Assembly (NCBI GenBank): GCA_947492375.1
Contig: CANLMI010000002.1
Span: 1,117,529 to 1,181,528, forward strand
Length of the DNA: 64,000 nt
Direction of reading: 5' to 3'
DNA from: an uncultured Kordiimonas sp.
GTDB taxonomy: Bacteria; Pseudomonadota; Alphaproteobacteria; Sphingomonadales; Kordiimonadaceae
Of this stretch, positions 1-64,000 are shown piece by piece. Both the position numbers and the translations under genes were made by a program. Under the pieces are notes generated by a model. The model had not been told where the DNA came from, did no database searches, and saw only the letters and a list, made by a program, of their open reading frames with translations. Position 1 is the stretch's first letter; every line of letters starts with the position of its first letter.

Positions 1-560
1 TCCGCAATGTTCTGATTAACAAGCGGCGCGCTATTAAAGTGTGTGGAGGAACTTGTGAAGTTGGGCGGCATGCCCCGTTCGCCTGCGAGTGGGCCGCCAT
101 ATCGACCTGAGCCGGAAGACACATGATATTGCGGACCTGTCACGGAGTTTGTAGTGATACCGCTTGAGCTATGGACGCCAATCATGATGTTGTACCAACC
201 GGGTTCGAAGAAAATTGGATCATCAAACAAAACGGTTGTATTGCTAAAATTCACTGGCGCGCTTTCGAACACCTTCTCTCCCACCAACAACCCGTTAGGG
301 TTATCCTTGAAGATTTTGATCTGACCGGGCCGCCCACTGGTGCCACCAGATATACGCACGGCATCAAAATCCTGCCCCTGTGAAAAGAATGGCACTGAAA
401 CACTTTGAGTGTTGTTGATATTGACGACTTGCACCTCGTCAAAATTGTCATATGGCGGGCCGTATAGCTTACCCGATTGGTAAATGGTTGGTTTGCCTGT
501 ATGAGCGCCTGCAATGCCGCTAAGAATTGCAGAACCACCGCCCCCTAAAATTGTATTCAT
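1..560 (-). CDS. Phage tail-associated protein, C-terminus off the window
   Basis: Open reading frame on the minus strand that runs off the left edge, 186 codons visible. It begins MNTILGGGGSAILSG and is rich in Gly, Ser, Asn and Thr, as in tail-tip or fibre proteins; I recognise no family. The start ATG (558-560) overlaps the stop of the upstream collar-fibre gene (ATGA) and is preceded by AAAGGA at a spacing of 7, so the start is well supported. Its place directly after the fibre gene, where chaperones, second fibres or receptor-binding proteins usually sit, suggests a virion tail or fibre accessory role. Function is not shown by sequence. Confidence 0.75.
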   Translation of the reverse strand, partial: MNTILGGGGSAILSGIAGAHTGKPTIYQSGKLYGPPYDNFDEVQVVNINNTQSVSVPFFSQGQDFDAVRISGGTSGRPGQIKIFKDNPNGLLVGEKVFESAPVNFSNTTVLFDDPIFFEPGWYNIMIGVHSSSGITTNSVTGPQYHVSSGSGRYGGPLAGERGMPPNFTSSSTHFNSAPLVNQNIA

Positions 561-1657
561 GATGAAGTCCTTTCGCGGAGTGTGTAATCAAACATCCAGT
601 CAACAGCACGGCCATCAATACCCGTTGCAATGATCTGGAGCGTGTTGTTGTCTTGATCGATTGCGACATCGAGGGCGAGGCCAAGCGGGTGCGAGCTTTC
701 TTCGTGAAGATAAACACCGCTTAACCCCTTGCGGCTGGAAACACCCAGATGACGGCTGGCAGCTGTTTGGATATGAAAGAAGGTGCCGTCTGGCGGTAAA
801 GCAGGATTTGCGTCATTATCAGCTGGAACGAAGGCATCCCCGATACCCTCAAGACTAAGGAAAGCGGCTTCCTGAACCGGAATAGTCAAGAGCGCAACAG
901 GGTTAGCATTTACAGTCTGGAATGTGCGGGTGGTAAAGTGCTGATGATTTGCATCTGCTTTACCATTGATGTCATTCATCAACTGATTGATCAAACCAGT
1001 TACATTGGCCGCATCTGCCTTTTCATCAAGTGCGACTTGAAGGCCGTCAATCTCACTTAATTCAACATCACTGAGGCCGGATGCGATCTGGGCTTGAATA
1101 GCCTGTGATAATTGATTGATGTCGCTTGGGTCGTAAATGATACCAGCATCAATGATAGTCTGCTGAAAAGTGGCTTCCACCAATACAAGGCGCGCAAGCA
1201 AGGCCGCGAATGTGGCATCTTGCGGCGCTTCAATCGTAATACTGCCAGCTGGTAACACACTGAAGCCCAGTGAAAAGAATGTGGGTAAATCAATAAACTG
1301 GCTGCGACTGTAGAACACTTGCCCAGCAGCTGAAGCAACAGCAAGCAAAGTACCATCTTCAAGGTAAAAACCAATTTCTGAGACATCAAATGGTTCACCT
1401 CGTTCCAGTGTGCCAACAACAACAAGACTGGAGGCGGTTGGGGCAACGCCGTTGGCTTGCACAGTAACAACCGGGTCAATAAGATCAGTTGCAGCAACAG
1501 CATCCGGGTTTGGTGTACCATCTGCAAGGCGGGTATCGTATTGACCACGCCCGAAACGGATTTCGGTTACACGAACTTGAAAGCCACCTTGGACAGCGTT
1601 TAAGGCTGCGGTTTGGCCTGCGGCGGTTAGGACAGGTTTGAAAAAAGTATCACTCAT
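557..1657 (-). CDS. Phage tail-collar fibre protein (P2 gpH-like)
   Basis: 366 aa. The first 150 residues (MSDTFFKPVLTAAGQ..., then FDVSEIGFYLEDGTLLAV) match the tail-collar fibre N-terminal domain found in P2 gpH-like fibres, which joins the fibre to the baseplate. A helical linker follows (about 155-240), then a short C-terminal domain with histidines (HQHFTTRTF). At 366 residues it is short for a long tail fibre. The start overlaps the stop of the tail protein I gene by ATGA, so both are translationally coupled. Role: host adsorption fibre of a contractile tail. The family call rests on the N-terminal pattern; receptor specificity cannot be inferred. Confidence 0.8.
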   Translation of the reverse strand: MSDTFFKPVLTAAGQTAALNAVQGGFQVRVTEIRFGRGQYDTRLADGTPNPDAVAATDLIDPVVTVQANGVAPTASSLVVVGTLERGEPFDVSEIGFYLEDGTLLAVASAAGQVFYSRSQFIDLPTFFSLGFSVLPAGSITIEAPQDATFAALLARLVLVEATFQQTIIDAGIIYDPSDINQLSQAIQAQIASGLSDVELSEIDGLQVALDEKADAANVTGLINQLMNDINGKADANHQHFTTRTFQTVNANPVALLTIPVQEAAFLSLEGIGDAFVPADNDANPALPPDGTFFHIQTAASRHLGVSSRKGLSGVYLHEESSHPLGLALDVAIDQDNNTLQIIATGIDGRAVDWMFDYTLRERTSS

Positions 1658-2292
1658 AATTCAGCCTTCATAAATAGGGCTGGGGATGCCCCGAAGGCAG
1701 CCCCCATCTGGATGGATGAAAGGTAGGAAACGGAACCAGCAACTTCAGCTTCGAGGCTTAATGCAGGGGATACAAACATTGCAGCCCCCATAGACATTTC
1801 AGCAGAATGCTCGCTTGAAAGCTCTATGCTGTAACGCTGACTATAACGCCCCCAAAACTCGATTGACGCTTCGGCTTGGATCAGGTTTTCGTCAGATATT
1901 ATCGGCTCGCCTTCATCGGCGATGTTTTCATTCAATGATGCCACGATCCTGTATGTGTGCGGGTCTGCATCTTCTTCGAACCATTCTATGACACGGGCCG
2001 TAATGCCATATGAAAACAACCCCAGTTCAACAGCAACCGGAGAACCACGCAGATCATGTAGGATCGGGGCGAAAAAGAGCGTGCGGCGGACAGCCTGTTC
2101 GGGTGTGCTATCATCTATGATGGCTTCCAGACCTTCTTCGCGAATGAGAGCCGGGAAAGCCCCCTTATCAACGGTCAAAGGATTTACAAAGATCAAATCA
2201 AGATTAAGATCGCCCGGCCCATCAAAGACACTTACAAGCGCTTTGTTGCGGTCATTCGAATAACTTTCCGGTAATAGACGAATATCAGCCAT
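1654..2292 (-). CDS. I: Phage tail protein I (P2 gpI-like baseplate)
   Basis: 212 aa. The N-terminus (MADIRLLPESYSNDRNKAL) and the order J-I-H identify it as the P2 gpI-type baseplate wedge protein. The central part carries the expected alternation of short helices and beta-strands (RTLFFAPILHDLRG, ITARVIEWFEEDADPHTY). An Ala/Met/Ser-rich C-terminal tail (MSMGAAMFVSPALSLEAEVAG) with a second similar run is unusual and may be repetitive. It overlaps gpJ by 8 bp at its start and the fibre gene by ATGA at its end. Confidence 0.85.
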   Translation of the reverse strand: MADIRLLPESYSNDRNKALVSVFDGPGDLNLDLIFVNPLTVDKGAFPALIREEGLEAIIDDSTPEQAVRRTLFFAPILHDLRGSPVAVELGLFSYGITARVIEWFEEDADPHTYRIVASLNENIADEGEPIISDENLIQAEASIEFWGRYSQRYSIELSSEHSAEMSMGAAMFVSPALSLEAEVAGSVSYLSSIQMGAAFGASPALFMKAEL

Positions 2293-3403
2293 CGGCGCGC
2301 ACCGTAATATTCAGGGTATCAATATTCAGGTCTGCGAACTGGCTGGATGAAATGTTAGTCAAAATATTTGGGCTGGTGATGTCTACAGAAAAGACACCAT
2401 CAACCGCCTGAATTATGGCTGATACCTGACTGGCTGAAAGGTCAACACCCAGTTGGCTTCGAAGACTTAGTGCGAACGTTTGTAAAGCGCTTTCGATTAA
2501 AGGGCGAACCACTTCAACGGTACGGCCCTTATCTAACTGGATGGCTGCAACAACAGGAACACCAACCCCTTCGGCAGCCAAGATTTCAACCTTGTCACCT
2601 GTTGGCCTGTTAAACCGTTCATTCACAGCTGCATTGACTAAGCTCATAACCTCCGCAGACAGGACACCGCTTTGTGTTAAAATAAATAGGCGAATAACGC
2701 CGTCAAGGCCGTGAACAGTATAGTTCTGGACATCAACGTCTGTGATAAGGGGTGATGCGTCTTTCGCGCGTGTCCGGTAAAGTTCACGTGGGCCGCCAAC
2801 CGCGCGGCGGTTAGGGGCTGTTAGGACACGCTCTCTAAAATCTTCCAGCGGTTCGCGCTCTGCACCATCAGCCGTTTCATCAATGTTGGTAACGCTGGTT
2901 ACAAAAGGCACTGCATCCACAAGCCTTGAAATTTGGCCGATAGCGATACCGTTTGCCGTTGTGCTGGCGACTGATGACAGGGCAAGAACCTCGCCTTCGA
3001 GTTCTCCAGCTGGGATAATCAACTCTTCAGCTGTTGCGAATGTAAAGCTGCCATCTTGTGACTGTGCGCGGGTGCCTGCTTCGATTGTAACAGGAACCGC
3101 TTGTGCAGCCAGCAATACAAATCGCAGGGTAGTGCGAGCGCTCTGAGCTTCGAAACGGAAAACCTCGCGACGCGCCCCATGGATTACCAAGGCAGGTTCG
3201 CGCGCAAATAAAATAAAGTTTTGCTCCGCCGCATCCTGAATGGCTTCACGCTGAAGGTTACCTTCGTTTGTGGCCATACGAATAAGTACATCTTCAACTT
3301 GGCCCGGAATGGTTGTTCGGCCTGTCAGGTCAAAGAATTGCTGGCGTTTTTCAGCAAGTAGTGTCTCGACATTTGTATCAACAAATTGAGGGCGGTCAGT
3401 CAT
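2285..3403 (-). CDS. J: Baseplate assembly protein J (gpJ family)
   Basis: 372 aa, the usual length for the gpJ baseplate wedge family. N-terminus MTDRPQFVDTNVETLLAEKR is followed by a helical region, then a beta-rich middle (FRFEAQSARTTLRFVLLA) and the family-typical stretch EREPLEDFRERVLTAPNRRA. gpJ forms the baseplate periphery with gpI and gpW. It overlaps the preceding W gene by ATGA and the following I gene by 8 bp, indicating one transcript. No oddities seen. Confidence 0.9.
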   Translation of the reverse strand: MTDRPQFVDTNVETLLAEKRQQFFDLTGRTTIPGQVEDVLIRMATNEGNLQREAIQDAAEQNFILFAREPALVIHGARREVFRFEAQSARTTLRFVLLAAQAVPVTIEAGTRAQSQDGSFTFATAEELIIPAGELEGEVLALSSVASTTANGIAIGQISRLVDAVPFVTSVTNIDETADGAEREPLEDFRERVLTAPNRRAVGGPRELYRTRAKDASPLITDVDVQNYTVHGLDGVIRLFILTQSGVLSAEVMSLVNAAVNERFNRPTGDKVEILAAEGVGVPVVAAIQLDKGRTVEVVRPLIESALQTFALSLRSQLGVDLSASQVSAIIQAVDGVFSVDITSPNILTNISSSQFADLNIDTLNITVRADG

Positions 3404-3807
3404 ATCAATATCTCGATTTCTACAGGGTCGCCAGTGAAGTCCTGATCACCAAAGTTTTGACCAAGCTCAACACCGTCTGCGAGGGTCCAGCGTGTCCGCA
3501 CGCAAAGTTTTGCAGGTTTGGGAACTTCGTGGGTTACGACAACATCAAGAACCCTGATGCGCGGTTCCTGCGCAAGCGCTCTGAAAGCTTCTTCACGAAT
3601 TTTAGGTGCAGCCTGCCTGATTGGCAGGTCAACGAATAAGGGGATGTCTGAGCCAAATTCTGGCAGCAGTGGCACCGAGCCACGCAGTGTTGTAACAATC
3701 AAACCGATTTGCTGATTAATATCGGCAATGCCTTCGACAACTTCCCCGAAGCTATCAAGGGACATTTGCCAATTTACCGCATCAATATTTTCTAATATCC
3801 GAACCAT
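3400..3807 (-). CDS. W: Baseplate assembly protein W (GPW/gp25 family)
   Basis: 135 aa, the normal size for the gpW/gp25 lysozyme-like baseplate protein. The characteristic region is GVEGIADINQQIGLIVTTLRGSVPLLPEFGSDIP, here cited in two parts: INQQIGLIVTTLRGS and PLLPEFGSDI, which is the family signature. It is preceded by a 51-bp gap that holds one copy of the 17-bp late promoter-like repeat, so W probably starts a new transcript containing W, J, I and fibre genes. It overlaps J by ATGA. Confidence 0.9.
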   Translation of the reverse strand: MVRILENIDAVNWQMSLDSFGEVVEGIADINQQIGLIVTTLRGSVPLLPEFGSDIPLFVDLPIRQAAPKIREEAFRALAQEPRIRVLDVVVTHEVPKPAKLCVRTRWTLADGVELGQNFGDQDFTGDPVEIEILI

Positions 3808-3842
3808 GGATAATAGAATGAGCCATAATCAGTTATTGCGAA

Positions 3843-3859
3843 CGGTGAAGTGGTTCAAT
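3843..3859 (-). promoter_or_regulatory. Late promoter-like 17-bp repeat, copy 1 (upstream of W)
   Basis: Plus-strand sequence CGGTGAAGTGGTTCAAT, identical at four places in the prophage. It contains the dyad TGAA-N4-TTCA. On the coding strand it lies about 35 bp before the W start and overlaps the stop codon of gpV by one base. This copy and the one at 8978 share four further bases (CAAG). Proposed as a target of the Mor/C-type activator encoded at 23020-23433; inference from position and repetition. Confidence 0.6.
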
Positions 3860-4452
3860 CAAGTTGGAGAAGATGGCGGTTTTGTAGGTGTACTGCCATG
3901 GCCCGGATGATCATTATAATCAGACCTGAGTTTATCGAGGCTTGATGTTTTGTCCAGGATGTCGTTCTTGCTTTCAATATTACCCTGTGCTGTGATCGTT
4001 TCTGAGTTTGTTTGCACCCCATTTACAGCCAAGTCGCCGTTGATTGTGGTTTTATCGGCGGTGATTGTCAGGCCAGCCGGGCAGGTTAATTCACCCTTGC
4101 CGCCTTCAGGTAATATTGCTTTCAACAAGTGAGCTGAACGATCATATTCAATGACAGCACCATCCTTGAACGTCACATGGAAAATCCCAGCACCACTTTT
4201 AGGCGGGGGGTTTTTTTCAGAGTAGAACGAGCCAATAACAATACCAGCTTCGAATTGCTCATCCATCATAACGGCGACTTCCTGCCCAACATCAGGCAAC
4301 CATAAATACTGATCGCCAAAGGTTTTTGGCTGCATTATCTGGAGCCACCATGTCACCATATTATCTTCATCAGGCAATAGCACCCGCGCCACAACAAGGC
4401 TGTCATTCACCTCTTGCACTATACCAGTTTTATAAATCCCCCTAAGAGACAC
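3859..4452 (-). CDS. V: Baseplate assembly protein V (central spike)
   Basis: 197 aa with GTG start at 4450-4452, chosen because GAGG lies 6 bases before it; a GTG four codons upstream is possible. The N-terminal OB-like region (LRGIYKTGIVQEVNDS, then QIMQPKTFGDQYLWLPDVGQ) is the gpV/gp45 spike signature, followed by a beta-helical needle stretch (LTITADKTTINGDLAVNG) and a C-terminal region ending GHGSTPTKPPSSPT; the HPGHGS part resembles the metal-binding tip of P2-type spikes. It forms the membrane-piercing tip of the contractile tail. It overlaps the end of gpD. Confidence 0.88.
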   Translation of the reverse strand: MSLRGIYKTGIVQEVNDSLVVARVLLPDEDNMVTWWLQIMQPKTFGDQYLWLPDVGQEVAVMMDEQFEAGIVIGSFYSEKNPPPKSGAGIFHVTFKDGAVIEYDRSAHLLKAILPEGGKGELTCPAGLTITADKTTINGDLAVNGVQTNSETITAQGNIESKNDILDKTSSLDKLRSDYNDHPGHGSTPTKPPSSPT

Positions 4453-5422
4453 GGCGCACCTCACATCTTGTTATATATCCACCGGGGCGCTTATAAGTAT
4501 GAGTAGCTTTTTCAATCAGGAAATTGCCTGACTTTCGGCCTAATTCAGTAATTTCAATGATATTACCTGATAGTGCGCGCTGTTCGCCCTCAAGCACAAT
4601 GAAGCCCCGGTTCAATTGCCGATTGGCTTGCTCTAGCGCCGCACGGGATCGGGCTTCAGCTTGGCCAAGGTTTTCAACCCGTTCCCTGATGACAAGCGTG
4701 TCACCGTTTATGATGTCTTCAACCTCTTCGCGGTGCGTTATCAATTCACCTGTTTGCGGTGATCTGTATTGAATTTCTGCGGCCCGGTATATGCGGCGGG
4801 ATTTTTCCCGCAGGCCATACCGTTTCAAACCAGACCGGGCAAAAGACATGACAGGCGTTTCGCGTTCAAGCACATCAAGGTCATGAAAAACAACAGAGCG
4901 ATCACGAACAGAGAAAGCCAAGCCATAATCCGTTGCAAGGCGCTTTAAAAACTCCACATCGCTTTCATCATTCTGGGTTTTGCGATCATAGCGAATGTTT
5001 GGTACATCGCCGAATAATACAAGACCATGTTCACCAGCGATTGTGTTGGCGATTTCCTCAAAACTCTTGTTTTCAAAAGCGCGCGTGCGTTTGGTTCTAA
5101 GGTCGAGTGTGATAGCCGCAGCAAGGCCGCTTATAGAAACCGTATCAGGCGGCCCGTCATAAGCAATATCATCAACCCGGAAACTGCCAGATGGCATACG
5201 ACCTTCATCAACATACCCCAATTCGAAACTAAAGGTGTTTCCGCGTGCCGGTGACCAAGCCCCCCGCCATAATCCTTCAACATCTTCCAGCTTAATATTC
5301 AGGGTATCTGATTTGCCGTGTAGGAAATCGACATAGGTTGCTTCAATAAGATAATCGGAAACATCCTCAGTGATGTCTGTGCCTTCAAAGATCAAACGAA
5401 AATCTGGAGTGCGTGCGTTCAT
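4442..5422 (-). CDS. D: Late control protein D / tail hub (gpD family)
   Basis: 326 aa from ATG 5420-5422, which overlaps the stop of gpX (ATGA); a TTG seven codons upstream is the longer alternative. Contains the gpD hub pattern: FRLIFEGTDITEDVSDYL at the start, LELGYVDEGRMPSGSF-like barrel, then RKTQNDESDVEFLKRLATDYG, the family signature, and a C-terminal beta domain. gpD forms the trimeric hub that holds the gpV spike. Its place between X and V is the P2 order. The historical name late control refers to P2 genetics and does not imply regulation here. Confidence 0.88.
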   Translation of the reverse strand: MNARTPDFRLIFEGTDITEDVSDYLIEATYVDFLHGKSDTLNIKLEDVEGLWRGAWSPARGNTFSFELGYVDEGRMPSGSFRVDDIAYDGPPDTVSISGLAAAITLDLRTKRTRAFENKSFEEIANTIAGEHGLVLFGDVPNIRYDRKTQNDESDVEFLKRLATDYGLAFSVRDRSVVFHDLDVLERETPVMSFARSGLKRYGLREKSRRIYRAAEIQYRSPQTGELITHREEVEDIINGDTLVIRERVENLGQAEARSRAALEQANRQLNRGFIVLEGEQRALSGNIIEITELGRKSGNFLIEKATHTYKRPGGYITRCEVRRVS

Positions 5423-5661
5423 CTTAGTGCCGATCTGCGCCAAGGCGGCAATTCACTATCGTCAATTATTTCACCATCATCAGGAATAGGGATCAACAAA
5501 GCGATCCCACCGGGCAAGAATGAAGCAATAGGGGCATCGGGGTTAGCAGCGATGATGCGCGAGCCACGAAGCGGAGTGCCGAAGTATCGTTGGCTAAGGG
5601 CCTCATAACGGTCACCGTCAATCGTTACGTGGGTCAGGAATTCTTGTTGGCGGTCTGACAT
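5419..5661 (-). CDS. X: Tail protein X (LysM-like)
   Basis: 80 aa, the usual size for gpX. The sequence FLTHVTIDGDRYEALSQRYFGTPL is the small LysM-like fold signature of the family: a threonine/valine strand, then GDRYEALSQRYFG, then AANPDAPIASFLPGGIALLIP. gpX binds near the hub and tube terminator in P2-like tails. ATG is preceded by GGGGTTGAT. Overlaps D by ATGA. Confidence 0.9.
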   Translation of the reverse strand: MSDRQQEFLTHVTIDGDRYEALSQRYFGTPLRGSRIIAANPDAPIASFLPGGIALLIPIPDDGEIIDDSELPPWRRSALR

Positions 5662-5662
5662 A

Positions 5663-6709
5663 TCAACCCCTTACCCCGCGACTGATTGGTGGTTGTACTT
5701 GCTGCCGATTAATGGCGGACAGGGTGCCAGACAGGTCATCACGGCCAGCCGCATCCATTATCAATGCACCTGCGGCCACACTGCCCCTGAAAACACGGTT
5801 AAGGCTTTCTGTACTGTCTTCAGGTGGCAATATATCAAGTGCCGCACTTAATGCGTTCATGGTGCCAACTAGGTTGCGAGTGTCCGGCATGACATTCAAA
5901 TTATTAAAAGCCGATGTTCTATCTGCATCAGGCTGGCTGAATGATCGAACAATTCCTGCAACTTCGCGTCCGGCCTGCCTGCCATCAATAGCATTCAAGA
6001 CAGGTAGCGCCACCGATGTTGCTTGCCGGATATCCAAGCCTGCGGCCTGAGCAACTGGCCCTATCAGTGGCAATGCTTCACGAAGGCGGCTTACGACAGA
6101 AGCCGTACCAGCTGCTGCACCAACAATAACCTGTGCAGCTTCAGCACTAGATACACCAAAAGCATTCCGGGCGGCATCAATTGCGCCAGCTGCACCACCG
6201 ATACCGCTGCTTGTATTCAAGCTCGCTGCTAAAGTAAGCGGACTGGTGACGGCTGCACGGCCCAAACCTTGGGGCGCTCTTATCCGTGCGGTTGCCCGTG
6301 ATAAACGGGGCCGAGTGTTAGATGATTGCGAGATCCGAGGATCTTCAAGAAATTTAATTTCAACGTCAGCAAATTCAAGCGTGCCATCGGTTTTAGTTCG
6401 AATAGGCAGTTTTTTAAGCCCTTTGATGACAAAACGGCCCTCACTAATGCCATTTGACCAGATTAGGCTTTCTGATTGCCCTTCATCCTTTGCGGCAATC
6501 AATGCATCATATTGAACCTGAACATCGCCGATACTTTCAAACAGTCGAACCTTTAATGTCCCTTCGATGTTTTCAGGCCCCATATTATGAAGGGTTGGCT
6601 TGCCTTTAACTACCTTGTGAACTGCGTAGGATTGAACTGCTTCAGTCTTGAAACCCGAAACCGATAACAGGTTGAAAGCAAGCGCACCCCATGTTGCAAT
6701 ATCAGCCAT
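5663..6709 (-). CDS. U: Phage tail protein U with long C-terminal extension
   Basis: 348 aa. Residues 1-130 match P2 gpU (MADIATWGALAFNLLSVSGF; then EGTLKVRLFESIGDVQVQYDALIAAKDEG split across strands, and FADVEIKFLED), normally a protein of about 130-160 aa. The remaining 200 residues are Ala/Ser-rich and helical, without a family I recognise. The start ATG overlaps the tape-measure stop (TAATG). gpU caps the tail tube near the baseplate hub. The extension is the odd point: it may be an added domain specific to this phage group. Confidence 0.8.
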   Translation of the reverse strand: MADIATWGALAFNLLSVSGFKTEAVQSYAVHKVVKGKPTLHNMGPENIEGTLKVRLFESIGDVQVQYDALIAAKDEGQSESLIWSNGISEGRFVIKGLKKLPIRTKTDGTLEFADVEIKFLEDPRISQSSNTRPRLSRATARIRAPQGLGRAAVTSPLTLAASLNTSSGIGGAAGAIDAARNAFGVSSAEAAQVIVGAAAGTASVVSRLREALPLIGPVAQAAGLDIRQATSVALPVLNAIDGRQAGREVAGIVRSFSQPDADRTSAFNNLNVMPDTRNLVGTMNALSAALDILPPEDSTESLNRVFRGSVAAGALIMDAAGRDDLSGTLSAINRQQVQPPISRGVRG

Positions 6710-8943
6710 TAGAGATCAGACCTTTCATCAAATTCAATTGCCCGTTTGATTTCTTCCAGAAGTTCGTCACGTTCTTCACGGAGTGCTTCAAGTACGGCTT
6801 GGCGCAAATCATCAGCAGCAACATTGCTGCCAACGTTGAGTTCAATTGTGCGGTTATCATTAATCTGAAATACTGGCCCGGATGCACCGGATACCGAAGC
6901 GCCCTGTGCTGGCGGCGGGGGCGGCAATATCGGCACGGATGCACTTACTGGGGCAAGTGGTGAGGCCCCAGCGATCAAGACAGCCCCTGTTGCAGCAGTT
7001 ACCTGCTTCATGGCCTTTACCATAGGGGCAGGCGACATACTGGATGCAACGGTTTCAACAAGTTTGATACGGTTCAAATCGCGCAGTGGGCCAACCTTGG
7101 CAGGACTGAAGGGCAAATACTCGCGGACTTTTGAAACAATATCAGCCATCACCTTTGCAGGCTTGTCGGCAACTGCCAGCATACCGTCAACAATTGTCTG
7201 AATGATTTTGTTGCCAACTCCGATGATCTTGAATGGCAGGGTCACAATGGTATTCAAGATGCCACCAATAACACGGCCAAAGCGCAATCCCATGCTTTCA
7301 GCTGCACCGCCAACATCTTCGACTGGGGCAAGCAAATTGCCGATCCATACAAACAATTCTTTTACAGGTGCGAGTACCGGGGCAATGGCCGAAAAGACAT
7401 TTGACCAAATATCAATGACCGGGCCAAGCGCTTCCACGATGCCAGTGAAAAGCCCGGAAAAGAAACCTTTGATCGGTTCCCAATATTTATAAATCAATAA
7501 AGCAGCTGTAGCGATAGCAATCAAAATCAACCCGATACCCGTTGCAGCAAATGCCAAACCAAACGCGCGAACAGCCAGCGTTACAGTTTGAATTGCAGGC
7601 AGCAGCAAACGAGCCAGTACGCCGCCAAAGCGAGCCATCCCAGAAGAAATGACAGACGCCCCCGAAGCCATCGTTCCAAAGCCTGATGACATAATCCCGA
7701 CAGCAAGCGTTGTTGTTGCGACAACAGCGAGCACACCAGCAAGTGCAAGCGCGGTGACTGTGAGCCATTTCGCAAGCTCCGGGTTTGCAGCAGCAAATTC
7801 ATTGAAACCCTGAATGATTGGTGTGACAACTTGCGCAAGCGTTCGAAGAACAGGTTCAACGCTATCACCAATAGTGATAAACAAGCCTTCCATGGCGCTA
7901 TTCAGTTGGGTAATATCGCCCTTCAGGTTATTACCCATAGTATCCGAAGTTTGCTTGGCAATGCCGGAAACATCAGTCATTGCCTTCAAGGCTTCCCGCC
8001 ATTTCGGACTTGCAGCAGCATCAGCAAAATTACCTGCGGCCTTTGCGTGCTCTTGTCCGAATATTTCATTCAGAAAGCCCAACTGTTGGGCATTACCAAA
8101 ACCATCAAGAGATTGCTTTAATTCCTTAAAGATTACAGGAAGCGGCCTTAAATTATGTTCACTGTCACGTGTTTGGATACCCAGTGCAGCGAGTGCAGAT
8201 GCCGCTTCACCTGTTGGAGCTGACAGCCTTGAAACAGCAGCGGCGAAACCCGTGCCGCCAACACTGCCCTTCAGGCCAGCATCAGCGAGTATCCCCATGG
8301 CAACAGCCGTTTCCCTGAGTGATATGCCTGCAATTTTTGCAATTGGCGCACCGATCTTCATTGCTTCATATAATTGCGGCAAGCTGGTATTTGACCGGGT
8401 GAAAGTTGCTGCGAGTACATCAGTAACATCCGTTAGGTTTGCAGCCTCAAGGCCAAAACCTGTCATGATGTCAGATGCAATATCAGATGCTTGGCCCAGC
8501 TCCAGCGCCCCGGCACGTGCGAGATTGAGGGTGGCAGGTAACCCTTTTAGGATTTCATTGGATGTAAAGCCTGCCAAGCCTAAAAAGCCCTGCGCATCAG
8601 CAACCTGTGTTGCGGTGAAGGCGGTTGTTGCCCCCAGTTCCTTTGCGCGTTTAGTTAATGCGGCCATTTCCGGCCCAGTTGACCGGGTGATTGCAGCCAC
8701 CTTGGACATGGCTGCATTAAATTCGATACTTGCATTGATCGGTTTGGCAAGCTGGCTGGCTATACCCAGCGAGGCAGCACTTAGAATGCCGCCTGCAATC
8801 GTGGCAGACTGGCCCCATTGCCGCATTGTTTTGGCATTACGGGAAACCATAGCCCCCAAACCACGAACACTTTGAGCCATGGCGCGTGCTGGGCGAGTTA
8901 CCTGATCGATCAAACGATAAATATGTGAAACTACATTACTCAT
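6709..8943 (-). CDS. Phage tail tape measure protein
   Basis: 744 aa. The N-terminal 350 residues carry the TP901-type tape-measure core (INASIEFNAAMSKVAAITR; AAGITS-like helices; FGQEHAKAAGNFADAA). Hydrophobic segments follow at about 385-500 (LAKWLTVTALALAGVLAVVA; LAFAATGIGLILIAIATAAL), then MGLRFGRVIGGILNTIVT, and a coiled C-terminus (LREERDELLEEIKRAIEF). It sets tail length and is ejected during infection. It starts 34 bp after a copy of the late-promoter-like repeat, so it probably heads a transcript tape measure-U-X-D-V. The opposite strand has a long spurious frame over this gene. Confidence 0.92.
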   Translation of the reverse strand: MSNVVSHIYRLIDQVTRPARAMAQSVRGLGAMVSRNAKTMRQWGQSATIAGGILSAASLGIASQLAKPINASIEFNAAMSKVAAITRSTGPEMAALTKRAKELGATTAFTATQVADAQGFLGLAGFTSNEILKGLPATLNLARAGALELGQASDIASDIMTGFGLEAANLTDVTDVLAATFTRSNTSLPQLYEAMKIGAPIAKIAGISLRETAVAMGILADAGLKGSVGGTGFAAAVSRLSAPTGEAASALAALGIQTRDSEHNLRPLPVIFKELKQSLDGFGNAQQLGFLNEIFGQEHAKAAGNFADAAASPKWREALKAMTDVSGIAKQTSDTMGNNLKGDITQLNSAMEGLFITIGDSVEPVLRTLAQVVTPIIQGFNEFAAANPELAKWLTVTALALAGVLAVVATTTLAVGIMSSGFGTMASGASVISSGMARFGGVLARLLLPAIQTVTLAVRAFGLAFAATGIGLILIAIATAALLIYKYWEPIKGFFSGLFTGIVEALGPVIDIWSNVFSAIAPVLAPVKELFVWIGNLLAPVEDVGGAAESMGLRFGRVIGGILNTIVTLPFKIIGVGNKIIQTIVDGMLAVADKPAKVMADIVSKVREYLPFSPAKVGPLRDLNRIKLVETVASSMSPAPMVKAMKQVTAATGAVLIAGASPLAPVSASVPILPPPPPAQGASVSGASGPVFQINDNRTIELNVGSNVAADDLRQAVLEALREERDELLEEIKRAIEFDERSDL

Positions 8944-8977
8944 GCCCTAATACTGGCAGAAAGGGCATTGTGATTAG

Positions 8978-8994
8978 CGGTGAAGTGGTTCAAT
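8978..8994 (-). promoter_or_regulatory. Late promoter-like 17-bp repeat, copy 2 (upstream of tape measure)
   Basis: Same 17 bases as at 3843, with four extra identical bases (CAAG) on the distal side. It lies between a minus-strand intrinsic terminator (9004-9033) and the tape-measure start. The terminator-promoter-gene arrangement strongly supports transcription starting anew here. The activator assignment is inference. Confidence 0.65.
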
Positions 8995-9003
8995 CAAGAT
9001 AGA

Positions 9004-9033
9004 TAAAAAGAAAGGCGGCCCAAACGAGCCGCC
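9004..9033 (-). terminator. Rho-independent terminator after the tail chaperone genes
   Basis: On the minus strand a perfect 6-bp stem GGCGGC/GCCGCC with an 8-base loop is followed by TTTCTTTTT. It lies 10 bp after the stop of the chaperone extension gene and just before the second late promoter-like repeat. This would end the capsid-sheath-tube transcript. Confidence 0.85.
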
Positions 9034-9042
9034 ATTCCTATG

Positions 9043-9257
9043 TTATTTATTTCCAGCTTGTGCTTTTGCGATTGCTTCATTCTGGCGTTTTCGATACCCC
9101 GCAAAATCATTAACCGCATTGAAAAGCTCTATTGGTTCCATTTCATCTAGTTGCTGCGAACTGTAACCACCGTCAATTCGCAGGGCTTCGAACCAATCAA
9201 GCTGGACTAAACGAGCTTCCCCATTGCTATACCCTGAAGCTTGATAACATCAGCAGC
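9043..9257 (-). CDS. Tail assembly chaperone extension (E' type), made by -1 frameshift
   Basis: Minus-strand frame open from about 9257 down to the TAA at 9043, -1 relative to the upstream chaperone gene. Past that gene's stop it encodes VQLDWFEALRIDGGYSSQQL... ending NEAIAKAQAGNK. It has no convincing own start. Tail assembly chaperones of long-tailed phages usually come as a short product and a frameshifted longer product, encoded just before the tape measure, as here. The likely slip site is the G-run in GGGGAAG a few codons before the stop at 9207. It probably exists only as the C-terminus of a fusion. Confidence 0.65.
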
Positions 9258-9473
9258 AGGCATTTCATCCAAGGTTTCCATTGTGACAGGTTTCCCGTCA
9301 ACGGTTGCCACTTGTGTGATAAGAGCCTGTGCAAGCAGCATAGGGTTTTCACCAACTTCTGGCCCTGCTACCCGACCAGCATTTCGGATATGCTTGCCTT
9401 TAGCGGGTTCAAATACAGCTTCGGCACCAGAAGGAAGTTTGACTGCATTGATGTTGGTAACTTTCTTTGACAT
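9207..9473 (-). CDS. Tail assembly chaperone (gpE / Mu gp41-like)
   Basis: 88 aa from ATG at 9471-9473, which has AAAGGAG eight bases upstream; a longer frame begins 12 codons earlier but lacks a site. The sequence MSKKVTNINAVKLPSGAEAV, then RNAGRVAGPEVGENPMLLAQ and LDEMPAADVIKLQGIAMGKLV fits the short Mu gp41/P2 gpE-type chaperone that binds the tape measure during tail assembly. It lies between tube and tape measure, the standard place. The frame ends with ATG GGG AAG CTC GTT TAG, where ribosomes can slip -1 into the extension gene. Confidence 0.78.
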   Translation of the reverse strand: MSKKVTNINAVKLPSGAEAVFEPAKGKHIRNAGRVAGPEVGENPMLLAQALITQVATVDGKPVTMETLDEMPAADVIKLQGIAMGKLV

Positions 9474-9509
9474 GGCTTTTTCTCCTTTAATCAAGCCGGG
9501 GTTGTTCAA

Positions 9510-10001
9510 TTAGAATTGTGAAACACCATCGATGTTGAAAATGTCATTATCGATGTCGATTTCGATATGGCGAGTGCCAGCAACATCAACTGTCATGAAT
9601 GGCACATCATATGTGTCTTCAAGATCAGCGATCATCTTGTTGCCTTCGAGTGTGCCAAGGCCAATTTCTTCAGGGCTTAAACTGAAAAGCATGGCAACAG
9701 GCTGATCACCGGAGCGAACGCCGTTGGTCCAAGTTTGAACCACGCTTTCAATCTGTAGATCGACAGCGTTTTTGACACTTAGCCGACTGCGATAGGCATC
9801 TGGATAAAATGAAGTCCACATGGTTTTCGCTTGCGGGTGTTCGAACCCAGTTGGAACTTTCGACTTGCTCCGGGTTCCAATTGGGTCAACCTCTTCCTTG
9901 ATAATTTTGAGTTTAGGAAGTTCGATTTTCCCGATTTTCCCGACAAGCTTTGCGCTGCCAGCAAGATAGACATTAGCGTTGGTGATAGTATCAATAGCCA
10001 T
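9510..10001 (-). CDS. Phage tail tube protein
   Basis: 163 aa from ATG 9999-10001, with AAGGAG eight bases upstream; a TTG two codons earlier is disfavoured. Features typical of the contractile-tail tube: short N-terminus (MAIDTITNANVYLAGSAKLV), a beta-sandwich with long alternating strands (KLKIIKEEVDPIGTRSKSKV) and a C-terminal strand pair (TRHIEIDIDNDIFNIDGVS). Located just after the sheath gene, as in Mu (L then M) and P2 (FI then FII). Forms the inner tube through which DNA passes. Confidence 0.85.
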   Translation of the reverse strand: MAIDTITNANVYLAGSAKLVGKIGKIELPKLKIIKEEVDPIGTRSKSKVPTGFEHPQAKTMWTSFYPDAYRSRLSVKNAVDLQIESVVQTWTNGVRSGDQPVAMLFSLSPEEIGLGTLEGNKMIADLEDTYDVPFMTVDVAGTRHIEIDIDNDIFNIDGVSQF

Positions 10002-10013
10002 TATCAATACTCC

Positions 10014-11441
10014 TTATGCAAAGATGTTAGAAAGAAGGGTGACATCGACTTCAGCTTCGTGGGTGATGCGTTCGGCTGGCGGCCCCACCACATATTTACG
10101 GCCAATCCTGATGTGGCCATCTTCAAGCTGTGAAGCCGGATTTTTACTTGGATCAATGAAAGCACGTGAACCCGCAACCAAGCGTTCTGCCGTAATTTCA
10201 TCATTGATATATTGCTGAAGGGAACGATTTAAACGCCGAAGGAATGTGCCGCCATTGATAGGCTTATCAAGTGAGACATTATCACTGATCATTTCCAGCT
10301 GTTCATCGTGCGTATCGAAACTGCGGACAGTGGCTTCAAATGTTTCAATTCCACCTTTACCGGGGAAAATGGAAACCCTGTTGCCGAATGCCTTAAATCC
10401 CCGCCCAAAATCATTTTTGATGGTTTCAATACCAGCTGCGTTCAATTGTTGAATATCAGCATCGTCAAGTTCCCGTTCCAAACCAATAACGCTTAAATAT
10501 TGTTGATTGCTGGCAGAGAAATTGAAACCGCTTTCCCGGTCAACACGTGCGCGTAGGCCAGCCCTGCGAGCCGATTGGCCTTCAAGGCGGGTGCCATTGG
10601 GGCCAGCGACATAAATATGATTGAACAGGTAAACCACATTCGCACTCGCGATCCGTAGGTCGATTGCTCCTGTTGGGCCGCGCCCTTCGATAGCTTCCTG
10701 AACGGTTGTGCCAATCGGAACATCAATATATGCGCGGGCCTTGAGGTTCACAGCAAGGGTGTTCATGGCAGTTGCGACAGATGGCAGGGACGAATAACCA
10801 AGTGCCACAAGCTGGCGAGGGCCGTAACCAAATGCTTGCCTTGCACCAAGCCAAGCCTGCATCCCTGTACGATCACCACTAGCAGTAACAGTGCCAATTA
10901 TATCCGCTGCTGTCACCTGTGAAGGATCGGCGACATCATAATCAACATTAACAGTTTGATTGATGCCGATATCACCATCCGCCAGCCGGGAAATCGAACC
11001 GGTGATTTGATCAACGGTGTAATCTGTACCGTTTGCGAAGGTGGTTGAACCATCACTTGATCGGACGATGACATTAAACACCTGACCATTATCAAGAGCG
11101 ATTTCGCTGTCTTGGAACTGCTTCACTTCTGCGACAACGGAATTTTTATGGCGGTTCGGATCAAAGACATTCACCATGATGACTGTGCCGCCACCTTCTG
11201 CATAAATTCCATTTAAGGCTTGGCGTGCGGTAAAACCATCGACATCCGGGCCTGCAAAGGTTGCTGCATCAACATCGCCATTGATAAGCCGCTGTTTGTT
11301 GATCTGTGTATCAAACGGGGCCGGAAGCAAATGAACCGCCGCAGTACATACAAGGCCAATCACACCAGTGCGTACAAAGCTCGCTGTCGCAGTGCTGTTG
11401 CTGGTACGATTGGTTTCGGAACCATGGAAAAAATCATCCAT
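10014..11441 (-). CDS. Phage tail sheath protein
   Basis: 475 aa from ATG 11439-11441 with GAGGAG seven bases upstream. N-terminal FVRTGVIGLVCTAAVHLLPA is the sheath signature (short linker plus the first strand that interlocks subunits). C-terminal half carries IETFEATVRSFDTHDEQLEM, NGGTFLRRLNRSLQQYINDE and FIDPSKNPASQLEDGHIRIG, the conserved contractile domain. Length matches Mu gpL/P2 gpFI types. It polymerises around the tube and contracts on adsorption. Preceded by the DUF2635 gene and followed by the tube gene. Confidence 0.92.
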   Translation of the reverse strand: MDDFFHGSETNRTSNSTATASFVRTGVIGLVCTAAVHLLPAPFDTQINKQRLINGDVDAATFAGPDVDGFTARQALNGIYAEGGGTVIMVNVFDPNRHKNSVVAEVKQFQDSEIALDNGQVFNVIVRSSDGSTTFANGTDYTVDQITGSISRLADGDIGINQTVNVDYDVADPSQVTAADIIGTVTASGDRTGMQAWLGARQAFGYGPRQLVALGYSSLPSVATAMNTLAVNLKARAYIDVPIGTTVQEAIEGRGPTGAIDLRIASANVVYLFNHIYVAGPNGTRLEGQSARRAGLRARVDRESGFNFSASNQQYLSVIGLERELDDADIQQLNAAGIETIKNDFGRGFKAFGNRVSIFPGKGGIETFEATVRSFDTHDEQLEMISDNVSLDKPINGGTFLRRLNRSLQQYINDEITAERLVAGSRAFIDPSKNPASQLEDGHIRIGRKYVVGPPAERITHEAEVDVTLLSNIFA

Positions 11442-11443
11442 AA

Positions 11444-11686
11444 TCAAATCTCCTCAGATTTTGAGTTGTCGGAAATGTCGGTCAGCATGCCGCGCGACTG
11501 AAGGCGCACAACAAGGGCATGATCTGGGGGCAGGTCATAGACACCACCATCCACAAGCGTCACTTCTTGTTTTGTCGGAACAACAATGCTCGTGGTGGTT
11601 CCTGAGTAACGGTATTTAGCCGTCTTGATTTCAGGGGGCGGCGTTGTAGCCTTTTTACTCTTTGGCTTACTGGATGATTTTGTCAT
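11444..11686 (-). CDS. DUF2635-like small protein (Mu gp38-like)
   Basis: 80 aa. Basic, Pro/Lys-rich N-terminus (MTKSSSKPKSKKATTPPPEI) followed by a compact part (VDGGVYDLPPDHALVVRLQS) that resembles DUF2635/Mu gp38, always found just before the sheath gene. The function of the family is unknown; it may help tail assembly. ATG overlaps the stop of the gp37-like gene. Assignment is from position plus the GGVYDLP-type core. Confidence 0.65.
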   Translation of the reverse strand: MTKSSSKPKSKKATTPPPEIKTAKYRYSGTTTSIVVPTKQEVTLVDGGVYDLPPDHALVVRLQSRGMLTDISDNSKSEEI

Positions 11687-12171
11687 CAGCAGTTTACTCC
11701 TTCTAAGGTAAATTGATCAATTTCATAATTTGGTTCTTGTGTGACGGGCTGGGTGGTGAAGCCAGATAGTTCGAATAAGATTTCATGACGCCAAGCATTC
11801 GGTTCTTGCTGGACAAAGCCTGCTTTTTTAGCCTGTGCCTGAAGGCTGCCGAAAAATTGATGGCCTTGGATAATATTGGCGACTGCCTTTAAAAGCCGGA
11901 GCGCGCCAAAGTTGCCATATAAAGAGCGGGTCAGAACTGTGATTTCATACGAGCTGGTATCTTGCTGGCTTAATTCACCCAAGGTTAGAGGGTTGTTGAA
12001 ATCAGTATCAACGTATCGAACCAGTAACACGCAGTCGCCAATGAATTCGAAGTGTTCGCTATTATCGGGAAAATGCGTCACATCGATATGAGGCAATTGG
12101 GATTTCAGCCGCGCAATCATTTCTTCAATGATTGTTTCTTCGCGTGCTTCACTGTCCAGATGGTTTACCAC
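11686..12171 (-). CDS. Mu gp37-like protein
   Basis: 161 aa from GTG 12169-12171, chosen because GGAGG lies eight bases upstream and the start overlaps the stop of the DUF1320 gene; the frame extends further upstream without a better start. Sequence features: EEMIARLKSQLPHIDVTHFP at the N-terminus, FEFIGDCVLLVRYVDTDF, then YEITVLTRSLYGNFGALRLL. This matches the Mu gp37 family in size and order (gp36-gp37-gp38-sheath). Likely head-tail or tail-terminator role, similar to tail completion proteins; not proven. Confidence 0.75.
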   Translation of the reverse strand: MVNHLDSEAREETIIEEMIARLKSQLPHIDVTHFPDNSEHFEFIGDCVLLVRYVDTDFNNPLTLGELSQQDTSSYEITVLTRSLYGNFGALRLLKAVANIIQGHQFFGSLQAQAKKAGFVQQEPNAWRHEILFELSGFTTQPVTQEPNYEIDQFTLEGVNC

Positions 12172-12662
12172 TGTCTGCGCCTCCGGCTGCCGATATAACG
12201 AGGGTCCAAACGCCCACGAAAACCAGATAGGCCGCAACCCGAACCAGAGAAAACCTGTGGGCCTTTATTCGTCAGAACCCGACTGCCACTTTCATTTGCG
12301 TTTGTCGGAACATCCGTAAGCAGGATTTTACCATCACGCAGTTCGCGCAATTGCCGCATAGCTTCGTCAAAGCGGTCTTTGACAGTTTCAGATATTTTGC
12401 CACTATTTTCCGAGCGTGTTCGCAGGTAATACCGCGCTAGGTTGCTCGCAATAGCAACCAACAAGTCCGGGACAGGAACCACAGGAATAACGTATCGTTT
12501 CTGTAAATAGGTGTTGATAAGGGCATCTGCATCATTAAGTGCCCTTGCCACTTTTTCTTCATCAAGCACGCGAGCATTGTTTGAAAGGCGCGTGCCTGTT
12601 GACTGGATAAGCTCATCCTCGCCAAATCGTGCAATCAGATCATCAATGCTCGCGTAACTCAT
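12165..12662 (-). CDS. DUF1320 protein (Mu gp36-like)
   Basis: 165 aa. N-terminus MSYASIDDLIARFGEDELIQ is the DUF1320/gp36 signature, followed by LNDADALINTYLQKRYVIPV and LARYYLRTRSENSGKISETV. The family resembles head-tail connector proteins. C-terminus is basic and Gly/Arg-rich. Overlaps the preceding small gene by one base and the following gp37 gene by 7 bp. Same gene order as in Mu. Confidence 0.85.
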   Translation of the reverse strand: MSYASIDDLIARFGEDELIQSTGTRLSNNARVLDEEKVARALNDADALINTYLQKRYVIPVVPVPDLLVAIASNLARYYLRTRSENSGKISETVKDRFDEAMRQLRELRDGKILLTDVPTNANESGSRVLTNKGPQVFSGSGCGLSGFRGRLDPRYIGSRRRRQW

Positions 12663-12949
12663 TACTTGGCCTCGCCTTTAGCTGGGGCCTTGGTATCGCC
12701 AGAACCTTTTGCATCAGCTTTTTTGGCTGGAGCTGCTTTTTTGTCTGGCGCGGCTTTTTTGTCTGAAGACTTCTTTGCAGCCGCCTTCTTGGCCGGAGCC
12801 TTTTCAGGTTCGCCTTCGACAGCTTCACCAATAGCCCGGAGATCAGTCAGGCCATCAATGACATCTTGATCATCAAGCTTGATGCTATCGCCCGGATTGT
12901 AGCGCTTACCTTTATGGCGAACGACTGTAAGACATGGAAATGTTTGCAT
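12662..12949 (-). CDS. Mu gp35-like small protein with Lys/Ala-rich tail
   Basis: 95 aa from ATG 12947-12949 (GGGAG seven bases upstream; a first ATG two codons earlier is too close to the site). Residues 1-45 form a small compact domain (RHKGKRYNPGDSIKLDDQDV), as in proteins located after the capsid gene in Mu-like phages. The C-terminal half is a low-complexity tail of Lys/Ala/Asp (KKAAPDKKAAPAKKADAKG) similar in composition to histone H1 tails, so it may bind DNA or the capsid interior. Exact family uncertain. Confidence 0.6.
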   Translation of the reverse strand: MQTFPCLTVVRHKGKRYNPGDSIKLDDQDVIDGLTDLRAIGEAVEGEPEKAPAKKAAAKKSSDKKAAPDKKAAPAKKADAKGSGDTKAPAKGEAK

Positions 12950-12960
12950 CGTCATTCTCC

Positions 12961-13914
12961 CTACACCAGACCTTCAACCAGATATCCGGCATCGGATGCC
13001 GTAATATATGGATTGCGTTCATAAGTAAGGCCGTGCTGCCAAGATTTGCGGTCACGGTTCCATTCAGCCATTTCGACTTCTGGGTGGTTCATATAGCGAT
13101 ACGTGTAACCAAAGCTTGGTTCTTCCATATCGCCTGTGTCACCACTTTCAGGAACGTAAGCAAGGGTTAGAGTATCAGGCCATATATCAACAGGGTTGGC
13201 ATCAAGCGGTGCATTCGCAGGGATATAAACCGCGCGGCCAACCTTGATTTCACGCAAGCCAAACAATTTCGCCAAAATATCTTCGGTGATTGCGTCAGGC
13301 GTGGTGTGTTGGTAGCGATTAACGATTTTTGGGTGGCTACGGATGGCATTGAAAACATTTGCGCCCATCTCTGCCACATTCGGATAAACACCAATACGGC
13401 GACGAACAGTTTCCATCCAATCGAGGAACATTTGATACGGGTCGCTCGCTGGATCGGACCATTTGTCCGAACCGGAAACCACTTCAACACCGCCAGCGGT
13501 ATAACTATCGCGGTTTGTCGCAAGTGCTGCATGTTCGATTTCAAGGTTCAACAAGAGTTTCTTCATGGTCTTGTTGAGATATTTTATCGAAAGATCGATA
13601 TGTGGAACCTGCGTAGCATCCTGAATAAATTCACGGGGGATCAAGACATCCAGTGCTTCCTGAATGAGAGCGACAGGATCACTTTCATAACCGAATTGAA
13701 TACTTGTGGTTGTCGCACCCGGCGCACGGCGCGCGATAACTTGGCGGAAATCTTCTTTCCCGAAGCGAATAACGCGGCCACCACGCTGCATAATATTCGC
13801 GAATGGAAACAAGCAATGACCGATAAATTCGCTATTGCGATATCCGATCATGTGATTTGTTAGAACAGGATCAACTACACGAACCTGCCCCAGATTGTTT
13901 GACTGTACTGACAT
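12961..13914 (-). CDS. Major capsid protein
   Basis: 317 aa. Located after a decoration-type gene and the protease/scaffold gene, the standard place of the Mu-like major head protein. Sequence elements: MIGYRNSEFIGHCLFPFANI at the N-terminus, DLSIKYLNKTMKKLLLNLEI in the spine-helix region, DWMETVRRRIGVYPNVAEMG and SFGYTYRYMNHPEVEMAEWN near the C-terminus, similar to phage major capsid proteins of Mu-like alphaproteobacterial phages. Forms the icosahedral shell with the HK97 fold (expected, not visible directly). Confidence 0.82.
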   Translation of the reverse strand: MSVQSNNLGQVRVVDPVLTNHMIGYRNSEFIGHCLFPFANIMQRGGRVIRFGKEDFRQVIARRAPGATTTSIQFGYESDPVALIQEALDVLIPREFIQDATQVPHIDLSIKYLNKTMKKLLLNLEIEHAALATNRDSYTAGGVEVVSGSDKWSDPASDPYQMFLDWMETVRRRIGVYPNVAEMGANVFNAIRSHPKIVNRYQHTTPDAITEDILAKLFGLREIKVGRAVYIPANAPLDANPVDIWPDTLTLAYVPESGDTGDMEEPSFGYTYRYMNHPEVEMAEWNRDRKSWQHGLTYERNPYITASDAGYLVEGLV

Positions 13915-13924
13915 TGATTTACCT

Positions 13925-14266
13925 CTACTTAATCAAAACTTGAACGAGTTCATTCGGCCCTGTCGTATCAGACAGCGCCTTTCCAGCGATGGCAGCGCCG
14001 CCGCCCGGATCGGTGATTGCCCGGCCCTCTGCATCCGAGGCAACACGGTCACCTTTCGCGATAGGGCCGCCAGCGATTACGGTATTCATACCGATAATAG
14101 TGGCGTAAAAATCTTCACCGGGTTCGGCATCATATTGAGCGATCCCATCAACTTCGCCGCCTGCGACTGACACTTGTGAACCTGTGATGTTCACGAAGTG
14201 ATTAGCTTCGACAGCAGTTGCCGCTGTGATAGTGAGCGGCAAGACATCAATTGCAATATTTGACAT
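13925..14266 (-). CDS. Capsid decoration/cement-type protein (DUF2190-like)
   Basis: 113 aa between protease/scaffold and capsid genes. Sequence is small, Gly/Ala-rich and beta-rich (LPLTITAATAVEANHFVNIT; GGPIAKGDRVASDAEGRAI; AIAGKALSDTTGPNELVQVL), a pattern typical of DUF2190/capsid cement proteins, which reinforce the head from outside. I cannot separate it from other decoration families by eye. Confidence 0.65.
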   Translation of the reverse strand: MSNIAIDVLPLTITAATAVEANHFVNITGSQVSVAGGEVDGIAQYDAEPGEDFYATIIGMNTVIAGGPIAKGDRVASDAEGRAITDPGGGAAIAGKALSDTTGPNELVQVLIK

Positions 14267-14280
14267 CGGTTTTCCTTTCC

Positions 14281-14727
14281 TTACTGGCCACCAACCGCCT
14301 TGACGGCTGCTAGATATTCGGTTCCGGGGTTTTGTGACTGGAACGCCACGGCGCGGTTATGTAGGTCTTGGCGACTTAGGTTGATGTTTTTCCCGTTCAC
14401 AGTCGCGAATGAAGCGGTATCGCCTTCTACATGGGTCGGGTCATCACCTTTGTTGTGTTCGCCAAAGCTGACATTTTCAGGGAACGCTTCGATGATAGCC
14501 TTGAAAGCACCTAGCTGGGTTTGAGGTACGCCATCAGCGAAGGAAACACTTTCGGTATCATCCGTTAGTGAGTTCATGAAAGACGTAATCATGTCACCAG
14601 TTGTTCCAGCAACGAGCTTGCCTTTGGCTATTTGGCCATCAACAAAGCTTCGATTTTCCTGATTGCGCAATTCCTTTTCACGCTCATCAAGTGCGCGCGC
14701 ACGCGCATTAAGCTCATCTTCATTCAT
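14281..14727 (-). CDS. Internal-start scaffold protein (Mu gpZ-like)
   Basis: 148 aa in the same frame as the protease gene, beginning at ATG 14725-14727 (MNEDELNARARALDEREKEL). AAAGGA lies seven bases upstream, inside the protease gene, which is a stronger ribosome site than that of the full-length start. The product starts exactly at the beginning of the charged coiled-coil region and so would be the scaffold alone. Mu makes gpZ by the same trick from gene I. Proposed from the sequence; not separately proven. Confidence 0.65.
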   Translation of the reverse strand: MNEDELNARARALDEREKELRNQENRSFVDGQIAKGKLVAGTTGDMITSFMNSLTDDTESVSFADGVPQTQLGAFKAIIEAFPENVSFGEHNKGDDPTHVEGDTASFATVNGKNINLSRQDLHNRAVAFQSQNPGTEYLAAVKAVGGQ

Positions 14728-15429
14728 TGAAGTTTCCTTTGCTTGTGGGTTGTCTGAGGGTTGGTTTTCTTCTTCAGCTTCTTCAGCTTCGGAAAATGCT
14801 TGCGAGCTGCCTTCACTGACAGCTTCTTCGATCCATTTGATTTTGTAGGATGGAATGATTTTATCGGCTTCATCCAGACCGTCACTGTCGATCTTGCCAT
14901 CACGCAGGGACTGAAGGATTTCACCAATCGTGCCAATTGCACGAGCGAGCGCACCTTCTGAAGTGAATTCAAAGGTGACATCATCATCGTTGTCAGCGAA
15001 TGCCGCCTCAGTGATGGTTTTCAATCCCGACACTGCGGGGGCCGCCGCACCCAACATGCCGACATGCTTTAATGAAAATGATCCGGGAGTTGGGTTGTTC
15101 TTCGCGTTCGGGCCAAAGAAGCTTGCTGAAACCTTGCGGAACTTGCCATCTTCAACCATGGCCGCGAAGGCCGGGTCAACATCATCATTCGTTGCCACTA
15201 ATCGTTTTTCATCGGAAAAGGATAGCGCCTTCACCCAACCGAAAGCTGGAGCATCATGTTTTGGGTGGCCGATAACAAGCGGAGCCATATATTTGTCAGG
15301 GTCATAGTTATCAGCGATTGTCTGAACATCACTTTCGGTAAAGCTTATTGAATTCCCTTCCATTGGAGAGAATGTGCCAGCCCGAAAAATCTCGATTTGT
15401 TTCTGGAGTGTATTTGCCACTGTTTGCAC
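14281..15429 (-). CDS. Head maturation protease/scaffold polyprotein (Mu gpI-like)
   Basis: 382 aa with GTG start at 15427-15429 (GAGG is too near to serve, so the start is uncertain). N-terminal half resembles the Mu gpI protease: MEGNSISFTESDVQTIADNY, APLVIGHPKHDAPAFGWVKA, KVSASFFGPNAKNNPTPGS and LKHVGMLGAAAPAV; the conserved His-Pro, Ser-Ala-Ser and Leu-Lys-His blocks fit a Mu I-type head protease. The C-terminal half is an acidic, coiled scaffold (DELNARARALDEREKELRNQ). Processes scaffold during head maturation. First gene after the third late promoter-like repeat. Confidence 0.82.
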   Translation of the reverse strand: MQTVANTLQKQIEIFRAGTFSPMEGNSISFTESDVQTIADNYDPDKYMAPLVIGHPKHDAPAFGWVKALSFSDEKRLVATNDDVDPAFAAMVEDGKFRKVSASFFGPNAKNNPTPGSFSLKHVGMLGAAAPAVSGLKTITEAAFADNDDDVTFEFTSEGALARAIGTIGEILQSLRDGKIDSDGLDEADKIIPSYKIKWIEEAVSEGSSQAFSEAEEAEEENQPSDNPQAKETSMNEDELNARARALDEREKELRNQENRSFVDGQIAKGKLVAGTTGDMITSFMNSLTDDTESVSFADGVPQTQLGAFKAIIEAFPENVSFGEHNKGDDPTHVEGDTASFATVNGKNINLSRQDLHNRAVAFQSQNPGTEYLAAVKAVGGQ

Positions 15430-15480
15430 CTCGAATTTTTTAGTCGAGATACAGTTTCATGGAAAAACGGAAGGAATTAA

Positions 15481-15497
15481 CGGTGAAGTGGTTCAAT
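15481..15497 (-). promoter_or_regulatory. Late promoter-like 17-bp repeat, copy 3 (upstream of protease)
   Basis: Same 17 bases as at 3843; shares GCC next to it with the copy at 22998. It lies 52 bp before the GTG start of the protease gene, corresponding in map position to the Mu PI promoter. Between it and the gene there is a short inverted repeat CTCGA/TCGAG directly before the GTG. Confidence 0.6.
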
Positions 15498-15742
15498 GCC
15501 GACTTGGGTGCATGAAGGCTTTAAATTGGGTTGATGTCGCATTTCCAGCCTGAAATATGCAGCGGATATTATGCTAGGCTCGTTTCTAACGCGCCTCTAA
15601 CGCTTTATTAGGGTTTTTTTGATGGAATGATAGCCAAGTATCCCCTGCTGTTCATTTTTGACGTAAAAATAACTATTGCAAATTCAGGCAGGTCCGATAC
15701 ACCCAAAATTGAAGAAAAGCATTTATAGGGCGAGTAATAAAA
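15498..15742. other. Non-coding stretch between late promoter copy 3 and the moron
   Basis: About 245 bp without a supported gene. It contains two CTAACGC repeats around 15590-15602, a T-run, and a possible plus-strand -35-like TTGACG near 15657. It is AT-rich near the moron start. No clear -10 could be paired with confidence. Confidence 0.4.
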
Positions 15743-16150
15743 ATGAAGTTTGTAGCATCCTTTTTGGCAGTATTTTTTCTGATGGCTTTCGCGCAATTGG
15801 ACAAGACAGTCATAACAATGAAGATCGGCCACCTTCAAATAAAAGAAAAAACACTGATAACAGGAAAAACAAATTTACCAGACGGAACCAAACTTGGTGT
15901 TTCTATATATGTTGATGACAAACTCGCATCACAAGATTTCGAAGTCTATGTCGCTAATGGCAGTTTTGTCAGTGACGGTCTGACGAATAAAGGTAAATCA
16001 TATAAAGGCAAAGTTCTAGCAAGTGTCAGCATCACCAACAATCACATTTGGCAGATTGAACCTGTGCAACAAAAGCTGAACGATTTTGTCATTCCCGATA
16101 ACAGTCTGGGCATCCCTTCGTTTTCAATGCTGAAGGAATTAGACCTTTAA
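15743..16150 (+). CDS. Secreted or periplasmic moron protein
   Basis: 135 aa on the plus strand, opposite to all late genes. Residues 1-18 (MKFVASFLAVFFLMAFAQ) form a signal peptide or membrane anchor. The rest is beta-rich (KIGHLQIKEKTLITGKTNLP; KLGVSIYVDDKLASQDFEVY; VSITNNHIWQIEPVQQK), like a single immunoglobulin-type domain. No family recognised. Its stop overlaps the end of the convergent gpG gene by 4 bp. It is more AT-rich than its neighbours. This fits a moron: an independently transcribed gene expressed in the lysogen, for example affecting the cell envelope or superinfection. That role is inference. Confidence 0.7.
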   Translation: MKFVASFLAVFFLMAFAQLDKTVITMKIGHLQIKEKTLITGKTNLPDGTKLGVSIYVDDKLASQDFEVYVANGSFVSDGLTNKGKSYKGKVLASVSITNNHIWQIEPVQQKLNDFVIPDNSLGIPSFSMLKELDL

Positions 16151-16599
16151 AGCGATAGAATATGATCGCTGATGATTTCCTGAAAGTTTTCAGCGTCCGC
16201 TTTTGACACCCCAAGATATGGACGGGCTGGGATTTTTACCTTGCGGCCTCGCCCAGCTTTCCCACCAAGTTGATGAATTCGAGCATGCGGACTGGGTGAA
16301 CCTAATGAAACCATATTATTGCTTACAGAATAATTTAGCGTACCAAGCAGGCCGCCTCGCTCGCCCTTTTCCTGAAGAATTTTAGGGTTACGTTTTCGGG
16401 CTTTGGTGATTGGGGCATTCTTTACCCAGCGTTTACCATCAGGGCCAGTTTCATCCTTGAACCTGTCTTTTGTGCTTTTCAGCCAGTCTTCAGCAATTTC
16501 CAGTAATGCGACTTTGGCAGATGCCACATTCTGTATCAGTCTTTCGATACCTTCATCCAATGAAATGCCTGACAATTTTTTGGTGATTTTTACTGACAT
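16147..16599 (-). CDS. G: Phage virion morphogenesis protein (Mu gpG-like)
   Basis: 150 aa, normal for the gpG/virion morphogenesis family involved in head-tail joining and tail completion. Features: SVKITKKLSGISLDEGIERL, LKSTKDRFKDETGPDGKRWV with the family motif FxxxxxPDGxxW, RGGLLGTLNYSVSNNMVSLG and ARIHQLGGKAGRGRKVKIPA, the C-terminal signature IHQxGG...IPAR. The gene follows gpF in the Mu order. Its end overlaps the plus-strand moron by 4 bp. Confidence 0.9.
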   Translation of the reverse strand: MSVKITKKLSGISLDEGIERLIQNVASAKVALLEIAEDWLKSTKDRFKDETGPDGKRWVKNAPITKARKRNPKILQEKGERGGLLGTLNYSVSNNMVSLGSPSPHARIHQLGGKAGRGRKVKIPARPYLGVSKADAENFQEIISDHILSL

Positions 16600-16792
16600 G
16601 GTTTCTAATTCCTGATATTAGGTTGTTATTGATACAACCTGACACGTTGTATGTAGGGGTAACCCGATGCGTTTATGAATTGCCTTGCAGCTTATTTTCA
16701 CGGAACGCGGCATACAGAATGCAAGACGCTGTATAAGCCTTTTTGTCACTAGGTTATGCGGGAGATATACCCCCAATCTATCCCCCGCATCC
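16600..16792 (-). other. Structured non-coding gap between gpF and gpG
   Basis: 190 bp without a gene in an otherwise tightly packed late region. It contains a perfect 6-bp hairpin GGTTGT/ACAACC at 16621-16639, and a long imperfect hairpin at about 16749-16796 with arms ATGCGGGAGATA/TATCCCCCGCAT flanked by ACTAGG/CCTAGT. Neither is followed by a T-run on the minus strand. Function unknown. Confidence 0.5.
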
Positions 16793-18034
16793 CTAGTCTT
16801 CCCGACCATAAACCAGATGACCTTTACGCAAGTTCTTGAGCGCATCAGGCTTGCCCCTGAATACTGTCACCCCTGTCCAAACGCCTTTTACTGCTTCTGC
16901 AACAATGCCAACTATCTTCGGCTTTCCATTCTCGCGGCCAAGATCAAAAAACTTTACATAGTTCCGGCGAATTCCATATTTCCCTGTTAGGTCATTTTTC
17001 GCAAAGTTTGCCCATATCTCATATGGGTCTTCAATAACTTCCCGTATCAGTGGAAAGTATCTTTCGCGGCCATCAAGGCGGCCAGATTTGATATGATCTG
17101 TGATCGCTTGATCAAGCCGGATAACCTCGCCAGCCCTGTCACGTATGCTTGTGGTTTCGCCGCCGATAGCCTTTGAAAACAAGCCATCTATTTCGCTGGG
17201 GTTGCGCGCGCGTTTACCAAGCGCCGCTTTCGGCTTGTCTTGAGGCACAGAGCCACGTGCAAATTCAGATGGCCCTTTTGCATCAACTGATGTCCATTTG
17301 CCACCCCGCGCCTCATCTATGACCTTTTTCGCCATGGGCCGGCCTTGGGCGGCTTCGCCAATATTGAAATCAAAGCCGGGATCAATACCTTTCGGAACCT
17401 TAAATATTTCACTGGTTGCCTTATCCTGATGACTAACCAGATTAAGCGCCGGGGCTTTATCCGGGCCAGATTTGCCAAGCTTCCTTAATCCCCGTTTTGA
17501 AAGTGATGTCACACGACATGAACATCCCCAGCCATTCGCAGGAAAATGGGTCTGCCAGAAAATATCATCATGCGAAAGAACTAGGCCATCCCATGAAAGA
17601 TGTTCCGGGCGAGGTTTTTGACTATCGCCGTGAACATATTTCCAATAGGGCCGCACCTTTAATAAATCCGGGTCCGTCAACTGATTATAGCGCCCAGCCT
17701 GATAAGCCGAGCGCATATTGGTGCTGTAAATTACATTTGTACGCCAGCCACGTGAACCATTATATGACCAGCCATGCTTCGCGACAATGCCATCAAAACC
17801 CTTTTGGAATTGACGGAAATTACCTGTTGCGATTGACTGGTCAACAGCAGCACGCAAATCTGATAAAAGATCGGCCTTCATTGCTCCGGCAATCATAAAG
17901 GCACGGGCATGCGCGCCCTTTCGAATATCATTCCAGCGCTTGGTTGGAACATTCACTTTTTGCTGGAAAAATTGAACTGCTTCATCAAATGGAAGCCCTT
18001 CAGAAAATTCAGCTGCGAGCGGATCAGGCTGCAT
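16793..18034 (-). CDS. F: Head morphogenesis protein gpF with C-terminal PBECR-type nuclease domain
   Basis: 413 aa from ATG 18032-18034 (GAGG nine bases upstream; a first ATG five codons earlier is possible). Residues about 100-200 carry the Mu F-like minor head domain: GWRTNVIYSTNMRSAYQAGR and WQTHFPANGWGCSCRVTSLS with the conserved N-G-W-x-C-x-C. The last 140 residues (ERYFPLIREVIEDPYEIWAN; VKFFDLGRENGKPKIVGIVA; GVWTGVTVFR) resemble the phage-Barnase-EndoU-colicin-RelE-like (PBECR) toxin-type domains fused to MuF proteins. It may be ejected with DNA and act as an RNase; activity is not shown. Overlaps the portal gene end. Confidence 0.82.
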   Translation of the reverse strand: MQPDPLAAEFSEGLPFDEAVQFFQQKVNVPTKRWNDIRKGAHARAFMIAGAMKADLLSDLRAAVDQSIATGNFRQFQKGFDGIVAKHGWSYNGSRGWRTNVIYSTNMRSAYQAGRYNQLTDPDLLKVRPYWKYVHGDSQKPRPEHLSWDGLVLSHDDIFWQTHFPANGWGCSCRVTSLSKRGLRKLGKSGPDKAPALNLVSHQDKATSEIFKVPKGIDPGFDFNIGEAAQGRPMAKKVIDEARGGKWTSVDAKGPSEFARGSVPQDKPKAALGKRARNPSEIDGLFSKAIGGETTSIRDRAGEVIRLDQAITDHIKSGRLDGRERYFPLIREVIEDPYEIWANFAKNDLTGKYGIRRNYVKFFDLGRENGKPKIVGIVAEAVKGVWTGVTVFRGKPDALKNLRKGHLVYGRED

Positions 18035-19526
18035 CTTCTTCAACCTCACTCATGCCTTCCAACTCTGACAGTGCCATTCCTTGTGCAATATATTCCGCAA
18101 ATGTATCAAGCGGATTTTCAGCATAGGCGACAGCTAAAATTTTCTGAACTTCCTCCGGTGAATTTGCGCGGGTGATTTTGAGTTTAATATCATTGATGAA
18201 TTGATCTGTTAACTTACTCGCGAAGGCTTCCAGCTGCCCTGCATTATCTAGCGGCGATTGATCACCTCTATCTGCGAATGAAGGTTGATCAGGCGATAAT
18301 GACGGCGTACTGGGCTTGGCTTTGCGTTCCCAGCCTTCACCGAACATTGCTTCCATTTTTTCTTCAGTTGGCTGGTATCCAGCTTCACCCATGGTTTTGA
18401 CAACATCTGCCTTGGATTTTTCAAGATCGGTTTTTGCCTGTTCGTTTTCAATTTGAGGCCGCCGAACACGGGGCGTCCGGGCAGAAGGCATATTAAAGTC
18501 AAGCAACCATCTGATTACCGTTTCGCTTAATGTATCACTAAGCAAATCACAGTCGCCGTCTGTCAGTTCCTGCCTGACATCATTATGCGTTTCACTTGCG
18601 GCGCGCGCACCATTTTCGCCCATGGTTGTTGATAGCGTTTCACCGAGCATGGCAACAGACATTTCCATGTTCATGAAATCTAGGTTCAACTTATATGTGT
18701 CGGCCCCACCGGATCGGGCCGCCTCAAGTAAAGAAACATTGGAACCTTCGGGAACAGTGATGGCTGTTTGCTGGGCAATGGCTGACAAGCTATCAAGTAA
18801 GGTATCCTGATCAGCTGGAGCCATGCCGGGCTTGTATTCGCCCATTGCAGTAGGGCTTGCAAACTTTTCAAGAAACACCATCCATGAAGCAATTCCTTCG
18901 CGCTTGAAGAATACTGGCCAGAAAAGCCGGGTTCCCATTCCGAGGCCATAAGGGTTGCCAATTTTATCACCAAAGCGATGCACAACGAATTTCCGGTCCG
19001 GCAATTCTTCTCCGTCCAGCCTGTTTGTCATTGTTACAAGTCGGGGTTTTCGGTCAGCATCAAACATAATTCTGCGCTGATTGATAGGCAGGTATCGTTC
19101 AATGATAATCTTGCCGTCCCTAACTCCCCAGATCAGTTCAACAGTGGCGAAACCTTTAACAATCGCATCCATCAAATCTTCGCAAAGTTTATCGAAATTT
19201 ATTGCCTTCAGGCATTCTTCAACGAATTCTGCGGCTGCCACATCCTGCGGGTCATCACTTGCGGGATCGACAACCCAGTCGCGCGCAATGACGGCGTTTT
19301 TACGTTTTTGTATGAGCGAGTAAGCAAAGTTATCACGCTCGATTTCATCATAGAGCTTCAGCGCATCACTTGAATATGAATGGCCACGATAAAGCAGGGT
19401 GGCATCAATCAGCTTAAACATCTTGTGAGCATACAGGGGATATGTATGATCACGCTGTGCGGTTGCTATTACATGCTTAAGAGCTGGTGTGACAGCTGCT
19501 TTCTTCTTTTCTTCTTCTTTGTTCAT
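18024..19526 (-). CDS. Portal protein (DUF935, Mu gp29-like)
   Basis: 500 aa, as expected for DUF935. Signatures: LYDEIERDNFAYSLIQKRKN, AVIARDWVVDPASDDPQDVA, VELIWGVRDGKIIIERYLPI and IASWMVFLEKFASPTAMGEY. Forms the dodecameric portal through which DNA is packed. C-terminal 100 residues are acidic and helical. Its stop overlaps gpF's start; its start overlaps the terminase stop by one base. Confidence 0.93.
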   Translation of the reverse strand: MNKEEEKKKAAVTPALKHVIATAQRDHTYPLYAHKMFKLIDATLLYRGHSYSSDALKLYDEIERDNFAYSLIQKRKNAVIARDWVVDPASDDPQDVAAAEFVEECLKAINFDKLCEDLMDAIVKGFATVELIWGVRDGKIIIERYLPINQRRIMFDADRKPRLVTMTNRLDGEELPDRKFVVHRFGDKIGNPYGLGMGTRLFWPVFFKREGIASWMVFLEKFASPTAMGEYKPGMAPADQDTLLDSLSAIAQQTAITVPEGSNVSLLEAARSGGADTYKLNLDFMNMEMSVAMLGETLSTTMGENGARAASETHNDVRQELTDGDCDLLSDTLSETVIRWLLDFNMPSARTPRVRRPQIENEQAKTDLEKSKADVVKTMGEAGYQPTEEKMEAMFGEGWERKAKPSTPSLSPDQPSFADRGDQSPLDNAGQLEAFASKLTDQFINDIKLKITRANSPEEVQKILAVAYAENPLDTFAEYIAQGMALSELEGMSEVEEDAA

Positions 19527-21196
19527 TAGGCACCTATTCTATAACCGTTACCGATGTGCGCAGTTCGCCTTGCGCCAGAAGTGCGAACAGCATTTGGCCC
19601 GGCATATTCGATTGCATTTTTGTGAAGTTGTTCAAGGCAGTCAGGGCCATCATCATGATCACCCGATGGCCAATGTTTCATCTGGTCCATTAAGGTTTTA
19701 TGGCGCGGATGAAATCGAATTCTGCCATCTTCTACAAAAGGCTGAAGCGATGCGATACGAAGGTCTTTATCCGTATGCGGGATAATACCCGTACAAGGCA
19801 TGCTGATGCCTTTTTTAAGGGCAGCATCAATTAACTGCGTTCGCAAGAATTCCTGAAATTGAACTGCTTCACAGAACCACATCACGCATTGATATGAGAT
19901 TTGCAGATTGATAACATCCTGAATGATCTTGGTTGGCAAGCGCCTTTGAATATCGGCAACTACAACATCCAATGTCATTGTTTCGCGGTCCAAGCCACCG
20001 ATCAAAATCGCTGATGGATCGCGGCCAGTATTTTTCTTGCCCAATGACGGATCGATTGATCCAAACATCACCCAGCGGTCAACCTGATCTACCCAAAATG
20101 TGAATTCCTTGAAATTGGCGTCACTGGCAACAGGGTCATTTTGATATTCTTTGTCGAAGCTGGCATGGCCAACTTTAACCCTGATTTTCATTAGCTCATA
20201 TAGTGGCCGTTTATCTGGCCAGCTGACAACGCAGCCATCAAGCATTTCAGCCTTGTTGATTGTATAAAAAAGCTGGGCAGCGTCCATGCCATCATTGTGC
20301 AGAATTTCTTCCCACTTATCCCATAGTGCGAGGTTATGAGGCCATTCAATGATTGCGCTGAAAGTTACTGCCTTCCAAAGCGGGTTCGCCTGCGTGCGAG
20401 CGAGGGTGCTATCATAATGCAACATCGTTCCCACATAGAGAATATCAAATTTTTCACCCGCTTCACCCAAGTTTTCAACTGCTGAATTTACCCAGTCAGT
20501 TAATTTATCACGTTGTGCGGGGCTTCGAACATTGTCGTCATTTTCAATATCGTCAAGCAATGCCAGGTCGGGCCTGAATGCCCCGAAGCGAAGGCCGCGA
20601 ACGCGCTGGCCAGCGCCGCGCGCAAGCAGCTTAACATTATTGTTCGTTACAATCTCGCCTTGCTTCCAAGTCCGGCCTTTCCCAGTTGCGTGCGGGAAAT
20701 CACATGCCAAACGAGGATTGATTTCAAGTTCAATAGCGACACTTTCAACAACCATCGCTGATTGCTCATAAACATCCATGATATAGATCATGAACTTTTT
20801 GAGGTCGCGAACAATACACCAGATTACAAATATCAAAAGGTAGGTTGATTTTGCTTCACCACGCGGTGCGGCCATTGCAAGATTGTGACTTTCTTCATCT
20901 CTGATGATCTTGGGGAATTCGGTTCCGATCCACTTGTGAAGCTCTGATGGCTCCACTGGCAATGTGATGCCGTTTCGCTTCTTTCCGCGTATCCAGTGCG
21001 GGAAGTATGTCCGGGCAAACCATAAAAAATCATCATGGTATTTCTTGCGCTCTTTTACCGCATCCTTACTGGTATCAAAGCCGCCACTGGTTGCCTCAAT
21101 ACTAGCTTCCAGCTGTTCGCGCATTTCAGCCAGCTGCTTAAGGAATTCCTTTGGCGAGATTTTAGTTTGCAGCAGGGATTGAAGATCATCAGCCAT
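19526..21196 (-). CDS. Terminase large subunit (Mu gp28-like)
   Basis: 556 aa from ATG 21194-21196, which overlaps the small terminase stop. ATPase motifs: Walker A-like AAPRGEAKSTYLLIF near residue 108, Walker B LALLDDIENDDNV, and coupling motif FDILYVGTMLHYDS. The nuclease half starts with the first acidic cluster in MFGSIDPSLGKKNTGRDPSA and continues through LDVVVADIQRRLPTKIIQDV. Cuts and pumps phage DNA with flanking host DNA, as in Mu headful packaging. Length normal. Confidence 0.92.
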   Translation of the reverse strand: MADDLQSLLQTKISPKEFLKQLAEMREQLEASIEATSGGFDTSKDAVKERKKYHDDFLWFARTYFPHWIRGKKRNGITLPVEPSELHKWIGTEFPKIIRDEESHNLAMAAPRGEAKSTYLLIFVIWCIVRDLKKFMIYIMDVYEQSAMVVESVAIELEINPRLACDFPHATGKGRTWKQGEIVTNNNVKLLARGAGQRVRGLRFGAFRPDLALLDDIENDDNVRSPAQRDKLTDWVNSAVENLGEAGEKFDILYVGTMLHYDSTLARTQANPLWKAVTFSAIIEWPHNLALWDKWEEILHNDGMDAAQLFYTINKAEMLDGCVVSWPDKRPLYELMKIRVKVGHASFDKEYQNDPVASDANFKEFTFWVDQVDRWVMFGSIDPSLGKKNTGRDPSAILIGGLDRETMTLDVVVADIQRRLPTKIIQDVINLQISYQCVMWFCEAVQFQEFLRTQLIDAALKKGISMPCTGIIPHTDKDLRIASLQPFVEDGRIRFHPRHKTLMDQMKHWPSGDHDDGPDCLEQLHKNAIEYAGPNAVRTSGARRTAHIGNGYRIGA

Positions 21197-21695
21197 ATTC
21201 ACGCGCCACTATTTTACCGAACGGTTCCAAAATCTCTGTGAAGGCGTGTGTGTGCTCCGGGTATTCAGAAAAGATGAAATCGGCAAAACGTTTAATGATG
21301 TCTTGTGCGATAGCTAATCTGTTCAATTCTGGCCCAGCAGTTCCAGCCGCTTTCATAGTCTTTGTGAAAGCATCAGCAAGTGATGCCAACATTTGCGCTT
21401 TTTTCAAGAAAGGTATTTCTTCAGGCGGTGCCGATTGTATTTGTTCAAGCACGTGATAGTGGGTTGTGAGGTAACTTTCCAGAATGACGGAAGTAATGCT
21501 CTGGAACCCTTGACCTGCAAGTGACGCAACGGTGCGCGCCGCATCCCAGTCATCGCCTTCATCTGCACCTTTGTTTTTCCAGATGCGGATAGTGCCGGGC
21601 GAAACTCCTGTTTCACTTGCAATCTGTTTCAAGTTCAGCCGCTTGAAAACATAAAGCGCCCTCACTTCCGCACGTTTATCCGCATCATGTGCCAT
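21189..21695 (-). CDS. Small terminase-like protein (DUF1804, Mu gp27-like)
   Basis: 168 aa. N-terminal helix-turn-helix: KRAEVRALYVFKRLNLKQIA followed by SETGVSPGTIRIWKNK, typical of DUF1804/small terminases, then a helical oligomerisation region (ILESYLTTHYHVLEQIQSAP) and FADFIFSEYPEHTHAFTEIL at the C-terminus. Binds the pac site and recruits the large subunit. It lies immediately before it and overlaps by 8 bp. Confidence 0.85.
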   Translation of the reverse strand: MAHDADKRAEVRALYVFKRLNLKQIASETGVSPGTIRIWKNKGADEGDDWDAARTVASLAGQGFQSITSVILESYLTTHYHVLEQIQSAPPEEIPFLKKAQMLASLADAFTKTMKAAGTAGPELNRLAIAQDIIKRFADFIFSEYPEHTHAFTEILEPFGKIVAREYG

Positions 21696-21952
21696 TAGCC
21701 GGGTGTGCCTTTCAATGCATTGGCAATTACTGAAATGGCGATTGACATAACACCGCCAGCTATAAGGCCATTCTTGGCCCCTTTAAGTTCGTTAGCACGT
21801 AATCGGTCATCAATGCTTTTAAGAGTTTTTGAAACTTCGGAACGGGCTTCCGCTGCATTCTTGCTTTCGGTTTCCAGTTTTCCAGAAAGCTCGCCGACCT
21901 GTTGCCGAAGGTGGCCCATTTCCTTGTATAATTCTGAATGATCGCCGCTCAT
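21695..21952 (-). CDS. Small coiled-coil protein with C-terminal membrane segment
   Basis: 85 aa. Residues 5-55 form an amphipathic coiled coil (ELYKEMGHLRQQVGELSGKL; VSKTLKSIDDRLRANELKG) and residues 60-80 one hydrophobic segment (NGLIAGGVMSIAISVIANAL). Similar architecture to XhlA-type hemolysins and to small lysis-cassette proteins. It follows holin and endolysin, so a lysis accessory or inner-membrane spanin-like role is plausible. Family not certain. Confidence 0.6.
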   Translation of the reverse strand: MSGDHSELYKEMGHLRQQVGELSGKLETESKNAAEARSEVSKTLKSIDDRLRANELKGAKNGLIAGGVMSIAISVIANALKGTPG

Positions 21953-22452
21953 TTTTTAACCTCGTCACCAGTCTGGCCACGGCCCCAAACTTGGGCAATG
22001 AAAGGCATTACATTTTTGATGGCGCGTTCACCAAACAGGAAACCAAGAACTAGGATGTTTATGGTTAGCATTGTTGCTTCCTGTCGCTCTGACATGTCTT
22101 TAAAGCCACTGGAGAACCACTGAAAATCAATCCATAATGTAGCAAAACCCCACATTGGACGTTGCAGGCCGCGAAGGAATAAAACAATCGGGCCAACAAT
22201 GGGAACTGCCTTAAGGTCACCTGCGGTTCCTTCCATGGATTTTATGCGATCATTGAATTCAGCTTCAACTTCAGCTGCTGCCTTTTGGACTTCCAGCATC
22301 TGCGCATGTTCTGCTTTTTGGATTTCCATTTGCAATTTTAGGCGTTCACCTTCTGAAAGCTTTTCAGGAAAGATACTGTCAACCGCACGGTCAACAACCT
22401 TGCCGATAGGTGTGTCGGAAAGAATGGCGGATATTGAAGAAAAAATTCCCAT
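21949..22452 (-). CDS. Holin, 3TM type
   Basis: 167 aa. Begins MGIFSSISAILSDTPIGKVV, has a charged helical stretch (LSEGERLKLQMEIQKAEHAQ; VEAEFNDRIKSMEG) and three hydrophobic segments (VPIVGPIVLFLRGLQRPMWG; FATLWIDFQWF; TMLTINILVLGFLFGERAI). This layout is typical of the 3TM phage holin family. Opens the inner membrane so the M15 endolysin can reach the wall. Overlaps the coiled-coil gene. Confidence 0.8.
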   Translation of the reverse strand: MGIFSSISAILSDTPIGKVVDRAVDSIFPEKLSEGERLKLQMEIQKAEHAQMLEVQKAAAEVEAEFNDRIKSMEGTAGDLKAVPIVGPIVLFLRGLQRPMWGFATLWIDFQWFSSGFKDMSERQEATMLTINILVLGFLFGERAIKNVMPFIAQVWGRGQTGDEVKK

Positions 22453-22456
22453 AACT

Positions 22457-22939
22457 CTATACTCCTAAACCGGGGAAATAACCTTGGCCGTGCGTGTGAA
22501 GCACTTCACGGCGATTTTCACTTGCAGATACATACGAACAATGAACCCATCCAGAGTTTGGATGCGCAGGATCATGATGCTCAAGAATGAGTTGATCAAA
22601 ATCGAGATTGTTTTGGATGAATTGTGCCAATGTCAGATTGCTGATGCCGGGAATTTCAAAGTCTACAGCTTGACCTTTAATGTGCTGGCTCATGATACTA
22701 CCACCCAGATGATGATTAAGCTCTATGCTCCTGAACCAACTGGAAGGTGAAAAAGGAATGTTAAAAAATTCGCGGCACGGCTGAAGGATGTTTTCGGCAA
22801 CCCGGATGATACTTGCCACGTAATTTGTTGGGGGCATGTTATCAATGTTGCGACGAACGGCTGTTTGACTATAGCAAGCTTCTTTGAGGGTGAAGTTTGG
22901 TGAAAGCTTCAGGCCGGGATTAGCTTTGTTATCGAGCAT
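22457..22939 (-). CDS. Endolysin, peptidase M15A family
   Basis: 160 aa. Zn-binding motifs of M15A D,D-carboxypeptidase-like enzymes: SMSQHIKGQAVDFEIPGIS at about residues 82-100 (SxHxxGxAxD) and GWVHCSYVSA (WxH). N-terminal FTLKEACYSQTAVRRNIDNM is the usual peptide-binding start of this family. Cleaves peptidoglycan cross-links. It is the first gene after the fourth late promoter-like repeat. A hairpin covers its ribosome site. Confidence 0.92.
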   Translation of the reverse strand: MLDNKANPGLKLSPNFTLKEACYSQTAVRRNIDNMPPTNYVASIIRVAENILQPCREFFNIPFSPSSWFRSIELNHHLGGSIMSQHIKGQAVDFEIPGISNLTLAQFIQNNLDFDQLILEHHDPAHPNSGWVHCSYVSASENRREVLHTHGQGYFPGLGV

Positions 22940-22972
22940 AAAAAAACCTCATCTGCATATTTACAGATAAGG
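22940..22972 (-). promoter_or_regulatory. Hairpin with T-run over the endolysin ribosome site
   Basis: On the minus strand, arms AACCTTATCTG and CAGATGAGGTT (11 bp with one G-T pair) enclose an 8-base loop and are followed directly by a run of seven T, then the endolysin ATG. It looks like an intrinsic terminator, yet sits between the promoter-like repeat and the gene. The GAGG ribosome site lies in the 3' arm. It may attenuate transcription or hide the ribosome site. Confidence 0.65.
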
Positions 22973-22997
22973 TTATGTGGTTTTATGAAGTTTCGAG

Positions 22998-23014
22998 CGG
23001 TGAAGTGGTTCAAT
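22998..23014 (-). promoter_or_regulatory. Late promoter-like 17-bp repeat, copy 4 (upstream of lysis genes)
   Basis: Same 17 bases as at 3843. It lies between the Mor/C activator gene (stop at 23020) and the endolysin start, 58 bp upstream of the latter. This corresponds to the Plys position of Mu, where the C protein acts. Confidence 0.65.
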
Positions 23015-23019
23015 GCCGC

Positions 23020-23433
23020 TCATGCGGCTTCTTCGTCAATAATTCCTGCGAACATATCCAACTGATTGGGGTCAACCTTTGGTTTTGACTTTTCAATCAC
23101 CTTGTAAACCCAGCGAGTTGAAACCCCGCAATGCAATGCGATTTCGGCATGCGACATTTCATCATTTTCAACCAAATCCAATATGCGGCGGGTTGTTTCC
23201 TTACCTGCCTTGATTTTGGCTGCGATTTTGTTGGAAGGAATAGCAATCCATGAACCACCAAAATATTCGCCCATGACTTTTGCCATTTCCATTCCGACAG
23301 CATCAACCAAAGGCGAATTTTCTTTTGGGTGTGGGCCAAAATAAACTTGGATACCCGGAAACTCCAATTGTATGCGTTCCATAACGGCGCGCCCGAACAT
23401 TTCTTCGATTTCTACAAGTATGTTATCCGACAT
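23020..23433 (-). CDS. Mor/C-type transcription activator of late/middle genes
   Basis: 137 aa, similar in size to Mu Mor (129) and C (140). N-terminal half DNILVEIEEMFGRAVMERIQ and VYFGPHPKENSPLVDAVGME forms the dimerisation part; the C-terminal half has a helix-turn-helix (EMSHAEIALHCGVSTRWVYKVI). It is the last early gene, directly upstream of the lysis block. Only one Mor/C protein is visible, so it may do the work of both. Proposed targets are the four 17-bp repeats. Confidence 0.88.
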   Translation of the reverse strand: MSDNILVEIEEMFGRAVMERIQLEFPGIQVYFGPHPKENSPLVDAVGMEMAKVMGEYFGGSWIAIPSNKIAAKIKAGKETTRRILDLVENDEMSHAEIALHCGVSTRWVYKVIEKSKPKVDPNQLDMFAGIIDEEAA

Positions 23434-23857
23434 TTTGCACCTCTTTCAAAGGTGTGCGTTTAACCCAACCCTTAAGCGCTTCCAGAACTGGAGTGGCTTG
23501 ATCATAGGTTAGCCATGCAAGTTGCCGCACGTTAGTGAAAGAACGGGAACAATTATTGTTTACGAATGCCAACAGTGCATCAAAGGAACTATCATTCAAA
23601 GCGCCTCGCATCTTCAATTCATTCCAAAGAGCGAATATTTTTCGTACATACTTTTTGTCAGTTTTGACGAAGGTATTGTTTGAACCACCTGAATTGATTT
23701 CCATAAGCACTGCCTGCATCTGTGCGACTGTGCATTTGGTGCTGCTGTCATGGCCACTGATGCGTTTGATAATGGCTTTGCGGTCATCATCAGCGATAGC
23801 TTTGTCGGCACATGCAGCACGGATGGAACGGTTCAATTTTTGCCATTCTTTTTTCAT
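23423..23857 (-). CDS. gemA: GemA/gp16-like regulatory protein
   Basis: 144 aa. The sequence DDRKAIIKRISGHDSSTKCT followed by MQAVLMEINSG and KTDKKYVRKIFALWNELKMR matches the Mu gp16/GemA family (DUF1018). GemA modulates host gene expression and supercoiling in Mu. C-terminal part (FDALLAFVNNNCSRSFTNVR) is also conserved. It lies in the order gemA-mor, as in Mu, overlapping mor by 11 bp. Confidence 0.87.
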   Translation of the reverse strand: MKKEWQKLNRSIRAACADKAIADDDRKAIIKRISGHDSSTKCTVAQMQAVLMEINSGGSNNTFVKTDKKYVRKIFALWNELKMRGALNDSSFDALLAFVNNNCSRSFTNVRQLAWLTYDQATPVLEALKGWVKRTPLKEVQNVG

Positions 23858-24177
23858 GCTGCCATCCTTCTTTTTTGAGAAGTGGTTTTGTGTTTTTTTC
23901 GGCGTTGTTTGCGAGGTTTGTAAGTACCGTTATTGATACGTTCAAGATCGCTCAATAAACGTGCATGACGATTACGGCAAAGGGCTTGGTCTTTATTCTT
24001 TTCGAGGCGGTCAATGGCTTTATCAAGCGCCTTATCCATTGCCTCATCTGTGTCGCCAGCCAATAACCCCTCAATAAAAATATAGTTGCCGAAAGAGATA
24101 ACTAAATTGGTTTTGGAATATCCTTCCAGTTTAGCTTCTATCCTATTGATGATTTTTCCGTAGTCTGAACCGTTCAT
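23854..24177 (-). CDS. Hypothetical early phage protein with basic C-terminus
   Basis: 107 aa. Helical, with AMDKALDKAIDRLEKNKDQA in the middle and a very basic C-terminus (YKPRKQRRKKHKTTSQKRR) that suggests nucleic-acid binding. No family recognised. Overlaps both neighbours by ATGA, so it is part of the early operon. Confidence 0.65.
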   Translation of the reverse strand: MNGSDYGKIINRIEAKLEGYSKTNLVISFGNYIFIEGLLAGDTDEAMDKALDKAIDRLEKNKDQALCRNRHARLLSDLERINNGTYKPRKQRRKKHKTTSQKRRMAA

Positions 24178-24524
24178 GCTGCCACCTCAAAATCAGAAGG
24201 GTGAAGCAAAGTCGGGTCCATGAATTTTTCCGGGTAAACGAACAATCCGGTTGTGAACAATACAAACTTGTTTCCTGATCGTTCATATAGGGCTTCAGCT
24301 ATCCTGCCATCGGCCAAGAGCACAAGCCAAGGCTTCAATGATGGTGTTAGCCTTCCAGAAGGGATAATGCGGATACTATCGGGGTTAAAACCAACCCAAA
24401 GCCCATCTGTGATTGCGGTTAGCACTTCTTCAGGGTTATCAAGAAAAGCAGCACCTGCTTTTTCATCCCATTCGCAAATAGCAATCTGCTTAATTGTGTC
24501 TATTAACTCGTTTTTCTTTCGCAT
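24174..24524 (-). CDS. Hypothetical early phage protein
   Basis: 116 aa from the ATG at 24522-24524 (MRKKNELIDTIKQIA) with AGAGGA nine bases before it; an 11-codon longer frame lacks a site. Contains a compact alpha/beta part (NPEEVLTAITDGLWVGFNPD; KPWLVLLADGRIAEALYERS). No family recognised. Overlaps the neighbours. Confidence 0.6.
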   Translation of the reverse strand: MRKKNELIDTIKQIAICEWDEKAGAAFLDNPEEVLTAITDGLWVGFNPDSIRIIPSGRLTPSLKPWLVLLADGRIAEALYERSGNKFVLFTTGLFVYPEKFMDPTLLHPSDFEVAA

Positions 24525-24745
24525 GATGATTGATCCTCTGCCAACTCGGCCTTGCAAACGGGGATCGTTTCATTCCAACAAAGAACAATTCTTCCGCATG
24601 AAGGGCAGTTGTGTTCGCCGCGACCTACATTGCCAAGAGGCTCATCGCAGCAGGGTGAAATCCAGTTGTTGTCAACACCGACATTTTCACGCTCATGGGC
24701 CAAGGCTGGCTTAAACTCGACAGGTAGGTTGACAACATTACTCAT
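24503..24745 (-). CDS. Small zinc-ribbon protein
   Basis: 80 aa with two Cys pairs: ISPCCDEPLG and HNCPSCGRIVLC, a typical zinc ribbon, and two more Cys near the C-terminus. Zinc ribbons of this kind occur in phage early regions and bind nucleic acid or protein. Overlaps the preceding frame end by 22 bp. No specific family recognised. Confidence 0.6.
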   Translation of the reverse strand: MSNVVNLPVEFKPALAHERENVGVDNNWISPCCDEPLGNVGRGEHNCPSCGRIVLCWNETIPVCKAELAEDQSSCERKTS

Positions 24746-24754
24746 TACGCATCC

Positions 24755-25048
24755 TTACTCAGTAACTTGACGGTCAAATTCCGCCGCTATTAAAGCGCCT
24801 GCCTTTTCCAAATTTCGAGCCGGGTCCGATGACGGTTTCCACCAATCATCAGAGAACGGCCAATCAGACGGCTTGTGGATTTCTTCACCCTTTGAAGAAT
24901 CAACAGCAGCAGACAGATAACACTTTGCGGCAAAAATCAACTCAAAATTTTGATATGACTTGTCAGACCTTAAAGAGAACTTTTCTATTCTAATTTGTCG
25001 GATACGTTCATGCTCAATAGCTTCAACGCCGGGTGACAGGTTGGTCAT
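24755..25048 (-). CDS. Conserved phage protein of WPF-x-WWKP type
   Basis: 97 aa. N-terminus has EAIEHERIRQIRIEKFSLRS and the C-terminus has DWPFSDDWWKPSSDPARNLE and KAGALIAAEFDR. This pattern recurs in many phage and prophage genomes next to recombination genes, but no function is established that I know. Overlaps the small gene upstream by ATGA. Confidence 0.65.
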   Translation of the reverse strand: MTNLSPGVEAIEHERIRQIRIEKFSLRSDKSYQNFELIFAAKCYLSAAVDSSKGEEIHKPSDWPFSDDWWKPSSDPARNLEKAGALIAAEFDRQVTE

Positions 25049-25161
25049 GATGTTTCTCCCATTTTGTCGCCAAATTCAGCAGCATCATGCGCATCCAAAG
25101 GCATGAGGTGAAAGAGGGCTTTCAGGCCCTCAATCTCAATAATTTTTGCAAACACATCCAT
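25045..25161 (-). CDS. Small 38-aa early protein
   Basis: Short gene starting with ATG at 25159-25161 (MDVFAKIIEIEGLKALFHL), preceded by AAGG ten bases upstream, just after the DUF3164 stop. It ends with the ATGA overlap to the next gene. Size and coupling make it plausible. No function recognised. Confidence 0.5.
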   Translation of the reverse strand: MDVFAKIIEIEGLKALFHLMPLDAHDAAEFGDKMGETS

Positions 25162-25163
25162 GA

Positions 25164-25829
25164 TTAAGCCGCCTTCTTTGCAGGTTCTGGAACTTCCTGC
25201 TTTTGATCCGCAACATTGGCGATATTCAATGAGACAGGCTGCCATTCATCCTGCGGCGTCTTGCGTTCATAGATACGCACATAAACCTTTGAGCCAGTCT
25301 TGGTGACGCTATTGGAAATAGCTTCCATGGCTTTTTTCCATTCGTCGTCATCGATATTATGCTTGCGAAGTCCCAAAACACGGCTCGTACTTACCTTGCC
25401 AGATTTATCCACTTGGAATGCATCTTGAGCGACTACAGCAAGGTTGACATCGCTGGTTTCTGACCATCGGATAATGCAGCGGTCAATTAGCTCTTTGGCG
25501 ATTTGAAGTTGTTCATCAAAAGTGATGTGATCAGCAACATGGCGTGTCACTTTCTTGCAACCATCAAAACTAATTAATTCTAGGTTGCCTTTATTGCCCC
25601 CTAACTGAACGCCGTATTCAGAAGCCGATTGACCAACGAAATCATCAATTTCAGATAACGCATCATCGCGAAGCTGCGCCAATTCGTTAGAGGCCACTTT
25701 TGCGTTTTGCACTATATTTTGCACAAGTAAGTCGCGGAGAGCATCAATGGGCTTGATAGCTGCTTCAGGAACCAAATGACCATCGGCATTTTTGCGATAG
25801 CCTTTCGGGATTTCATATTCAGTAGTCAT
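25164..25829 (-). CDS. DUF3164 protein (Mu early region)
   Basis: 221 aa. Starts MTTEYEIPKGYRKNADGHLV, then LLVQNIVQNAKVASNELAQL, FVGQSASEYGVQLGGNKGN and HITFDEQLQIAKELIDRCII, which match DUF3164, a family found between transposition genes and gemA in Mu-like phages. Function not established. C-terminus ends in an Ala/Lys-rich tail. Confidence 0.82.
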   Translation of the reverse strand: MTTEYEIPKGYRKNADGHLVPEAAIKPIDALRDLLVQNIVQNAKVASNELAQLRDDALSEIDDFVGQSASEYGVQLGGNKGNLELISFDGCKKVTRHVADHITFDEQLQIAKELIDRCIIRWSETSDVNLAVVAQDAFQVDKSGKVSTSRVLGLRKHNIDDDEWKKAMEAISNSVTKTGSKVYVRIYERKTPQDEWQPVSLNIANVADQKQEVPEPAKKAA

Positions 25830-25848
25830 AAATTAATTACCTTTCTTT

Positions 25849-26133
25849 CTAGTGTTTTTGAGCCACCGAACCTGTTGCCTTAACGGGCGAACAAGACGGC
25901 GTATAAATCGGGTTAGTGTCATCATGGAGTTGAGCCTCATTTGATGTATCGAGTGAGCGCCATATGGTTGCGAACTTGTATTGAACCGCCTTCCATATAG
26001 GCTTGAACTTAGCCGTCCAGATGCAGCCAACGCTTTCAAGAGCCTGAATGGGCGTATAACCACGATCCACTAGATAAAGGATATGTTCACACGCCACTTT
26101 GTCGGCTTCATCTGATGACGGTAGGATTGCCAT
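25849..26133 (-). CDS. Hypothetical early phage protein
   Basis: 94 aa from ATG at 26131-26133 (MAILPSSDEADKVACEHILY), overlapping the previous gene by 26 bp; the longer frame to 26253 lies wholly over that gene. Contains DRGYTPIQALESVGCIWTAK. No family recognised. Start choice is moderate. Confidence 0.55.
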   Translation of the reverse strand: MAILPSSDEADKVACEHILYLVDRGYTPIQALESVGCIWTAKFKPIWKAVQYKFATIWRSLDTSNEAQLHDDTNPIYTPSCSPVKATGSVAQKH

Positions 26134-26401
26134 TAGGCTGCATCCCCGCCCGGTTGGGTCGGGGCAATACCGTGTCGGCCTTATGAGGGCGCTGGTTGGC
26201 CCTCTGAGCGAACTGCACAACATTGGATGGTTCGGGTTTTTTGTCGGCTTCACTAATCAGGCTTTCTTCAAGTGAACGGGTCCGCCATCCGATTTCCTTC
26301 ATCTTCATTTCGAACTGATGCAACATGCGAACATTTACATCGCCCTTTCTGAAGCTGGATAGAAACGTGGTTACAGTGTTGTTCAAATCTTCATGCAGCA
26401 T
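26108..26401 (-). CDS. Hypothetical early phage protein
   Basis: 97 aa: MLHEDLNNTVTTFLSSFRKG at the N-terminus, helical, followed by a charged linker (ESLISEADKKPEPSNVVQFA) and a disordered basic C-terminus. No family recognised. Overlaps the HTH gene by 11 bp. Confidence 0.6.
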   Translation of the reverse strand: MLHEDLNNTVTTFLSSFRKGDVNVRMLHQFEMKMKEIGWRTRSLEESLISEADKKPEPSNVVQFAQRANQRPHKADTVLPRPNRAGMQPNGNPTVIR

Positions 26402-26732
26402 GTTTCATTCCTTCTTGCTTCAAATGTTCGCAGTCATTGCAAGCCCTGCGGTGCCTGCGCGCCATTGGGTTCGGGGTTGTTAAAGGTTGGGATTGAAACC
26501 TGATACAATCTGGTTGCGTGATCAGGTCGCGGAGGTATGGGCAATGAACGCCAGTACCAAGCTTTTCGAGAACAAGCTTTTCCAGCTTTTCAGTTCTTGC
26601 TGGATATTTCCCAGCCAAAGCAGTTGTCACAGTTGACCGTGAAATTCCGATTTTATCTGCGACTGCCTGCTTGGTGCCGAGTGTTTCATATTCTTTCTCT
26701 AGTAGCCTTAGCCACAACGGAGCGGTTACCAT
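26391..26732 (-). CDS. Helix-turn-helix protein with C-terminal Cys motif
   Basis: 113 aa. A helix-turn-helix of the phage regulator type is clear: GTKQAVADKIGISRSTVTTA, then LAGKYPARTEKLEKLVLEKL. The C-terminus contains RRACNDCEHLKQEG, a small CxxC, and an earlier HCPYLRDLI. Found in the early regions of Mu-like phages. Probably a DNA-binding regulator of early genes; targets unknown. Confidence 0.65.
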   Translation of the reverse strand: MVTAPLWLRLLEKEYETLGTKQAVADKIGISRSTVTTALAGKYPARTEKLEKLVLEKLGTGVHCPYLRDLITQPDCIRFQSQPLTTPNPMARRHRRACNDCEHLKQEGMKHAA

Positions 26733-27301
26733 GTGTGAAGCTCCTTTGTGTTGGGGTCAAAGAGCTTTTTGGCACCACGTGAGCGCGGCGCTGACCTGCC
26801 AGTGTGGCGAACAAGTGCATAGCGTTTATTGCCATTTGAAGTTAGTTTCGTTCCCGGTGAACGCCTTGGCATTTCGCGCAAGTAACCAGCACAACAAAGG
26901 ACATACAAGAACCGCTGAATAGAGCCATATGCATCTTTCTCAGTCCCATCAGCTGCGATTGCAATCAATTCAGGGATTGTGAACTTCTGGAGCGCAGGCA
27001 ATGCCCTCCAGACCTTGCGTTTAAGGGTTGGTTTAACACTGTTACGAACAACACCAGTCTTTGGTGTGTAGGGGCCGCTTTTGATAGTCTTGCCAGTGGC
27101 CTTGAATTCGATGCCTTTGCTGGTTAGCTGGTAGCATCCTTTTTCAACACGTTCGACATATCCCCTTGTGATAAGCTTCCCGACTGATTTTGTTATCCGG
27201 TTCCGTTGACCGCCAATTGAATTGTATAGTTGCTGCACTGTCAGGCATACGCCCGGAGCGAGGCTGTCCATAATTGTGTTTTGTGAAACTTCTACTGTCA
27301 T
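26726..27301 (-). CDS. Winged-helix-like early phage protein
   Basis: 191 aa. Two segments look like winged helices: MTVEVSQNTIMDSLAPGVCL with NRITKSVGKLITRGYVERVE, then FTIPELIAIAADGTEKDAYG with FLYVLCCAGYLREMPRRSPG. This duplicated DNA-binding pattern suggests a transcription or replication regulator. No named family. Overlaps neighbours by 4-7 bp. Confidence 0.6.
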   Translation of the reverse strand: MTVEVSQNTIMDSLAPGVCLTVQQLYNSIGGQRNRITKSVGKLITRGYVERVEKGCYQLTSKGIEFKATGKTIKSGPYTPKTGVVRNSVKPTLKRKVWRALPALQKFTIPELIAIAADGTEKDAYGSIQRFLYVLCCAGYLREMPRRSPGTKLTSNGNKRYALVRHTGRSAPRSRGAKKLFDPNTKELHTW

Positions 27302-27570
27302 AACTGCAACTCCAGACGCTTTTCAACCTCACCAATGAATAAGCGCAGGGCTGTTAAAGCCTGTTCGTTATCTTCAGCTTCAGGCAGCCCCGGAACCAGT
27401 AATGTTTCATCATATCTTGAATGGCGCGCCATCACTTCGACAGCGGCCCTGACTTCATCGGCTGGGCCAGATGCGATTAAGGCAACCCCGTCAGGAACAT
27501 CTTCACCTTCAGACAGAAAAATGATTTCGCCTGATCTGTAACAATTTGCTGAAATTGTGTTGGTGTTCAT
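27298..27570 (-). CDS. Hypothetical early phage protein
   Basis: 90 aa: MNTNTISANCYRSGEIIFLS, then GVALIASGPADEVRAAVEVM and TALRLFIGEVEKRLELQL. Compact alpha/beta pattern. Located immediately after the MuB gene, a position that in Mu-like phages holds kil or host-nuclease-inhibitor genes, but I cannot match it to either. Confidence 0.6.
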   Translation of the reverse strand: MNTNTISANCYRSGEIIFLSEGEDVPDGVALIASGPADEVRAAVEVMARHSRYDETLLVPGLPEAEDNEQALTALRLFIGEVEKRLELQL

Positions 27571-27574
27571 GATT

Positions 27575-28351
27575 TTACCCCCTCACAATCGATGCAGCGT
27601 TTTTGCTACGATCAAAGAAAAGCGTCTGATTGATCATCATTTCTTTAGTGATGGTGGTTGCTTGGCCTTGCCTGTGGCCGAACTTTTCAATTGATGCAAT
27701 TGCCTCTTTTAATTCACGCATATATCCGCGAGTGGTTTCGGCGATATGTGCCAATAAGTCATCGGCAACCTGAAAGTCACAAAGCGCGTTAACAACAGCT
27801 GCGACATCATTTTGCTTCAGTGGTTGGAATTCCACCATTTGACTTATTCTGGATGCAACTTGCGGGAAGCGAACAAGGCTTTTTCTGATTTTGCCCATGC
27901 CTATCAGGATGATCGGGATTTCCAAAAAGTCTGATAGATCACGAATGCTTTCTAGGATTTTTCCGTCATTAATGAAGTAGTCAACTTCATCAATAAAAAC
28001 CGAGAATTCCAGCCCTTCTCTTTGGGCTTCAATTGATCGTTTTTCCAGTGCTTTATAAACATAGCTATAATTTGTTTCGAAGAACCGGGAAATTTTGAAT
28101 TCTCGTTCTTCTCCACCCTGCAATGCTTTCGCAATATCACCCATTGCAGTTGCTGGCGTCCAGCCTTTTCTTGCTCTGACATAGATACTTTCAGATTGAG
28201 TTGAAAGCCATGCTGTAGCGTGCGTTTTGCCAAGTCCCGGTACGCCGTCCACTACCATCAAACAAGCTTCAGCTGCACCGCGTTCCTTGAGCGCAGAATA
28301 TCCCAGCATAAGTTTCTTTACATTTTCGGTGGTGACAAAATTCGGTTTCAT
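27575..28351 (-). CDS. B: MuB-like transposition ATPase
   Basis: 258 aa from ATG 28349-28351 with AAAGGA five bases upstream (12 codons shorter than the longest frame). Walker A GVPGLGKTHATA at residues 36-47; Walker B FSVFIDEVDYF at about 117-127; sensor-type IILIGMGKIRKSL. This AAA+ ATPase is the target-selection and transposase-activating partner of MuA. Slightly short relative to Mu B (312 aa), lacking its long N-terminal HTH. Follows the transposase directly. Confidence 0.9.
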   Translation of the reverse strand: MKPNFVTTENVKKLMLGYSALKERGAAEACLMVVDGVPGLGKTHATAWLSTQSESIYVRARKGWTPATAMGDIAKALQGGEEREFKISRFFETNYSYVYKALEKRSIEAQREGLEFSVFIDEVDYFINDGKILESIRDLSDFLEIPIILIGMGKIRKSLVRFPQVASRISQMVEFQPLKQNDVAAVVNALCDFQVADDLLAHIAETTRGYMRELKEAIASIEKFGHRQGQATTITKEMMINQTLFFDRSKNAASIVRG

Positions 28352-28383
28352 GTGTATCCTTTCGTTTCTAACTTTAAGTGACC

Positions 28384-30531
28384 TCAAGCCGCCGTTTGCA
28401 TCATTGGCTTGGGGTCAATTCCTTCCATTTTCAGAAGTTGCGCAAAAGTTTGGCTTTGAACCAACTTTGCCACCGTCCCGCGATCTTGCTCCGTAACCTC
28501 TTGCGGGTTTTGGTGAAGCCAGATCACATATTCCAGATCATCCATAAAATTCGGGCGTCCGGTTACCGCGTTTTGAACTGGTTCAATCCGGGTAAATTCT
28601 GCTATTATTTCGTTTGCTTGGTTTTCTTGATCAGATGTAAGAGCGAGGGGCGCGATAGGCTCCATTTCGAGTGCAGGGCCTTCAGCTTCCGCAAGAATTT
28701 CTTCGCGCTTCTCATCAACCCGTTTAAGGCGGCCTTTGGTTCTTTGCTCAAGTACATATTCTTGTTTGGAAACCGCTGTGCGCAACGTGTCATGATCAAA
28801 GTATGCTTTTTTGTTGCCATCACGTTTTGCAACAGCCAAAAGCCTGTCATCTTCGATGGATCGCACCCATACTTGACTAGCGTTATTGATGTCATATGAG
28901 ACAGATGCCCATTCACCGTGAAACGGTTCCAAATCAAAGCTGAAATACTTACCCCATGGTAATTGAACTTCACCGCGAATGATCTTGCGTTTCTCAACAG
29001 GTCTGACCAGATCGGCGGCTTGTTCGAGTGATATAGTTGTTGTTTTACCGCCTTCAGCTTCCCAGTTTTCCCACATTTCAAGTGGAGTTAGGTGCCTGTA
29101 CTTTTTGGTTTCTGGGTCACGTACCCTTGGCAATCCACGATGTGGTGAATTATTTTTCTGATCTATTGCTTCTTGTACAAGCTCATAGAATTCGGCCCAA
29201 GTTACCTCAAATGAAGCTCGCTGGCCTTTGCGGCCTTTGATCGCACGTTCGCGGTCAATCGCTCTCTTGGCTTGTTTGTCCAAAGCTGGGCCGTCATATG
29301 TTGGTAAAGTCTTGGCCAGCTTGTGCAGGATAGTTTTATTGGGATTTTCTATTATCCCACGGGCCTGCGAATTATATGGGAGTGAGTTTTTCGGAGTAAT
29401 CCCCCAACGCGCATAAAAGCCAGTGTGCTCATCTTCAAATATATTGGCTCGGAAACCTTTACCATTATCAGTGTACCAGATAGCAGGTAATGCTTTTTTG
29501 CGGCCATCATGGCGTTCAACTATGCTGTCAGATAGAGCTTCCAATACGCCCATGCTATTCTCGGCAAGGCCAAGAGAGAAGCCAGTCACATACCGTGTAT
29601 AAACATCAATCACCATGGTAATTTCTGGCTTGAACGGGCGGCCATGAAATGGATGTTCAACCTTTGCTTTAAAGGTGTGGCCGTCCGATGACATAATAGC
29701 ACCGGGCCACAGTTCTGAAGTGTCTCTTCTTGTGAACGCTTTAATGCTTTTCAGTTCTTGTGGCCCCATGCGACCACGATTGCGTTCAACGATATTAAGC
29801 TTGTTTTTTATAAACCTGTTTGCTTGATGATAGCTTGGGCAGGTAATGTCTTCAGGAAGGGTTTTTTCCAAATCTTCAATGCATGATTTTAAGTCTGGTT
29901 GGCGAGGGTCGGCCCATAGGTTCATAAGGAATGGAACCCAGTCAGGCAAACTCCAGTCAGCTTCCTTGTTTTTTGGGGCTAGTGCATCAACACCTTCCTT
30001 TTCGAAGGTTGATACCCAAGAATACAGTGTACGCCGTGCAAGGCGTTGGCATTTTTGCGATCCAGTAACCTTTGTTCCTGATCTTGCGTTTGCGATAGGT
30101 AAAAGGTTTTCCAAGCCTTCTGGCAGTGATTTTTCTTTCACCATTAATACTACTGCATCAACTGCCTTTGATCTGCCCATATGTAGAGCGAGTTGATTTA
30201 CCTGTTGCACAAATGTTGCTCGCGCATCGCGGGTTGCTCTTTGGTCCCCGGTCAATGAGGCTATTGAAGTTAGCGGAGTTGGTGATTGAACTTGTTCAAT
30301 GTTGGTGTTTGAGCTTTGAACCAGTGATTTCGCAGTGTTGTTCACTAGCTGGCCCCGTATCTCTTTCGGCAGGCAAGAGATATGGTATTCATACCCACCA
30401 CCTCTTGATGCGCGTTTTCTCTTTTTGGGCTGTGCAATTTGGTTGAGCTTAACTTGAATGTTTCGCTTAGATTGTGGCCATCCAGTTAAACCTTGATCAG
30501 CCAACTCTGATGCTGAGAACCAATTATCCAT
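28384..30531 (-). CDS. A: MuA-like DDE transposase
   Basis: 715 aa from ATG 30529-30531, which has GGGAG upstream; the frame extends 21 codons further. N-terminal MDNWFSASELADQGLTGWPQ is the Mu-type DNA-binding winged helix. The DDE core: SSDGHTFKAKVEHPF (D about 283), WYTDNGKGFRANIF (D about 355) and QARGIIENPNKTIL (E about 395). The C-terminal part (NEIIAEFTRIEPVQNAVTGR) ends in the MuB-interaction region. Catalyses replicative transposition and integration of the prophage. Spacing of the acidic residues fits the family. Confidence 0.95.
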   Translation of the reverse strand: MDNWFSASELADQGLTGWPQSKRNIQVKLNQIAQPKKRKRASRGGGYEYHISCLPKEIRGQLVNNTAKSLVQSSNTNIEQVQSPTPLTSIASLTGDQRATRDARATFVQQVNQLALHMGRSKAVDAVVLMVKEKSLPEGLENLLPIANARSGTKVTGSQKCQRLARRTLYSWVSTFEKEGVDALAPKNKEADWSLPDWVPFLMNLWADPRQPDLKSCIEDLEKTLPEDITCPSYHQANRFIKNKLNIVERNRGRMGPQELKSIKAFTRRDTSELWPGAIMSSDGHTFKAKVEHPFHGRPFKPEITMVIDVYTRYVTGFSLGLAENSMGVLEALSDSIVERHDGRKKALPAIWYTDNGKGFRANIFEDEHTGFYARWGITPKNSLPYNSQARGIIENPNKTILHKLAKTLPTYDGPALDKQAKRAIDRERAIKGRKGQRASFEVTWAEFYELVQEAIDQKNNSPHRGLPRVRDPETKKYRHLTPLEMWENWEAEGGKTTTISLEQAADLVRPVEKRKIIRGEVQLPWGKYFSFDLEPFHGEWASVSYDINNASQVWVRSIEDDRLLAVAKRDGNKKAYFDHDTLRTAVSKQEYVLEQRTKGRLKRVDEKREEILAEAEGPALEMEPIAPLALTSDQENQANEIIAEFTRIEPVQNAVTGRPNFMDDLEYVIWLHQNPQEVTEQDRGTVAKLVQSQTFAQLLKMEGIDPKPMMQTAA

Positions 30532-31018
30532 TATTGATACTCCCGAATAATGGGGTCTCATTGATAATTTGATAGGCTTGTTCTTTCGCCGCATTGGAAA
30601 TCAAGATTAATTGCCCGGCTCTTGCAAAAACGGCATCCGACCTTTCAAGCACTACACATCCAGCGGGGCCAAAAATATTATTTGCTAGATCAGGTCCAAG
30701 AATTTTCGTCAATGCAGCTAACACACATGCGGGAAGCATGTTGGGGCGACTTGAACCAGTCCATGTGTTGATTTGCGTTTCCGAAATGTCTTCACCAGTT
30801 TCGTGTGAAATCATTAATGCAATTTGTTCGCGATTATAGGGCGACCTTTTGATCGCATCATTGAGCCAAATTTTAATTTTTTGCTTTTGATTGAGAGCGC
30901 CAATTTCTTCGGCTGGCTCATCTGGAACTGTTACAACAGTGTGCTTTCCTTCAAGGATTGTAAGAAAATCGATTTGATCAGGATGGCTCTGTGTTGCTGA
31001 AGCTTTTCGCTTACTCAT
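30524..31018 (-). CDS. Ner-adjacent DNA-binding protein
   Basis: 164 aa from ATG 31016-31018 (MSKRKASATQSHPD; GGGAG nine bases upstream). Contains a helix-turn-helix-like part (REQIALMISHETGEDISETQ then INTWTGSSRPNMLPACVLAA) followed by LGPDLANNIFGPAGCVVLER. Such genes occur next to ner and upstream of MuA in alphaproteobacterial Mu-like phages. Likely DNA-binding; function unknown. Overlaps the transposase start and the small gene upstream. Confidence 0.7.
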   Translation of the reverse strand: MSKRKASATQSHPDQIDFLTILEGKHTVVTVPDEPAEEIGALNQKQKIKIWLNDAIKRSPYNREQIALMISHETGEDISETQINTWTGSSRPNMLPACVLAALTKILGPDLANNIFGPAGCVVLERSDAVFARAGQLILISNAAKEQAYQIINETPLFGSINNG

Positions 31019-31170
31019 TTTATAATCTCCCAAGTATCTTCTTCCCAAAAGGTGCCGGGGAGAATTCCCCCGGCAAAGTTTGGGAGGTTAGTTTTGGCCA
31101 CAGGGCCAATGTTCACGTTGAAACGAAGCCGTGAACAGTCCTGAAGGACTTCTGGAACACGTATGTTCAT
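31015..31170 (-). CDS. 51-aa small early protein with ATGA coupling at both ends
   Basis: Open frame between Ner and the DNA-binding gene: MNIRVPEVLQDCSRLRFNVN up to TFWEEDTWEIIK. Its ATG overlaps Ner's TGA and its TGA overlaps the next gene's ATG (ATGA at both ends), and it fills the gap exactly. That pattern is strong evidence for a real translated gene. No homolog recognised. The strong hairpin at about 31074-31095 lies inside it and is not a terminator. Confidence 0.7.
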   Translation of the reverse strand: MNIRVPEVLQDCSRLRFNVNIGPVAKTNLPNFAGGILPGTFWEEDTWEIIK

Positions 31171-31487
31171 GCAGCTTTCCGAAGTTGGTTATTGCGGACA
31201 TGAACAATCGTGGTATTCTTCTTGCGAAAACGGTGACCAGTTTTTGGAGAGCCGTTGAGGTTGTATCTAGTTGGCCAAATGTCTTGAGGCTTCATGTCGA
31301 GAAAATTCGCGATACGAAGCTCTACTTCTGGCCATGGTTGAGCAAGTGTTTTGCTGATTGCTGTACGGTCAAGGTTCCATGACTTGGATAAGCTTGTTAT
31401 TGTATGGCCCTTCATGCGAATAGCTGCTTTGATTTCCTCAACATGCATTCCAATATTCGGATTTTTTAATCTTATTGCTCTGGTCAT
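31167..31487 (-). CDS. ner: Ner-like regulator
   Basis: 106 aa from ATG 31485-31487. Contains the Ner/Nlp winged helix-turn-helix: EEIKAAIRMKGHTITSLSKS, WNLDRTAISKTLAQPWPEVE, LRIANFLDMKPQDIWPTRY, the last being the family signature. It is the first gene of the early operon and in Mu downregulates the early promoter. A longer C-terminal tail (RFRKKNTTIVHVRNNQLRK) is basic. Sits opposite to the repressor gene across the control region. Confidence 0.9.
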   Translation of the reverse strand: MTRAIRLKNPNIGMHVEEIKAAIRMKGHTITSLSKSWNLDRTAISKTLAQPWPEVELRIANFLDMKPQDIWPTRYNLNGSPKTGHRFRKKNTTIVHVRNNQLRKAA

Positions 31488-31550
31488 AGTCACTCACTTG
31501 AACGGCGCTATGCCGATTTTTTTGGGTGTTTATTTTCAACTTGTTGAATG

Positions 31551-31578
31551 AACATACGAAAAAATTCGATATAGTCAA
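31551..31578 (-). promoter_or_regulatory. Early promoter of the prophage with operator in its spacer
   Basis: On the minus strand TTGACT (31573-31578) and TATGTT (31551-31556) are separated by 16 bases, giving a plausible sigma70 promoter for ner and the whole early operon. One copy of TTCGATAT (31565-31572) lies in the spacer, so a repressor bound there would block the promoter. Other similar copies at 31608-31615 and 31639-31646. Confidence 0.65.
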
Positions 31579-31607
31579 TTAAAAATGACTGCATCTCACT
31601 TAATTTT

Positions 31608-31658
31608 TTCGGTATTGAGGTCTTAAGTCGCTAGAATTTTCGATATTTCAACGACTTA
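31608..31658. promoter_or_regulatory. Repressor operator region with inverted repeat
   Basis: Contains TTCGGTAT (31608-31615) and TTCGATAT (31639-31646). An inverted repeat TAAGTCG/CGACTTA (about 31624-31658) brackets the latter. A -10-like TAGAAT at 31632 may serve the repressor gene. Spacing between the three TTCGRTAT copies is 43 and 31 bp, close to four and three helix turns. Proposed c repressor and Ner sites. Confidence 0.5.
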
Positions 31659-31683
31659 CAGTTAAATGGGATGGATTTTCTCG

Positions 31684-32130
31684 ATGGTTAACGAAAATCG
31701 CACTTATAGCCGTGAACTGGGACAGCGGTTAAATGAAACATATGTTAAGTTTGGCAGTAAGGCGGCTGCTGCTAGGGCTGCGGGCGTTACAACGGAAACA
31801 TTCAGCAGTTGGATTTCTGGAGGGCCAAAGGTTCCAATTCAAGGTTTGCAGTCATATTCAGAGCGCGGAAATATAGATTTTATTTGGCTATGCACAGGTA
31901 TTGACGCAAATAAAGTCGATAAACATATATTGTCCGACGATTTTATTGATTTAGTGGCGGATGCCTTTGAGCAACTCGAATCACTACTTAAGCGTTTGAA
32001 AAGGTCAATACCAGATAGCCGATATAAGATTAAACTTGCGATTGCATTGGCTGAAGAAGCATATGAAGATCAAGAAAAAGTTATCAATATAAATCAACAC
32101 CTTAAAGTTATTGAAGCTATTGCTAGTTGA
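31684..32130 (+). CDS. Prophage repressor (XRE-type HTH)
   Basis: 148 aa from ATG at 31684 (GGGATGG upstream; six codons shorter than the longest frame). N-terminal helix-turn-helix: RELGQRLNETYVKFGSKAAA, ARAAGVTTETFSSWISGGPK, typical of small phage repressors. C-terminal half is a helical dimerisation region (FEQLESLLKRLKRS, AIALAEEAYEDQEKVINI). Divergent from ner across the operator region, the position of the Mu c repressor. Maintains lysogeny, probably by binding the TTCGRTAT sites. Confidence 0.85.
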   Translation: MVNENRTYSRELGQRLNETYVKFGSKAAAARAAGVTTETFSSWISGGPKVPIQGLQSYSERGNIDFIWLCTGIDANKVDKHILSDDFIDLVADAFEQLESLLKRLKRSIPDSRYKIKLAIALAEEAYEDQEKVININQHLKVIEAIAS

Positions 32131-32228
32131 CATAATTTTATTAAAAAACCACCGTATTTTCACCTCTTTCAGGCGGCTATTATTAAGAGACAGGCAGTTG
32201 TTAGTTAGTAAATGCGAGTAGGATTTTT

Positions 32229-32546
32229 ATGAATAAACGATTGGGGTCGTTGATTAGTAAAATAGAAAATAATCTAATCATTAGCGAACCGGAAAACGAC
32301 AATTACACCTTCAAAACTGGATATTCAGATTTAGCGGGTAAACATTATCTACAGAGTAAAGCTACAAAGAGGCATCATTTTATAATAGACGCAATTTTCT
32401 TATATATATCAAAAGGTAATATGAAAAAACATGCTGCAATCAGCCAAGCTCTAACGGTATTCCTTGATGTGGAAAACTTAGATGAAATAACGGTTTCGCA
32501 GTTTGAACAATCAGTAAACTACTTATATTCAAGAAAGAACGAATAA
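32229..32546 (+). CDS. Hypothetical protein downstream of the repressor
   Basis: 105 aa, AT-rich, starts MNKRLGSLISKIENNLIISE and contains HHFIIDAIFLYISKGNMKKH and ENLDEITVSQFEQSVNYLYS. No family recognised. It lies between repressor and phage end on the same strand, so it is probably expressed in the lysogen; a superinfection or host-interaction role is only a guess. Confidence 0.6.
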   Translation: MNKRLGSLISKIENNLIISEPENDNYTFKTGYSDLAGKHYLQSKATKRHHFIIDAIFLYISKGNMKKHAAISQALTVFLDVENLDEITVSQFEQSVNYLYSRKNE

Positions 32547-32698
32547 AATTCGGTTTTGTGCAGAAAATAGCGCAAATATTTCAAATAAACGTCAAAAAAT
32601 GTGCAAAAAATAAATCCCGGAAAAATTTCAACCCATAAACAAAAACCGCAAAAAACCGCCGCTTTTGGGGTGTTCCTCTTCTAAACGTTTAATGTGCA
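32547..32698. repeat. Prophage end with transposase-binding-like repeats
   Basis: TGTGCA occurs at 32557-32562, 32600-32605 and 32693-32698 in the same orientation. The last two are each preceded by TAAACGT. Read from the outside (minus strand) the outermost copy gives TGCACATTAAACG, beginning with TG like other Mu-type ends. So the phage-host junction is probably at 32698/32699. The other phage end is not in the window, so target-site duplication cannot be checked. Confidence 0.55.
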
Positions 32699-32780
32699 GA
32701 ATGAATTACCCCCCTATATGAAGTGGTGGCTGAGTATCTGTCTATTATCTTAAATAATCAGGTTTACCTATTTCTTAGGT

Positions 32781-33215
32781 CTAATGAAATATTGCTTGAA
32801 TTGTTGACGGTTTTTGGCTCAGGCAGTGTGAAAAAGTAGCTATTGCTAGGTTCAGTGGTTCCATTTTCTGAGAATAATTGCTTTGGCCTGTTCACATCAA
32901 ACGATTGAGTCGCAAGGTTTCCGATTTACAAGAGTCTTTGCTCGGTCTGTTGGCCGTGACTTGATCACAGTAAAGTATGATCAATTCTTTAAAGGCCATG
33001 CTCTGCGCTGGCCTTATATCTTTGAAAAGGCTTTGACCCATTTTAGCTTCGACGTCTCTGGCCCATGCTTGGGCTTGTTTTTTTGTGCGCAGAGTTTTTG
33101 ATTGAACGGGCCATCCTTTGAGTCTGATTTGCGCATGCCACTGACCTTTTGATTTTTCACGAATGCTTGCTATTCTAGCACGCTCCATATCTTGAGTGTG
33201 CCGAAAGTGTGCCAA
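32781..33215 (-). pseudogene. Decayed tyrosine integrase (N-terminal part)
   Basis: Frame from 33215 encodes an integrase N-terminus: SIREKSKGQWHAQIRLKGWP and LRTKKQAQAWARDVEAKMGQ (arm-binding type), then FKELIILYCDQV (core-binding domain start). It hits an in-frame TGA at 32892, after which the same frame continues with KMEPLNLAIATFS, similar to the next block of such integrases (PLSxLAIAxL), until another stop at 32781. The catalytic domain is absent. Its start lies close to the tRNA fragment, as expected for an integrase of an older element. The truncation may be linked to the Mu-like prophage insertion nearby. Confidence 0.75.
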
Positions 33216-33283
33216 ATCTCAAATTTGGCATTCCTCGTTAGGGGAGGGTTTTTAGTAAGTGCATGATTTCATTAAAGAAATAA

Positions 33284-33328
33284 TGGCGGTCCCTAGAGGA
33301 TTCGAACCTCTGGCCTCTGCCTTCGGAG
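33284..33328 (-). other. tRNA-Arg(CCG) 3'-end fragment, ICE attachment site
   Basis: On the minus strand: anticodon loop CTCCGAA, GGCAG, then T-arm AGAGG-TTCGAAT-CCTCT, acceptor AGGGACC, G and CCA. The 5' half of the tRNA is absent: the sequence before the loop (ACTGA) cannot pair with GGCAG. This is the usual footprint of integration at a tRNA 3' end. The intact tRNA should lie at the other end of the element, beyond the window. Confidence 0.8.
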
Positions 33329-33330
33329 TC

Positions 33331-33370
33331 AGTAAGTACTGAGTCACGGTAAGTCACGCAAAGTCACTAA
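33331..33370. repeat. 10-bp phased AGTCAC repeats beside the attachment site
   Basis: AGTCAC occurs at 33342-33347, 33352-33357 and 33362-33367, exactly 10 bp apart, with a related AGTAAGTAC just before. The repeats lie between the tRNA fragment and the integrase gene, as do integrase arm-type or excisionase sites in other elements. Helical phasing at 10 bp supports cooperative binding. Confidence 0.6.
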
Positions 33371-33553
33371 GTCTCTGATTCAGAAATAATTTCTTTGTAT
33401 TTCCAACTGTCCGCATACTGGGTTTTCACTGTATGGTGTTACCTATGTGTTACCTTTTTGGAATCGGACAGTCGAGTCAGAGCGTGTTATTTGAAAAAGG
33501 TAACACATCTTCCACAAGGCGTTGATTTATCAGCGAAATTGGAGGATTGCAAA

Positions 33554-34843
33554 ATGAAGCGTACTGTTAGGCTGACGTCTAAGGTCTTAAATACATACCA
33601 ACCTAATACCTCAGACCTCATCCTGTGGGATGAGTCCCCAAAAGGGTTTGGAGCGCGGTTTTATGCGAATGGTAAAATCGCTTTTATCGTGCAGCGTCGC
33701 ATCGGGTCTGGGCGTGGCGCAAAGCAACGCAAAATCACCATCGGGCGTTATCCGGAAGTCAGTCTTGTCCAGGCCCGTAAGATGGCGCTTGATGCCATTG
33801 CCAAGATGCAATTCGGCAATGATGTTGTAAAACAGGAACGCGACCGCATCGAAGCGGAGGAAGCGGCAAAAATTGGAGAGCTGACAGTTGCTGAACTCTG
33901 CGACCTCTGGCTTGAGACTGATGCTAAACGTTCGCGAATGCGTGGCCCCCGTTTCGGCACGCTGCGCAGTGAAGCCAATCTCAAATACAGTATTTCGCAG
34001 GTTGAACGACACATCAAACCGACCGTTGGCCGCATCAAGATCAGCAAGCTGACGAGAAAAGATGTTGAACGTATGCGCGATGACGTCTCGGTCGGTAAAA
34101 CAGCGGTGGATGTGAAAACAAAGAAACATGGTCGCGCCAGGGTGACCGGTGGCGAAGGAACAGCAGGCAAATCCGTTCGCACCCTTTGCAGTATCTTAAA
34201 CTATGCCATTCGGGAAGAGCTGCTTGCAGTCAATCCGGCTGCCGGTGTGCGCATACCCTCCTGCCGCAAAATAGAGCGTTATCTGACCAAAGCTGAACAG
34301 GCCAGACTTGAAGCCGTGCTGTGCAATATGGAACAGGAAGCAAAATATCAGAAGGGTTGCGCCATCATACGGGTGCTGATGCTGACCGGTTGCCGTCGCA
34401 ATGAAATTGAATCGCTGAAATGGTCGGAGATCGACTTTGAACGCGGCTTTGTTTCCTTCGGAAAATCGAAAACCGGGGCCAAGGTGATACCTTTTTCCAG
34501 TGCTGCGCTTGACATAATCGCCGCGCAGCCCCGTCTGATGAATTGCGATTATGTGTTCCCATCGCTCAAGATAAATGACTGGTATAAGGGTTTGGCTAAA
34601 ATCTGGGCTGAAGTTAGAAACCGCACCGGCCTCCACGATGTCCGTATTCATGACCTCCGGCATAACTTTGCCAGCATCCTTGCATCAAACGGCGCAAGCC
34701 TACCGATGATCGGAGCCATGCTCGGTCACACTCAGGCGGAAACTACGGCACGCTATGCCCATCTGACCAATCACACGCTTTCAGATTTGGCTGAACAGGC
34801 TGCGGAATTGCTGAGGGAACGTAGTTCAGAAAAACCGAGCTGA
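33554..34843 (+). CDS. int: ICE tyrosine integrase
   Basis: 429 aa from ATG 33554 with GGAGG eight bases upstream; the frame extends 53 codons further without a site. N-terminal DUF4102-like arm-binding domain (LILWDESPKGFGARFYANGK; KITIGRYPEVSLVQARKMAL), core-binding domain (VAELCDLWLETDAKRS), catalytic domain with R in LTGCRRNEIESLKW, H-x-x-R in VRIHDLRHNFASIL, and Y in TTARYAHLTNHTL. All catalytic residues present. Adjacent to the tRNA fragment. Integrates and, with an excisionase, excises the ICE. Confidence 0.95.
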   Translation: MKRTVRLTSKVLNTYQPNTSDLILWDESPKGFGARFYANGKIAFIVQRRIGSGRGAKQRKITIGRYPEVSLVQARKMALDAIAKMQFGNDVVKQERDRIEAEEAAKIGELTVAELCDLWLETDAKRSRMRGPRFGTLRSEANLKYSISQVERHIKPTVGRIKISKLTRKDVERMRDDVSVGKTAVDVKTKKHGRARVTGGEGTAGKSVRTLCSILNYAIREELLAVNPAAGVRIPSCRKIERYLTKAEQARLEAVLCNMEQEAKYQKGCAIIRVLMLTGCRRNEIESLKWSEIDFERGFVSFGKSKTGAKVIPFSSAALDIIAAQPRLMNCDYVFPSLKINDWYKGLAKIWAEVRNRTGLHDVRIHDLRHNFASILASNGASLPMIGAMLGHTQAETTARYAHLTNHTLSDLAEQAAELLRERSSEKPS

Positions 34844-34849
34844 ACATAA

Positions 34850-34882
34850 AAAACCTCCACCTATTGGGTGCGGAGGTTTCGT
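34850..34882 (-). terminator. Terminator between integrase and transfer genes
   Basis: Stem AACCTCC-ACC/GGT-GGAGGTT with loop; on the minus strand followed by TTTTTT, on the plus strand by TTTCGTT. It lies between the ends of the convergent integrase and DUF736 genes, so it can serve both, mainly the minus-strand operon. Confidence 0.8.
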
Positions 34883-34906
34883 TATTGGAGTGGACGATAT
34901 TTTAAG

Positions 34907-35218
34907 TTACTCGCGTTTGAGACGTGACCAAACCAAATCCGCGCGACCATCATGCTCAAACAAAGCGGCATTCACTGGTGCGGGGAAACATGGGTCGTCT
35001 AAAAGGACGCGGATATAAGGTTTTGGGTTCTCGCCTTTAGATTCATCATGCCACGCGACACCAAGATCGCATTGCCCGGTCTTGATAAAAAAATCTGGCG
35101 ACCCTTTGCCTTTCTTGTCGTCATTAACAACAAAACGTACTTTCCTTGCGATCAGGGTTGTGGAAATAGTCCCCTCGTAGCCGTCATTGACGGGTCGAAA
35201 CTGTCCGATGGTTGCCAT
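34907..35218 (-). CDS. DUF736 protein (copy 1)
   Basis: 103 aa. MATIGQFRPVNDGYEGTIST, then GQCDLGVAWHDESKGENPKP and YIRVLLDDPCFPAPVNAALF form the DUF736 signature, a small beta protein found on alphaproteobacterial plasmids and ICEs close to transfer genes. Function not established. Last gene of the trb block. A second, divergent copy lies at 53650-53973. Confidence 0.88.
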   Translation of the reverse strand: MATIGQFRPVNDGYEGTISTTLIARKVRFVVNDDKKGKGSPDFFIKTGQCDLGVAWHDESKGENPKPYIRVLLDDPCFPAPVNAALFEHDGRADLVWSRLKRE

Positions 35219-35245
35219 AGGTCTGCTCCTGTTACTGCTGACAAG

Positions 35246-35473
35246 TTAGGATGATTGCGCTGCTTTGACGGCTTTTTTGAACCCGCTATCGGATGCGATG
35301 AAGGCTCGCAGCATGAATGGAATGAGAGCCGGAACGCTCGCTTTTTCGCCGTAGGTTTGTTCATAGATTGCAGCGTAGGTTTTCAGGTCATTGTCTAAGT
35401 CCGGCTCTACGCTGATTGTATGTTTGACAGGTGTGGTGTCGGGCAGTTTCCCGATTTTGAGAGATTGGGTCAT
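35246..35473 (-). CDS. DUF2274 protein
   Basis: 75 aa: LKIGKLPDTTPVKHTISVEP, DLDNDLKTYAAIYEQTYGEK, ALIPFMLRAFIASDSGFKKA. This matches DUF2274, which nearly always follows trbI in ICE and plasmid trb operons. The short ribbon-helix-helix-like pattern suggests DNA binding. Four bases separate it from trbI. Confidence 0.88.
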   Translation of the reverse strand: MTQSLKIGKLPDTTPVKHTISVEPDLDNDLKTYAAIYEQTYGEKASVPALIPFMLRAFIASDSGFKKAVKAAQSS

Positions 35474-35476
35474 GGG

Positions 35477-36685
35477 TCAGCCTTCATAGGGTTGCAGAAC
35501 AAGATCCTTGTTCACGATGACATTAAGCCGCCACCCAGGACGCACCCGGATCGTGGGTTGAACATTGAGTTGGCGATTGACGATACGTTGGCCGGCTTGA
35601 TTGAATGTGCGCTGGCCGCCGTCACGGATGGCTTCGATGATGTCGCTATCATTAGAGTCGCGGCCAAGCTCGCTACCCACGGAGAGAACGGTTGACAGTG
35701 CAGCGGCTCCAAACAGACGAAGCGTGTGATTGTCCACACGGTCCTTCAACCCTGCAAATCCCGATAGGTCAGTGCCGGGAAGATTTTCCAGAACCAAGGA
35801 TGTTCCATCCGGCCTGATGATACGACGCCATGTGACCAGTGCACGCGACTGACCGAAGGCTATTACGCTGTCATACTGACCAATGAGGCGCGACCCTTGG
35901 GGAATGAGCAAATGTTGTCCTGATGTTGTGTCATAAACATTCTGTATGACCTGAGCGATGATCTGCCCCGGTAAATCCGAATTGAGACCCGTAACCAGAC
36001 TGGCTGGAATGATCGTCCCCGCCATGACCTGATAAGGAGAGATTGGGGTTTGCAATCGGTTGGGATTGTAAATGTCGCTATCAGCGTCGCGCGTTAAAAA
36101 TGCCTCTTTCCGATCCTGTCGGTTTTGGTCAAACGGTGTCTGAGATACTGCGCCGCCCTGAGCTTGCGCTTGCAACGGTAGTGCGTTGAATTGGTCAAGG
36201 GACGGTGTAAATGGCGGCGTGATTGCTGCCTGCGTTTGACCCGCCCGATTGTTGTCATGCTGCACAAAGAAAAGCGGTGCGCCTAAAGCCGCATCAACAG
36301 GCGCGGGTTGGGCAGTGGTTTGCGTTGGCGCGCCTTGATACTGGAATGGATTTTCCTGTGGTGTGTCCAAGGAAGACGGTTGGCCAATAAAGGCAGGGCC
36401 AAGATCGCCGGGCAAAGGCGGGCCAAGTTTCGGTTTGATGTCCGAATAGTCTGCGGGCATTGCCGTAATTTGGTCGGGCAATATGTTCCTGCTCGTCTTG
36501 AAAAGTTCCGGTGACGAGCCTCCGTTCGATCCGCTGTCATCGCGAAAGGCAATTGCTGCGGCGCTCAAAATGAAAATTCCGGTGACACCGCATATCGCAA
36601 TGAGCGCTCTGCGGTTGAAACGTCTGACGGGCCTTGGCTTTGCACGAATAACAAGGCGGTCTACCTCTTCCTTGTCCTGATTCAT
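35477..36685 (-). CDS. trbI: Conjugal transfer protein TrbI (VirB10-like)
   Basis: 402 aa. Cytoplasmic basic N-terminus, one membrane helix (RALIAICGVTGIFILSAAAI), a Pro/Gln-rich periplasmic linker (about 60-200) and the conserved C-terminal barrel domain: YQVMAGTIIPASLVTGLNSD, LPGQIIAQVIQNVYDTTSGQ, HLLIPQGSRLIGQYDS. Spans inner and outer membrane and forms part of the T4SS core complex. Overlaps trbG by ATGA. Confidence 0.95.
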   Translation of the reverse strand: MNQDKEEVDRLVIRAKPRPVRRFNRRALIAICGVTGIFILSAAAIAFRDDSGSNGGSSPELFKTSRNILPDQITAMPADYSDIKPKLGPPLPGDLGPAFIGQPSSLDTPQENPFQYQGAPTQTTAQPAPVDAALGAPLFFVQHDNNRAGQTQAAITPPFTPSLDQFNALPLQAQAQGGAVSQTPFDQNRQDRKEAFLTRDADSDIYNPNRLQTPISPYQVMAGTIIPASLVTGLNSDLPGQIIAQVIQNVYDTTSGQHLLIPQGSRLIGQYDSVIAFGQSRALVTWRRIIRPDGTSLVLENLPGTDLSGFAGLKDRVDNHTLRLFGAAALSTVLSVGSELGRDSNDSDIIEAIRDGGQRTFNQAGQRIVNRQLNVQPTIRVRPGWRLNVIVNKDLVLQPYEG

Positions 36686-37701
36686 GCGTCATCCTTTGCT
36701 GCGCGTGCTCTGCGCGTGCTGTTGGGTTCTTTTCGAATGATACGAACAACGCTCTGGTCTTTTTCACCCAACCTCAATTCCGCCGCACCGAAGAGCCGAT
36801 CCACGACATAGTAGGAACCGTTGATACGATAATTGACGAGCTGGCTTTGACCGTTGCGTCCGACAACGAAGAGCGGTGGAGCCTCTCCTTGATCCAAACG
36901 TGCTGGAAATTGGATGAACACTTTCCGACCATCATCGAAGGCACGCAATGGCCGCCAATGCGGGCGGTCGCCTTTGATCTCATATCGGAAGTTCAATCGA
37001 TCAACTTGCAAACGCCGTTCTATGGTTTGTGCAGCGTCTTTGGCACGCTTGGAAGACTGAGCGCGTTGCCGCACCAATTCCTCATGCGGATAACGCCACG
37101 ACACAGCAGCCATATAGGTTTCGCGGAATGATTTCAGTTCCACATGATAGGTTCGCTTGGATGTCGTGATTATCAGATTGGTCGTGAGACTTGGTGCAAT
37201 TGGCTTAATGAGAATATGCACCTGCTCTTTGTCGCCGATACCCGATACCGTGTCTCCCAATATCCAATTAACGGTATCGCCTGCCGAAACAGACATGAGT
37301 TCTTCGCCAGGTTGGAGGGCTATATCCGTTACCTGTTTGGGCGCAGAGTAAACCTGATAAAGTGCTCCAACGGTGTAAGGGTAAATCTGGATGGCGTTTA
37401 TAAAGCTGTCCTGATCGGGTTCGATCGCAGCGGTCGCATTGGCGCGGTCAATGGCGAGGTCTGGTCGGAGCTTTGGGACGGATGCAACTTTGCGGTCTTC
37501 GATTGGCTTTAGCTGTCCGGGTAATGCCAGTGGCTCAATCCGCTCAAGCGGTGCGGTGTCAACGTTTATCTCACTCGGCGAATAGACGGCTTCGATAAAG
37601 TCTGCGTCATCGAGTTTGAAGTCGGCTACGGTTTTGGCACCAAGCGTTGTACATGCGCCGAGCGCCGTGGTTAGCGATAAGACTATAAAGTTCTTGTACA
37701 T
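36682..37701 (-). CDS. trbG: Conjugal transfer protein TrbG (VirB9-like)
   Basis: 339 aa. Lipoprotein-like signal (VLSLTTALGACTTLGAK, lipobox LGAC). Middle and C-terminal VirB9/TrbG domain: IQIYPYTVGALYQVYSAPKQ, DIALQPGEELMSVSAGDTVN, and RFEYEI-type strands; DDGRKVFIQFPARLDQGEAP and YVVDRLFGAAELRLGEKDQS. Outer-membrane core component. Two bases separate it from trbF. Confidence 0.94.
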   Translation of the reverse strand: MYKNFIVLSLTTALGACTTLGAKTVADFKLDDADFIEAVYSPSEINVDTAPLERIEPLALPGQLKPIEDRKVASVPKLRPDLAIDRANATAAIEPDQDSFINAIQIYPYTVGALYQVYSAPKQVTDIALQPGEELMSVSAGDTVNWILGDTVSGIGDKEQVHILIKPIAPSLTTNLIITTSKRTYHVELKSFRETYMAAVSWRYPHEELVRQRAQSSKRAKDAAQTIERRLQVDRLNFRYEIKGDRPHWRPLRAFDDGRKVFIQFPARLDQGEAPPLFVVGRNGQSQLVNYRINGSYYVVDRLFGAAELRLGEKDQSVVRIIRKEPNSTRRARAAKDDA

Positions 37702-37703
37702 GA

Positions 37704-38393
37704 TTATTCTCCTCGGATGAGGTCTTTCGACCAGTTGATGCCGTGGACGTAGATACCGAGCGGGTTCTGATGCAGCGTTTGCTCATCCGTTGGCGTTTTA
37801 AGAATGATGGATAGGTTGGCGGTGTAGGTATTGGTGCTCAGCTTCACGCCATCGCGAAAAGCGGTCTCACGCCAGCGCAAATCAAAGCTGTTATCTGAAG
37901 ACCGAACAACGCTGGCGATTTGAACAGAAACGGAGCGATGCCCAACGTCTTGAAACGGATCATTGTCGCGAGCGTATTCGTTGAGTGTTAGCGCCGCTTG
38001 ATCGGTCGCGAAGTGATAGGCAGTCGTCCAATTCTGACGCAGAACGATTGGGTCAATCGAGACGGAGCGAACCTTCTTGATAAATTCGGCAAGCTGGTAG
38101 CCGATCTGCGCGTCCGTTGGCTTGTATTTGGCGACGCTCGGAGCAACAGCGCGAACCGATCCGTTCTGTTCGAGTTCCACTACATAAGGCGTGATGATGC
38201 TCTGAGATGACCGCCAGACAAAGGCAGCGGACATGGCAATAGCAAACAAGAGAGACAGAATAGCGATGATCCGCCAATTCTTGGCTTGAACACGAGCTGA
38301 TCCGATCCGGTCATCCCAGGTCTGCGCTGCCTTCTGATAAGGTGTTACCGGGGCTTCCGTTCGTCCGTATGCGGTTTGGTTGCGTTTCCACAT
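37704..38393 (-). CDS. trbF: Conjugal transfer protein TrbF (VirB8-like)
   Basis: 229 aa from ATG 38391-38393 (GAGGAG seven bases upstream; the longer start five codons earlier lacks one). N-terminal cytoplasmic region, membrane helix (IIAILSLLFAIAMSAAFVW), then the VirB8 fold: ELEQNGSVRAVAPSVAKYKP, IGYQLAEFIKKVRSVSIDPI, FDLRWRETAFRDGVKLSTN, LGIYVHGINWSKDLIRGE. Assembly factor of the T4SS inner-membrane complex. Confidence 0.94.
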   Translation of the reverse strand: MWKRNQTAYGRTEAPVTPYQKAAQTWDDRIGSARVQAKNWRIIAILSLLFAIAMSAAFVWRSSQSIITPYVVELEQNGSVRAVAPSVAKYKPTDAQIGYQLAEFIKKVRSVSIDPIVLRQNWTTAYHFATDQAALTLNEYARDNDPFQDVGHRSVSVQIASVVRSSDNSFDLRWRETAFRDGVKLSTNTYTANLSIILKTPTDEQTLHQNPLGIYVHGINWSKDLIRGE

Positions 38394-38397
38394 AAAA

Positions 38398-39732
38398 TTA
38401 CTCCTCATCTTGTTTCAGTCGCGGGCCGTCTCCTGAACCGCCTCTGTCTCCGTCGCGTAGAGTGGAGGTGGCGGCGAGGCCGGCATCGCGTTGCAATTGG
38501 TTGCGGGTGGCTTTCTTGGCCCAATCGGGCTGTCCATTAGTCGGGGTAGCGGAGGACGAACTGGAATCACCGCCGGAGATTTTGCCGCCGGTTGCGCTTA
38601 TCGCCCCGCGACTTCCAGACTTGAACGATTGTTTGACGGGATCGGTCACTTTGGCAGCGGCGGATTTAGCGGCATTGGCGACCGATCCTGCTCCAGCCTT
38701 TGCAACCGCGCTGACACCGGACGCCGCGCCCTTGATGCCGCCTTGACCGGATGCAGCTTTACCCATTGAGTAAGACATGGCTGCGCCGCCTGCCATTGAA
38801 GACCCGGCCTTCACCGCACCAACCGCACCGCGCGATGCCGCCGAAGCAGCCGCACCGCCAACGCTTGCTGCTGCGAAGCCTGCCGCACCTGCGCCTACAG
38901 CGGTTCCAACTGCCGCGCCTGCACCCAATTGCGGCGCTCCCGAAACGAGGCCCGTTGCTATAGCTGGGCCGAAGATTCCAAGCGCAAGAAGTGCCAATGA
39001 TGCTAGTATGACAGCGGCGGCGTCCTCCAGTGTAATATTACCCGGTGTGAAGCCAGAAGTGACATTGCCAAAGAGCGTCGATCCGATGCCGACAATTATG
39101 GCCAACACCATAAGTTTGATGCCAGAAGAAATGACGTTGCCCAACACCCTTTCAGCAAGGAACGACGTTTTGTTCCAGAGTGCGAATGGCACGAGGACAA
39201 ATCCAGCTAGTGTCGTCAACTTGAACTCAATGATCGTAACGAAAATCTGTATGGCGAGGAAAAAGAAAGCGAAAAGCGTAATCAGCCAAGCGAGTGCAAG
39301 GATCGCAATGGTGACGATGTTGACGAAGAATGCGACGGGACCGGACAAATCGGCAATTTCATCCAGCAATGGATGCGCGGCGGTAAACCCCGTGCTAGCG
39401 ACAAAGCCAGGACGCAAAAGATCGGCTGCCGTGATCGTACCGCCTGTGGCGTTCAATCCAAGCTGGGCGAAACTTTCAAATATAATATTCGCCAGCAATG
39501 GAAACTGGTTCAGGAGCAGAGCGAAGAAACCAATATACAAAACCTTCTTCAAAAACCCGACCACGATATTGTCGAGATTTCCAAAAGCCCAAAACAGTCC
39601 TGCAAGCACAATGTCGATGGTAACAAGCGCGGTTGTCAGGAATGCAATATCAGGAGCAAGCAGCCCAAAGCCACTGTCGATATAGGTCGAGAATGTTTGG
39701 AGGAATTGATCTATAATACCGAGGTCATTCAT
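38398..39732 (-). CDS. trbL: P-type conjugative transfer protein TrbL (VirB6-like)
   Basis: 444 aa. Several membrane helices (APDIAFLTTALVTIDIVLAG; LYIGFFALLLNQFPLLANII; FFVNIVTIAILALAWLITLF; GIKLMVLAIIVGIGSTLFGN), then a Gly/Ala-rich tail from about 270 (GAAGFAAASVGGAAASAASR), as in other TrbL proteins. Forms part of the inner-membrane channel. The tail is low complexity and shows spurious frames on the opposite strand. Confidence 0.94.
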   Translation of the reverse strand: MNDLGIIDQFLQTFSTYIDSGFGLLAPDIAFLTTALVTIDIVLAGLFWAFGNLDNIVVGFLKKVLYIGFFALLLNQFPLLANIIFESFAQLGLNATGGTITAADLLRPGFVASTGFTAAHPLLDEIADLSGPVAFFVNIVTIAILALAWLITLFAFFFLAIQIFVTIIEFKLTTLAGFVLVPFALWNKTSFLAERVLGNVISSGIKLMVLAIIVGIGSTLFGNVTSGFTPGNITLEDAAAVILASLALLALGIFGPAIATGLVSGAPQLGAGAAVGTAVGAGAAGFAAASVGGAAASAASRGAVGAVKAGSSMAGGAAMSYSMGKAASGQGGIKGAASGVSAVAKAGAGSVANAAKSAAAKVTDPVKQSFKSGSRGAISATGGKISGGDSSSSSATPTNGQPDWAKKATRNQLQRDAGLAATSTLRDGDRGGSGDGPRLKQDEE

Positions 39733-39753
39733 GGCCGCTCGCTCCTGAAAGTC

Positions 39754-40476
39754 TTAGTTGCCGGAATAGGCAGTTGAACCGCCGACAAAGCGCGAATGTC
39801 GAACTTTGGCGGCCCGTTCGATCTGCAAGCGACGGGCGCGTTCAAGCGTCTCCGCCCGGAATTGCGATGCGGTCAATTCCTGCAGTTGCATGGTTTGTTT
39901 TGCAGAGAGCGCCAAAATCTGATTGCCCGCTTGGGCCGCCGCGAGATTGCCTCCTGCACCTTGGCTTTCGCGCATTAGAGTGTCGAGCACGGAAGTATCT
40001 GCGCGCACCGTTTCCGCAATTTTGGATTGCATCAACAGGGCGTCATGCAGAGAAGAACGCGACGTCTTCCAGAGGCTTTCAGCATTTTGAATGATTTGCT
40101 GACTTGAGAGGTTCGCGTAATCTTCCGGGTACTTTGTTTTGAAGACTTGATCGGCTTTCTGCACCTCAAACGACATGGCCTTCGCCTGGTCCGTCAAAGT
40201 CGATATTTCTTGCAACAGCCTGTTCAAATGCTGGCGGGAGTCAAAATCCAGCTTGGTCAAATCCTTGACCTGATTGACGATCATGTCAGCTTCATTTTGA
40301 AGCTGCTGAATCTGATTGTTGACGGTTTGCAGGGTTCGCGCAGCAGTCAGCAAGTTTTGCCCGTAATTGGTCGGGTCAAATACCACCCCACCAAATCCAA
40401 AGAAGGCGTGGGCAGGTTGAAGGGGTGCGACCCCCATTAAAACGATCATGAGTATTGAAATTAGTCTTCGGCGCAT
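39754..40476 (-). CDS. trbJ: Conjugal transfer protein TrbJ (VirB5-like)
   Basis: 240 aa with a cleavable signal peptide (LISILMIVLMGVAPLQPAHA, cut before FFGFGG). Then the TrbJ helical domain: VFDPTNYGQNLLTAARTLQT, VNNQIQQLQNEADMIVNQVK, and LSAKQTMQLQELTASQFRAE. Minor pilus component and surface adhesion. Overlaps trbE by 16 bp. Confidence 0.94.
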   Translation of the reverse strand: MRRRLISILMIVLMGVAPLQPAHAFFGFGGVVFDPTNYGQNLLTAARTLQTVNNQIQQLQNEADMIVNQVKDLTKLDFDSRQHLNRLLQEISTLTDQAKAMSFEVQKADQVFKTKYPEDYANLSSQQIIQNAESLWKTSRSSLHDALLMQSKIAETVRADTSVLDTLMRESQGAGGNLAAAQAGNQILALSAKQTMQLQELTASQFRAETLERARRLQIERAAKVRHSRFVGGSTAYSGN

Positions 40477-42914
40477 AGCGCATCTCCTTTCTCTTGTTGG
40501 GTGTCTTCAGAAATGAGGTCAGCGGCCCAATTCAGTCCGCGTGCTTCCAGCCAGCGTTCGGCAAACGCGCCGTTCGGATTCGTTGACGCAATCTCGGCGA
40601 TGGCGTTCAGATCGTCTTTGGAAGATGCACCGCAAAACGCGAGCGCGACTGGTCCCAAGGACAGATCGAATAGGCGGTTGCCGTTTCGGGACTGGAAGTA
40701 GTAATCGCGCTTTGGTGTTGATTGCGCGATGATCTCGACCTGCCGGTCATTAAGACCAAACCCTGTATAGGCTTTGCGCTGTTGCGGCTCCAAGGCTCGG
40801 TTATTGGGCAGGAAAATACGCGACGGGCACGATTCAATGATTGCAGGAGCAATTTTGCTTGTGGCGATGTCACTGAGAGATTGCGTAGCGAAGACCACAG
40901 AGACGTTCTTCTTCCGCAAGACCTTGAGCCATTCGCGGATACGGTCTGCAAACAATGGATCGTCAAGAAAGACCCAAGCTTCATCAAGAATGAGTAGGCT
41001 TGGCTTTCCGTCAAACCGATCCTCCAAACGATGAAAGAGATAGGAGAGAACGGGCGGCACTAGAGACTTCTGGTGCATCAACTCTTCCATCTCAAAGCAC
41101 TGCCAATCATTCGATCCAATGCTTTCGTGGTCAGCATCCAGCAGTGATCCATGCGCGCCTTTTAGCGTGTATGGTTCGATGGCTTGTCGAAGACGATTTG
41201 ATTGCAACAAGGCACTCAACCCCGTCATGGTGCGTTCAACCTGCGGGGCGCTTGCGAGCGAAGTTAGCGCCGTCCAAATCGCCTCTTTGATGTCAGGTTC
41301 AATGGTCAGCCCTTCATGGGCAAGAAGGCCGCACAGCCATTCAAGTGCCCAAGCCCGTTCGGTTTCAGAGTCAATTCGAGCGAGCGGCTGGAAGCACAAT
41401 CCGTGATCGCCTCCCAATTGGAAGTGCTCTCCGCCAACGCCCAAAGTCGCAGCAGTGGCCGATCCGCCCTTGTCGAATATGAAAATCTGCGCATCCGTAT
41501 AGCGTCGGAACTGCAAGGCCAGCATCGAGAGCAAAACAGATTTGCCCGCGCCCGTTGGCCCGACAATCAAAGTATGTCCGACATCACCTTGATGGAGCAC
41601 TACACGGAATGGCGTTTGCGAGGCGGTCGTCGCATAAAGAAGCGGTGGCCCTTGAAGGTGCTTGTTCTGAGCTGGACCCGCCCATACAGCCGATAGCGGC
41701 ATCATGTGCGCGAGATTGAGCGTGTGGACGATGGGTTGGCGAACATTTGCGTAGGCGTGACCGGGAATCGTCCCGAGCCAGGCATCAATCGCGTTGACTG
41801 TTTCCTTGATGGTCACATAGCCCCGACCATTCACAATCCGCTCAACTTCGCGGATCATATCATCTGCAACGGTCGCAGATGGCGACTGAACGACAATGGC
41901 TGTGGTCAGATACCCAAATCCAACGTGATCTGCGCCAAGGGTTTGCAGGGCTGCGTCCGCATCTGCGGCTTTATTGTCCGCATCGGTATCAACCAAAGGC
42001 GAGGCTTCATTCGTCATCATCTCGCGCAGAAGCGACATGATGGATTTTCTTTTGGCGAACCATTGCCGCCGATAACGGGTCAAGACTTTGGTGGCCGCAA
42101 GCTTGTCCATAGGTAGGTAGCGCGTCACCCAACGGTACGAAAAGCCGAGATTGTTGAGATCATCCAAGAGACCGGGTTCGGTCATGGGTGGAAAACCCTG
42201 AATGGTGACGACGCGCAAATGCTGGTCATCCAAAACGGGTTCAAGGCCCCCTATTAAAGACGCACCGCCTAGAACGGCATCCAGATAGCATGGGGATTGT
42301 GGCGCTTTGACAGGATGACGACGACCCGACACACAGTGTTGGAGATACGTCAAAGTTTGTTCGTCGGTCAGAAACCTCGCATCTGGAAAGATGGTTTCAA
42401 AAAGAGAAAGGGCTTTGTCCGTCTCTTGCAGGAACCGGGCAAGATAGTCGCCCGCTCCGATTTGCTCTTCATCATCTGGGCGTTCAATTAGGGCCTCTTC
42501 AATTTTCCCAACGGAGTCTGCGGGAGGCAGATATGAAAAGGTGAGATAAAAACGGCTTTCAAAGAGTAAGTCACTTGCATGTCTGCCTTCGAAAAGTGAG
42601 CGGCGTTCTTCATCAATGATCCATGCAACCTTATCGCGCCATTCGCTTGTCGGATACTCAAGTGCTGGGGCGCGGGACGCCTCAAAGTAAATCGCCCAAG
42701 ATGAGCCAAAACGTTTGAGGGCATTGTTGATCCGGGCACAAATCGAGACCAGCTCTTCCCCTGTGGAACTGTCCAAATCTGGACCGCGAAACTCAGCGGT
42801 GCGTTGAAAACTTCCATCCTTATTCAAAACTACGCCGGGCGCGATGAGGCAGGCCCACGGCAGATAGTCGGCAAGGCACTGTGGAGCAGCTTGATATTCA
42901 GAGAGATTCATCAT
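40461..42914 (-). CDS. trbE: Conjugal transfer ATPase TrbE (VirB4-like)
   Basis: 817 aa. CagE/TrbE N-terminal domain (LIAPGVVLNKDGSFQRTAEF; RYRRQWFAKRKSIMSLLREM). ATPase domain with Walker A TLIVGPTGAGKSVLLSMLAL near residue 455 and Walker B PSLLILDEAWVFLDDPLF near 645, then VVFATQSLSDIATSKIAPAI. Powers pilus assembly and DNA transfer. Full length. Confidence 0.96.
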   Translation of the reverse strand: MMNLSEYQAAPQCLADYLPWACLIAPGVVLNKDGSFQRTAEFRGPDLDSSTGEELVSICARINNALKRFGSSWAIYFEASRAPALEYPTSEWRDKVAWIIDEERRSLFEGRHASDLLFESRFYLTFSYLPPADSVGKIEEALIERPDDEEQIGAGDYLARFLQETDKALSLFETIFPDARFLTDEQTLTYLQHCVSGRRHPVKAPQSPCYLDAVLGGASLIGGLEPVLDDQHLRVVTIQGFPPMTEPGLLDDLNNLGFSYRWVTRYLPMDKLAATKVLTRYRRQWFAKRKSIMSLLREMMTNEASPLVDTDADNKAADADAALQTLGADHVGFGYLTTAIVVQSPSATVADDMIREVERIVNGRGYVTIKETVNAIDAWLGTIPGHAYANVRQPIVHTLNLAHMMPLSAVWAGPAQNKHLQGPPLLYATTASQTPFRVVLHQGDVGHTLIVGPTGAGKSVLLSMLALQFRRYTDAQIFIFDKGGSATAATLGVGGEHFQLGGDHGLCFQPLARIDSETERAWALEWLCGLLAHEGLTIEPDIKEAIWTALTSLASAPQVERTMTGLSALLQSNRLRQAIEPYTLKGAHGSLLDADHESIGSNDWQCFEMEELMHQKSLVPPVLSYLFHRLEDRFDGKPSLLILDEAWVFLDDPLFADRIREWLKVLRKKNVSVVFATQSLSDIATSKIAPAIIESCPSRIFLPNNRALEPQQRKAYTGFGLNDRQVEIIAQSTPKRDYYFQSRNGNRLFDLSLGPVALAFCGASSKDDLNAIAEIASTNPNGAFAERWLEARGLNWAADLISEDTQQEKGDALCAED

Positions 42915-43177
42915 GCGAGATACCCCTTGTGACGAACATGGCGGATCAGGACTTCGACGAATTGGTAATCGCGCTTGGCTGCAAAAACGCAGGCGCTATG
43001 CGCGACCACCCAATAGAGGATGCCGAAGTGCCAAAGGTGGAGACCAAGCCCTATGGCAGCGGCAATGGTTCCATTCATGATGGTTGCGGCACGAGGTGCA
43101 CCACCCATGAGAATAGGTTCGGTCAAGGAGCGATGGACCGGGATGGAGAAGCCGCTAATGTCTCTTTGGAGGCTCAT
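42911..43177 (-). CDS. trbD: Conjugal transfer protein TrbD (VirB3-like)
   Basis: 88 aa. RDISGFSIPVHRSLTEPILM is the VirB3/TrbD signature, followed by a membrane hairpin (GGAPRAATIMNGTIAAAIGL; WHFGILYWVVAHSACVFAAK) and DYQFVEVLIRHVRHKGYL. Small inner-membrane protein that works with TrbE. Overlaps trbE (ATGA) and trbC (one base). Confidence 0.94.
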   Translation of the reverse strand: MSLQRDISGFSIPVHRSLTEPILMGGAPRAATIMNGTIAAAIGLGLHLWHFGILYWVVAHSACVFAAKRDYQFVEVLIRHVRHKGYLA

Positions 43178-43506
43178 TAGATGACGGCCCCGCCGCCGAA
43201 GGAAAAGAAGGACAGGAAGAAGCTGGTGGCGGTGAACGCAATCGACAGCCCAAAGACGATCTTCAACAGATTGCGCATGCCGCTGCCCATATCGCCGAAG
43301 GCAATGCCAAGCCCGGTAACAACGATGGCAATAACGCCGATCCCTTTTGCAACATCACCCTCAATGGACGTGACGATTTGCTGGATTGGCCCCTCCCAGG
43401 GCATTCCCGAACCCGCTGCGAAAGCTTGTCCTGAGAACAGGAGAAACACTAAAAACGTAAACGCGATGTAGTGAAGAGATCGGATGGTATCGTAGGTGCG
43501 AGACAT
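43177..43506 (-). CDS. trbC: Conjugal transfer pilin TrbC (VirB2-like)
   Basis: 109 aa. Signal peptide (IAFTFLVFLLFSGQAFA), mature N-terminus GSGMPWEGPIQQIVTSIEGD, then two hydrophobic helices (GIGVIAIVVTGLGIAFG; LKIVFGLSIAFTATSFFLSF) ending FGGGAVI. This is the pilin type of VirB2/TrbC. Major subunit of the conjugative pilus. Confidence 0.94.
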   Translation of the reverse strand: MSRTYDTIRSLHYIAFTFLVFLLFSGQAFAAGSGMPWEGPIQQIVTSIEGDVAKGIGVIAIVVTGLGIAFGDMGSGMRNLLKIVFGLSIAFTATSFFLSFFSFGGGAVI

Positions 43507-43508
43507 AG

Positions 43509-44516
43509 CTAGGCTCCGTTGTTTGATGATGATTGAAGAGAGAGAATGTTTGTTGGGGCGTCAGCGACATCGCATGTGGCGTAGCCTTGCCCGTTGTCCT
43601 CGATGCCGGTGACATGTCGGATGGACTCAATGCGCCGCGCATTCCCGCGCCCTGAAATGAAGACCACGAGGTCAATGGCTTGTGCGATCAGTTTGCGCGG
43701 TATGTTGGCCGCGACTTCTCCGACCAATTGTTCAAGGCGATAAAGTCCGCCAATGGCGTCATTAGCGTGAATGGTGCTGATCCCGCCCGGATGCCCCGTA
43801 TTCCATGCCTTCAGCATATCTAAGGCTTCTGGACCCCGCACTTCGCCAACCACGATCCGGTCTGGTCGCAGCCGCAAGGTCGATTTCACAAGATCGGCCA
43901 TCGAAACATGCGGAAGGCGCGTGCGCAGGGCGACTTGATCTGGCGTCGCACATTGCAATTCTCGGGTGTCTTCGATGATAAGAACGCGGTCGCCGGTTTC
44001 TGCAACCTCATTCAACAAGGCATTGGCTAGTGTTGTTTTGCCTGAGCCTGTGCCACCAACGATTAGGACATTCTTTCGCTCGCGCACGGCGGTTTGAAGG
44101 TGATGAAGTTGAACCGCCGAAAGCGTTTTCGCGCTCACATAATCATCGAGCGAGAAAATCTTCGCGGCGGCTTTGCGGATTGAGAAGCAAGGCGCGGTGG
44201 TCACAGGAGGCAGGACGCCCTCGAACCGCTCGCCTGCGCCGGGTAGTTCTGCGCTCACAATTGGTGTTGTTGCTGTAACCTCAGCTCCAATATGACTGGC
44301 AACCAACCGTATGATCCGTTCGCCCTTTTCGGGAGACAAACGGGTCTCAGTGCATTGACGACCTGTTCCGTGGCGGTCGAGCCAAAGCCATCCATCGGGA
44401 TTGACCATAATCTCCACAACAGCAGGATCGGCTAGAGCGGTTTGAATGGTCTCGCCCATTGCCGTTTTGAGCATAGATTGGGTGCGCAGAAGAGATTCTT
44501 GATTACGCTGTGGCAT
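43509..44516 (-). CDS. trbB: Conjugal transfer ATPase TrbB (VirB11-like)
   Basis: 335 aa from ATG 44514-44516, with GGAGG six bases upstream. Walker A VLIVGGTGSGKTTLANALLN; Asp box ILIIEDTRELQC; Walker B-like IVVGEVRGPEALDMLKAWNT; His box TGHPGGISTIHANDAIGGLY. All four motifs of the secretion ATPase superfamily are intact. Hexameric ATPase for pilus assembly and substrate transfer. Overlaps the CopG-like gene end. Confidence 0.96.
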   Translation of the reverse strand: MPQRNQESLLRTQSMLKTAMGETIQTALADPAVVEIMVNPDGWLWLDRHGTGRQCTETRLSPEKGERIIRLVASHIGAEVTATTPIVSAELPGAGERFEGVLPPVTTAPCFSIRKAAAKIFSLDDYVSAKTLSAVQLHHLQTAVRERKNVLIVGGTGSGKTTLANALLNEVAETGDRVLIIEDTRELQCATPDQVALRTRLPHVSMADLVKSTLRLRPDRIVVGEVRGPEALDMLKAWNTGHPGGISTIHANDAIGGLYRLEQLVGEVAANIPRKLIAQAIDLVVFISGRGNARRIESIRHVTGIEDNGQGYATCDVADAPTNILSLQSSSNNGA

Positions 44517-45012
44517 CGGCATCCTCCGTTTTTGCAGGACGCTCCGGCCTTGACTCATGCAGGCGAGCTAACTCATCTTCGGTGAAAAATTTAGAGTCAT
44601 CCGCAAGCTGATCTTCCATCCTGTTGAACAGAATGGGTTCGCCGTCTTGGAGTATGGATTGCAAGCTGTTCAAATAGGTTTCGAAGCGCGCATGACCTTC
44701 GGCTTGTGCGGCTTTCCGGTCTGCTTCCGACACCTGCGGAATGACGGTAAGAAAATAACGAACGAATAAGGCAAACGCTTCTGCTGCAATGATCTGCTTA
44801 CGCTCTAGCCCTTCGATCTGACGAGACAGCCGGTCGAGACGCCGGATGAGCGCAGCATCGCGTTTATCATCGTGCTCATGGCTGAAGAACACAGCCAATG
44901 CTTGATTTACGATGTCGGATTCCGTGCGTCCCGGTTTGAGTTTCGCGGCCTGTAGGTGAGCGAATACCGAGGGCTTCAAATAAGGGTGTATGCGGGGGTT
45001 TGATGACGCCAT
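44503..45012 (-). CDS. CopG-like ribbon-helix-helix protein between traG and trbB
   Basis: 169 aa. N-terminus RIHPYLKPSVFAHLQAAKLK, PGRTESDIVNQALAVFFSHE is a ribbon-helix-helix (CopG) fold; the rest is helical (RDAALIRRLDRLSRQIEGLE; AFALFVRYFLTVIP). Found at this position in many trb operons of alphaproteobacterial elements. Probably binds DNA and regulates the operon or acts as relaxosome accessory. Three bases separate it from traG. Confidence 0.85.
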   Translation of the reverse strand: MASSNPRIHPYLKPSVFAHLQAAKLKPGRTESDIVNQALAVFFSHEHDDKRDAALIRRLDRLSRQIEGLERKQIIAAEAFALFVRYFLTVIPQVSEADRKAAQAEGHARFETYLNSLQSILQDGEPILFNRMEDQLADDSKFFTEDELARLHESRPERPAKTEDADATA

Positions 45013-45014
45013 GC

Positions 45015-47042
45015 TTAGAAATCCAACAGGTCAAAATCGGGCGTGCCGCGATCCAGCCCATAAGTTTTGTTTGCGATGGTGGCGCGGCGTGCGAGACCGG
45101 CTGCGCGTTTCGCAGCAACTTCGTCAGCGTCATCTGGCTCGATGGTTTGATCGTGCTCGGCAGGTTTGTTTGTTTCTTGCTGTGGAGTGTCGATTTCGCG
45201 CTTGAGGTCTTTGCCGCCATCATTCCCGCTGGCAGTGGCTTCATCCAATTTGCCAAACAAGCGATCATCGACGGCTCGGGTATCTTGACCCCAATCATCC
45301 AGGCGGGAGGGAGGACGGTCGCCGTATGGATGATCGGGGCCTGTCAGCGCGGGTGGGGATAAAACGCGGCTGACAAAATTTTGGTCCTCAAAGTAGCGCA
45401 GCTTCTTTGCGCGGACTGGCGAAGAACCAGAGACAAGAATGATCTCATCATCTGGCGGGAGTTGCATGATCTCACCGGGGGTTAGGAGTTGTCGGGCGGA
45501 CTCTTGACGCGAGACCATGACGTGACCGAGCCACGGAGCCAGCCTGTGGCCTGCATAGTTACGCATCGCGCGCATCTCGGTCATTGATCCGAGGGCATCG
45601 GAAATACGTTTGGCTGTTCGTTCGTCATTGGTCGCAAAGGCGACGCGCACATGACAGTTATCGAGAATGGAATTGTTCGGACCGTAGGCTTTCTCAATCT
45701 GATTGAGCGATTGCGCAATCAAGAAGGCCCGCAACCCATACCCCGCCATGAAAGCGAGCGCGCTTTCAAAAAAGTCGAGCCGTCCAAGTGCTGGAAACTC
45801 GTCAAGCATCAGCAAGACGCGGCGGCGCTTCTCTGTGGCAGCGTCATCATCCAGCTTTTCTGTTAGGCGACGGCCAATCTGATTGAGGATTAGTCGGACA
45901 AGCGGCTTGGTGCGTGATATGTCAGAGGGCGGAACAACCAGATAAAGTGAGATTGGCTTTTCGCCTTCGATCAGGTCGGCAATACGCCAATCGCAGGAAG
46001 AGGTCACCTCGGCCACCGTTGGATCACGGTAAAGCCCCAAGAAACTCATCGCCGTTGACAGGACGCCTGAGCGCTCATTTTCAGACTTGTTCAAGAGTTC
46101 ACGCGCTGCTTGCGCGACAACTGGATGAGTTTGGGGATCGTCCCCTTTGGGGCCGAGGTGGTTGGTACTCATCATCACCCATAAAGTGCGCTCAAATGAG
46201 CGGCTGGGATCAGACAAGAAACTGGCGACGCGGGCGAGCGTCTTTTCTTTCTCTGCATAGAGAACGTGAAGGATCGCGCCGACTAGAAGAGCATGTCCGG
46301 TTTTTTCCCAATGGTTTCGGCGTTCCAATGCGCCTTCGGGATCGACCAGAATGTCAGCAATGTTCTGGACATCGCGGACTTCGTTACGGCCTTTGCGTAC
46401 CTCCAGAAGCGGATTGTATTTTGCGCTGAGAGGATCGGTTGGATTGAATAGAAGGCAATGAGAGAAGGCCGAGCGCCAGCCTGCCGTCAATTGCCAGTTC
46501 TCACCTTTGATGTCGTGAATGACAGCGCTTTCACCCCAGCTCAAAAGCGTTGGCACGACAAGACCTACACCCTTGCCCGAACGTGTGGGCGCAAATGCCA
46601 TAATATGTTCTGGTCCAGCATGGCGAATGTAAGTGTTTTTCAGCTTGCCGAGGAACACACCTGTTTTGGTGAGCAAGCCAGCGCGTTTCATCGTGCGCTT
46701 TGTGGCCCACTCCGACGACCCAAAGGTTGTTAGCTTTTTGGCTCGGCGTCCACGCCAAACAGACAGCAAAGCCGCGATAACAATGCTAGCGAAGGTGGCG
46801 CCAACAACAATCCTACCGCCTGTTCTGAAAATCTCTGGCGCATAAGCGTGAAAGGCATACCACCATTCAAAGAGACGCCACGGATAGTAGACTGGTGTAT
46901 CGAGGACATAGAACCATGCCGTTCCAAGATACGGGTCATAGCTGAACTGCGCGGCCACCCATTGCGTCGCAAGCCAGATGCCACCCGCGATAGTGGCAAG
47001 CACTGAAAGTATGTGACCGTATAATATGCCCTGTGGCGACAT
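45015..47042 (-). CDS. traG: Type IV coupling protein TraG (VirD4-like)
   Basis: 675 aa. N-terminal membrane segments (ILSVLATIAGGIWLATQWVA; VVGATFASIVIAALLSVW), Walker A MAFAPTRSGKGVGLVVPTLL, Walker B VLLMLDEFPALGRLDFFESA, and IAQSLNQIEKAYGPNNSILD. Binds the relaxase-DNA complex and links it to the T4SS. C-terminal 120 residues are charged and disordered. It is the first gene of the traG-CopG-trbB..I block; no promoter is obvious upstream. Confidence 0.95.
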   Translation of the reverse strand: MSPQGILYGHILSVLATIAGGIWLATQWVAAQFSYDPYLGTAWFYVLDTPVYYPWRLFEWWYAFHAYAPEIFRTGGRIVVGATFASIVIAALLSVWRGRRAKKLTTFGSSEWATKRTMKRAGLLTKTGVFLGKLKNTYIRHAGPEHIMAFAPTRSGKGVGLVVPTLLSWGESAVIHDIKGENWQLTAGWRSAFSHCLLFNPTDPLSAKYNPLLEVRKGRNEVRDVQNIADILVDPEGALERRNHWEKTGHALLVGAILHVLYAEKEKTLARVASFLSDPSRSFERTLWVMMSTNHLGPKGDDPQTHPVVAQAARELLNKSENERSGVLSTAMSFLGLYRDPTVAEVTSSCDWRIADLIEGEKPISLYLVVPPSDISRTKPLVRLILNQIGRRLTEKLDDDAATEKRRRVLLMLDEFPALGRLDFFESALAFMAGYGLRAFLIAQSLNQIEKAYGPNNSILDNCHVRVAFATNDERTAKRISDALGSMTEMRAMRNYAGHRLAPWLGHVMVSRQESARQLLTPGEIMQLPPDDEIILVSGSSPVRAKKLRYFEDQNFVSRVLSPPALTGPDHPYGDRPPSRLDDWGQDTRAVDDRLFGKLDEATASGNDGGKDLKREIDTPQQETNKPAEHDQTIEPDDADEVAAKRAAGLARRATIANKTYGLDRGTPDFDLLDF

Positions 47043-47334
47043 GGACTGACCTCTATTTCGATGAGGTCAGGATGAGCCAAGATCAAGCGTTCCGTATAGT
47101 GAGGAAAGCGGGTAGAAATCTGAATGAAATCAGTGGGTTTGGTCTGAATTACAGGCAGGCGGGATATACAGAGTGCTGGTGTGATCTATGGAAAGTCTGA
47201 TGGTACGGAATTGTGAAACCTGAGGTAAAAATCTGAGGTTTTCTGGAGATCATGTCGCCAGATTGGTTTTGACAGCTTATCTTTTGGCTCGTCTTTTCCT
47301 GCGAATCTCTTCTGTAAGAGACTTGCGCACGAAA
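47043..47334. other. Non-coding stretch between traG and the hip operators
   Basis: About 290 bp between two divergent units. No gene is supported on either strand. It probably carries the traG promoter (minus strand), but I could not identify a clear pair of promoter hexamers. Confidence 0.4.
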
Positions 47335-47486
47335 ATATCATAAGTGATATGAAATCACGTTATCACTCGAGAAAATATCATATGTGATAGTTTTTTCATA
47401 AACACTCTTGAAATCTTATCGCTAAATTAATATCATAAGTGATATGAAAAATGATAAAACATACTAAAAGCTATCACAGGTGATAT
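47335..47486 (+). promoter_or_regulatory. Four palindromic operators of the hipBA operon
   Basis: A 16-bp palindrome (consensus ATATCAYADGTGATAT) occurs at 47335-47350, 47375-47390, 47430-47445 and 47471-47486. The last copy contains the AGGTGAT ribosome site of hipB and two bases of its ATG. The arrangement fits autorepression by the HipB-HipA complex, as known from the Escherichia coli hip operon, which also has four operators. Confidence 0.8.
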
Positions 47487-47823
47487 GATGAAGCTTTCCA
47501 AATTTGTACCAGAGGATGAAATTCTCAAAGAGTTTGCAAAGCGTCTTGCAAGGATACGCAAGGCGCAAGGCTATTCTCAAACCGAGTTTGCGAAGGAAGC
47601 CGGCATCGGCGTTGCCACACTGCGCCGCATCGAAGGTGGCCAGGACAGCCAATTTGAAACATGGCTGAAAATTCTCAAAGCCTTGAACCGGGTGGCGGCC
47701 CTTGATGCGCTCTTGCCGGAAACATTCAATTCTCCAATGGCGGAAGCTCTCGCTGGAAAATCTCGAAAACGCAAAAAGCCATCTCCCTCCTTTGGCATCG
47801 TATGGGGAGATGAAGCCCAATGA
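47485..47823 (+). CDS. hipB: HipB-like antitoxin (XRE family)
   Basis: 112 aa. Helix-turn-helix of the XRE type: FAKRLARIRKAQGYSQTEFA, KEAGIGVATLRRIEGGQDSQ, FETWLKILKALNRVAALDAL. The C-terminus is basic and ends PSFGIVWGDEAQ, the short tail that in HipB-type antitoxins contacts the toxin. Starts MMKLS with its ribosome site inside the last operator. Overlaps hipA by ATGA. Confidence 0.88.
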   Translation: MMKLSKFVPEDEILKEFAKRLARIRKAQGYSQTEFAKEAGIGVATLRRIEGGQDSQFETWLKILKALNRVAALDALLPETFNSPMAEALAGKSRKRKKPSPSFGIVWGDEAQ

Positions 47824-49118
47824 GTACAGCGACTGTCAAACTATGGGGCACGACCATCGGATATATTTCAATGGATTATGGTGAACGCTATGCCCGATTT
47901 GAATATGATCCTGCATTTGTGGACTTCGGCATAGAGCCAGCTCCACTGCACATGCCTGTTCGCAAGGGTCATATTTATCAATTTGAAGGACTGCACCCCA
48001 GATCATTTCACGGACTGCCCGGTATGATCGCCGACAGTCTGCCCGACAAATACGGCAACAAACTTATTGATGTCTGGCTCAACCAGACCGGAAGAGACAG
48101 AACGGCGTTCAACGCCGTTGATCGCCTTTGTTACACTGGTACACGCGGCATGGGCGCGCTGGAATTTGAGCCTGTCATTGAAACCGAAGCAACAAAAGAC
48201 AAGCGCCTTGAAATCCGTGATCTCATCAATCTCGCATCAATGGCCTTTGCAGACAGAGAAACACTCAACACTAAACTTATACCGGGTAAGGAAGAAACCG
48301 CTTTACTGGATATTCTCAGTGTCGGGACATCTGCGGGCGGCGCTCGGGCGAAAGCTGTCATTGCCTACAACCCGGAGACAACAGAAGTTCGATCAGGGCA
48401 GTTAGACCTGCCACCCGACTTTGAACATTGGCTGATTAAGTTTGACGGCGTTGCTTTCAGTGGAGACTGGGGCGTGGCTGACCCGTCCGGCTATGGCCTT
48501 CTGGAATATAGCTATCATCTTATGGCGAAAGCCTGCGGCATCGACATGATGGAAAGCCGCCTGTTCAGTGAGAATGGCCGCAATCATTTCATGACAAGGC
48601 GGTTTGATCGCGATGAACAGGGCAGCAAGAAATTTGTTCAGACGTTCGCCGCTGTTGCGCATTTTGATTATTATGAAAGTGGCTCTTATTCCTATGAACA
48701 GCTCTTCACAACGATGCGTGAGTTGGACATGCCGCAAAGTGCGATTGAAGAGCAGTTTCGCCGTGTGGTTTTCAATGTGGTCGGATGCAATCAGGATGAC
48801 CATGTAAAAAACTTTGGTTTCATGATGGACCGACAAGGCAATTGGGACATCACTCCTGCCTATGATCTTTGTCATGCCGAAGGCAGTGATTTCACAAGGT
48901 TCCACCAATTGAGTATCAACAGCAAAACAAGCGACTTCACCGTCGAAGACTTGAAACATCTCGCTAAGTTTGCGCGGTTGCCGCGCAATCGCGAAAAAAT
49001 TGTTCTTGAACAGACCGTTGATGCGTTCTCAACATGGCATCAAACAGCAAAAGAGCTTGATATACCCAAGACGTTGCAGGAACACATCTTGCGCACCCTT
49101 CGCCTGTCCTGGTCATAG
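47820..49118 (+). CDS. hipA: HipA-like serine/threonine kinase toxin
   Basis: 432 aa. N-terminal HipA domain (VKLWGTTIGYISMDYGERYA; GLPGMIADSLPDKYGNKLID), then the kinase core: ARAKAVIAYNPETTEVRS, LIKFDGV, and catalytic motif NVVGCNQDDHVKNFGFMMDR (usual NxDDHxKNF), followed by NWDITPAYDL. All visible catalytic residues are present, so it may be active. HipA kinases phosphorylate tRNA synthetases and stop growth. In the ICE it may stabilise the element or act in defence; inference. Confidence 0.9.
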   Translation: MSTATVKLWGTTIGYISMDYGERYARFEYDPAFVDFGIEPAPLHMPVRKGHIYQFEGLHPRSFHGLPGMIADSLPDKYGNKLIDVWLNQTGRDRTAFNAVDRLCYTGTRGMGALEFEPVIETEATKDKRLEIRDLINLASMAFADRETLNTKLIPGKEETALLDILSVGTSAGGARAKAVIAYNPETTEVRSGQLDLPPDFEHWLIKFDGVAFSGDWGVADPSGYGLLEYSYHLMAKACGIDMMESRLFSENGRNHFMTRRFDRDEQGSKKFVQTFAAVAHFDYYESGSYSYEQLFTTMRELDMPQSAIEEQFRRVVFNVVGCNQDDHVKNFGFMMDRQGNWDITPAYDLCHAEGSDFTRFHQLSINSKTSDFTVEDLKHLAKFARLPRNREKIVLEQTVDAFSTWHQTAKELDIPKTLQEHILRTLRLSWS

Positions 49119-49225
49119 GCTTCATAAAACCCAGCTATCGGGCAGGCGGGGCAGACTTCTAACAAGTTTATGTGGTTGAACCATAAACTTCCCAAAAGTC
49201 ATTGTCGCACTGATGGTCACTCTTA

Positions 49226-51163
49226 TCATTCAATTCCGCGTCCGCGTGTGAGCGTCCAAGAAATCTGCCGTCCCCGGATCATCCCGCTAATCTGTTTGCC
49301 GATGTTGCGGTCCATCACCTCCCGCCATGGCACGAGGGAAAAGTCCTTGGCCCTTTCAATCACCGCATAACGTCCGCTCGCCCGGTCGATCCGCTCTACG
49401 TACTGACCGCTGATCCGGCCTGATTGCGCGGCGTAGGTGAAAGGTTTGCCAAGTTTCTGCGCAAGGGTTTTGGCCGCGTCCTCAAGGTCACGCCGTTCCA
49501 ATGTGGCGAGCACTTTGTCGTCAATCTTTTGGCCCGCCTCTTTCAAAATGCCTTGGCGCTGGAGAAAGGCGCGCCGTGCAGCCCGTGCCTCTTCAATCTC
49601 GCTGCCAAACCCGCGCGTCTGCGACGTGTCCGCATGGTCGCGCAAATGTTCGTCCAGCCAGGTCGCGCCAATGGCGTTGCGCATGGCAGGCAGATTAAGG
49701 CGCGAAGCCATTTCAAGCTGAACGGGTTTGCGGCGCGTCGTCTCAAATTCATACGCGGCGGCCTTGTCGAGAAAATCCGGTGGAATGCGCCATGCGCCAT
49801 CGGTGTTTCTGGCAACCGACACGCCCGCCTTGCGCATGGCTTCCAAGCGGCGGACATGCGCCTTGATAAATTCGGGATTGGTGCGCGGGGCTTCCTCAAG
49901 ATGGCGGGTGGGGCTGTAAATCCCGCCATGCTTGCCCGCGATCTCATGGATGGTGCGATCTGACGGACGCTCGGTGTGAGACGCGGGATGCGCTGTCACA
50001 ATCATACCCTTTTCAAATCCGGTCAGTCGGTCGCTTGGCCCGATGTTCACATAGGCAACTTTGCCGTCCGTGGCGTCGATCACCACATAGGCTTGGTCGC
50101 GCACATCGTCCGCGACGCCTTGCGCGATTATTTTGCCTGTCAGGGCTTTGGCATTTGGGTCACCCGGATCAAACAGGCTGGCGCTGGTCATCAAGCGGTC
50201 ATGGCCCGTCTCATTCATGGCCCTGTGCATGGCTTTGATGATGTCGCCGCGTTCGCCCATGCGTTTGAGCGCATCCGCCGCATTCGGATCAATTCGCCAT
50301 TCTGACCCGCCCAAAGGTTCGGCCAACCCCAATTTGGCAAGCTGCCCCATGCGCGCTTTTTCAAGCTGGCGCTGCCAGACCTGCCCGCTGGGAACGGGCT
50401 TGGCGAGATCGAGCGTTCCGTCTCGCGACCGCCGCAACAAGCCTCGGTCAAGATCGGTGAGGCGTTCGACCTGCACCATGCGCTGCATCCGCTGGCGGTG
50501 TTCCAGCTCGCTCACTGGCCCAAGTTCAAGCGAGACAAGCTCTTGGGCACGTTCGCGCAGCCCGCGTGAAATATAATCGCGAGGGATTACGAGGTCTTTG
50601 CCATCTTCGCGTTCGCCGCGCATGACGATATGCACATGCGGCTGGCCGGTATCATAATGGTTGGCCGCCACCCATTCGAGGCGCGTTTCCAAATCCTTTT
50701 CCATCTGTCCCATAAGATCCCGCGTGAAGGCTTTCAGATCGTTCATCTGGTCGGCATCTTCTGGCGAGACGATAAAGCGAAAATGGTGACGGTCATCTTC
50801 CGCTCGCGCGATCAAATCCTCCGCATCCAAATCACGGCTCGCATCGGTGTAAAGTTGGGCCTCGCGTCCTTCTTCACCCGCTCCGTCACGTTCAATGTAA
50901 TTCAAGTGGCGACGCAAAGGCGCTGTGCCATGCACGGTCATCTTATGAATGGAGGCTTTGACCACCACCCGGCGATGATAGTGGCGGGCCGCGCTGCGCT
51001 GCGCTCGTCCGCTGCTGCCCCGACCCGATCCGCTGGCGCGTGAGATGCGACGCGCGCCTTTGCCGACTTTCTTGAAGAATGACTTCATCCGCGTGTGACC
51101 AGACGCCGATCGGATACGTCCCAGCTTCACCTCAAAGGGCGGTTCTGATCCTCCCTTGCTCAT
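49226..51163 (-). CDS. VirD2/RlxS-type relaxase with DUF3363
   Basis: 645 aa from ATG 51161-51163 (MSKGGSEPPFEVKLGRIRSA), which overlaps the TGA of the upstream TraF frame. Basic N-terminus (ARHYHRRVVVKASIHKMTVH), relaxase motif III HxDxxxPHxH variant WVAANHYDTGQPHVHIVMRG, and LELGPVSELEHRQRMQRMVQ. From about residue 240 on it matches the DUF3363 region. Nicks oriT and pilots DNA through the T4SS. The reading frame is open continuously into TraF upstream; see the frameshift finding. Confidence 0.9.
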   Translation of the reverse strand: MSKGGSEPPFEVKLGRIRSASGHTRMKSFFKKVGKGARRISRASGSGRGSSGRAQRSAARHYHRRVVVKASIHKMTVHGTAPLRRHLNYIERDGAGEEGREAQLYTDASRDLDAEDLIARAEDDRHHFRFIVSPEDADQMNDLKAFTRDLMGQMEKDLETRLEWVAANHYDTGQPHVHIVMRGEREDGKDLVIPRDYISRGLRERAQELVSLELGPVSELEHRQRMQRMVQVERLTDLDRGLLRRSRDGTLDLAKPVPSGQVWQRQLEKARMGQLAKLGLAEPLGGSEWRIDPNAADALKRMGERGDIIKAMHRAMNETGHDRLMTSASLFDPGDPNAKALTGKIIAQGVADDVRDQAYVVIDATDGKVAYVNIGPSDRLTGFEKGMIVTAHPASHTERPSDRTIHEIAGKHGGIYSPTRHLEEAPRTNPEFIKAHVRRLEAMRKAGVSVARNTDGAWRIPPDFLDKAAAYEFETTRRKPVQLEMASRLNLPAMRNAIGATWLDEHLRDHADTSQTRGFGSEIEEARAARRAFLQRQGILKEAGQKIDDKVLATLERRDLEDAAKTLAQKLGKPFTYAAQSGRISGQYVERIDRASGRYAVIERAKDFSLVPWREVMDRNIGKQISGMIRGRQISWTLTRGRGIE

Positions 51164-51889
51164 GCGGGGTTCCGTGACGTTGCGGGATTTTCCGGGTAAG
51201 GAGCGCCCCCCAAAACCGCAGTGATACCGGGCCTTTCCGCAAAAACCGAAGCGCCCCCACATAAGCGCATGGCGCTCCCAAAAAAGATGTGCAGACAAGG
51301 GAATAGCCCCAAAGGGGCGCTTCTCGCTTTTATCTTGCCATCCGCGCCTTCTCCCCGCGCCCTGCCATCTCCCAATTCTTCCGAGCGCGCCGATTGTCCC
51401 AAATAGTGGACAACACCGAGGATGTTGTCTCTCAACTGGTCCAAAATATCGACTGTCCCAAGAGTTCTGCACATGGGGGGATACAAGGAAATACTGATTA
51501 TCAGATAGCGTGATACAGCCTGACCAACTTGGCATGTTCCGCCCAAATGCGTCCTGCGCCTGGGCTTTGATGACAGGACGATTTGGGGCTGTCACACGCC
51601 CATTTTCTGAGCATATTTCATCTCCCGCTGCTGCCCAAACCGTTTTGAGAAGTGGCACATGGGCAGGCAAATAATCCCGTGTCGCGGCCATGTTTCGCGC
51701 TTTTTCTGGCGCAAATGCTGCGACCATCACATCCCGTTTCACGGTCCTGTTGGGGGTTAAACGATACCATCCAATGGGTACGCTTTCGCTCTTATTGTAG
51801 AAGATATAGGGCGTTGCGGGTTTGAAAATATCGGCCAGAGCAAAGACACAAACCAGTCCGGCAATGGCTCCAATGATGCGCGATTTCAT
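51160..51889 (-). pseudogene. traF: Conjugative S26 peptidase TraF with apparent 1-bp insertion
   Basis: Frame from 51889: IIGAIAGLVCVFALADIFKP membrane segment; SVPIGWYRLTPNRTVKRDVM (catalytic Ser region of S26 peptidases); VPLLKTVWAAAGDEICSENG (Lys region); QYFLVSPHVQNSWDSRYFGP near the end. After GPV the frame runs on into the relaxase. The other frame continues sensibly with DNILGVVHYLGQSA and ends at 51160, with TGA overlapping the relaxase ATG. One extra T around 51434 on the coding strand would explain it. Function: processing of the pilin. May be a true mutation, a sequencing error, or harmless because the core is intact. Confidence 0.7.
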
Positions 51890-52347
51890 GTCAAATCTCC
51901 TGCGAAAGATGCGGCTTGGAGAGGCGAAAATTCATGGGGGGCGAGGCTGACAGCGAGGCGGTTATGTAAGTGCCGCCAATAGGCATCCGTCACTTGGGAC
52001 AGTCCGCCTGCGCCCTGTTCGAGCATGTCCAGAACCCCAAGCGCCCGCTGGGTTCGGGTTGTCCCGCGTGTGGCGAGTAAGATGTCTGCACCGGGCATCA
52101 CGCCGGGAACTGTCGCCAGTGCGCCGCTCTCAACACTGCGCAAAACGTATAATCGCCAGTCCTGTGTTCCGAACCGATTGGCCCGCCAGCGGATATATCC
52201 AAAGACCGAACCGGGCGCGAAAGCCACCAATTTGCGCCGCCAGTCCAGCCTTGCTTCGATAGTTGGTATGCCAAATCGCAGGCGGTGATTGATGCGGTTC
52301 TTGCGATAGACGATCTGGACGGCGGTAAGATTACGCCTCTGCGTCAT
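51886..52347 (-). CDS. DUF2840 protein
   Basis: 153 aa from ATG 52345-52347 (MTQRRNLTAVQIVYRKNRIN; AGGA upstream). Contains RFGIPTIEARLDWRRKLVAF and SVFGYIRWRANRFGTQDWRL, YVLRSVESG, typical of DUF2840, and PGVMPGADILLATRGTTRTQ. In ICEs it lies between the excisionase-like gene and traF. Function not established. Overlaps both neighbours. Confidence 0.85.
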   Translation of the reverse strand: MTQRRNLTAVQIVYRKNRINHRLRFGIPTIEARLDWRRKLVAFAPGSVFGYIRWRANRFGTQDWRLYVLRSVESGALATVPGVMPGADILLATRGTTRTQRALGVLDMLEQGAGGLSQVTDAYWRHLHNRLAVSLAPHEFSPLQAASFAGDLT

Positions 52348-52564
52348 CGTCTTTGTCCTGATCGAAAGACGGGCCATGGCCGCAATCGCGGCTGCGCGAC
52401 CAGCCTTCCAAATCCTTGATATGGTAGATCACCTTGCCGCCATGTTTGCGCCAATGCGGGCCTTCTTCCCGCCATCTCATATTGTTTAAGGTGCGTTCTT
52501 CGAGCCGTAGATATTTGGCGGCTTCGGCTGCTGTGAGATATGGACTTTCTATTGATTGTGACAT
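52331..52564 (-). CDS. Excisionase-like HTH (RdfS-type)
   Basis: 77 aa from ATG 52562-52564 (MSQSIESPYLTAAEAAKYLR). HTH_17-type winged helix: LTAAEAAKYLRLEERTLNNM, KVIYHIKDLEGWSRSRD. In the ICEMlSymR7A family a similar small protein, RdfS, is the recombination directionality factor and stands at the head of an operon with DUF2840, traF and rlxS, as here. The function assignment is from synteny. C-terminal tail is acidic (DQDKDDDAEA). Confidence 0.78.
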   Translation of the reverse strand: MSQSIESPYLTAAEAAKYLRLEERTLNNMRWREEGPHWRKHGGKVIYHIKDLEGWSRSRDCGHGPSFDQDKDDDAEA

Positions 52565-52700
52565 GGCATAAACCCCCACGCATTGAGTTAATCGACGCGA
52601 AATTGCGACGCTGCGGGGTAAATTGAGCCGGAATTACGGGGATTTATGAAGACACAAAAACACAACGTTGGGTTTTCGTGACGCAATATTAAACCTGATA

Positions 52701-53528
52701 TTAAAGGTTTTTCTTGGTCAAAAACGACTTGTAATCACCACTAATCAGGCGATCTGCGCGGGCAAGCGTGCGTTTTATCTGCGCTTTCAAGGCACGGTCA
52801 TTGACACCCCAATCAGCGTCCACACGTGCCTTGCCGACAATCGCTTCTGCTATGTCTCTTAGATCACCCTTGGGGCGTTCAAAACCGTTTTGGATGTCGA
52901 AAGCAGTCAGAGCATTGATGAGTGAATTGGAATTATGTCGTCGCCCGATCAAGGAAAGCTGGCCGTTATTGGAGCGGTAAAGTGAGAGAAGCTGCGCGGC
53001 AGTATCAAGCCGTCTGCGCATATATCGAGCATTATCAATGCGAATACCGATCTCAGCATTCTCGCCAGGAGGCAGGTCCGTATCGCAATACAATTGAATC
53101 CAGAAGCGGTGTCCATTGAGAACGATGTGGCGAACACCGTCTGCCGTGTCGAGGATGATACGCCGCGTATTCAAGGCGGACAGAATGATTGTTTCTTCCT
53201 GTCTGGGAAGGTTCGCTTGACTGTTGCCAATCTCGGTAAGGCGCACGCGAACCGCCCCTGCCAGCAGTCGTGGAGACCAGAAAACATTGGCGTCGATTGC
53301 TGGTTTTTCAGGGTCGGCGAAGGTGAGTAATCCCCATTTTTCTGCCTTGGGAATGGATTGTGTCAGCCGCAGAAAAGATGCGCCACTTGAGAGAATGAAT
53401 GGCGATGGCAGAATGTCGGATGCACGCAAACAGTCACGCTGATACTCAGCGTTTCGCCTCAGAAATTCCCATGCCCAGGCTGCGTTGGGCATGCGTTCTG
53501 GTAAAGTATGTTCACTTGCACCACCCAT
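52701..53528 (-). CDS. DUF2285-type ICE activator (FseA-like), single frame
   Basis: 275 aa. N-terminal MPNAAWAWEFLRRNAEYQRD matches the DUF6499-type region; the middle and C-terminus contain DUF2285: SGDYKSFL, NSLINALTAFDIQNGFERPK, IAEAIVGKARVDADWGVNDR, ALKAQIKRTLARADRLISGD. In ICEMlSymR7A the equivalent activator FseA is made by ribosomal frameshifting from two genes and activates rdfS. Here the frame is continuous. It stands directly upstream of the RdfS-like operon. Confidence 0.8.
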   Translation of the reverse strand: MGGASEHTLPERMPNAAWAWEFLRRNAEYQRDCLRASDILPSPFILSSGASFLRLTQSIPKAEKWGLLTFADPEKPAIDANVFWSPRLLAGAVRVRLTEIGNSQANLPRQEETIILSALNTRRIILDTADGVRHIVLNGHRFWIQLYCDTDLPPGENAEIGIRIDNARYMRRRLDTAAQLLSLYRSNNGQLSLIGRRHNSNSLINALTAFDIQNGFERPKGDLRDIAEAIVGKARVDADWGVNDRALKAQIKRTLARADRLISGDYKSFLTKKNL

Positions 53529-53649
53529 AACCCTTATACTTTGCAGTAAAGTAGTAAATAAATAAAAATCGCCTACAAATAAGTGATTGATGTGAATTGA
53601 ATATTAATAATTCTCTGCCCGGTAGAGGTCCGGGCAGAGATTATCCTGT
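53529..53649. other. Short AT-rich intergenic region
   Basis: AT-rich gap upstream of the DUF2285-type gene. Promoter activity for that gene is likely, but I see no clear hexamer pair or terminator. Confidence 0.35.
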
Positions 53650-53973
53650 TTAATCTTGCGGGTTCCAGAGGATCGCAAACTCTTCGCCATCGGTATCATT
53701 GACCCGTCCGAGATTTGCATAAACCTTGCGCGGTCCGATCATTGGATGGGCAAGTGTGAGTGAGATATATTCCTTACCGCTTGCTTTTCCGACGCGTGTC
53801 CAGCCGCCTCCAATCTCGCCGTGGTTTCCTGCATAGATGCGAAAGTCAGGCTGTTTGTCGTGCGTTTTTGCTTCATTCGGAGCAATCCGAACACGGGTGT
53901 TAAGACCCATAGCGAGAACGCCTTCAAAGTTTCCGTCTTCATTTTGTGATACATATCCAAGTGCTTGTGCCAT
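53650..53973 (-). CDS. DUF736 protein (copy 2)
   Basis: 107 aa from ATG 53971-53973. MAQALGYVSQNEDGNFEGVL, then PDFRIYAGNHGEIGGGWTRV, GKEYISLTLAHPMIGPRKVY, ANLGRVNDTDGEEFAILWNP: typical DUF736, clearly diverged from the copy at 34907. Stands alone between non-coding regions. Function unknown. Confidence 0.88.
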   Translation of the reverse strand: MAQALGYVSQNEDGNFEGVLAMGLNTRVRIAPNEAKTHDKQPDFRIYAGNHGEIGGGWTRVGKASGKEYISLTLAHPMIGPRKVYANLGRVNDTDGEEFAILWNPQD

Positions 53974-54550
53974 TGTTTCAGTCTCCATTTATTGTGTCGC
54001 CAGGAGCCAATCCCCCGGCTGACGCCGCCCGTAAAAACAGGGGACAGACGGACTTGAACCCTTTCGGGGCGCAGGCTTGCCGGAGCACTCGGTAGCCGGT
54101 CTTTTTTGCTGCGCGAGGAGGCGTGGCACACGCCGGGGAAAAAAGATCGGCGGACGAGTTTCCAGTCCGGCGGCTTCCTGTTTAGGGCTTCAAAGGTGTC
54201 TGTTCGGGGTATTGGCCCCGTTGCGCATCACCCTGATCTGGAGATATCAATCGGCACAGGTCACAGGATTAGGTTATCGAAATCACGGAAACTATAGCAG
54301 TTCCCGCTTCTTGGATTTTTTATCCGCCTTGCTCGGATTGACGTTGAGCACCACGACCAAACACTGAATTAAACAGCAAACAAACAGGGGAACCGATGAG
54401 ATGGCTTGGACACCGTTGCGGAATGAGCGGCAAAAAATGACTCCGCCACGCCCTTTTTGGGAGCGCAGCGGAGGAGATCGCTGGTGGACGACCTCAAAAG
54501 CAGTCTGGCGAGTGCGGAGACGATGACCGCCAGACCGCAAAGATAAACTC
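53974..54550. other. Structured GC-rich non-coding region
   Basis: About 570 bp without a supported gene. It contains a nested inverted repeat: outer arms CCGGTCTTTTTT (54096-54107) and AAAAAAGATCGG (54139-54150), inner perfect hairpin GGCGTG/CACGCC (54120-54134). A further pair CTCCGC/GCGGAG lies at 54441-54446/54468-54473. Could be a structured RNA, a regulatory region, or an origin-like site. Confidence 0.5.
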
Positions 54551-56317
54551 TCAAGCGGCTTTCGCTTCTTCGGCAAGGGTCATCATTTCAGCGACCTCAC
54601 TGTCCAGCTTGGCGGGTAAGCATCCTTCAACGTCCAGATAATGCCGTGCTGGAATTTGCATCCAGCGTGGTCGCCAGTCGGGCAAAGCCTTCTTAACACC
54701 ATGCCCCGCCATGCGATTGCGGATAATCTCTTTTTGTGATTTTCCAGTATCTGTCAGAACGCCATCAGCGCAGGGTTTTCCGGCAATATCTTTCACCAGC
54801 GCATTGATGACTTTCTTGTCGCGCAACAGGTCAAAGAATGCGTCATCAGGTTGCCAGAGCGCATCCATCTTAACCGGAATGGCATAAGTTAGGGCTTCTA
54901 CAGAACGGCTTCCTGTGGCAAGGCTCATGCCCATTGCCAAAGTCAGGGTCCGCATGACGGTTGCGTCATCGACCTGTATCAAGGTTGAAAACACAGTGAT
55001 TACGTCATCGCTGGTGAGACGTTTCGCAGAGCCGTTTTCATGGCTTGGCAAAGACAGGTCCAGAAGCGCATAAACCTCTGCACGTTCCTTCTCAAAACGG
55101 ATTGAACCCGCACTTGTTGCAACGCTTTCGCTGGTTGTTTCTTTGCGAGAGGTCGTTTTTTGCGCATCAATCCACCAATTGTCCGCACTTGTCAGCATAT
55201 GGGCAACCGCCAGACGCAAGGCGACTGCGGGATGGTCAATCAGGCTGGCGCGAATAGCGGCATGGCGATGTAAGCTGACATATTCGGCAAGTGGGCCAGA
55301 TAATTCCGGCTTGGCCTGTGGTTTAGCTTTCTCGTCATCATTCCCGCCCAAAATGGCCTCAATCTTCTTGATGTCAGTATTGGAAAGATACCCTTGATGA
55401 ATCTCAACACTGCCATCATGGCCAGTGGTGATAAACACTTTGCCGACTTGCTCTTGGCTACGCTCGCCATATTCCCATCGCAAGAAATGCTCGCCGCGTT
55501 CCAGCAGGACAACATCGGACCAGCCTTGGGTTTTCAATTCCTCAACGCGCTCGGCAATCGCCGTATTTTGATGCTCCCAAAATAAATCGGGGTCTTGAAA
55601 ATATCCAGTCTCGCCAAAAAGGTCGGTGATGATGGTGCCGGAATAGCTGTCGATGTCAAAAAGCGCGGCATCGGTTTTAATCCGTGCGCCGCCTGTCAGC
55701 CACGCTTTTAGCTGCTCGCCTTGCGGTGCGTAATCATCGCCGTGATAAAGTTTCAACCAGTCGGCCTGCTGGTCGGCGGTCGCCAAGGTCAGCGCCCGCA
55801 ATGTATCGCTACCGATGTTGTCGCTTTCATAAAGCGCGATGATTTCAGGTTTAAGCGCCGCCAGTGCGAGGGTCTGCGTCACTGAAAGCAAACTAACTCC
55901 AAAACTTTCAGCAATATCTGTCGGGGTCTGCCCGCTATCAGCCAGCGCCTTGAACGCTGCAAAACGCTCTGTTGCCGTAGCGGGCAGTCGCGCCACATTC
56001 TCCAAGAGCGAGGCTTCGCGGGCGGCTTTCACATTGCCACTTTCCATAATCAGGCAAGGCGCTTTCACGGCTTTGCCGGTTTCCTTTGCTTTCTTTTTGA
56101 GCGCAAAGAAGCGGCGGCGTCCGGCGATAATACCCCATCCTATTCCTTCCTGACGCACAAGCAAGGATTGATGAACGCCGCTTTTGAAGATGCTCGGATA
56201 AATATCGTCAATCTCCGGCGGTTGTTTGCCGTGGCGCATATTCAGCTTGCTGACGTGCATATCGGCAATGGGCAAAAAGCAGGTTTGTTGTTTTGGGTTG
56301 TTCACTGATTTTGACAT
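54551..56317 (-). CDS. parB: ParB/RepB/Spo0J family partition-like protein
   Basis: 588 aa. N-terminal ParB nuclease-fold domain: LPIADMHVSKLNMRHGKQPP, FKSGVHQSLLVRQEGIGWGI, IAGRRRFFALKKKAKETGKA, then the helix-turn-helix TPTDIAESFGVSLLSVTQTL. Long C-terminal region of about 350 residues, as in ICE/plasmid ParB-like proteins of this class. No ParA is visible nearby. It may act as a regulator or in DNA processing of the ICE rather than in classical partition. Confidence 0.88.
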   Translation of the reverse strand: MSKSVNNPKQQTCFLPIADMHVSKLNMRHGKQPPEIDDIYPSIFKSGVHQSLLVRQEGIGWGIIAGRRRFFALKKKAKETGKAVKAPCLIMESGNVKAAREASLLENVARLPATATERFAAFKALADSGQTPTDIAESFGVSLLSVTQTLALAALKPEIIALYESDNIGSDTLRALTLATADQQADWLKLYHGDDYAPQGEQLKAWLTGGARIKTDAALFDIDSYSGTIITDLFGETGYFQDPDLFWEHQNTAIAERVEELKTQGWSDVVLLERGEHFLRWEYGERSQEQVGKVFITTGHDGSVEIHQGYLSNTDIKKIEAILGGNDDEKAKPQAKPELSGPLAEYVSLHRHAAIRASLIDHPAVALRLAVAHMLTSADNWWIDAQKTTSRKETTSESVATSAGSIRFEKERAEVYALLDLSLPSHENGSAKRLTSDDVITVFSTLIQVDDATVMRTLTLAMGMSLATGSRSVEALTYAIPVKMDALWQPDDAFFDLLRDKKVINALVKDIAGKPCADGVLTDTGKSQKEIIRNRMAGHGVKKALPDWRPRWMQIPARHYLDVEGCLPAKLDSEVAEMMTLAEEAKAA

Positions 56318-56319
56318 GG

Positions 56320-56547
56320 TTATGTCTCCTTTGTGGTTGGGGTGATGAGGTCGAGCAAGTCGATTTGCGCACGGCCGACCTCATCAAACAGGCCGTGGTC
56401 ACAAGATTTCTGAATGGCGGTCGGGTTCCGCTTCGGGCGCATGGGCTGCTCTGCCAGCACTGCGAGCCGGTCAGCGAGCGTGATGGGGCGAACGCCATCA
56501 ACCAGAATTTGTTCGCCTTGTTCGGTGGCCTCTGTTGAGCGGGTCAT
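56320..56547 (-). CDS. Small hypothetical ICE protein
   Basis: 75 aa: MTRSTEATEQGEQILVDGVR, LADRLAVLAEQPMRPKRNPT, FDEVGRAQIDLLDLI. Located between parB and a 58-aa gene, with coupled ends; the stop lies three bases before parB. Similar small genes are found here in related elements. No function known. Confidence 0.65.
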   Translation of the reverse strand: MTRSTEATEQGEQILVDGVRPITLADRLAVLAEQPMRPKRNPTAIQKSCDHGLFDEVGRAQIDLLDLITPTTKET

Positions 56548-56720
56548 CGGACGGTCACGTCCTGCATAAGAAAGACGTAAGCCCGCCTCGCAGCGTCTTC
56601 ACTTTCAAAAAGCTGGTAACAGCCAGTTATGAGGATTGCCCATCGGCCTATGTCTGAGGGGGCAAGGCTGGTGCGCTCGACTTCTTCCGCGTCTATTTGG
56701 AATGGTTGGGAAACACTCAT
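56544..56720 (-). CDS. 58-aa small ICE protein with ATGA coupling at both ends
   Basis: Frame MSVSQPFQIDAEEVERTSLA to AYVFLMQDVTVR. Its ATG overlaps the ArdC stop and its TGA overlaps the ATG of the next gene, so it is translationally coupled on both sides. Contains PSDIGRWAILITGCYQLFES. The coupling supports a real gene. Function unknown. Confidence 0.7.
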   Translation of the reverse strand: MSVSQPFQIDAEEVERTSLAPSDIGRWAILITGCYQLFESEDAARRAYVFLMQDVTVR

Positions 56721-57679
56721 GCCGCAACCTCCATGATGGGGGCTGCGGGTGTTGTGTCGGTTTCAAAAGCCAGAATGAAATCGGCGGCTTTGCTGGCGAG
56801 GGATGCAGCTTTGAAGATTGCCCGCTTGTCATTACGCAGCACGGTCAGCCAATCTGCGATATAGTCCGCATGGCGTACGGTTGGGATAATGTTTTGGGCA
56901 GCGCAAACAAAGGCGCTCGCCATTTCTGCGACAAGTTCCTCACGGGCATAATCCTTTGTGCCTTTGCTGGTGGTCAGGCTCCGGTCAAGGCGTGATGTGT
57001 GTCCCGTCCAGTGGCCAAGCTCGTGAAAGCAGGTTCGGTAATAATTTATCTGGTCGCGGAAAGCCGGTTGCGGCGGCACCTGAATAAAATCTTCGCTTGG
57101 CACGAAAAAAGCCCTGTCGCCGCCAATCCTAAAATCGGCTCCGGTAGCTTGAATAAGCTGTTCAGCGTGGGGGATGATTTCCCGTTCCGGCAAAGGTTGC
57201 GGGTTAGCTAAAAATTCATCGGGCAAGCCTTCGCACTGGTCGGCGTTAAACACGGTGTAGCGTTTCAAAAAGCCCACGCGCTGCGGGTCGTCTCCTGTTT
57301 GCTGCGCCTTTTCTGCCTCGGCTTTGGGTATGAATGTATCGGCGTAACAAATGGCGGTGCCGCGTTCACCTTTTCTGACGCATCCGCCTAGCGACAAGGC
57401 TTGTTTGAAGGTGAGCCAGTGTTGGGTAGTTCTTGCGGTTTCGATAGCCGCGCCCCACAGCAACAAGATGTTGATGCCGGAATAGGTGTTGCCGGTGGCG
57501 GCATTTTTCGGGAGTCCCATCGGGGTCTTGATATGGTCGCGTCCCCAAGGCTGGACCCAAGGCACTGCGCCAGCCTCAAGCTGTGCAATAATCTTGTCTG
57601 TAACGTCTTGGTATAGGTCGCGGCGCGGTGTGCTGCTGCATTTGCCTCTTGCGCTTTGGTCGCGGTTCTTGGTGGCCAT
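56717..57679 (-). CDS. ardC: ArdC-like antirestriction protein
   Basis: 320 aa. N-terminal ssDNA-binding DUF1738 region (RDLYQDVTDKIIAQLEAGAV; PWVQPWGRDHIKTPMGLPKN; NTYSGINILLLWGAAIETAR). C-terminal zincin-like domain with CFHELGHWTGHTSRLDR (HExGHxxG-like) and YAREELVAEMASAFVCAAQN, which supplies the third ligand Glu. Protects incoming DNA from restriction. Start MATKNRDQSARG; several spurious frames overlap it. First gene of the ardC-small genes-parB operon. Confidence 0.92.
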   Translation of the reverse strand: MATKNRDQSARGKCSSTPRRDLYQDVTDKIIAQLEAGAVPWVQPWGRDHIKTPMGLPKNAATGNTYSGINILLLWGAAIETARTTQHWLTFKQALSLGGCVRKGERGTAICYADTFIPKAEAEKAQQTGDDPQRVGFLKRYTVFNADQCEGLPDEFLANPQPLPEREIIPHAEQLIQATGADFRIGGDRAFFVPSEDFIQVPPQPAFRDQINYYRTCFHELGHWTGHTSRLDRSLTTSKGTKDYAREELVAEMASAFVCAAQNIIPTVRHADYIADWLTVLRNDKRAIFKAASLASKAADFILAFETDTTPAAPIMEVAA

Positions 57680-58090
57680 GTCTCGTCTCCTGTTCTGCCC
57701 CCGTCACCAGTTTCCCCCGGCGGGAGGGGGTGGGCGGCAGGAACGCCGCGCAGGCGTGGGGCATCAGGGCCAAGGCAGCTTGCTGCCGGTGGGCAAGTTT
57801 CTTGGTAGGAGACCTTTGACGACTTATACGGATGAATAGCCAAGATGCTTGCGCATGGGCCGCCCCGCGCCAGCGTGGCTGACGCCCACACCCGACCGCC
57901 TAGGGAAACCTCAAAAAAGTCGCGCGTCAGCGCGTCTGCTGATTAGATACGACAAGGACCGCGCAAGCCGAGGCGTAGCCGAGGGAAGGATCGTCACCGG
58001 ATGGCCAAGACCCGTTTACGGGGCTTGGGGAGGCGTTTGAAACGCCGAGTAGAGCCCGGTCGCGGCCTGCCGCGATGCGCCCAGATAATA

Positions 58091-58120
58091 AATCGGGTAT
58101 TATTGGGTATTTGGGGGTAT
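58091..58120 (+). repeat. Three phased 10-bp GGGTAT repeats
   Basis: GGGTAT at 58095-58100, 58105-58110 and 58115-58120, one every 10 bp, so all lie on the same face of the helix. They stand 200 bp upstream of the HTH-helicase operon and in front of ardC on the other strand. Likely protein-binding sites. Confidence 0.55.
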
Positions 58121-58237
58121 TTCCCTGCCCCCAATACTACTGGAAACAATCTTTTTCCCTCTCATAAGCACAAACCATCAGTCTGCTTATTATTTCAAAA
58201 TACATATCTTCTATTCAACGGATAAGTATTCACAGAT

Positions 58238-58261
58238 GAATTGTTTAAACAAAAGCAATTC
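58238..58261 (+). promoter_or_regulatory. Palindrome upstream of the HTH-helicase operon
   Basis: Inverted repeat GAATTG (58238-58243) and CAATTC (58256-58261) enclose most of the perfect palindrome TTGTTTAAACAA (58241-58252). It stands 60 bp before the first gene of the operon, so it is a candidate operator of the HTH protein encoded there. Inference. Confidence 0.5.
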
Positions 58262-58320
58262 AAACTTGTAGCTTGGCTAATTTTCCCGTATTTTCTCACG
58301 AATCCTTTTAGAGGTGATTC

Positions 58321-58503
58321 ATGACAACCGACATCATGACGATCCGCGAAGTCGCTGAGTATCTCAAGATCGCGGAGAAGACAGCTTATCGCCTTGCGGC
58401 AGAAGGCGAATTGCCAGGGTTCAAAGTGGGCGGAAGCTGGCGTTTCCGGCAGGCGGACATTGATAAATGGATAGACGAAGGAGCGAAAAAACATGACGAC
58501 TGA
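58321..58503 (+). CDS. Excisionase-type HTH protein, first gene of the defence-like operon
   Basis: 60 aa: MTIREVAEYLKIAEKTAYRL, AAEGELPGFKVGGSWRFRQA, DIDKWI. Complete HTH_17 winged-helix domain with little else. Ribosome site AGAGGTG lies five bases upstream. It overlaps the helicase gene by 11 bp. Such small HTH proteins precede helicase/methyltransferase systems, probably as controllers, and also act as excisionases; here the context argues for the first. Confidence 0.85.
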   Translation: MTTDIMTIREVAEYLKIAEKTAYRLAAEGELPGFKVGGSWRFRQADIDKWIDEGAKKHDD

Positions 58504-61354
58504 GTATCACGCAAAACTGTTTGCGCATGAGCTGAGCCGTCGGCATTCCGTTGGCGATTCAGAAAAACTCGCCAGCACGCTTCTTGATGCTCAAGTGGAT
58601 TTGAACCCGCATCAGGTAGAGGCCGCACTTTTCGCGTTCAAGTCGCCTTTTTCAAAGGGAGCGATCCTCGCCGATGAAGTTGGCTTGGGCAAAACGATTG
58701 AAGCTGGCCTGCTGCTTTCGCAAAAATGGATAGAAGGCAAGCGCCGGATCATTATCATTGGCCCGGCGAACCTGCGGAAGCAATGGTCACAAGAGATAGA
58801 GGAAAAATTCTATCTTCCAACCATGATCCTTGAAGCCAAAAACTATAATCGCATGGTCAAAGATGGGGTTCGCAACCCGTTTGACCAGAACGTCATTGTA
58901 ATTTGCTCGTTTCAATTTGCGGCTCGGCACGCAGAAGATTTGATGATAACGCCGTGGGATCTGGCCGTTATCGACGAAGCGCACAGGCTTAGAAATGTCT
59001 ATCGAACCGATAACAAGATCGGCAAAGCGCTGAAATCCGCTTTATCCAATGCGCCGAAGGTTTTACTGACCGCAACCCCTCTACAAAACTCGCTGATGGA
59101 GCTTTATGGCCTTGTCAGCATCATTGATGATTACGCTTTCGGAGATGCAAAGAGCTTCCGCGCACAGTATGCACGCATTACGGGCGAACATCAGTTCACC
59201 CAGCTTCAGGAGCGTTTGAAACCAATTTGTCACCGCACACTGCGGCGGCAGGTTTTGGAATATATCCGCTACACCAACCGGATTCCGATCACGCAGGAAT
59301 TTGTTCCGACAGAGGAAGAACAGGTTCTTTACGATATGGTGTCGGATTATCTCCAGCGTCCGTCGCTGAATGCGCTGCCAAGCAGCCAACGGACACTTAT
59401 GACGCTGATAATGCGCAAGCTATTGGCGTCATCGTCATTTGCCATTGCCGGCGCGCTCGATAGTCTCGCCCGAAAACTGGAACGCAGTCTGAAAGAGGAT
59501 CGGGAGCTTAAAAGGAATCTCGAAGAAGCCGAAGACGTTGAGATCACCGCCGATTTTGACAGTTTCGAGGAGGAAGCAGAAGAATGGGTAGATGATGAGG
59601 ATGACCCTGAACTTCTCAACGAAGAAGACATTGTTGCGATTGAACAGGAAATCGACGATCTGCGCTCGTTTCGTGATCTTGCCGTCTCCATCTCCGAGAA
59701 CGCCAAAGGTCTCGCGCTGTTGGAAGCTCTGAAAGCGGGCTTTGAAAAGGCGGAAGAACTGGAAGCGCCGCGCAAAGCTATCATCTTTACAGAATCCCGC
59801 CGGACACAGGACTATTTGCAAACGCTGCTTTCCAATAATGGGTTTGAAGGCAAGCTGGTTCTGTTCAATGGCTCAAACTCGGATGCGCAATCCAAGGCGA
59901 TTTATCAGCAATGGGTCCATGAGAACAAAAACACCGATAAGGTCACAGGTTCTCGCACGGCGGATATGCGCGCTGCCCTTGTCGATCACTTCCGTAATAA
60001 AGCCGAGATCATGATTGCGACGGAAGCGGCTGCCGAAGGCATCAATCTTCAATTCTGTTCGATTGTCGTGAACTATGATCTGCCATGGAACCCGCAACGG
60101 ATTGAACAGCGTATTGGCCGCTGCCACCGTTATGGTCAGCTACATGATGTTGTGGTGATTAACTTCCTCAACAAAAACAACGCTGCCGATCAGCGGGTGT
60201 ATGAATTGCTGTCGGAAAAATTCCAGTTGTTTTCCGGTGTGTTCGGCGCAAGCGACGAAGTGCTTGGCGCAGTTGAGTCCGGCGTGGAGTTTGAGAAGCG
60301 GATTGTTGGCATTTATCAAACTTGCCGAAGCTCCGAAGAGATTGAATCCGCTTTCGAGCGCTTGCAGGAGGAAATGGCCGCCCGCATTGATGAAACCATG
60401 CAGGACACGCGCAAGAAACTCTTGGAGAATTTTGACGCAGAGGTTCACGACCGGCTCAAGGTCAATCTTGATGAGGCGACCGAATATGTGAACCGCTATG
60501 AACGTATGCTGTGGACCGTCACCAAGCATGAATTGAAAGCCCATGCCGATTTTGACGACGGGTATCTCAGCTTCCTTCTGAAAAAGCCTGTGGGTGGTGT
60601 GGACTCGCCAACCGGGGCCTATCACCTCACGAAGAAAGGGCTGGAAGGACATCGTTACCGCCTTGGTCATCCGCTGGCGCAATTCGCGGTTGGGCAGGCA
60701 GGCGCGCGCAAACTAAATGGCGCTCATATCACTTTTGATTATTCAGCATGGCCACAAACGGCGGCCAATATTGATCCGCTGGTCGGAAAGTCAGGCACGC
60801 TGACCGTGCATAAGCTGTCCATTACCGGCGTCGATGCGCAGGACCATATCATCTATTCCGGCTTTGCTGATGATGGCACGAAGGTGAAACCGCGCGTGGC
60901 GGCAAGACTATTTGAGTTGCCGGTGAAATTGCATGACGCCAGTGCCACCCACCCCGATGAAAAGCTGCTAGACGGCATCAAGGCGCGCAAGCAGACAATC
61001 CTTGAAGACCTGGCGGCAACGCAAAGCGAATGGTTTGATGATGAAATGGAAAAGCTCGACAACTGGGCGCGGGACAAACGCGCAGGGTTAAAAGCGGACC
61101 TCAAAGATTATGATGACCAGATCAAAGACCTGAAAAAGCAGGTGCGCCAGACCGGTAATCTGCCGGATAAGCTGGCGCTGCAAAAACAGGTCCGCACTCT
61201 GGAACAAAAACGCGAAGAAGCATGGCGCGCCTATGATGACGCGGCCAAAGATATTGAAAAACAAAAGGACACATTTCTGGACGTGGTGGAAAGCCGGATG
61301 CAACAGGATGTGTCAGAAGAACATTTATTCACCATCCGGTGGACGATTGAATAA
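58493..61354 (+). CDS. SNF2-like helicase (HepA/RapA type)
   Basis: 953 aa. ATPase motifs: I DEVGLGKTIEAGLL (61-74), II VIDEAHRLRN (159-168), III LLTATPLQNS (191-200), V AAEGINL (513-519), VI QRIEQRIGRCHRYGQ (535-549). Between the two RecA-like lobes lies an acidic insert (343-386, ADFDSFEEEAEEWVDDEDD). C-terminal 350 residues contain coiled coil (LDNWARDKRAGLKADLKDYD; LQKQVRTLEQKREEAWRAYD). Uses ATP to move on DNA or remodel protein-DNA complexes; no nuclease motif seen. Coupled with the HTH gene and 11 bp before the methyltransferase. Confidence 0.9.
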   Translation: MTTEYHAKLFAHELSRRHSVGDSEKLASTLLDAQVDLNPHQVEAALFAFKSPFSKGAILADEVGLGKTIEAGLLLSQKWIEGKRRIIIIGPANLRKQWSQEIEEKFYLPTMILEAKNYNRMVKDGVRNPFDQNVIVICSFQFAARHAEDLMITPWDLAVIDEAHRLRNVYRTDNKIGKALKSALSNAPKVLLTATPLQNSLMELYGLVSIIDDYAFGDAKSFRAQYARITGEHQFTQLQERLKPICHRTLRRQVLEYIRYTNRIPITQEFVPTEEEQVLYDMVSDYLQRPSLNALPSSQRTLMTLIMRKLLASSSFAIAGALDSLARKLERSLKEDRELKRNLEEAEDVEITADFDSFEEEAEEWVDDEDDPELLNEEDIVAIEQEIDDLRSFRDLAVSISENAKGLALLEALKAGFEKAEELEAPRKAIIFTESRRTQDYLQTLLSNNGFEGKLVLFNGSNSDAQSKAIYQQWVHENKNTDKVTGSRTADMRAALVDHFRNKAEIMIATEAAAEGINLQFCSIVVNYDLPWNPQRIEQRIGRCHRYGQLHDVVVINFLNKNNAADQRVYELLSEKFQLFSGVFGASDEVLGAVESGVEFEKRIVGIYQTCRSSEEIESAFERLQEEMAARIDETMQDTRKKLLENFDAEVHDRLKVNLDEATEYVNRYERMLWTVTKHELKAHADFDDGYLSFLLKKPVGGVDSPTGAYHLTKKGLEGHRYRLGHPLAQFAVGQAGARKLNGAHITFDYSAWPQTAANIDPLVGKSGTLTVHKLSITGVDAQDHIIYSGFADDGTKVKPRVAARLFELPVKLHDASATHPDEKLLDGIKARKQTILEDLAATQSEWFDDEMEKLDNWARDKRAGLKADLKDYDDQIKDLKKQVRQTGNLPDKLALQKQVRTLEQKREEAWRAYDDAAKDIEKQKDTFLDVVESRMQQDVSEEHLFTIRWTIE

Positions 61355-61365
61355 GGGGGCCGCTG

Positions 61366-63414
61366 ATGAGCGCTGATAAGAAAATGACGATAGAGGAAGC
61401 CGCTGAAAAAGGTCTCTTGAGTGCGGACGTGGCGCAGGAAAAGCGCGATGCGCTCAAGCAATTGTTCCCCGAAGTGTTCACCGAAGACACAATCGACTTT
61501 GAACAGCTTCGCCGTGTCATGGGTGACTGGGTGGAGCCGGGCAAGGAACGCTATGGCCTGAACTGGCCGGGCAAGGCCGAGTGTATGAAGGTCATTCAAG
61601 CGCCGAGTATCGCCACACTGAAACCTGCGCGTGACGAAAGCGTCAATTTCTATGAGACGGAAAACCTCTTTATCGAAGGCGATAATCTGGAAGTCCTGAA
61701 ACTTCTCCAGAAAGCCTATTTCGGCAAGATCAAGATGATCTATATCGACCCGCCCTATAATACGGGTAAGGAATTTATCTACCCGGACAAATATCAGGAA
61801 AACCTCGACACCTATCTCGCCTATACGGAGCAGGTTGATGATGAAGGCAAGAAATTTGCGACCAATACAGATTCAAGTGGGCGCTTTCATTCCAACTGGC
61901 TCAATATGATGTTTCCACGTCTTTATTTAGCTAGAAATTTACTACGTGAAGATGGCGTAATTTTTATTTCTATTGGCAATGACGAATTTGAAAATTTAGT
62001 GCGGCTTTGCCACTTAATATTCGGCGAAGAAAATTTTATCGAATGCCTAACTTGGAACAAAAGAGTTCCAAAAAATGATAAAGGCATAGGCAATATTCAT
62101 GAATACATATTGCTTTACGTAAAAGATGCCTCGCTAAAGCCAGAATTTAATATGCGTAAAGATGGCTTAGATGATGTCTACGAATTAGTCGGAAAATTAA
62201 AACGAGATCGAACAAGCATTCCAGAAGCAGAGCTTCAAATAAAAAGGCTATACAAAAAGAATGACTATGACCGTGGTATAACCCTCTATAACTCTCTTGA
62301 TTTTGAGTATCGCTTATGGGGGAAGATTAACATGAGTTGGCCAAATGCAAATACATTTGGTCCAGACTACGAGGTCTTACACCCGAGAACTAATAAGCCT
62401 GTAAAAATGCCCGATCGGGGTTGGCGTTGGAAAGAAGAAACATTCAATGAAGCAGCGAACAGAGTAGATGGCGTTTACCAAAATGTAATAGAACTCCATG
62501 ACGGAAGTTTTATGTGCGGAAAAATCTGGTTTTCAAAAGATGAACAAACACAGCCAAGCTCAATAACGTACTTTGACGATGTGAACAATTTTTTGTTGCG
62601 GTCTATAATTTCCACGAAAAGCGATGGGGGTGTAGAGGTAGAAAACTTATTCGAGGGGAAAAACTTCTTTTCATATCCAAAACCAACTCACTTAATTAAA
62701 ACACTCCTATCATCTCAAGAAGCAAACGACGAAGATATATTTTTAGATTTTTTTGCTGGATCAGCAACCACGGCGCACGCGCTTATGGATATGTCCGCAG
62801 AAGACGATGTGAGGCGCAAATATATTATGGTCCAACTTCCTGAGCATGTGGAGGAAGGCAGCGAAGCTCACAAAAATGGATATAAAACTGTATCCGATTT
62901 ATCGAAGGAACGCATGCGTCGTGCGGCCAACAAAATCGCAAATCAAGGAAATGGGAAGTTGAATCTGGATGGTTCAGCTAAACAAGATCTAGGTTTCAAA
63001 GTTTTCAAACTCGACCAATCCAATTTCAACCTATGGGACGGAGACGCAGAAAAGACCGAAGACCTCGCCAAGCAACTCGAACTCCATGTCGATCATATCG
63101 ACCAGGAAAGCAGCCCAGAAGACATTCTCTATGAATTGCTTTTGAAAGCCGGCTTTGAGCTGACCACAAAAGTCGAGAAAAAGACAATGGCGGGCAAGGA
63201 TGTGTATGCCGTGTCAGACGGCGCCATGCTGATCTGCCTCGATAAAGAGATCACGCCGGAACTGATTGACGCGCTGGCGGACGCCAACCCGCTTCAAGTC
63301 ATCTGCCTTGATGAAGGCTTCAAAGGTAATGACCAACTCAAGACCAATGCCGTTCAGACCTTCAAATCACGCGCCAAGGAAGACGAAGAACCCATCGTCT
63401 TCCGCACGGTTTAG
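61366..63414 (+). CDS. Type III Mod-like DNA methyltransferase with AT-rich central part
   Basis: 682 aa; GGGGG before the ATG. Motif IV MIYIDPPYNTG (DPPY at 128-131), motif I FLDFFAGSATTAHALM (459-474), so motif order is IV then I, as in beta-class type III Mod enzymes (m6A). C-terminal region (FKVFKLDQSNFNLWDGDAEK; ADANPLQVICLDEGFKGN) matches Mod proteins. Between residues 183 and about 545 base composition falls to clearly AT-rich, while both ends are GC-rich like the neighbours. This middle part includes the expected target-recognition domain. Methylates host DNA at an unknown site. Confidence 0.92.
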   Translation: MSADKKMTIEEAAEKGLLSADVAQEKRDALKQLFPEVFTEDTIDFEQLRRVMGDWVEPGKERYGLNWPGKAECMKVIQAPSIATLKPARDESVNFYETENLFIEGDNLEVLKLLQKAYFGKIKMIYIDPPYNTGKEFIYPDKYQENLDTYLAYTEQVDDEGKKFATNTDSSGRFHSNWLNMMFPRLYLARNLLREDGVIFISIGNDEFENLVRLCHLIFGEENFIECLTWNKRVPKNDKGIGNIHEYILLYVKDASLKPEFNMRKDGLDDVYELVGKLKRDRTSIPEAELQIKRLYKKNDYDRGITLYNSLDFEYRLWGKINMSWPNANTFGPDYEVLHPRTNKPVKMPDRGWRWKEETFNEAANRVDGVYQNVIELHDGSFMCGKIWFSKDEQTQPSSITYFDDVNNFLLRSIISTKSDGGVEVENLFEGKNFFSYPKPTHLIKTLLSSQEANDEDIFLDFFAGSATTAHALMDMSAEDDVRRKYIMVQLPEHVEEGSEAHKNGYKTVSDLSKERMRRAANKIANQGNGKLNLDGSAKQDLGFKVFKLDQSNFNLWDGDAEKTEDLAKQLELHVDHIDQESSPEDILYELLLKAGFELTTKVEKKTMAGKDVYAVSDGAMLICLDKEITPELIDALADANPLQVICLDEGFKGNDQLKTNAVQTFKSRAKEDEEPIVFRTV

Positions 63415-63427
63415 GGGGAGAAAAACA

Positions 63428-64000
63428 ATGAAAATGAGCAAAAAGCCCTTGCCGATTTCAACCATTTGCGCGTGGAAAGCTAGGATTGATCCGACACCAG
63501 ATTACCAGCGGCCACCAGCGTGGTCGAGAAAACAGAAACAGCTTTTGATAGATTCAATTCTTCGGGAATACGACATTCCAAAGATGTATTGGCGCGCAGT
63601 CGATAGAGATGATGGAATTAAATTTGAAGTGATTGACGGTCAGCAGCGCCTTCGAACTATTTGGGAATATCAATCAGGCGGCTTTGCCCTCGCAAAGAAC
63701 ATCGATCCTGTAAATGGTATCAGTTGCGGCGGGTTGAAATATGCGGACTTGGATTTGGATATTAGCACGATTTTTGATGCTTATCCGGTCGATGTTGTAA
63801 TCGTCGATGATGCCATTCAAACGGATGAGGAAGATGAAGTCCGAGATATGTTTCTCCGCCTTCAGAATGGCACCACTTTGAAGGCGCAAGAGAAACGAAA
63901 TGCAATGCCCGGACAAATGCGGGACTTCATTAAGGACATTGCTGAACACAAGTTTTTTGAAAACTGTAAGTTCTCCAATTCTCGATTTGCTTTCGATCAC
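63428..64000 (+). CDS. DUF262 domain protein, C-terminus off the window
   Basis: 191 codons visible, open at the right edge; start ATG 63428 with GGGGGAG nine bases upstream and 13 bp after the methyltransferase stop. Contains the DUF262 (ParB/sulfiredoxin-like) core: DPTPDYQRPPAWSRKQKQLL, IPKMYWRAV, FEVIDGQQRLRTIWEYQSGG and LRLQNGTTLKAQEKRNAMPG, with the key IDGQQR motif intact. DUF262 proteins, for example GmrSD, hydrolyse NTPs and can cleave modified DNA. Likely an effector or sensor of this operon. Confidence 0.85.
   Translation, partial: MKMSKKPLPISTICAWKARIDPTPDYQRPPAWSRKQKQLLIDSILREYDIPKMYWRAVDRDDGIKFEVIDGQQRLRTIWEYQSGGFALAKNIDPVNGISCGGLKYADLDLDISTIFDAYPVDVVIVDDAIQTDEEDEVRDMFLRLQNGTTLKAQEKRNAMPGQMRDFIKDIAEHKFFENCKFSNSRFAFDH

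Follow-up and report, generated by a model that had tools for sequence, protein, structure and literature searches.

The window, a 64,000-nucleotide stretch of a contig from an uncultured Kordiimonas sp., contains the first part of an operon with the order SNF2 helicase, Mod, DUF262/HNH, Res and AAA, the last two genes of which lie beyond the window in the sequence L002. The first gene, part of the operon backbone, is an open reading frame for a SNF2-family helicase of 953 aa (58493-61354, plus strand; SNF2-rel_dom and Helicase_C). It is followed by a single intact open reading frame for a mosaic Type III Mod N6-adenine methyltransferase of 682 aa (61366-63414, plus strand) and by the start of a DUF262/GmrSD_N-HNH gene (63428-64000, plus strand; Pfam GmrSD_N and HNH) that runs beyond the window. 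Res has 970 aa (L002 8225-11137; ResIII, DEAD and RE_endonuc; 1005 bits against PADLOC REase_III), and the last gene encodes an AAA protein of 877 aa (L002 11134-13767; AAA_13; 642 bits against PADLOC PDC-S06), for which the other loci compared yielded no homologue covering 80% or more of its length. Mod scored 664 bits against PADLOC MTase_III, matched Pfam PF01555 and carries the DPPY and FxG-type motifs of a beta-class N6-adenine methyltransferase on either side of a target-recognition domain (TRD), while Res, in the same operon, combines helicase domains with a C-terminal nuclease domain. By its domain content, this is a Type III restriction-modification operon with Mod as its modification gene. 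We also considered DISARM, in which DrmD is accompanied by drmMI, drmA, drmB and drmC, and rejected it: the best NCBIfam match of the helicase, DrmD_b at 713 bits, falls under its cut-off of 950 (the best PADLOC match is also DrmD), and among the operon genes Mod, DUF262/HNH, Res and AAA gave no Drm match.

A region of about 37 kb from window position 33395 to L002 13896 resembles an integrated conjugative element, with the operon at its right-hand end. From their translations, we take the ORF at 33395-34843 to be tyrosine integrase-like and the ORFs at 35477-47042 to be conjugation or coupling-protein-like genes, and a tRNA-Arg (L002 13820-13896) follows the operon. A search for an exact attachment repeat shared by the tRNA-Arg region and window positions 24000-36000 gave none of more than 14 bases. 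About 0.8 kb upstream of the restriction operon, and divergent from it, the minus strand encodes a protein with ArdC-N and MPTase-PolyVal domains (56717-57679), so that an antirestriction gene of the ArdC type adjoins a restriction system in the window.

Mod itself can be divided into three modules. The N-terminal end module (61366-61833, plus strand; GC at third codon positions, GC3, about 0.6) is delimited by a GC3 change point and by identity to the relatives L120 and L101, and the C-terminal end module (63004-63414, plus strand; GC3 about 0.62) by a change point and by identity regained to the relatives of the ends; both are operon-linked. Between composition change points lies a central module (61834-63003, plus strand; GC3 0.33-0.35) consisting of a catalytic flank, the target-recognition region and a second catalytic flank. 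The target-recognition region, approximately codons 256-415 (62131-62610, plus strand), was assigned from a bimodal distribution of identity over codons 301-400 to a type that we call TRD-A, a name coined here for the specificity type of the window Mod. Catalytic motif IV, DPPYNT (codons 128-133; 61747-61764, plus strand), which is present in 104 of 114 aligned Mods, lies in the retained GC-rich N-terminal end, and motif I for SAM binding, DFFAGSATT (codons 461-469; 62746-62772, plus strand), was recognized by its position and its variants in the family. An earlier note on this DNA had described both catalytic motifs as retained; both are indeed intact, but only motif IV is in the GC-rich part, motif I being inside the exchanged AT-rich block. 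Like the EcoP15I Mod (PDB 4zcf), which matches at E 2.5e-67 and 231 bits over residues 23-529 only, the window Mod belongs to the same family, has the motif order IV - TRD - I and is partnered by a Type III Res; the alignment between the two is weak through the TRD. A phase-variable mod (phasevarion) was rejected, there being no frame-shifting simple-sequence repeat tract in 61300-63500: the longest homopolymer is T7, a single trinucleotide is repeated (TGA x3) and no tetra- to hexanucleotide unit occurs three or more times in a row. A viral source of Mod was likewise rejected, since viral_contigs contained a single distant relative and no phage match extended over more than 18% of the gene.

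The AT-rich centre between GC-rich ends, in an intact frame, was the central observation of the earlier note and is borne out by codon-position GC, change points and shuffling. In 300-base windows, GC falls from 0.51-0.54 to 0.35-0.41 between about 61850 and 62900, and the change-point scan locates the same fall in GC3. GC at codon positions 1/2/3 is 0.55/0.32/0.62 in codons 1-180, 0.49/0.33/0.35 in codons 181-544 and 0.60/0.28/0.63 in codons 545-682; since GC3 shifts and GC2 hardly does, the change is mainly synonymous. Amino-acid composition is ruled out as the source, given that GC2 barely changes and that the GC3 expected from amino-acid content with the codon use of the helicase is flat across the three parts (0.55/0.57/0.55). 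Maximum-likelihood change points place the GC3 patch at codons 157-546 (61834-63003), with 2-log-unit intervals of 61834-61861 on the left and 62994-63048 on the right, a log-likelihood gain of 37.5 and a scan statistic of 7.9, which none of 2000 synonymous shuffles reached (highest value 5.1). The same scan detected nothing in the helicase, Res and DUF262 genes and gave a marginal signal in the AAA gene, where 17 of 300 shuffles were equally high.

In GC3, the ends of Mod resemble the helicase (0.57) and Res (0.54), as expected if they look like flanking genes, and are unlike the adjoining downstream DUF262 gene (0.44) or the AAA gene (0.41), so that this claim of the earlier note holds in part. 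Ten large ORFs between 33370 and 50000 have GC3 values of 0.49-0.66. Outside the element, chromosomal GC3 averages 0.36-0.37 to the right (0.36 in L003) and ranges over 0.38-0.46 per ORF to the left (left of 31000). The Mod centre, at 0.33-0.35, is therefore nearer to the host than the Mod ends are, and the GC-rich ends group with the element. What was retained is the backbone of the operon, and this backbone itself differs in composition from the chromosome.

Relatives of Mod were drawn from genome_contigs (70 loci), 98 related genomes, 385 genomes of the class, 398 of the phylum and five plasmid records, the latter being 5 of 663 matching records. After removal of 10 sequences under 560 aa and 12 duplicates, the 135 hits left 113 distinct relatives, which were aligned with the window gene (114 rows). 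Identity to the window Mod over codons 301-400 is bimodal, with 55 of 113 relatives at 59-82% (TRD-A), 58 at 11-38% and none between; because two peptide patterns from within the TRD helped to find the 70 genome_contigs loci, the proportion 55/113 is not a frequency. Among the Mods from genome searches made without TRD patterns, TRD-A was found in 0 of 42 counted and in one more (L106) that had been merged with L088 as its duplicate. TRD-A occurs in records titled to ten named phyla, many of them metagenome bins. With regard to paired genes, L034 (a Chryseobacterium gleum MAG contig) has two Mods whose DNA is 79-93% identical over codons 51-225 and 526-675, whose centres are unrelated and one of which carries TRD-A; the two may form a two-specificity array. 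Two Mod matches lie about 2 kb apart in G497 and on different contigs in G608.

Four relatives, L120 (G263), L101 (a Rhizobium sp. NLR16a plasmid), L124 (G731) and L121 (G180), match the window Mod at both ends and fall to 0-46% identity per 25 codons over codons 226-450, which is the pattern of similar ends and dissimilar centre that the earlier note had predicted for an alignment of related Mods. Specifically, identity over codons 1-90/91-160 is 66/89% to L120 and 62/86% to L101, and over codons 546-610/611-682 it is 66/75% and 60/72%, respectively. Conversely, L061, L057, L052 and L103 match well in the centre and only distantly at the ends. The remainder of the operon follows the ends: L183, L185 and L101 share 75/72/73% identity in the helicase, 68/67/66% in Res and 67-83% in the Mod ends with the window, their helicase and Res being the closest among nine loci compared, and a TRD query found no match in these three loci except 26 residues in L101. 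L101 additionally has a DUF262 gene 75% identical to that of the window and the same gene order, while L184 has a Res at 59% and no helicase found in its stretch. In plasmids, a query with the N-terminal end matches 540 records, compared to 14 for a query with codons 251-400. Sequence comparison thus assigns the ends of Mod to the operon backbone and its centre to a different, widely shared module, with frame and motifs intact.

Trees of the separate parts lead to the same division. In the tree of the ends (114 Mods), the window gene forms a clade with L120, L101, L124 and L121 (SH-aLRT 98), and TRD-A is found in none of these four. The TRD-A label requires 19 changes on this tree, at least 10 of which are forced by well-supported (starred) branches. 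For the same 51 Mods, hand-chosen from the 114 and analysed, as throughout, with quick trees, the label changes 14 times on the tree of the ends versus once (support 98) on a tree of the catalytic flanks of the centre (codons 176-250 and 425-535, TRD excluded), whose internal resolution is low (8 of 47 branches starred). It follows from this difference that the TRD and the catalytic flanks travel together and that the moving unit is larger than the TRD. In AU tests, grouping the window gene with its end-relatives was rejected for the centre flanks at p 0.02, a modest value in a set with long rows, and a single TRD-A clade was rejected for the ends at p 5.6e-6.

A recombination scan of four end-parents by five centre-parents was significant for all 20 pairs (0/2000 permutations each), with identity blocks starting at codons 163-214 and ending at codons 437-556. 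These blocks lie within the GC3 patch (157-546) or at most 10 codons past its right edge. Many of them fall short of the patch by tens of codons, chiefly at the right-hand side, where sequences are conserved and less informative. Five further Mod pairs have similar ends and unrelated centres, and in four of them identity is regained within codons 501-576: sharply at codon 551 in L045/L144, between codons 526 and 576 in L103/L141 and L041/L151, and between codons 501 and 526 in L034_3/L034_2. The right edge is not clear in L037/L081. The ends of L103/L141 and L045/L144 are mostly at about 80-95% DNA identity.

The window Mod has orthologous ends and a non-orthologous centre, and a recombinational exchange of its putative specificity-bearing part is strongly supported by evidence independent of base composition. 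The exchange of a TRD by recombination, as proposed in the earlier note, is upheld by the trees, the identity profiles and the scan; the proposed unit needs revision, as it is larger than the TRD and includes the catalytic flanks and motif I. It could be argued instead that there was no exchange, the centre being under a different constraint and its likeness to other centres reflecting convergence or ancient retention. That the conserved flanks of the centre can still be aligned among the Mods compared would agree with this, but the bimodal TRD identity without intermediates, the conflict between the trees of ends and centre and the crossovers in identity make it very improbable. Neither a near-identical donor nor an unswapped copy was found among the relatives compared, and the closest centres, at 82% over codons 301-400, reach at most 64% over the catalytic flanks. 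With no such donor, and with the closest centres near saturation at four-fold sites, the exchange carries no date. L031 (Brocadia) shares both ends and centre with the window Mod at 42-80%, which suggests that TRD-A may be old in the wider group defined by the ends and lost in the four sister rows rather than gained here.

We hypothesize that homologous recombination occurred in the conserved, alignable stretches flanking the TRD, somewhere in codons 157-214 and 437-556, and that the Mod centre was thereby replaced by the centre of a different Mod lineage (TRD-A). On this model, motif IV and both terminal ends would have stayed with the operon, while the TRD and motif I would have entered as one piece with their own catalytic flanks. 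In Type III systems, which methylate one strand of an asymmetric site and cleave between inverted sites, it is Mod that recognizes the target, for its own methylation as well as for cleavage by Res. Going by this mode of action, such an exchange would provide a new target word for methylation and cleavage in one step while the Mod-Res assembly is kept, and we infer that a change of the recognized DNA motif followed it.

The earlier note had taken the AT-rich centre as a sign of exchange, but a low-GC3 centre is found in 107 of 113 relatives, whatever their TRD. Counting the window gene as well, 108 of 114 Mods (53/56 TRD-A and 55/58 others) have a centre lower in GC3 than the ends, as do 105 of 114 at four-fold sites and 39 of the 42 Mods from genome searches without TRD patterns. 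Since nearly every relative has the dip, a GC dip in the methyltransferase centre alone cannot call a swap; the composition argument is correct as an observation and weak as evidence of a swap. The note had also held that a shared AT-rich centre with uniform divergence over the whole gene would speak against exchange; relatives do share the AT-rich centre, but their divergence is not uniform. Along the gene, the family profile starts positive, is near zero from about codon 136 to 204, has its minimum at about 205-440 and turns positive again from 545, with limits much like those of the exchange junctions. Relative to the Res gene at the same locus, the mean GC3 difference is +0.013 for Mod ends and -0.129 for centres, and centres are lower in 57 of 63 cases versus 25 of 63 for ends. 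A general property of operon genes is not supported, as the partner genes are without the valley (Res 28/52, mean difference -0.005; helicase 5/13, mean +0.006; these controls comprised 13 helicase rows, two of DUF262 and one of AAA). Rare-codon pausing is disfavoured as a cause, given that the centre is below the ends even in Mods with end GC3 of 0.25-0.35 (20 of 20), in which AT-ending codons are abundant throughout. At end GC3 below 0.25 it is lower in 6 of 10.

A parallel to the Mod centres exists in HsdS, the specificity subunit of Type I systems, which is a separate protein with two TRDs and no catalytic lobe moved along. Its GC3 is below that of the neighbours in 26 of 27 usable loci (of 29, L154-L182). 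CcrM-type genes, which we take to be vertically inherited, are below their neighbours in only 6 of 27 loci (3 of 30 were without a usable reading), which disfavours a general property of beta-class methyltransferases. A CcrM-type gene was found in 87 of 115 genomes of the class, including the window's own, none at the curated cut-off of the family, and among 14 control genomes a match occurred in Caulobacter only; on this ground the host was taken to be probably an alphaproteobacterium. This difference between HsdS and CcrM-type genes ties low GC to exchangeable specificity modules more than to the methyltransferase fold.

How the valley arose can be explained in two ways. The AT-rich centre may be a scar of import from an AT-rich donor, its composition not yet having drifted to match the remainder of the gene, or it may reflect a synonymous AT bias maintained on the exchangeable centre of Type III Mods, at the mRNA, codon or DNA level, independently of single swaps. 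For an imported scar speak the exchange itself, as supported by trees and scan, the GC-poor HsdS genes set beside CcrM-type genes, and the modA12 DRD, which has 28% GC between flanks of 40% (PMC3311624). Moreover, centre GC3 follows that of the locus less steeply than end GC3 does (slopes 0.59 and 0.91 in the 65 of 114 Mods with flanking genes from which locus GC3 was estimable, values that may include antisense ORFs in GC-rich loci). Import has more difficulty with the breadth of the valley: over the Mods, mean GC3 is 0.35 in centres versus 0.51 in ends, and symmetric shuffling among these genes cannot produce such a difference. A maintained bias would account for this breadth, including at four-fold sites and in the Mods found without TRD patterns, as well as for the absence of the valley from Res and helicase and for the dip in genes in which AT codons are not rare. 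It fits less well with the near loss of the effect in the Mods of lowest end GC3 and with the Mods L101 and L102, which lie on plasmids of GC-rich loci and show little or no valley, and repeated import from unsampled AT-rich donors could mimic it.

Comparison of orthologous genes bears on both explanations. TRD-A centres compared with one another are nearly saturated at four-fold sites, with a median excess over expectation of 0.02 across 1540 pairs and +0.15 for the best partner of the window gene. Orthologous pairs from GC-rich loci keep an AT-rich centre in spite of turnover at most of these sites, which stands against a scar; in L053/L063, GC4 is 0.37/0.41 in the centre and 0.82/0.85 in the ends. 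Models were fitted to 13 hand-chosen pairs out of 37 with related ends and a related centre, several of which share members and are thus not independent. Raw identities of centre and ends are not comparable, as their compositions differ, but fitted lengths are, and in six of the seven most GC-rich fitted pairs the centre is longer than the ends. If the centre drifts towards the composition of the ends, the model has to place its root GC4 at 0.00-0.16 in 12 of 13 pairs. Of the 13, nine are fitted better by a stationary AT-biased centre, L053/L063 by 8.4 log units and the others by less than 4, and four are fitted slightly better by drift. The pair fits favour a maintained bias over drift, and repeated AT-rich import is also compatible with them. 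We regard the maintained bias as a real possibility at a little under even odds, and the imported scar as a tentative explanation that is rather more doubtful than not.

Taken together, the preferred reading is that of a Type III operon on an apparent conjugative element, in which homologous recombination replaced the centre of Mod with that of the TRD-A lineage and probably changed the DNA word, the AT-rich centre being a recurrent property of the module; we give this reading a probability of roughly 0.88. The AT-rich codon use recurs in the exchangeable module across the family, where it may be maintained, and does not date the swap in the window Mod.

Type III TRDs are reported to move between non-orthologous mod genes of Helicobacter pylori through recombination at conserved motifs (Furuta and Kobayashi 2012, as cited in PMC3983042), and in comparison to that account the window Mod is of another subfamily and its moving unit includes the catalytic flanks and motif I. 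In modA of Neisseria and Haemophilus, the central DRD is replaced en bloc between conserved 5' and 3' ends (Gawthorne 2012, PMC3311624), and the GC of the modA12 DRD relative to both sides was read in that paper as evidence of transfer. Like modA as described there, the window Mod has a GC-poor centre exchanged between conserved ends; unlike the phase-variable modA, it is without such a repeat tract, and low GC in this position is common to nearly all relatives examined. The specificity of Type I HsdS is reported to be changed by moving TRD-coding segments (PMC3077401, PMC3983042). The Mod centre is similarly an exchanged specificity segment that is GC-poor relative to its neighbours, though unlike in HsdS the exchanged unit carries catalytic flanks. 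A family-wide synonymous valley in Mods was not described in the open-licence literature searched, nor in the available text of the review PMC12707154, which contains neither 'GC content' nor 'AT-rich', and the accessible part of PMC5700931 holds nothing on DRD composition. The exchange of Type III recognition domains is already published, and the family-wide valley is the less expected part of these results.

We speculate, at odds clearly short of even, that a position-bound, maintained synonymous AT bias coincides with the exchangeable module, in which case the low GC of recognition domains would be partly intrinsic rather than just a mark of transfer, and the GC-poor HsdS genes may hint at a general rule. 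The cause of the dip, whether AT-rich donors or selection on synonymous sites, is now a testable question. More generally, a single intragenic exchange can re-specify a whole restriction system, and in the window Mod both the unit of such an exchange and its approximate junctions are mapped.
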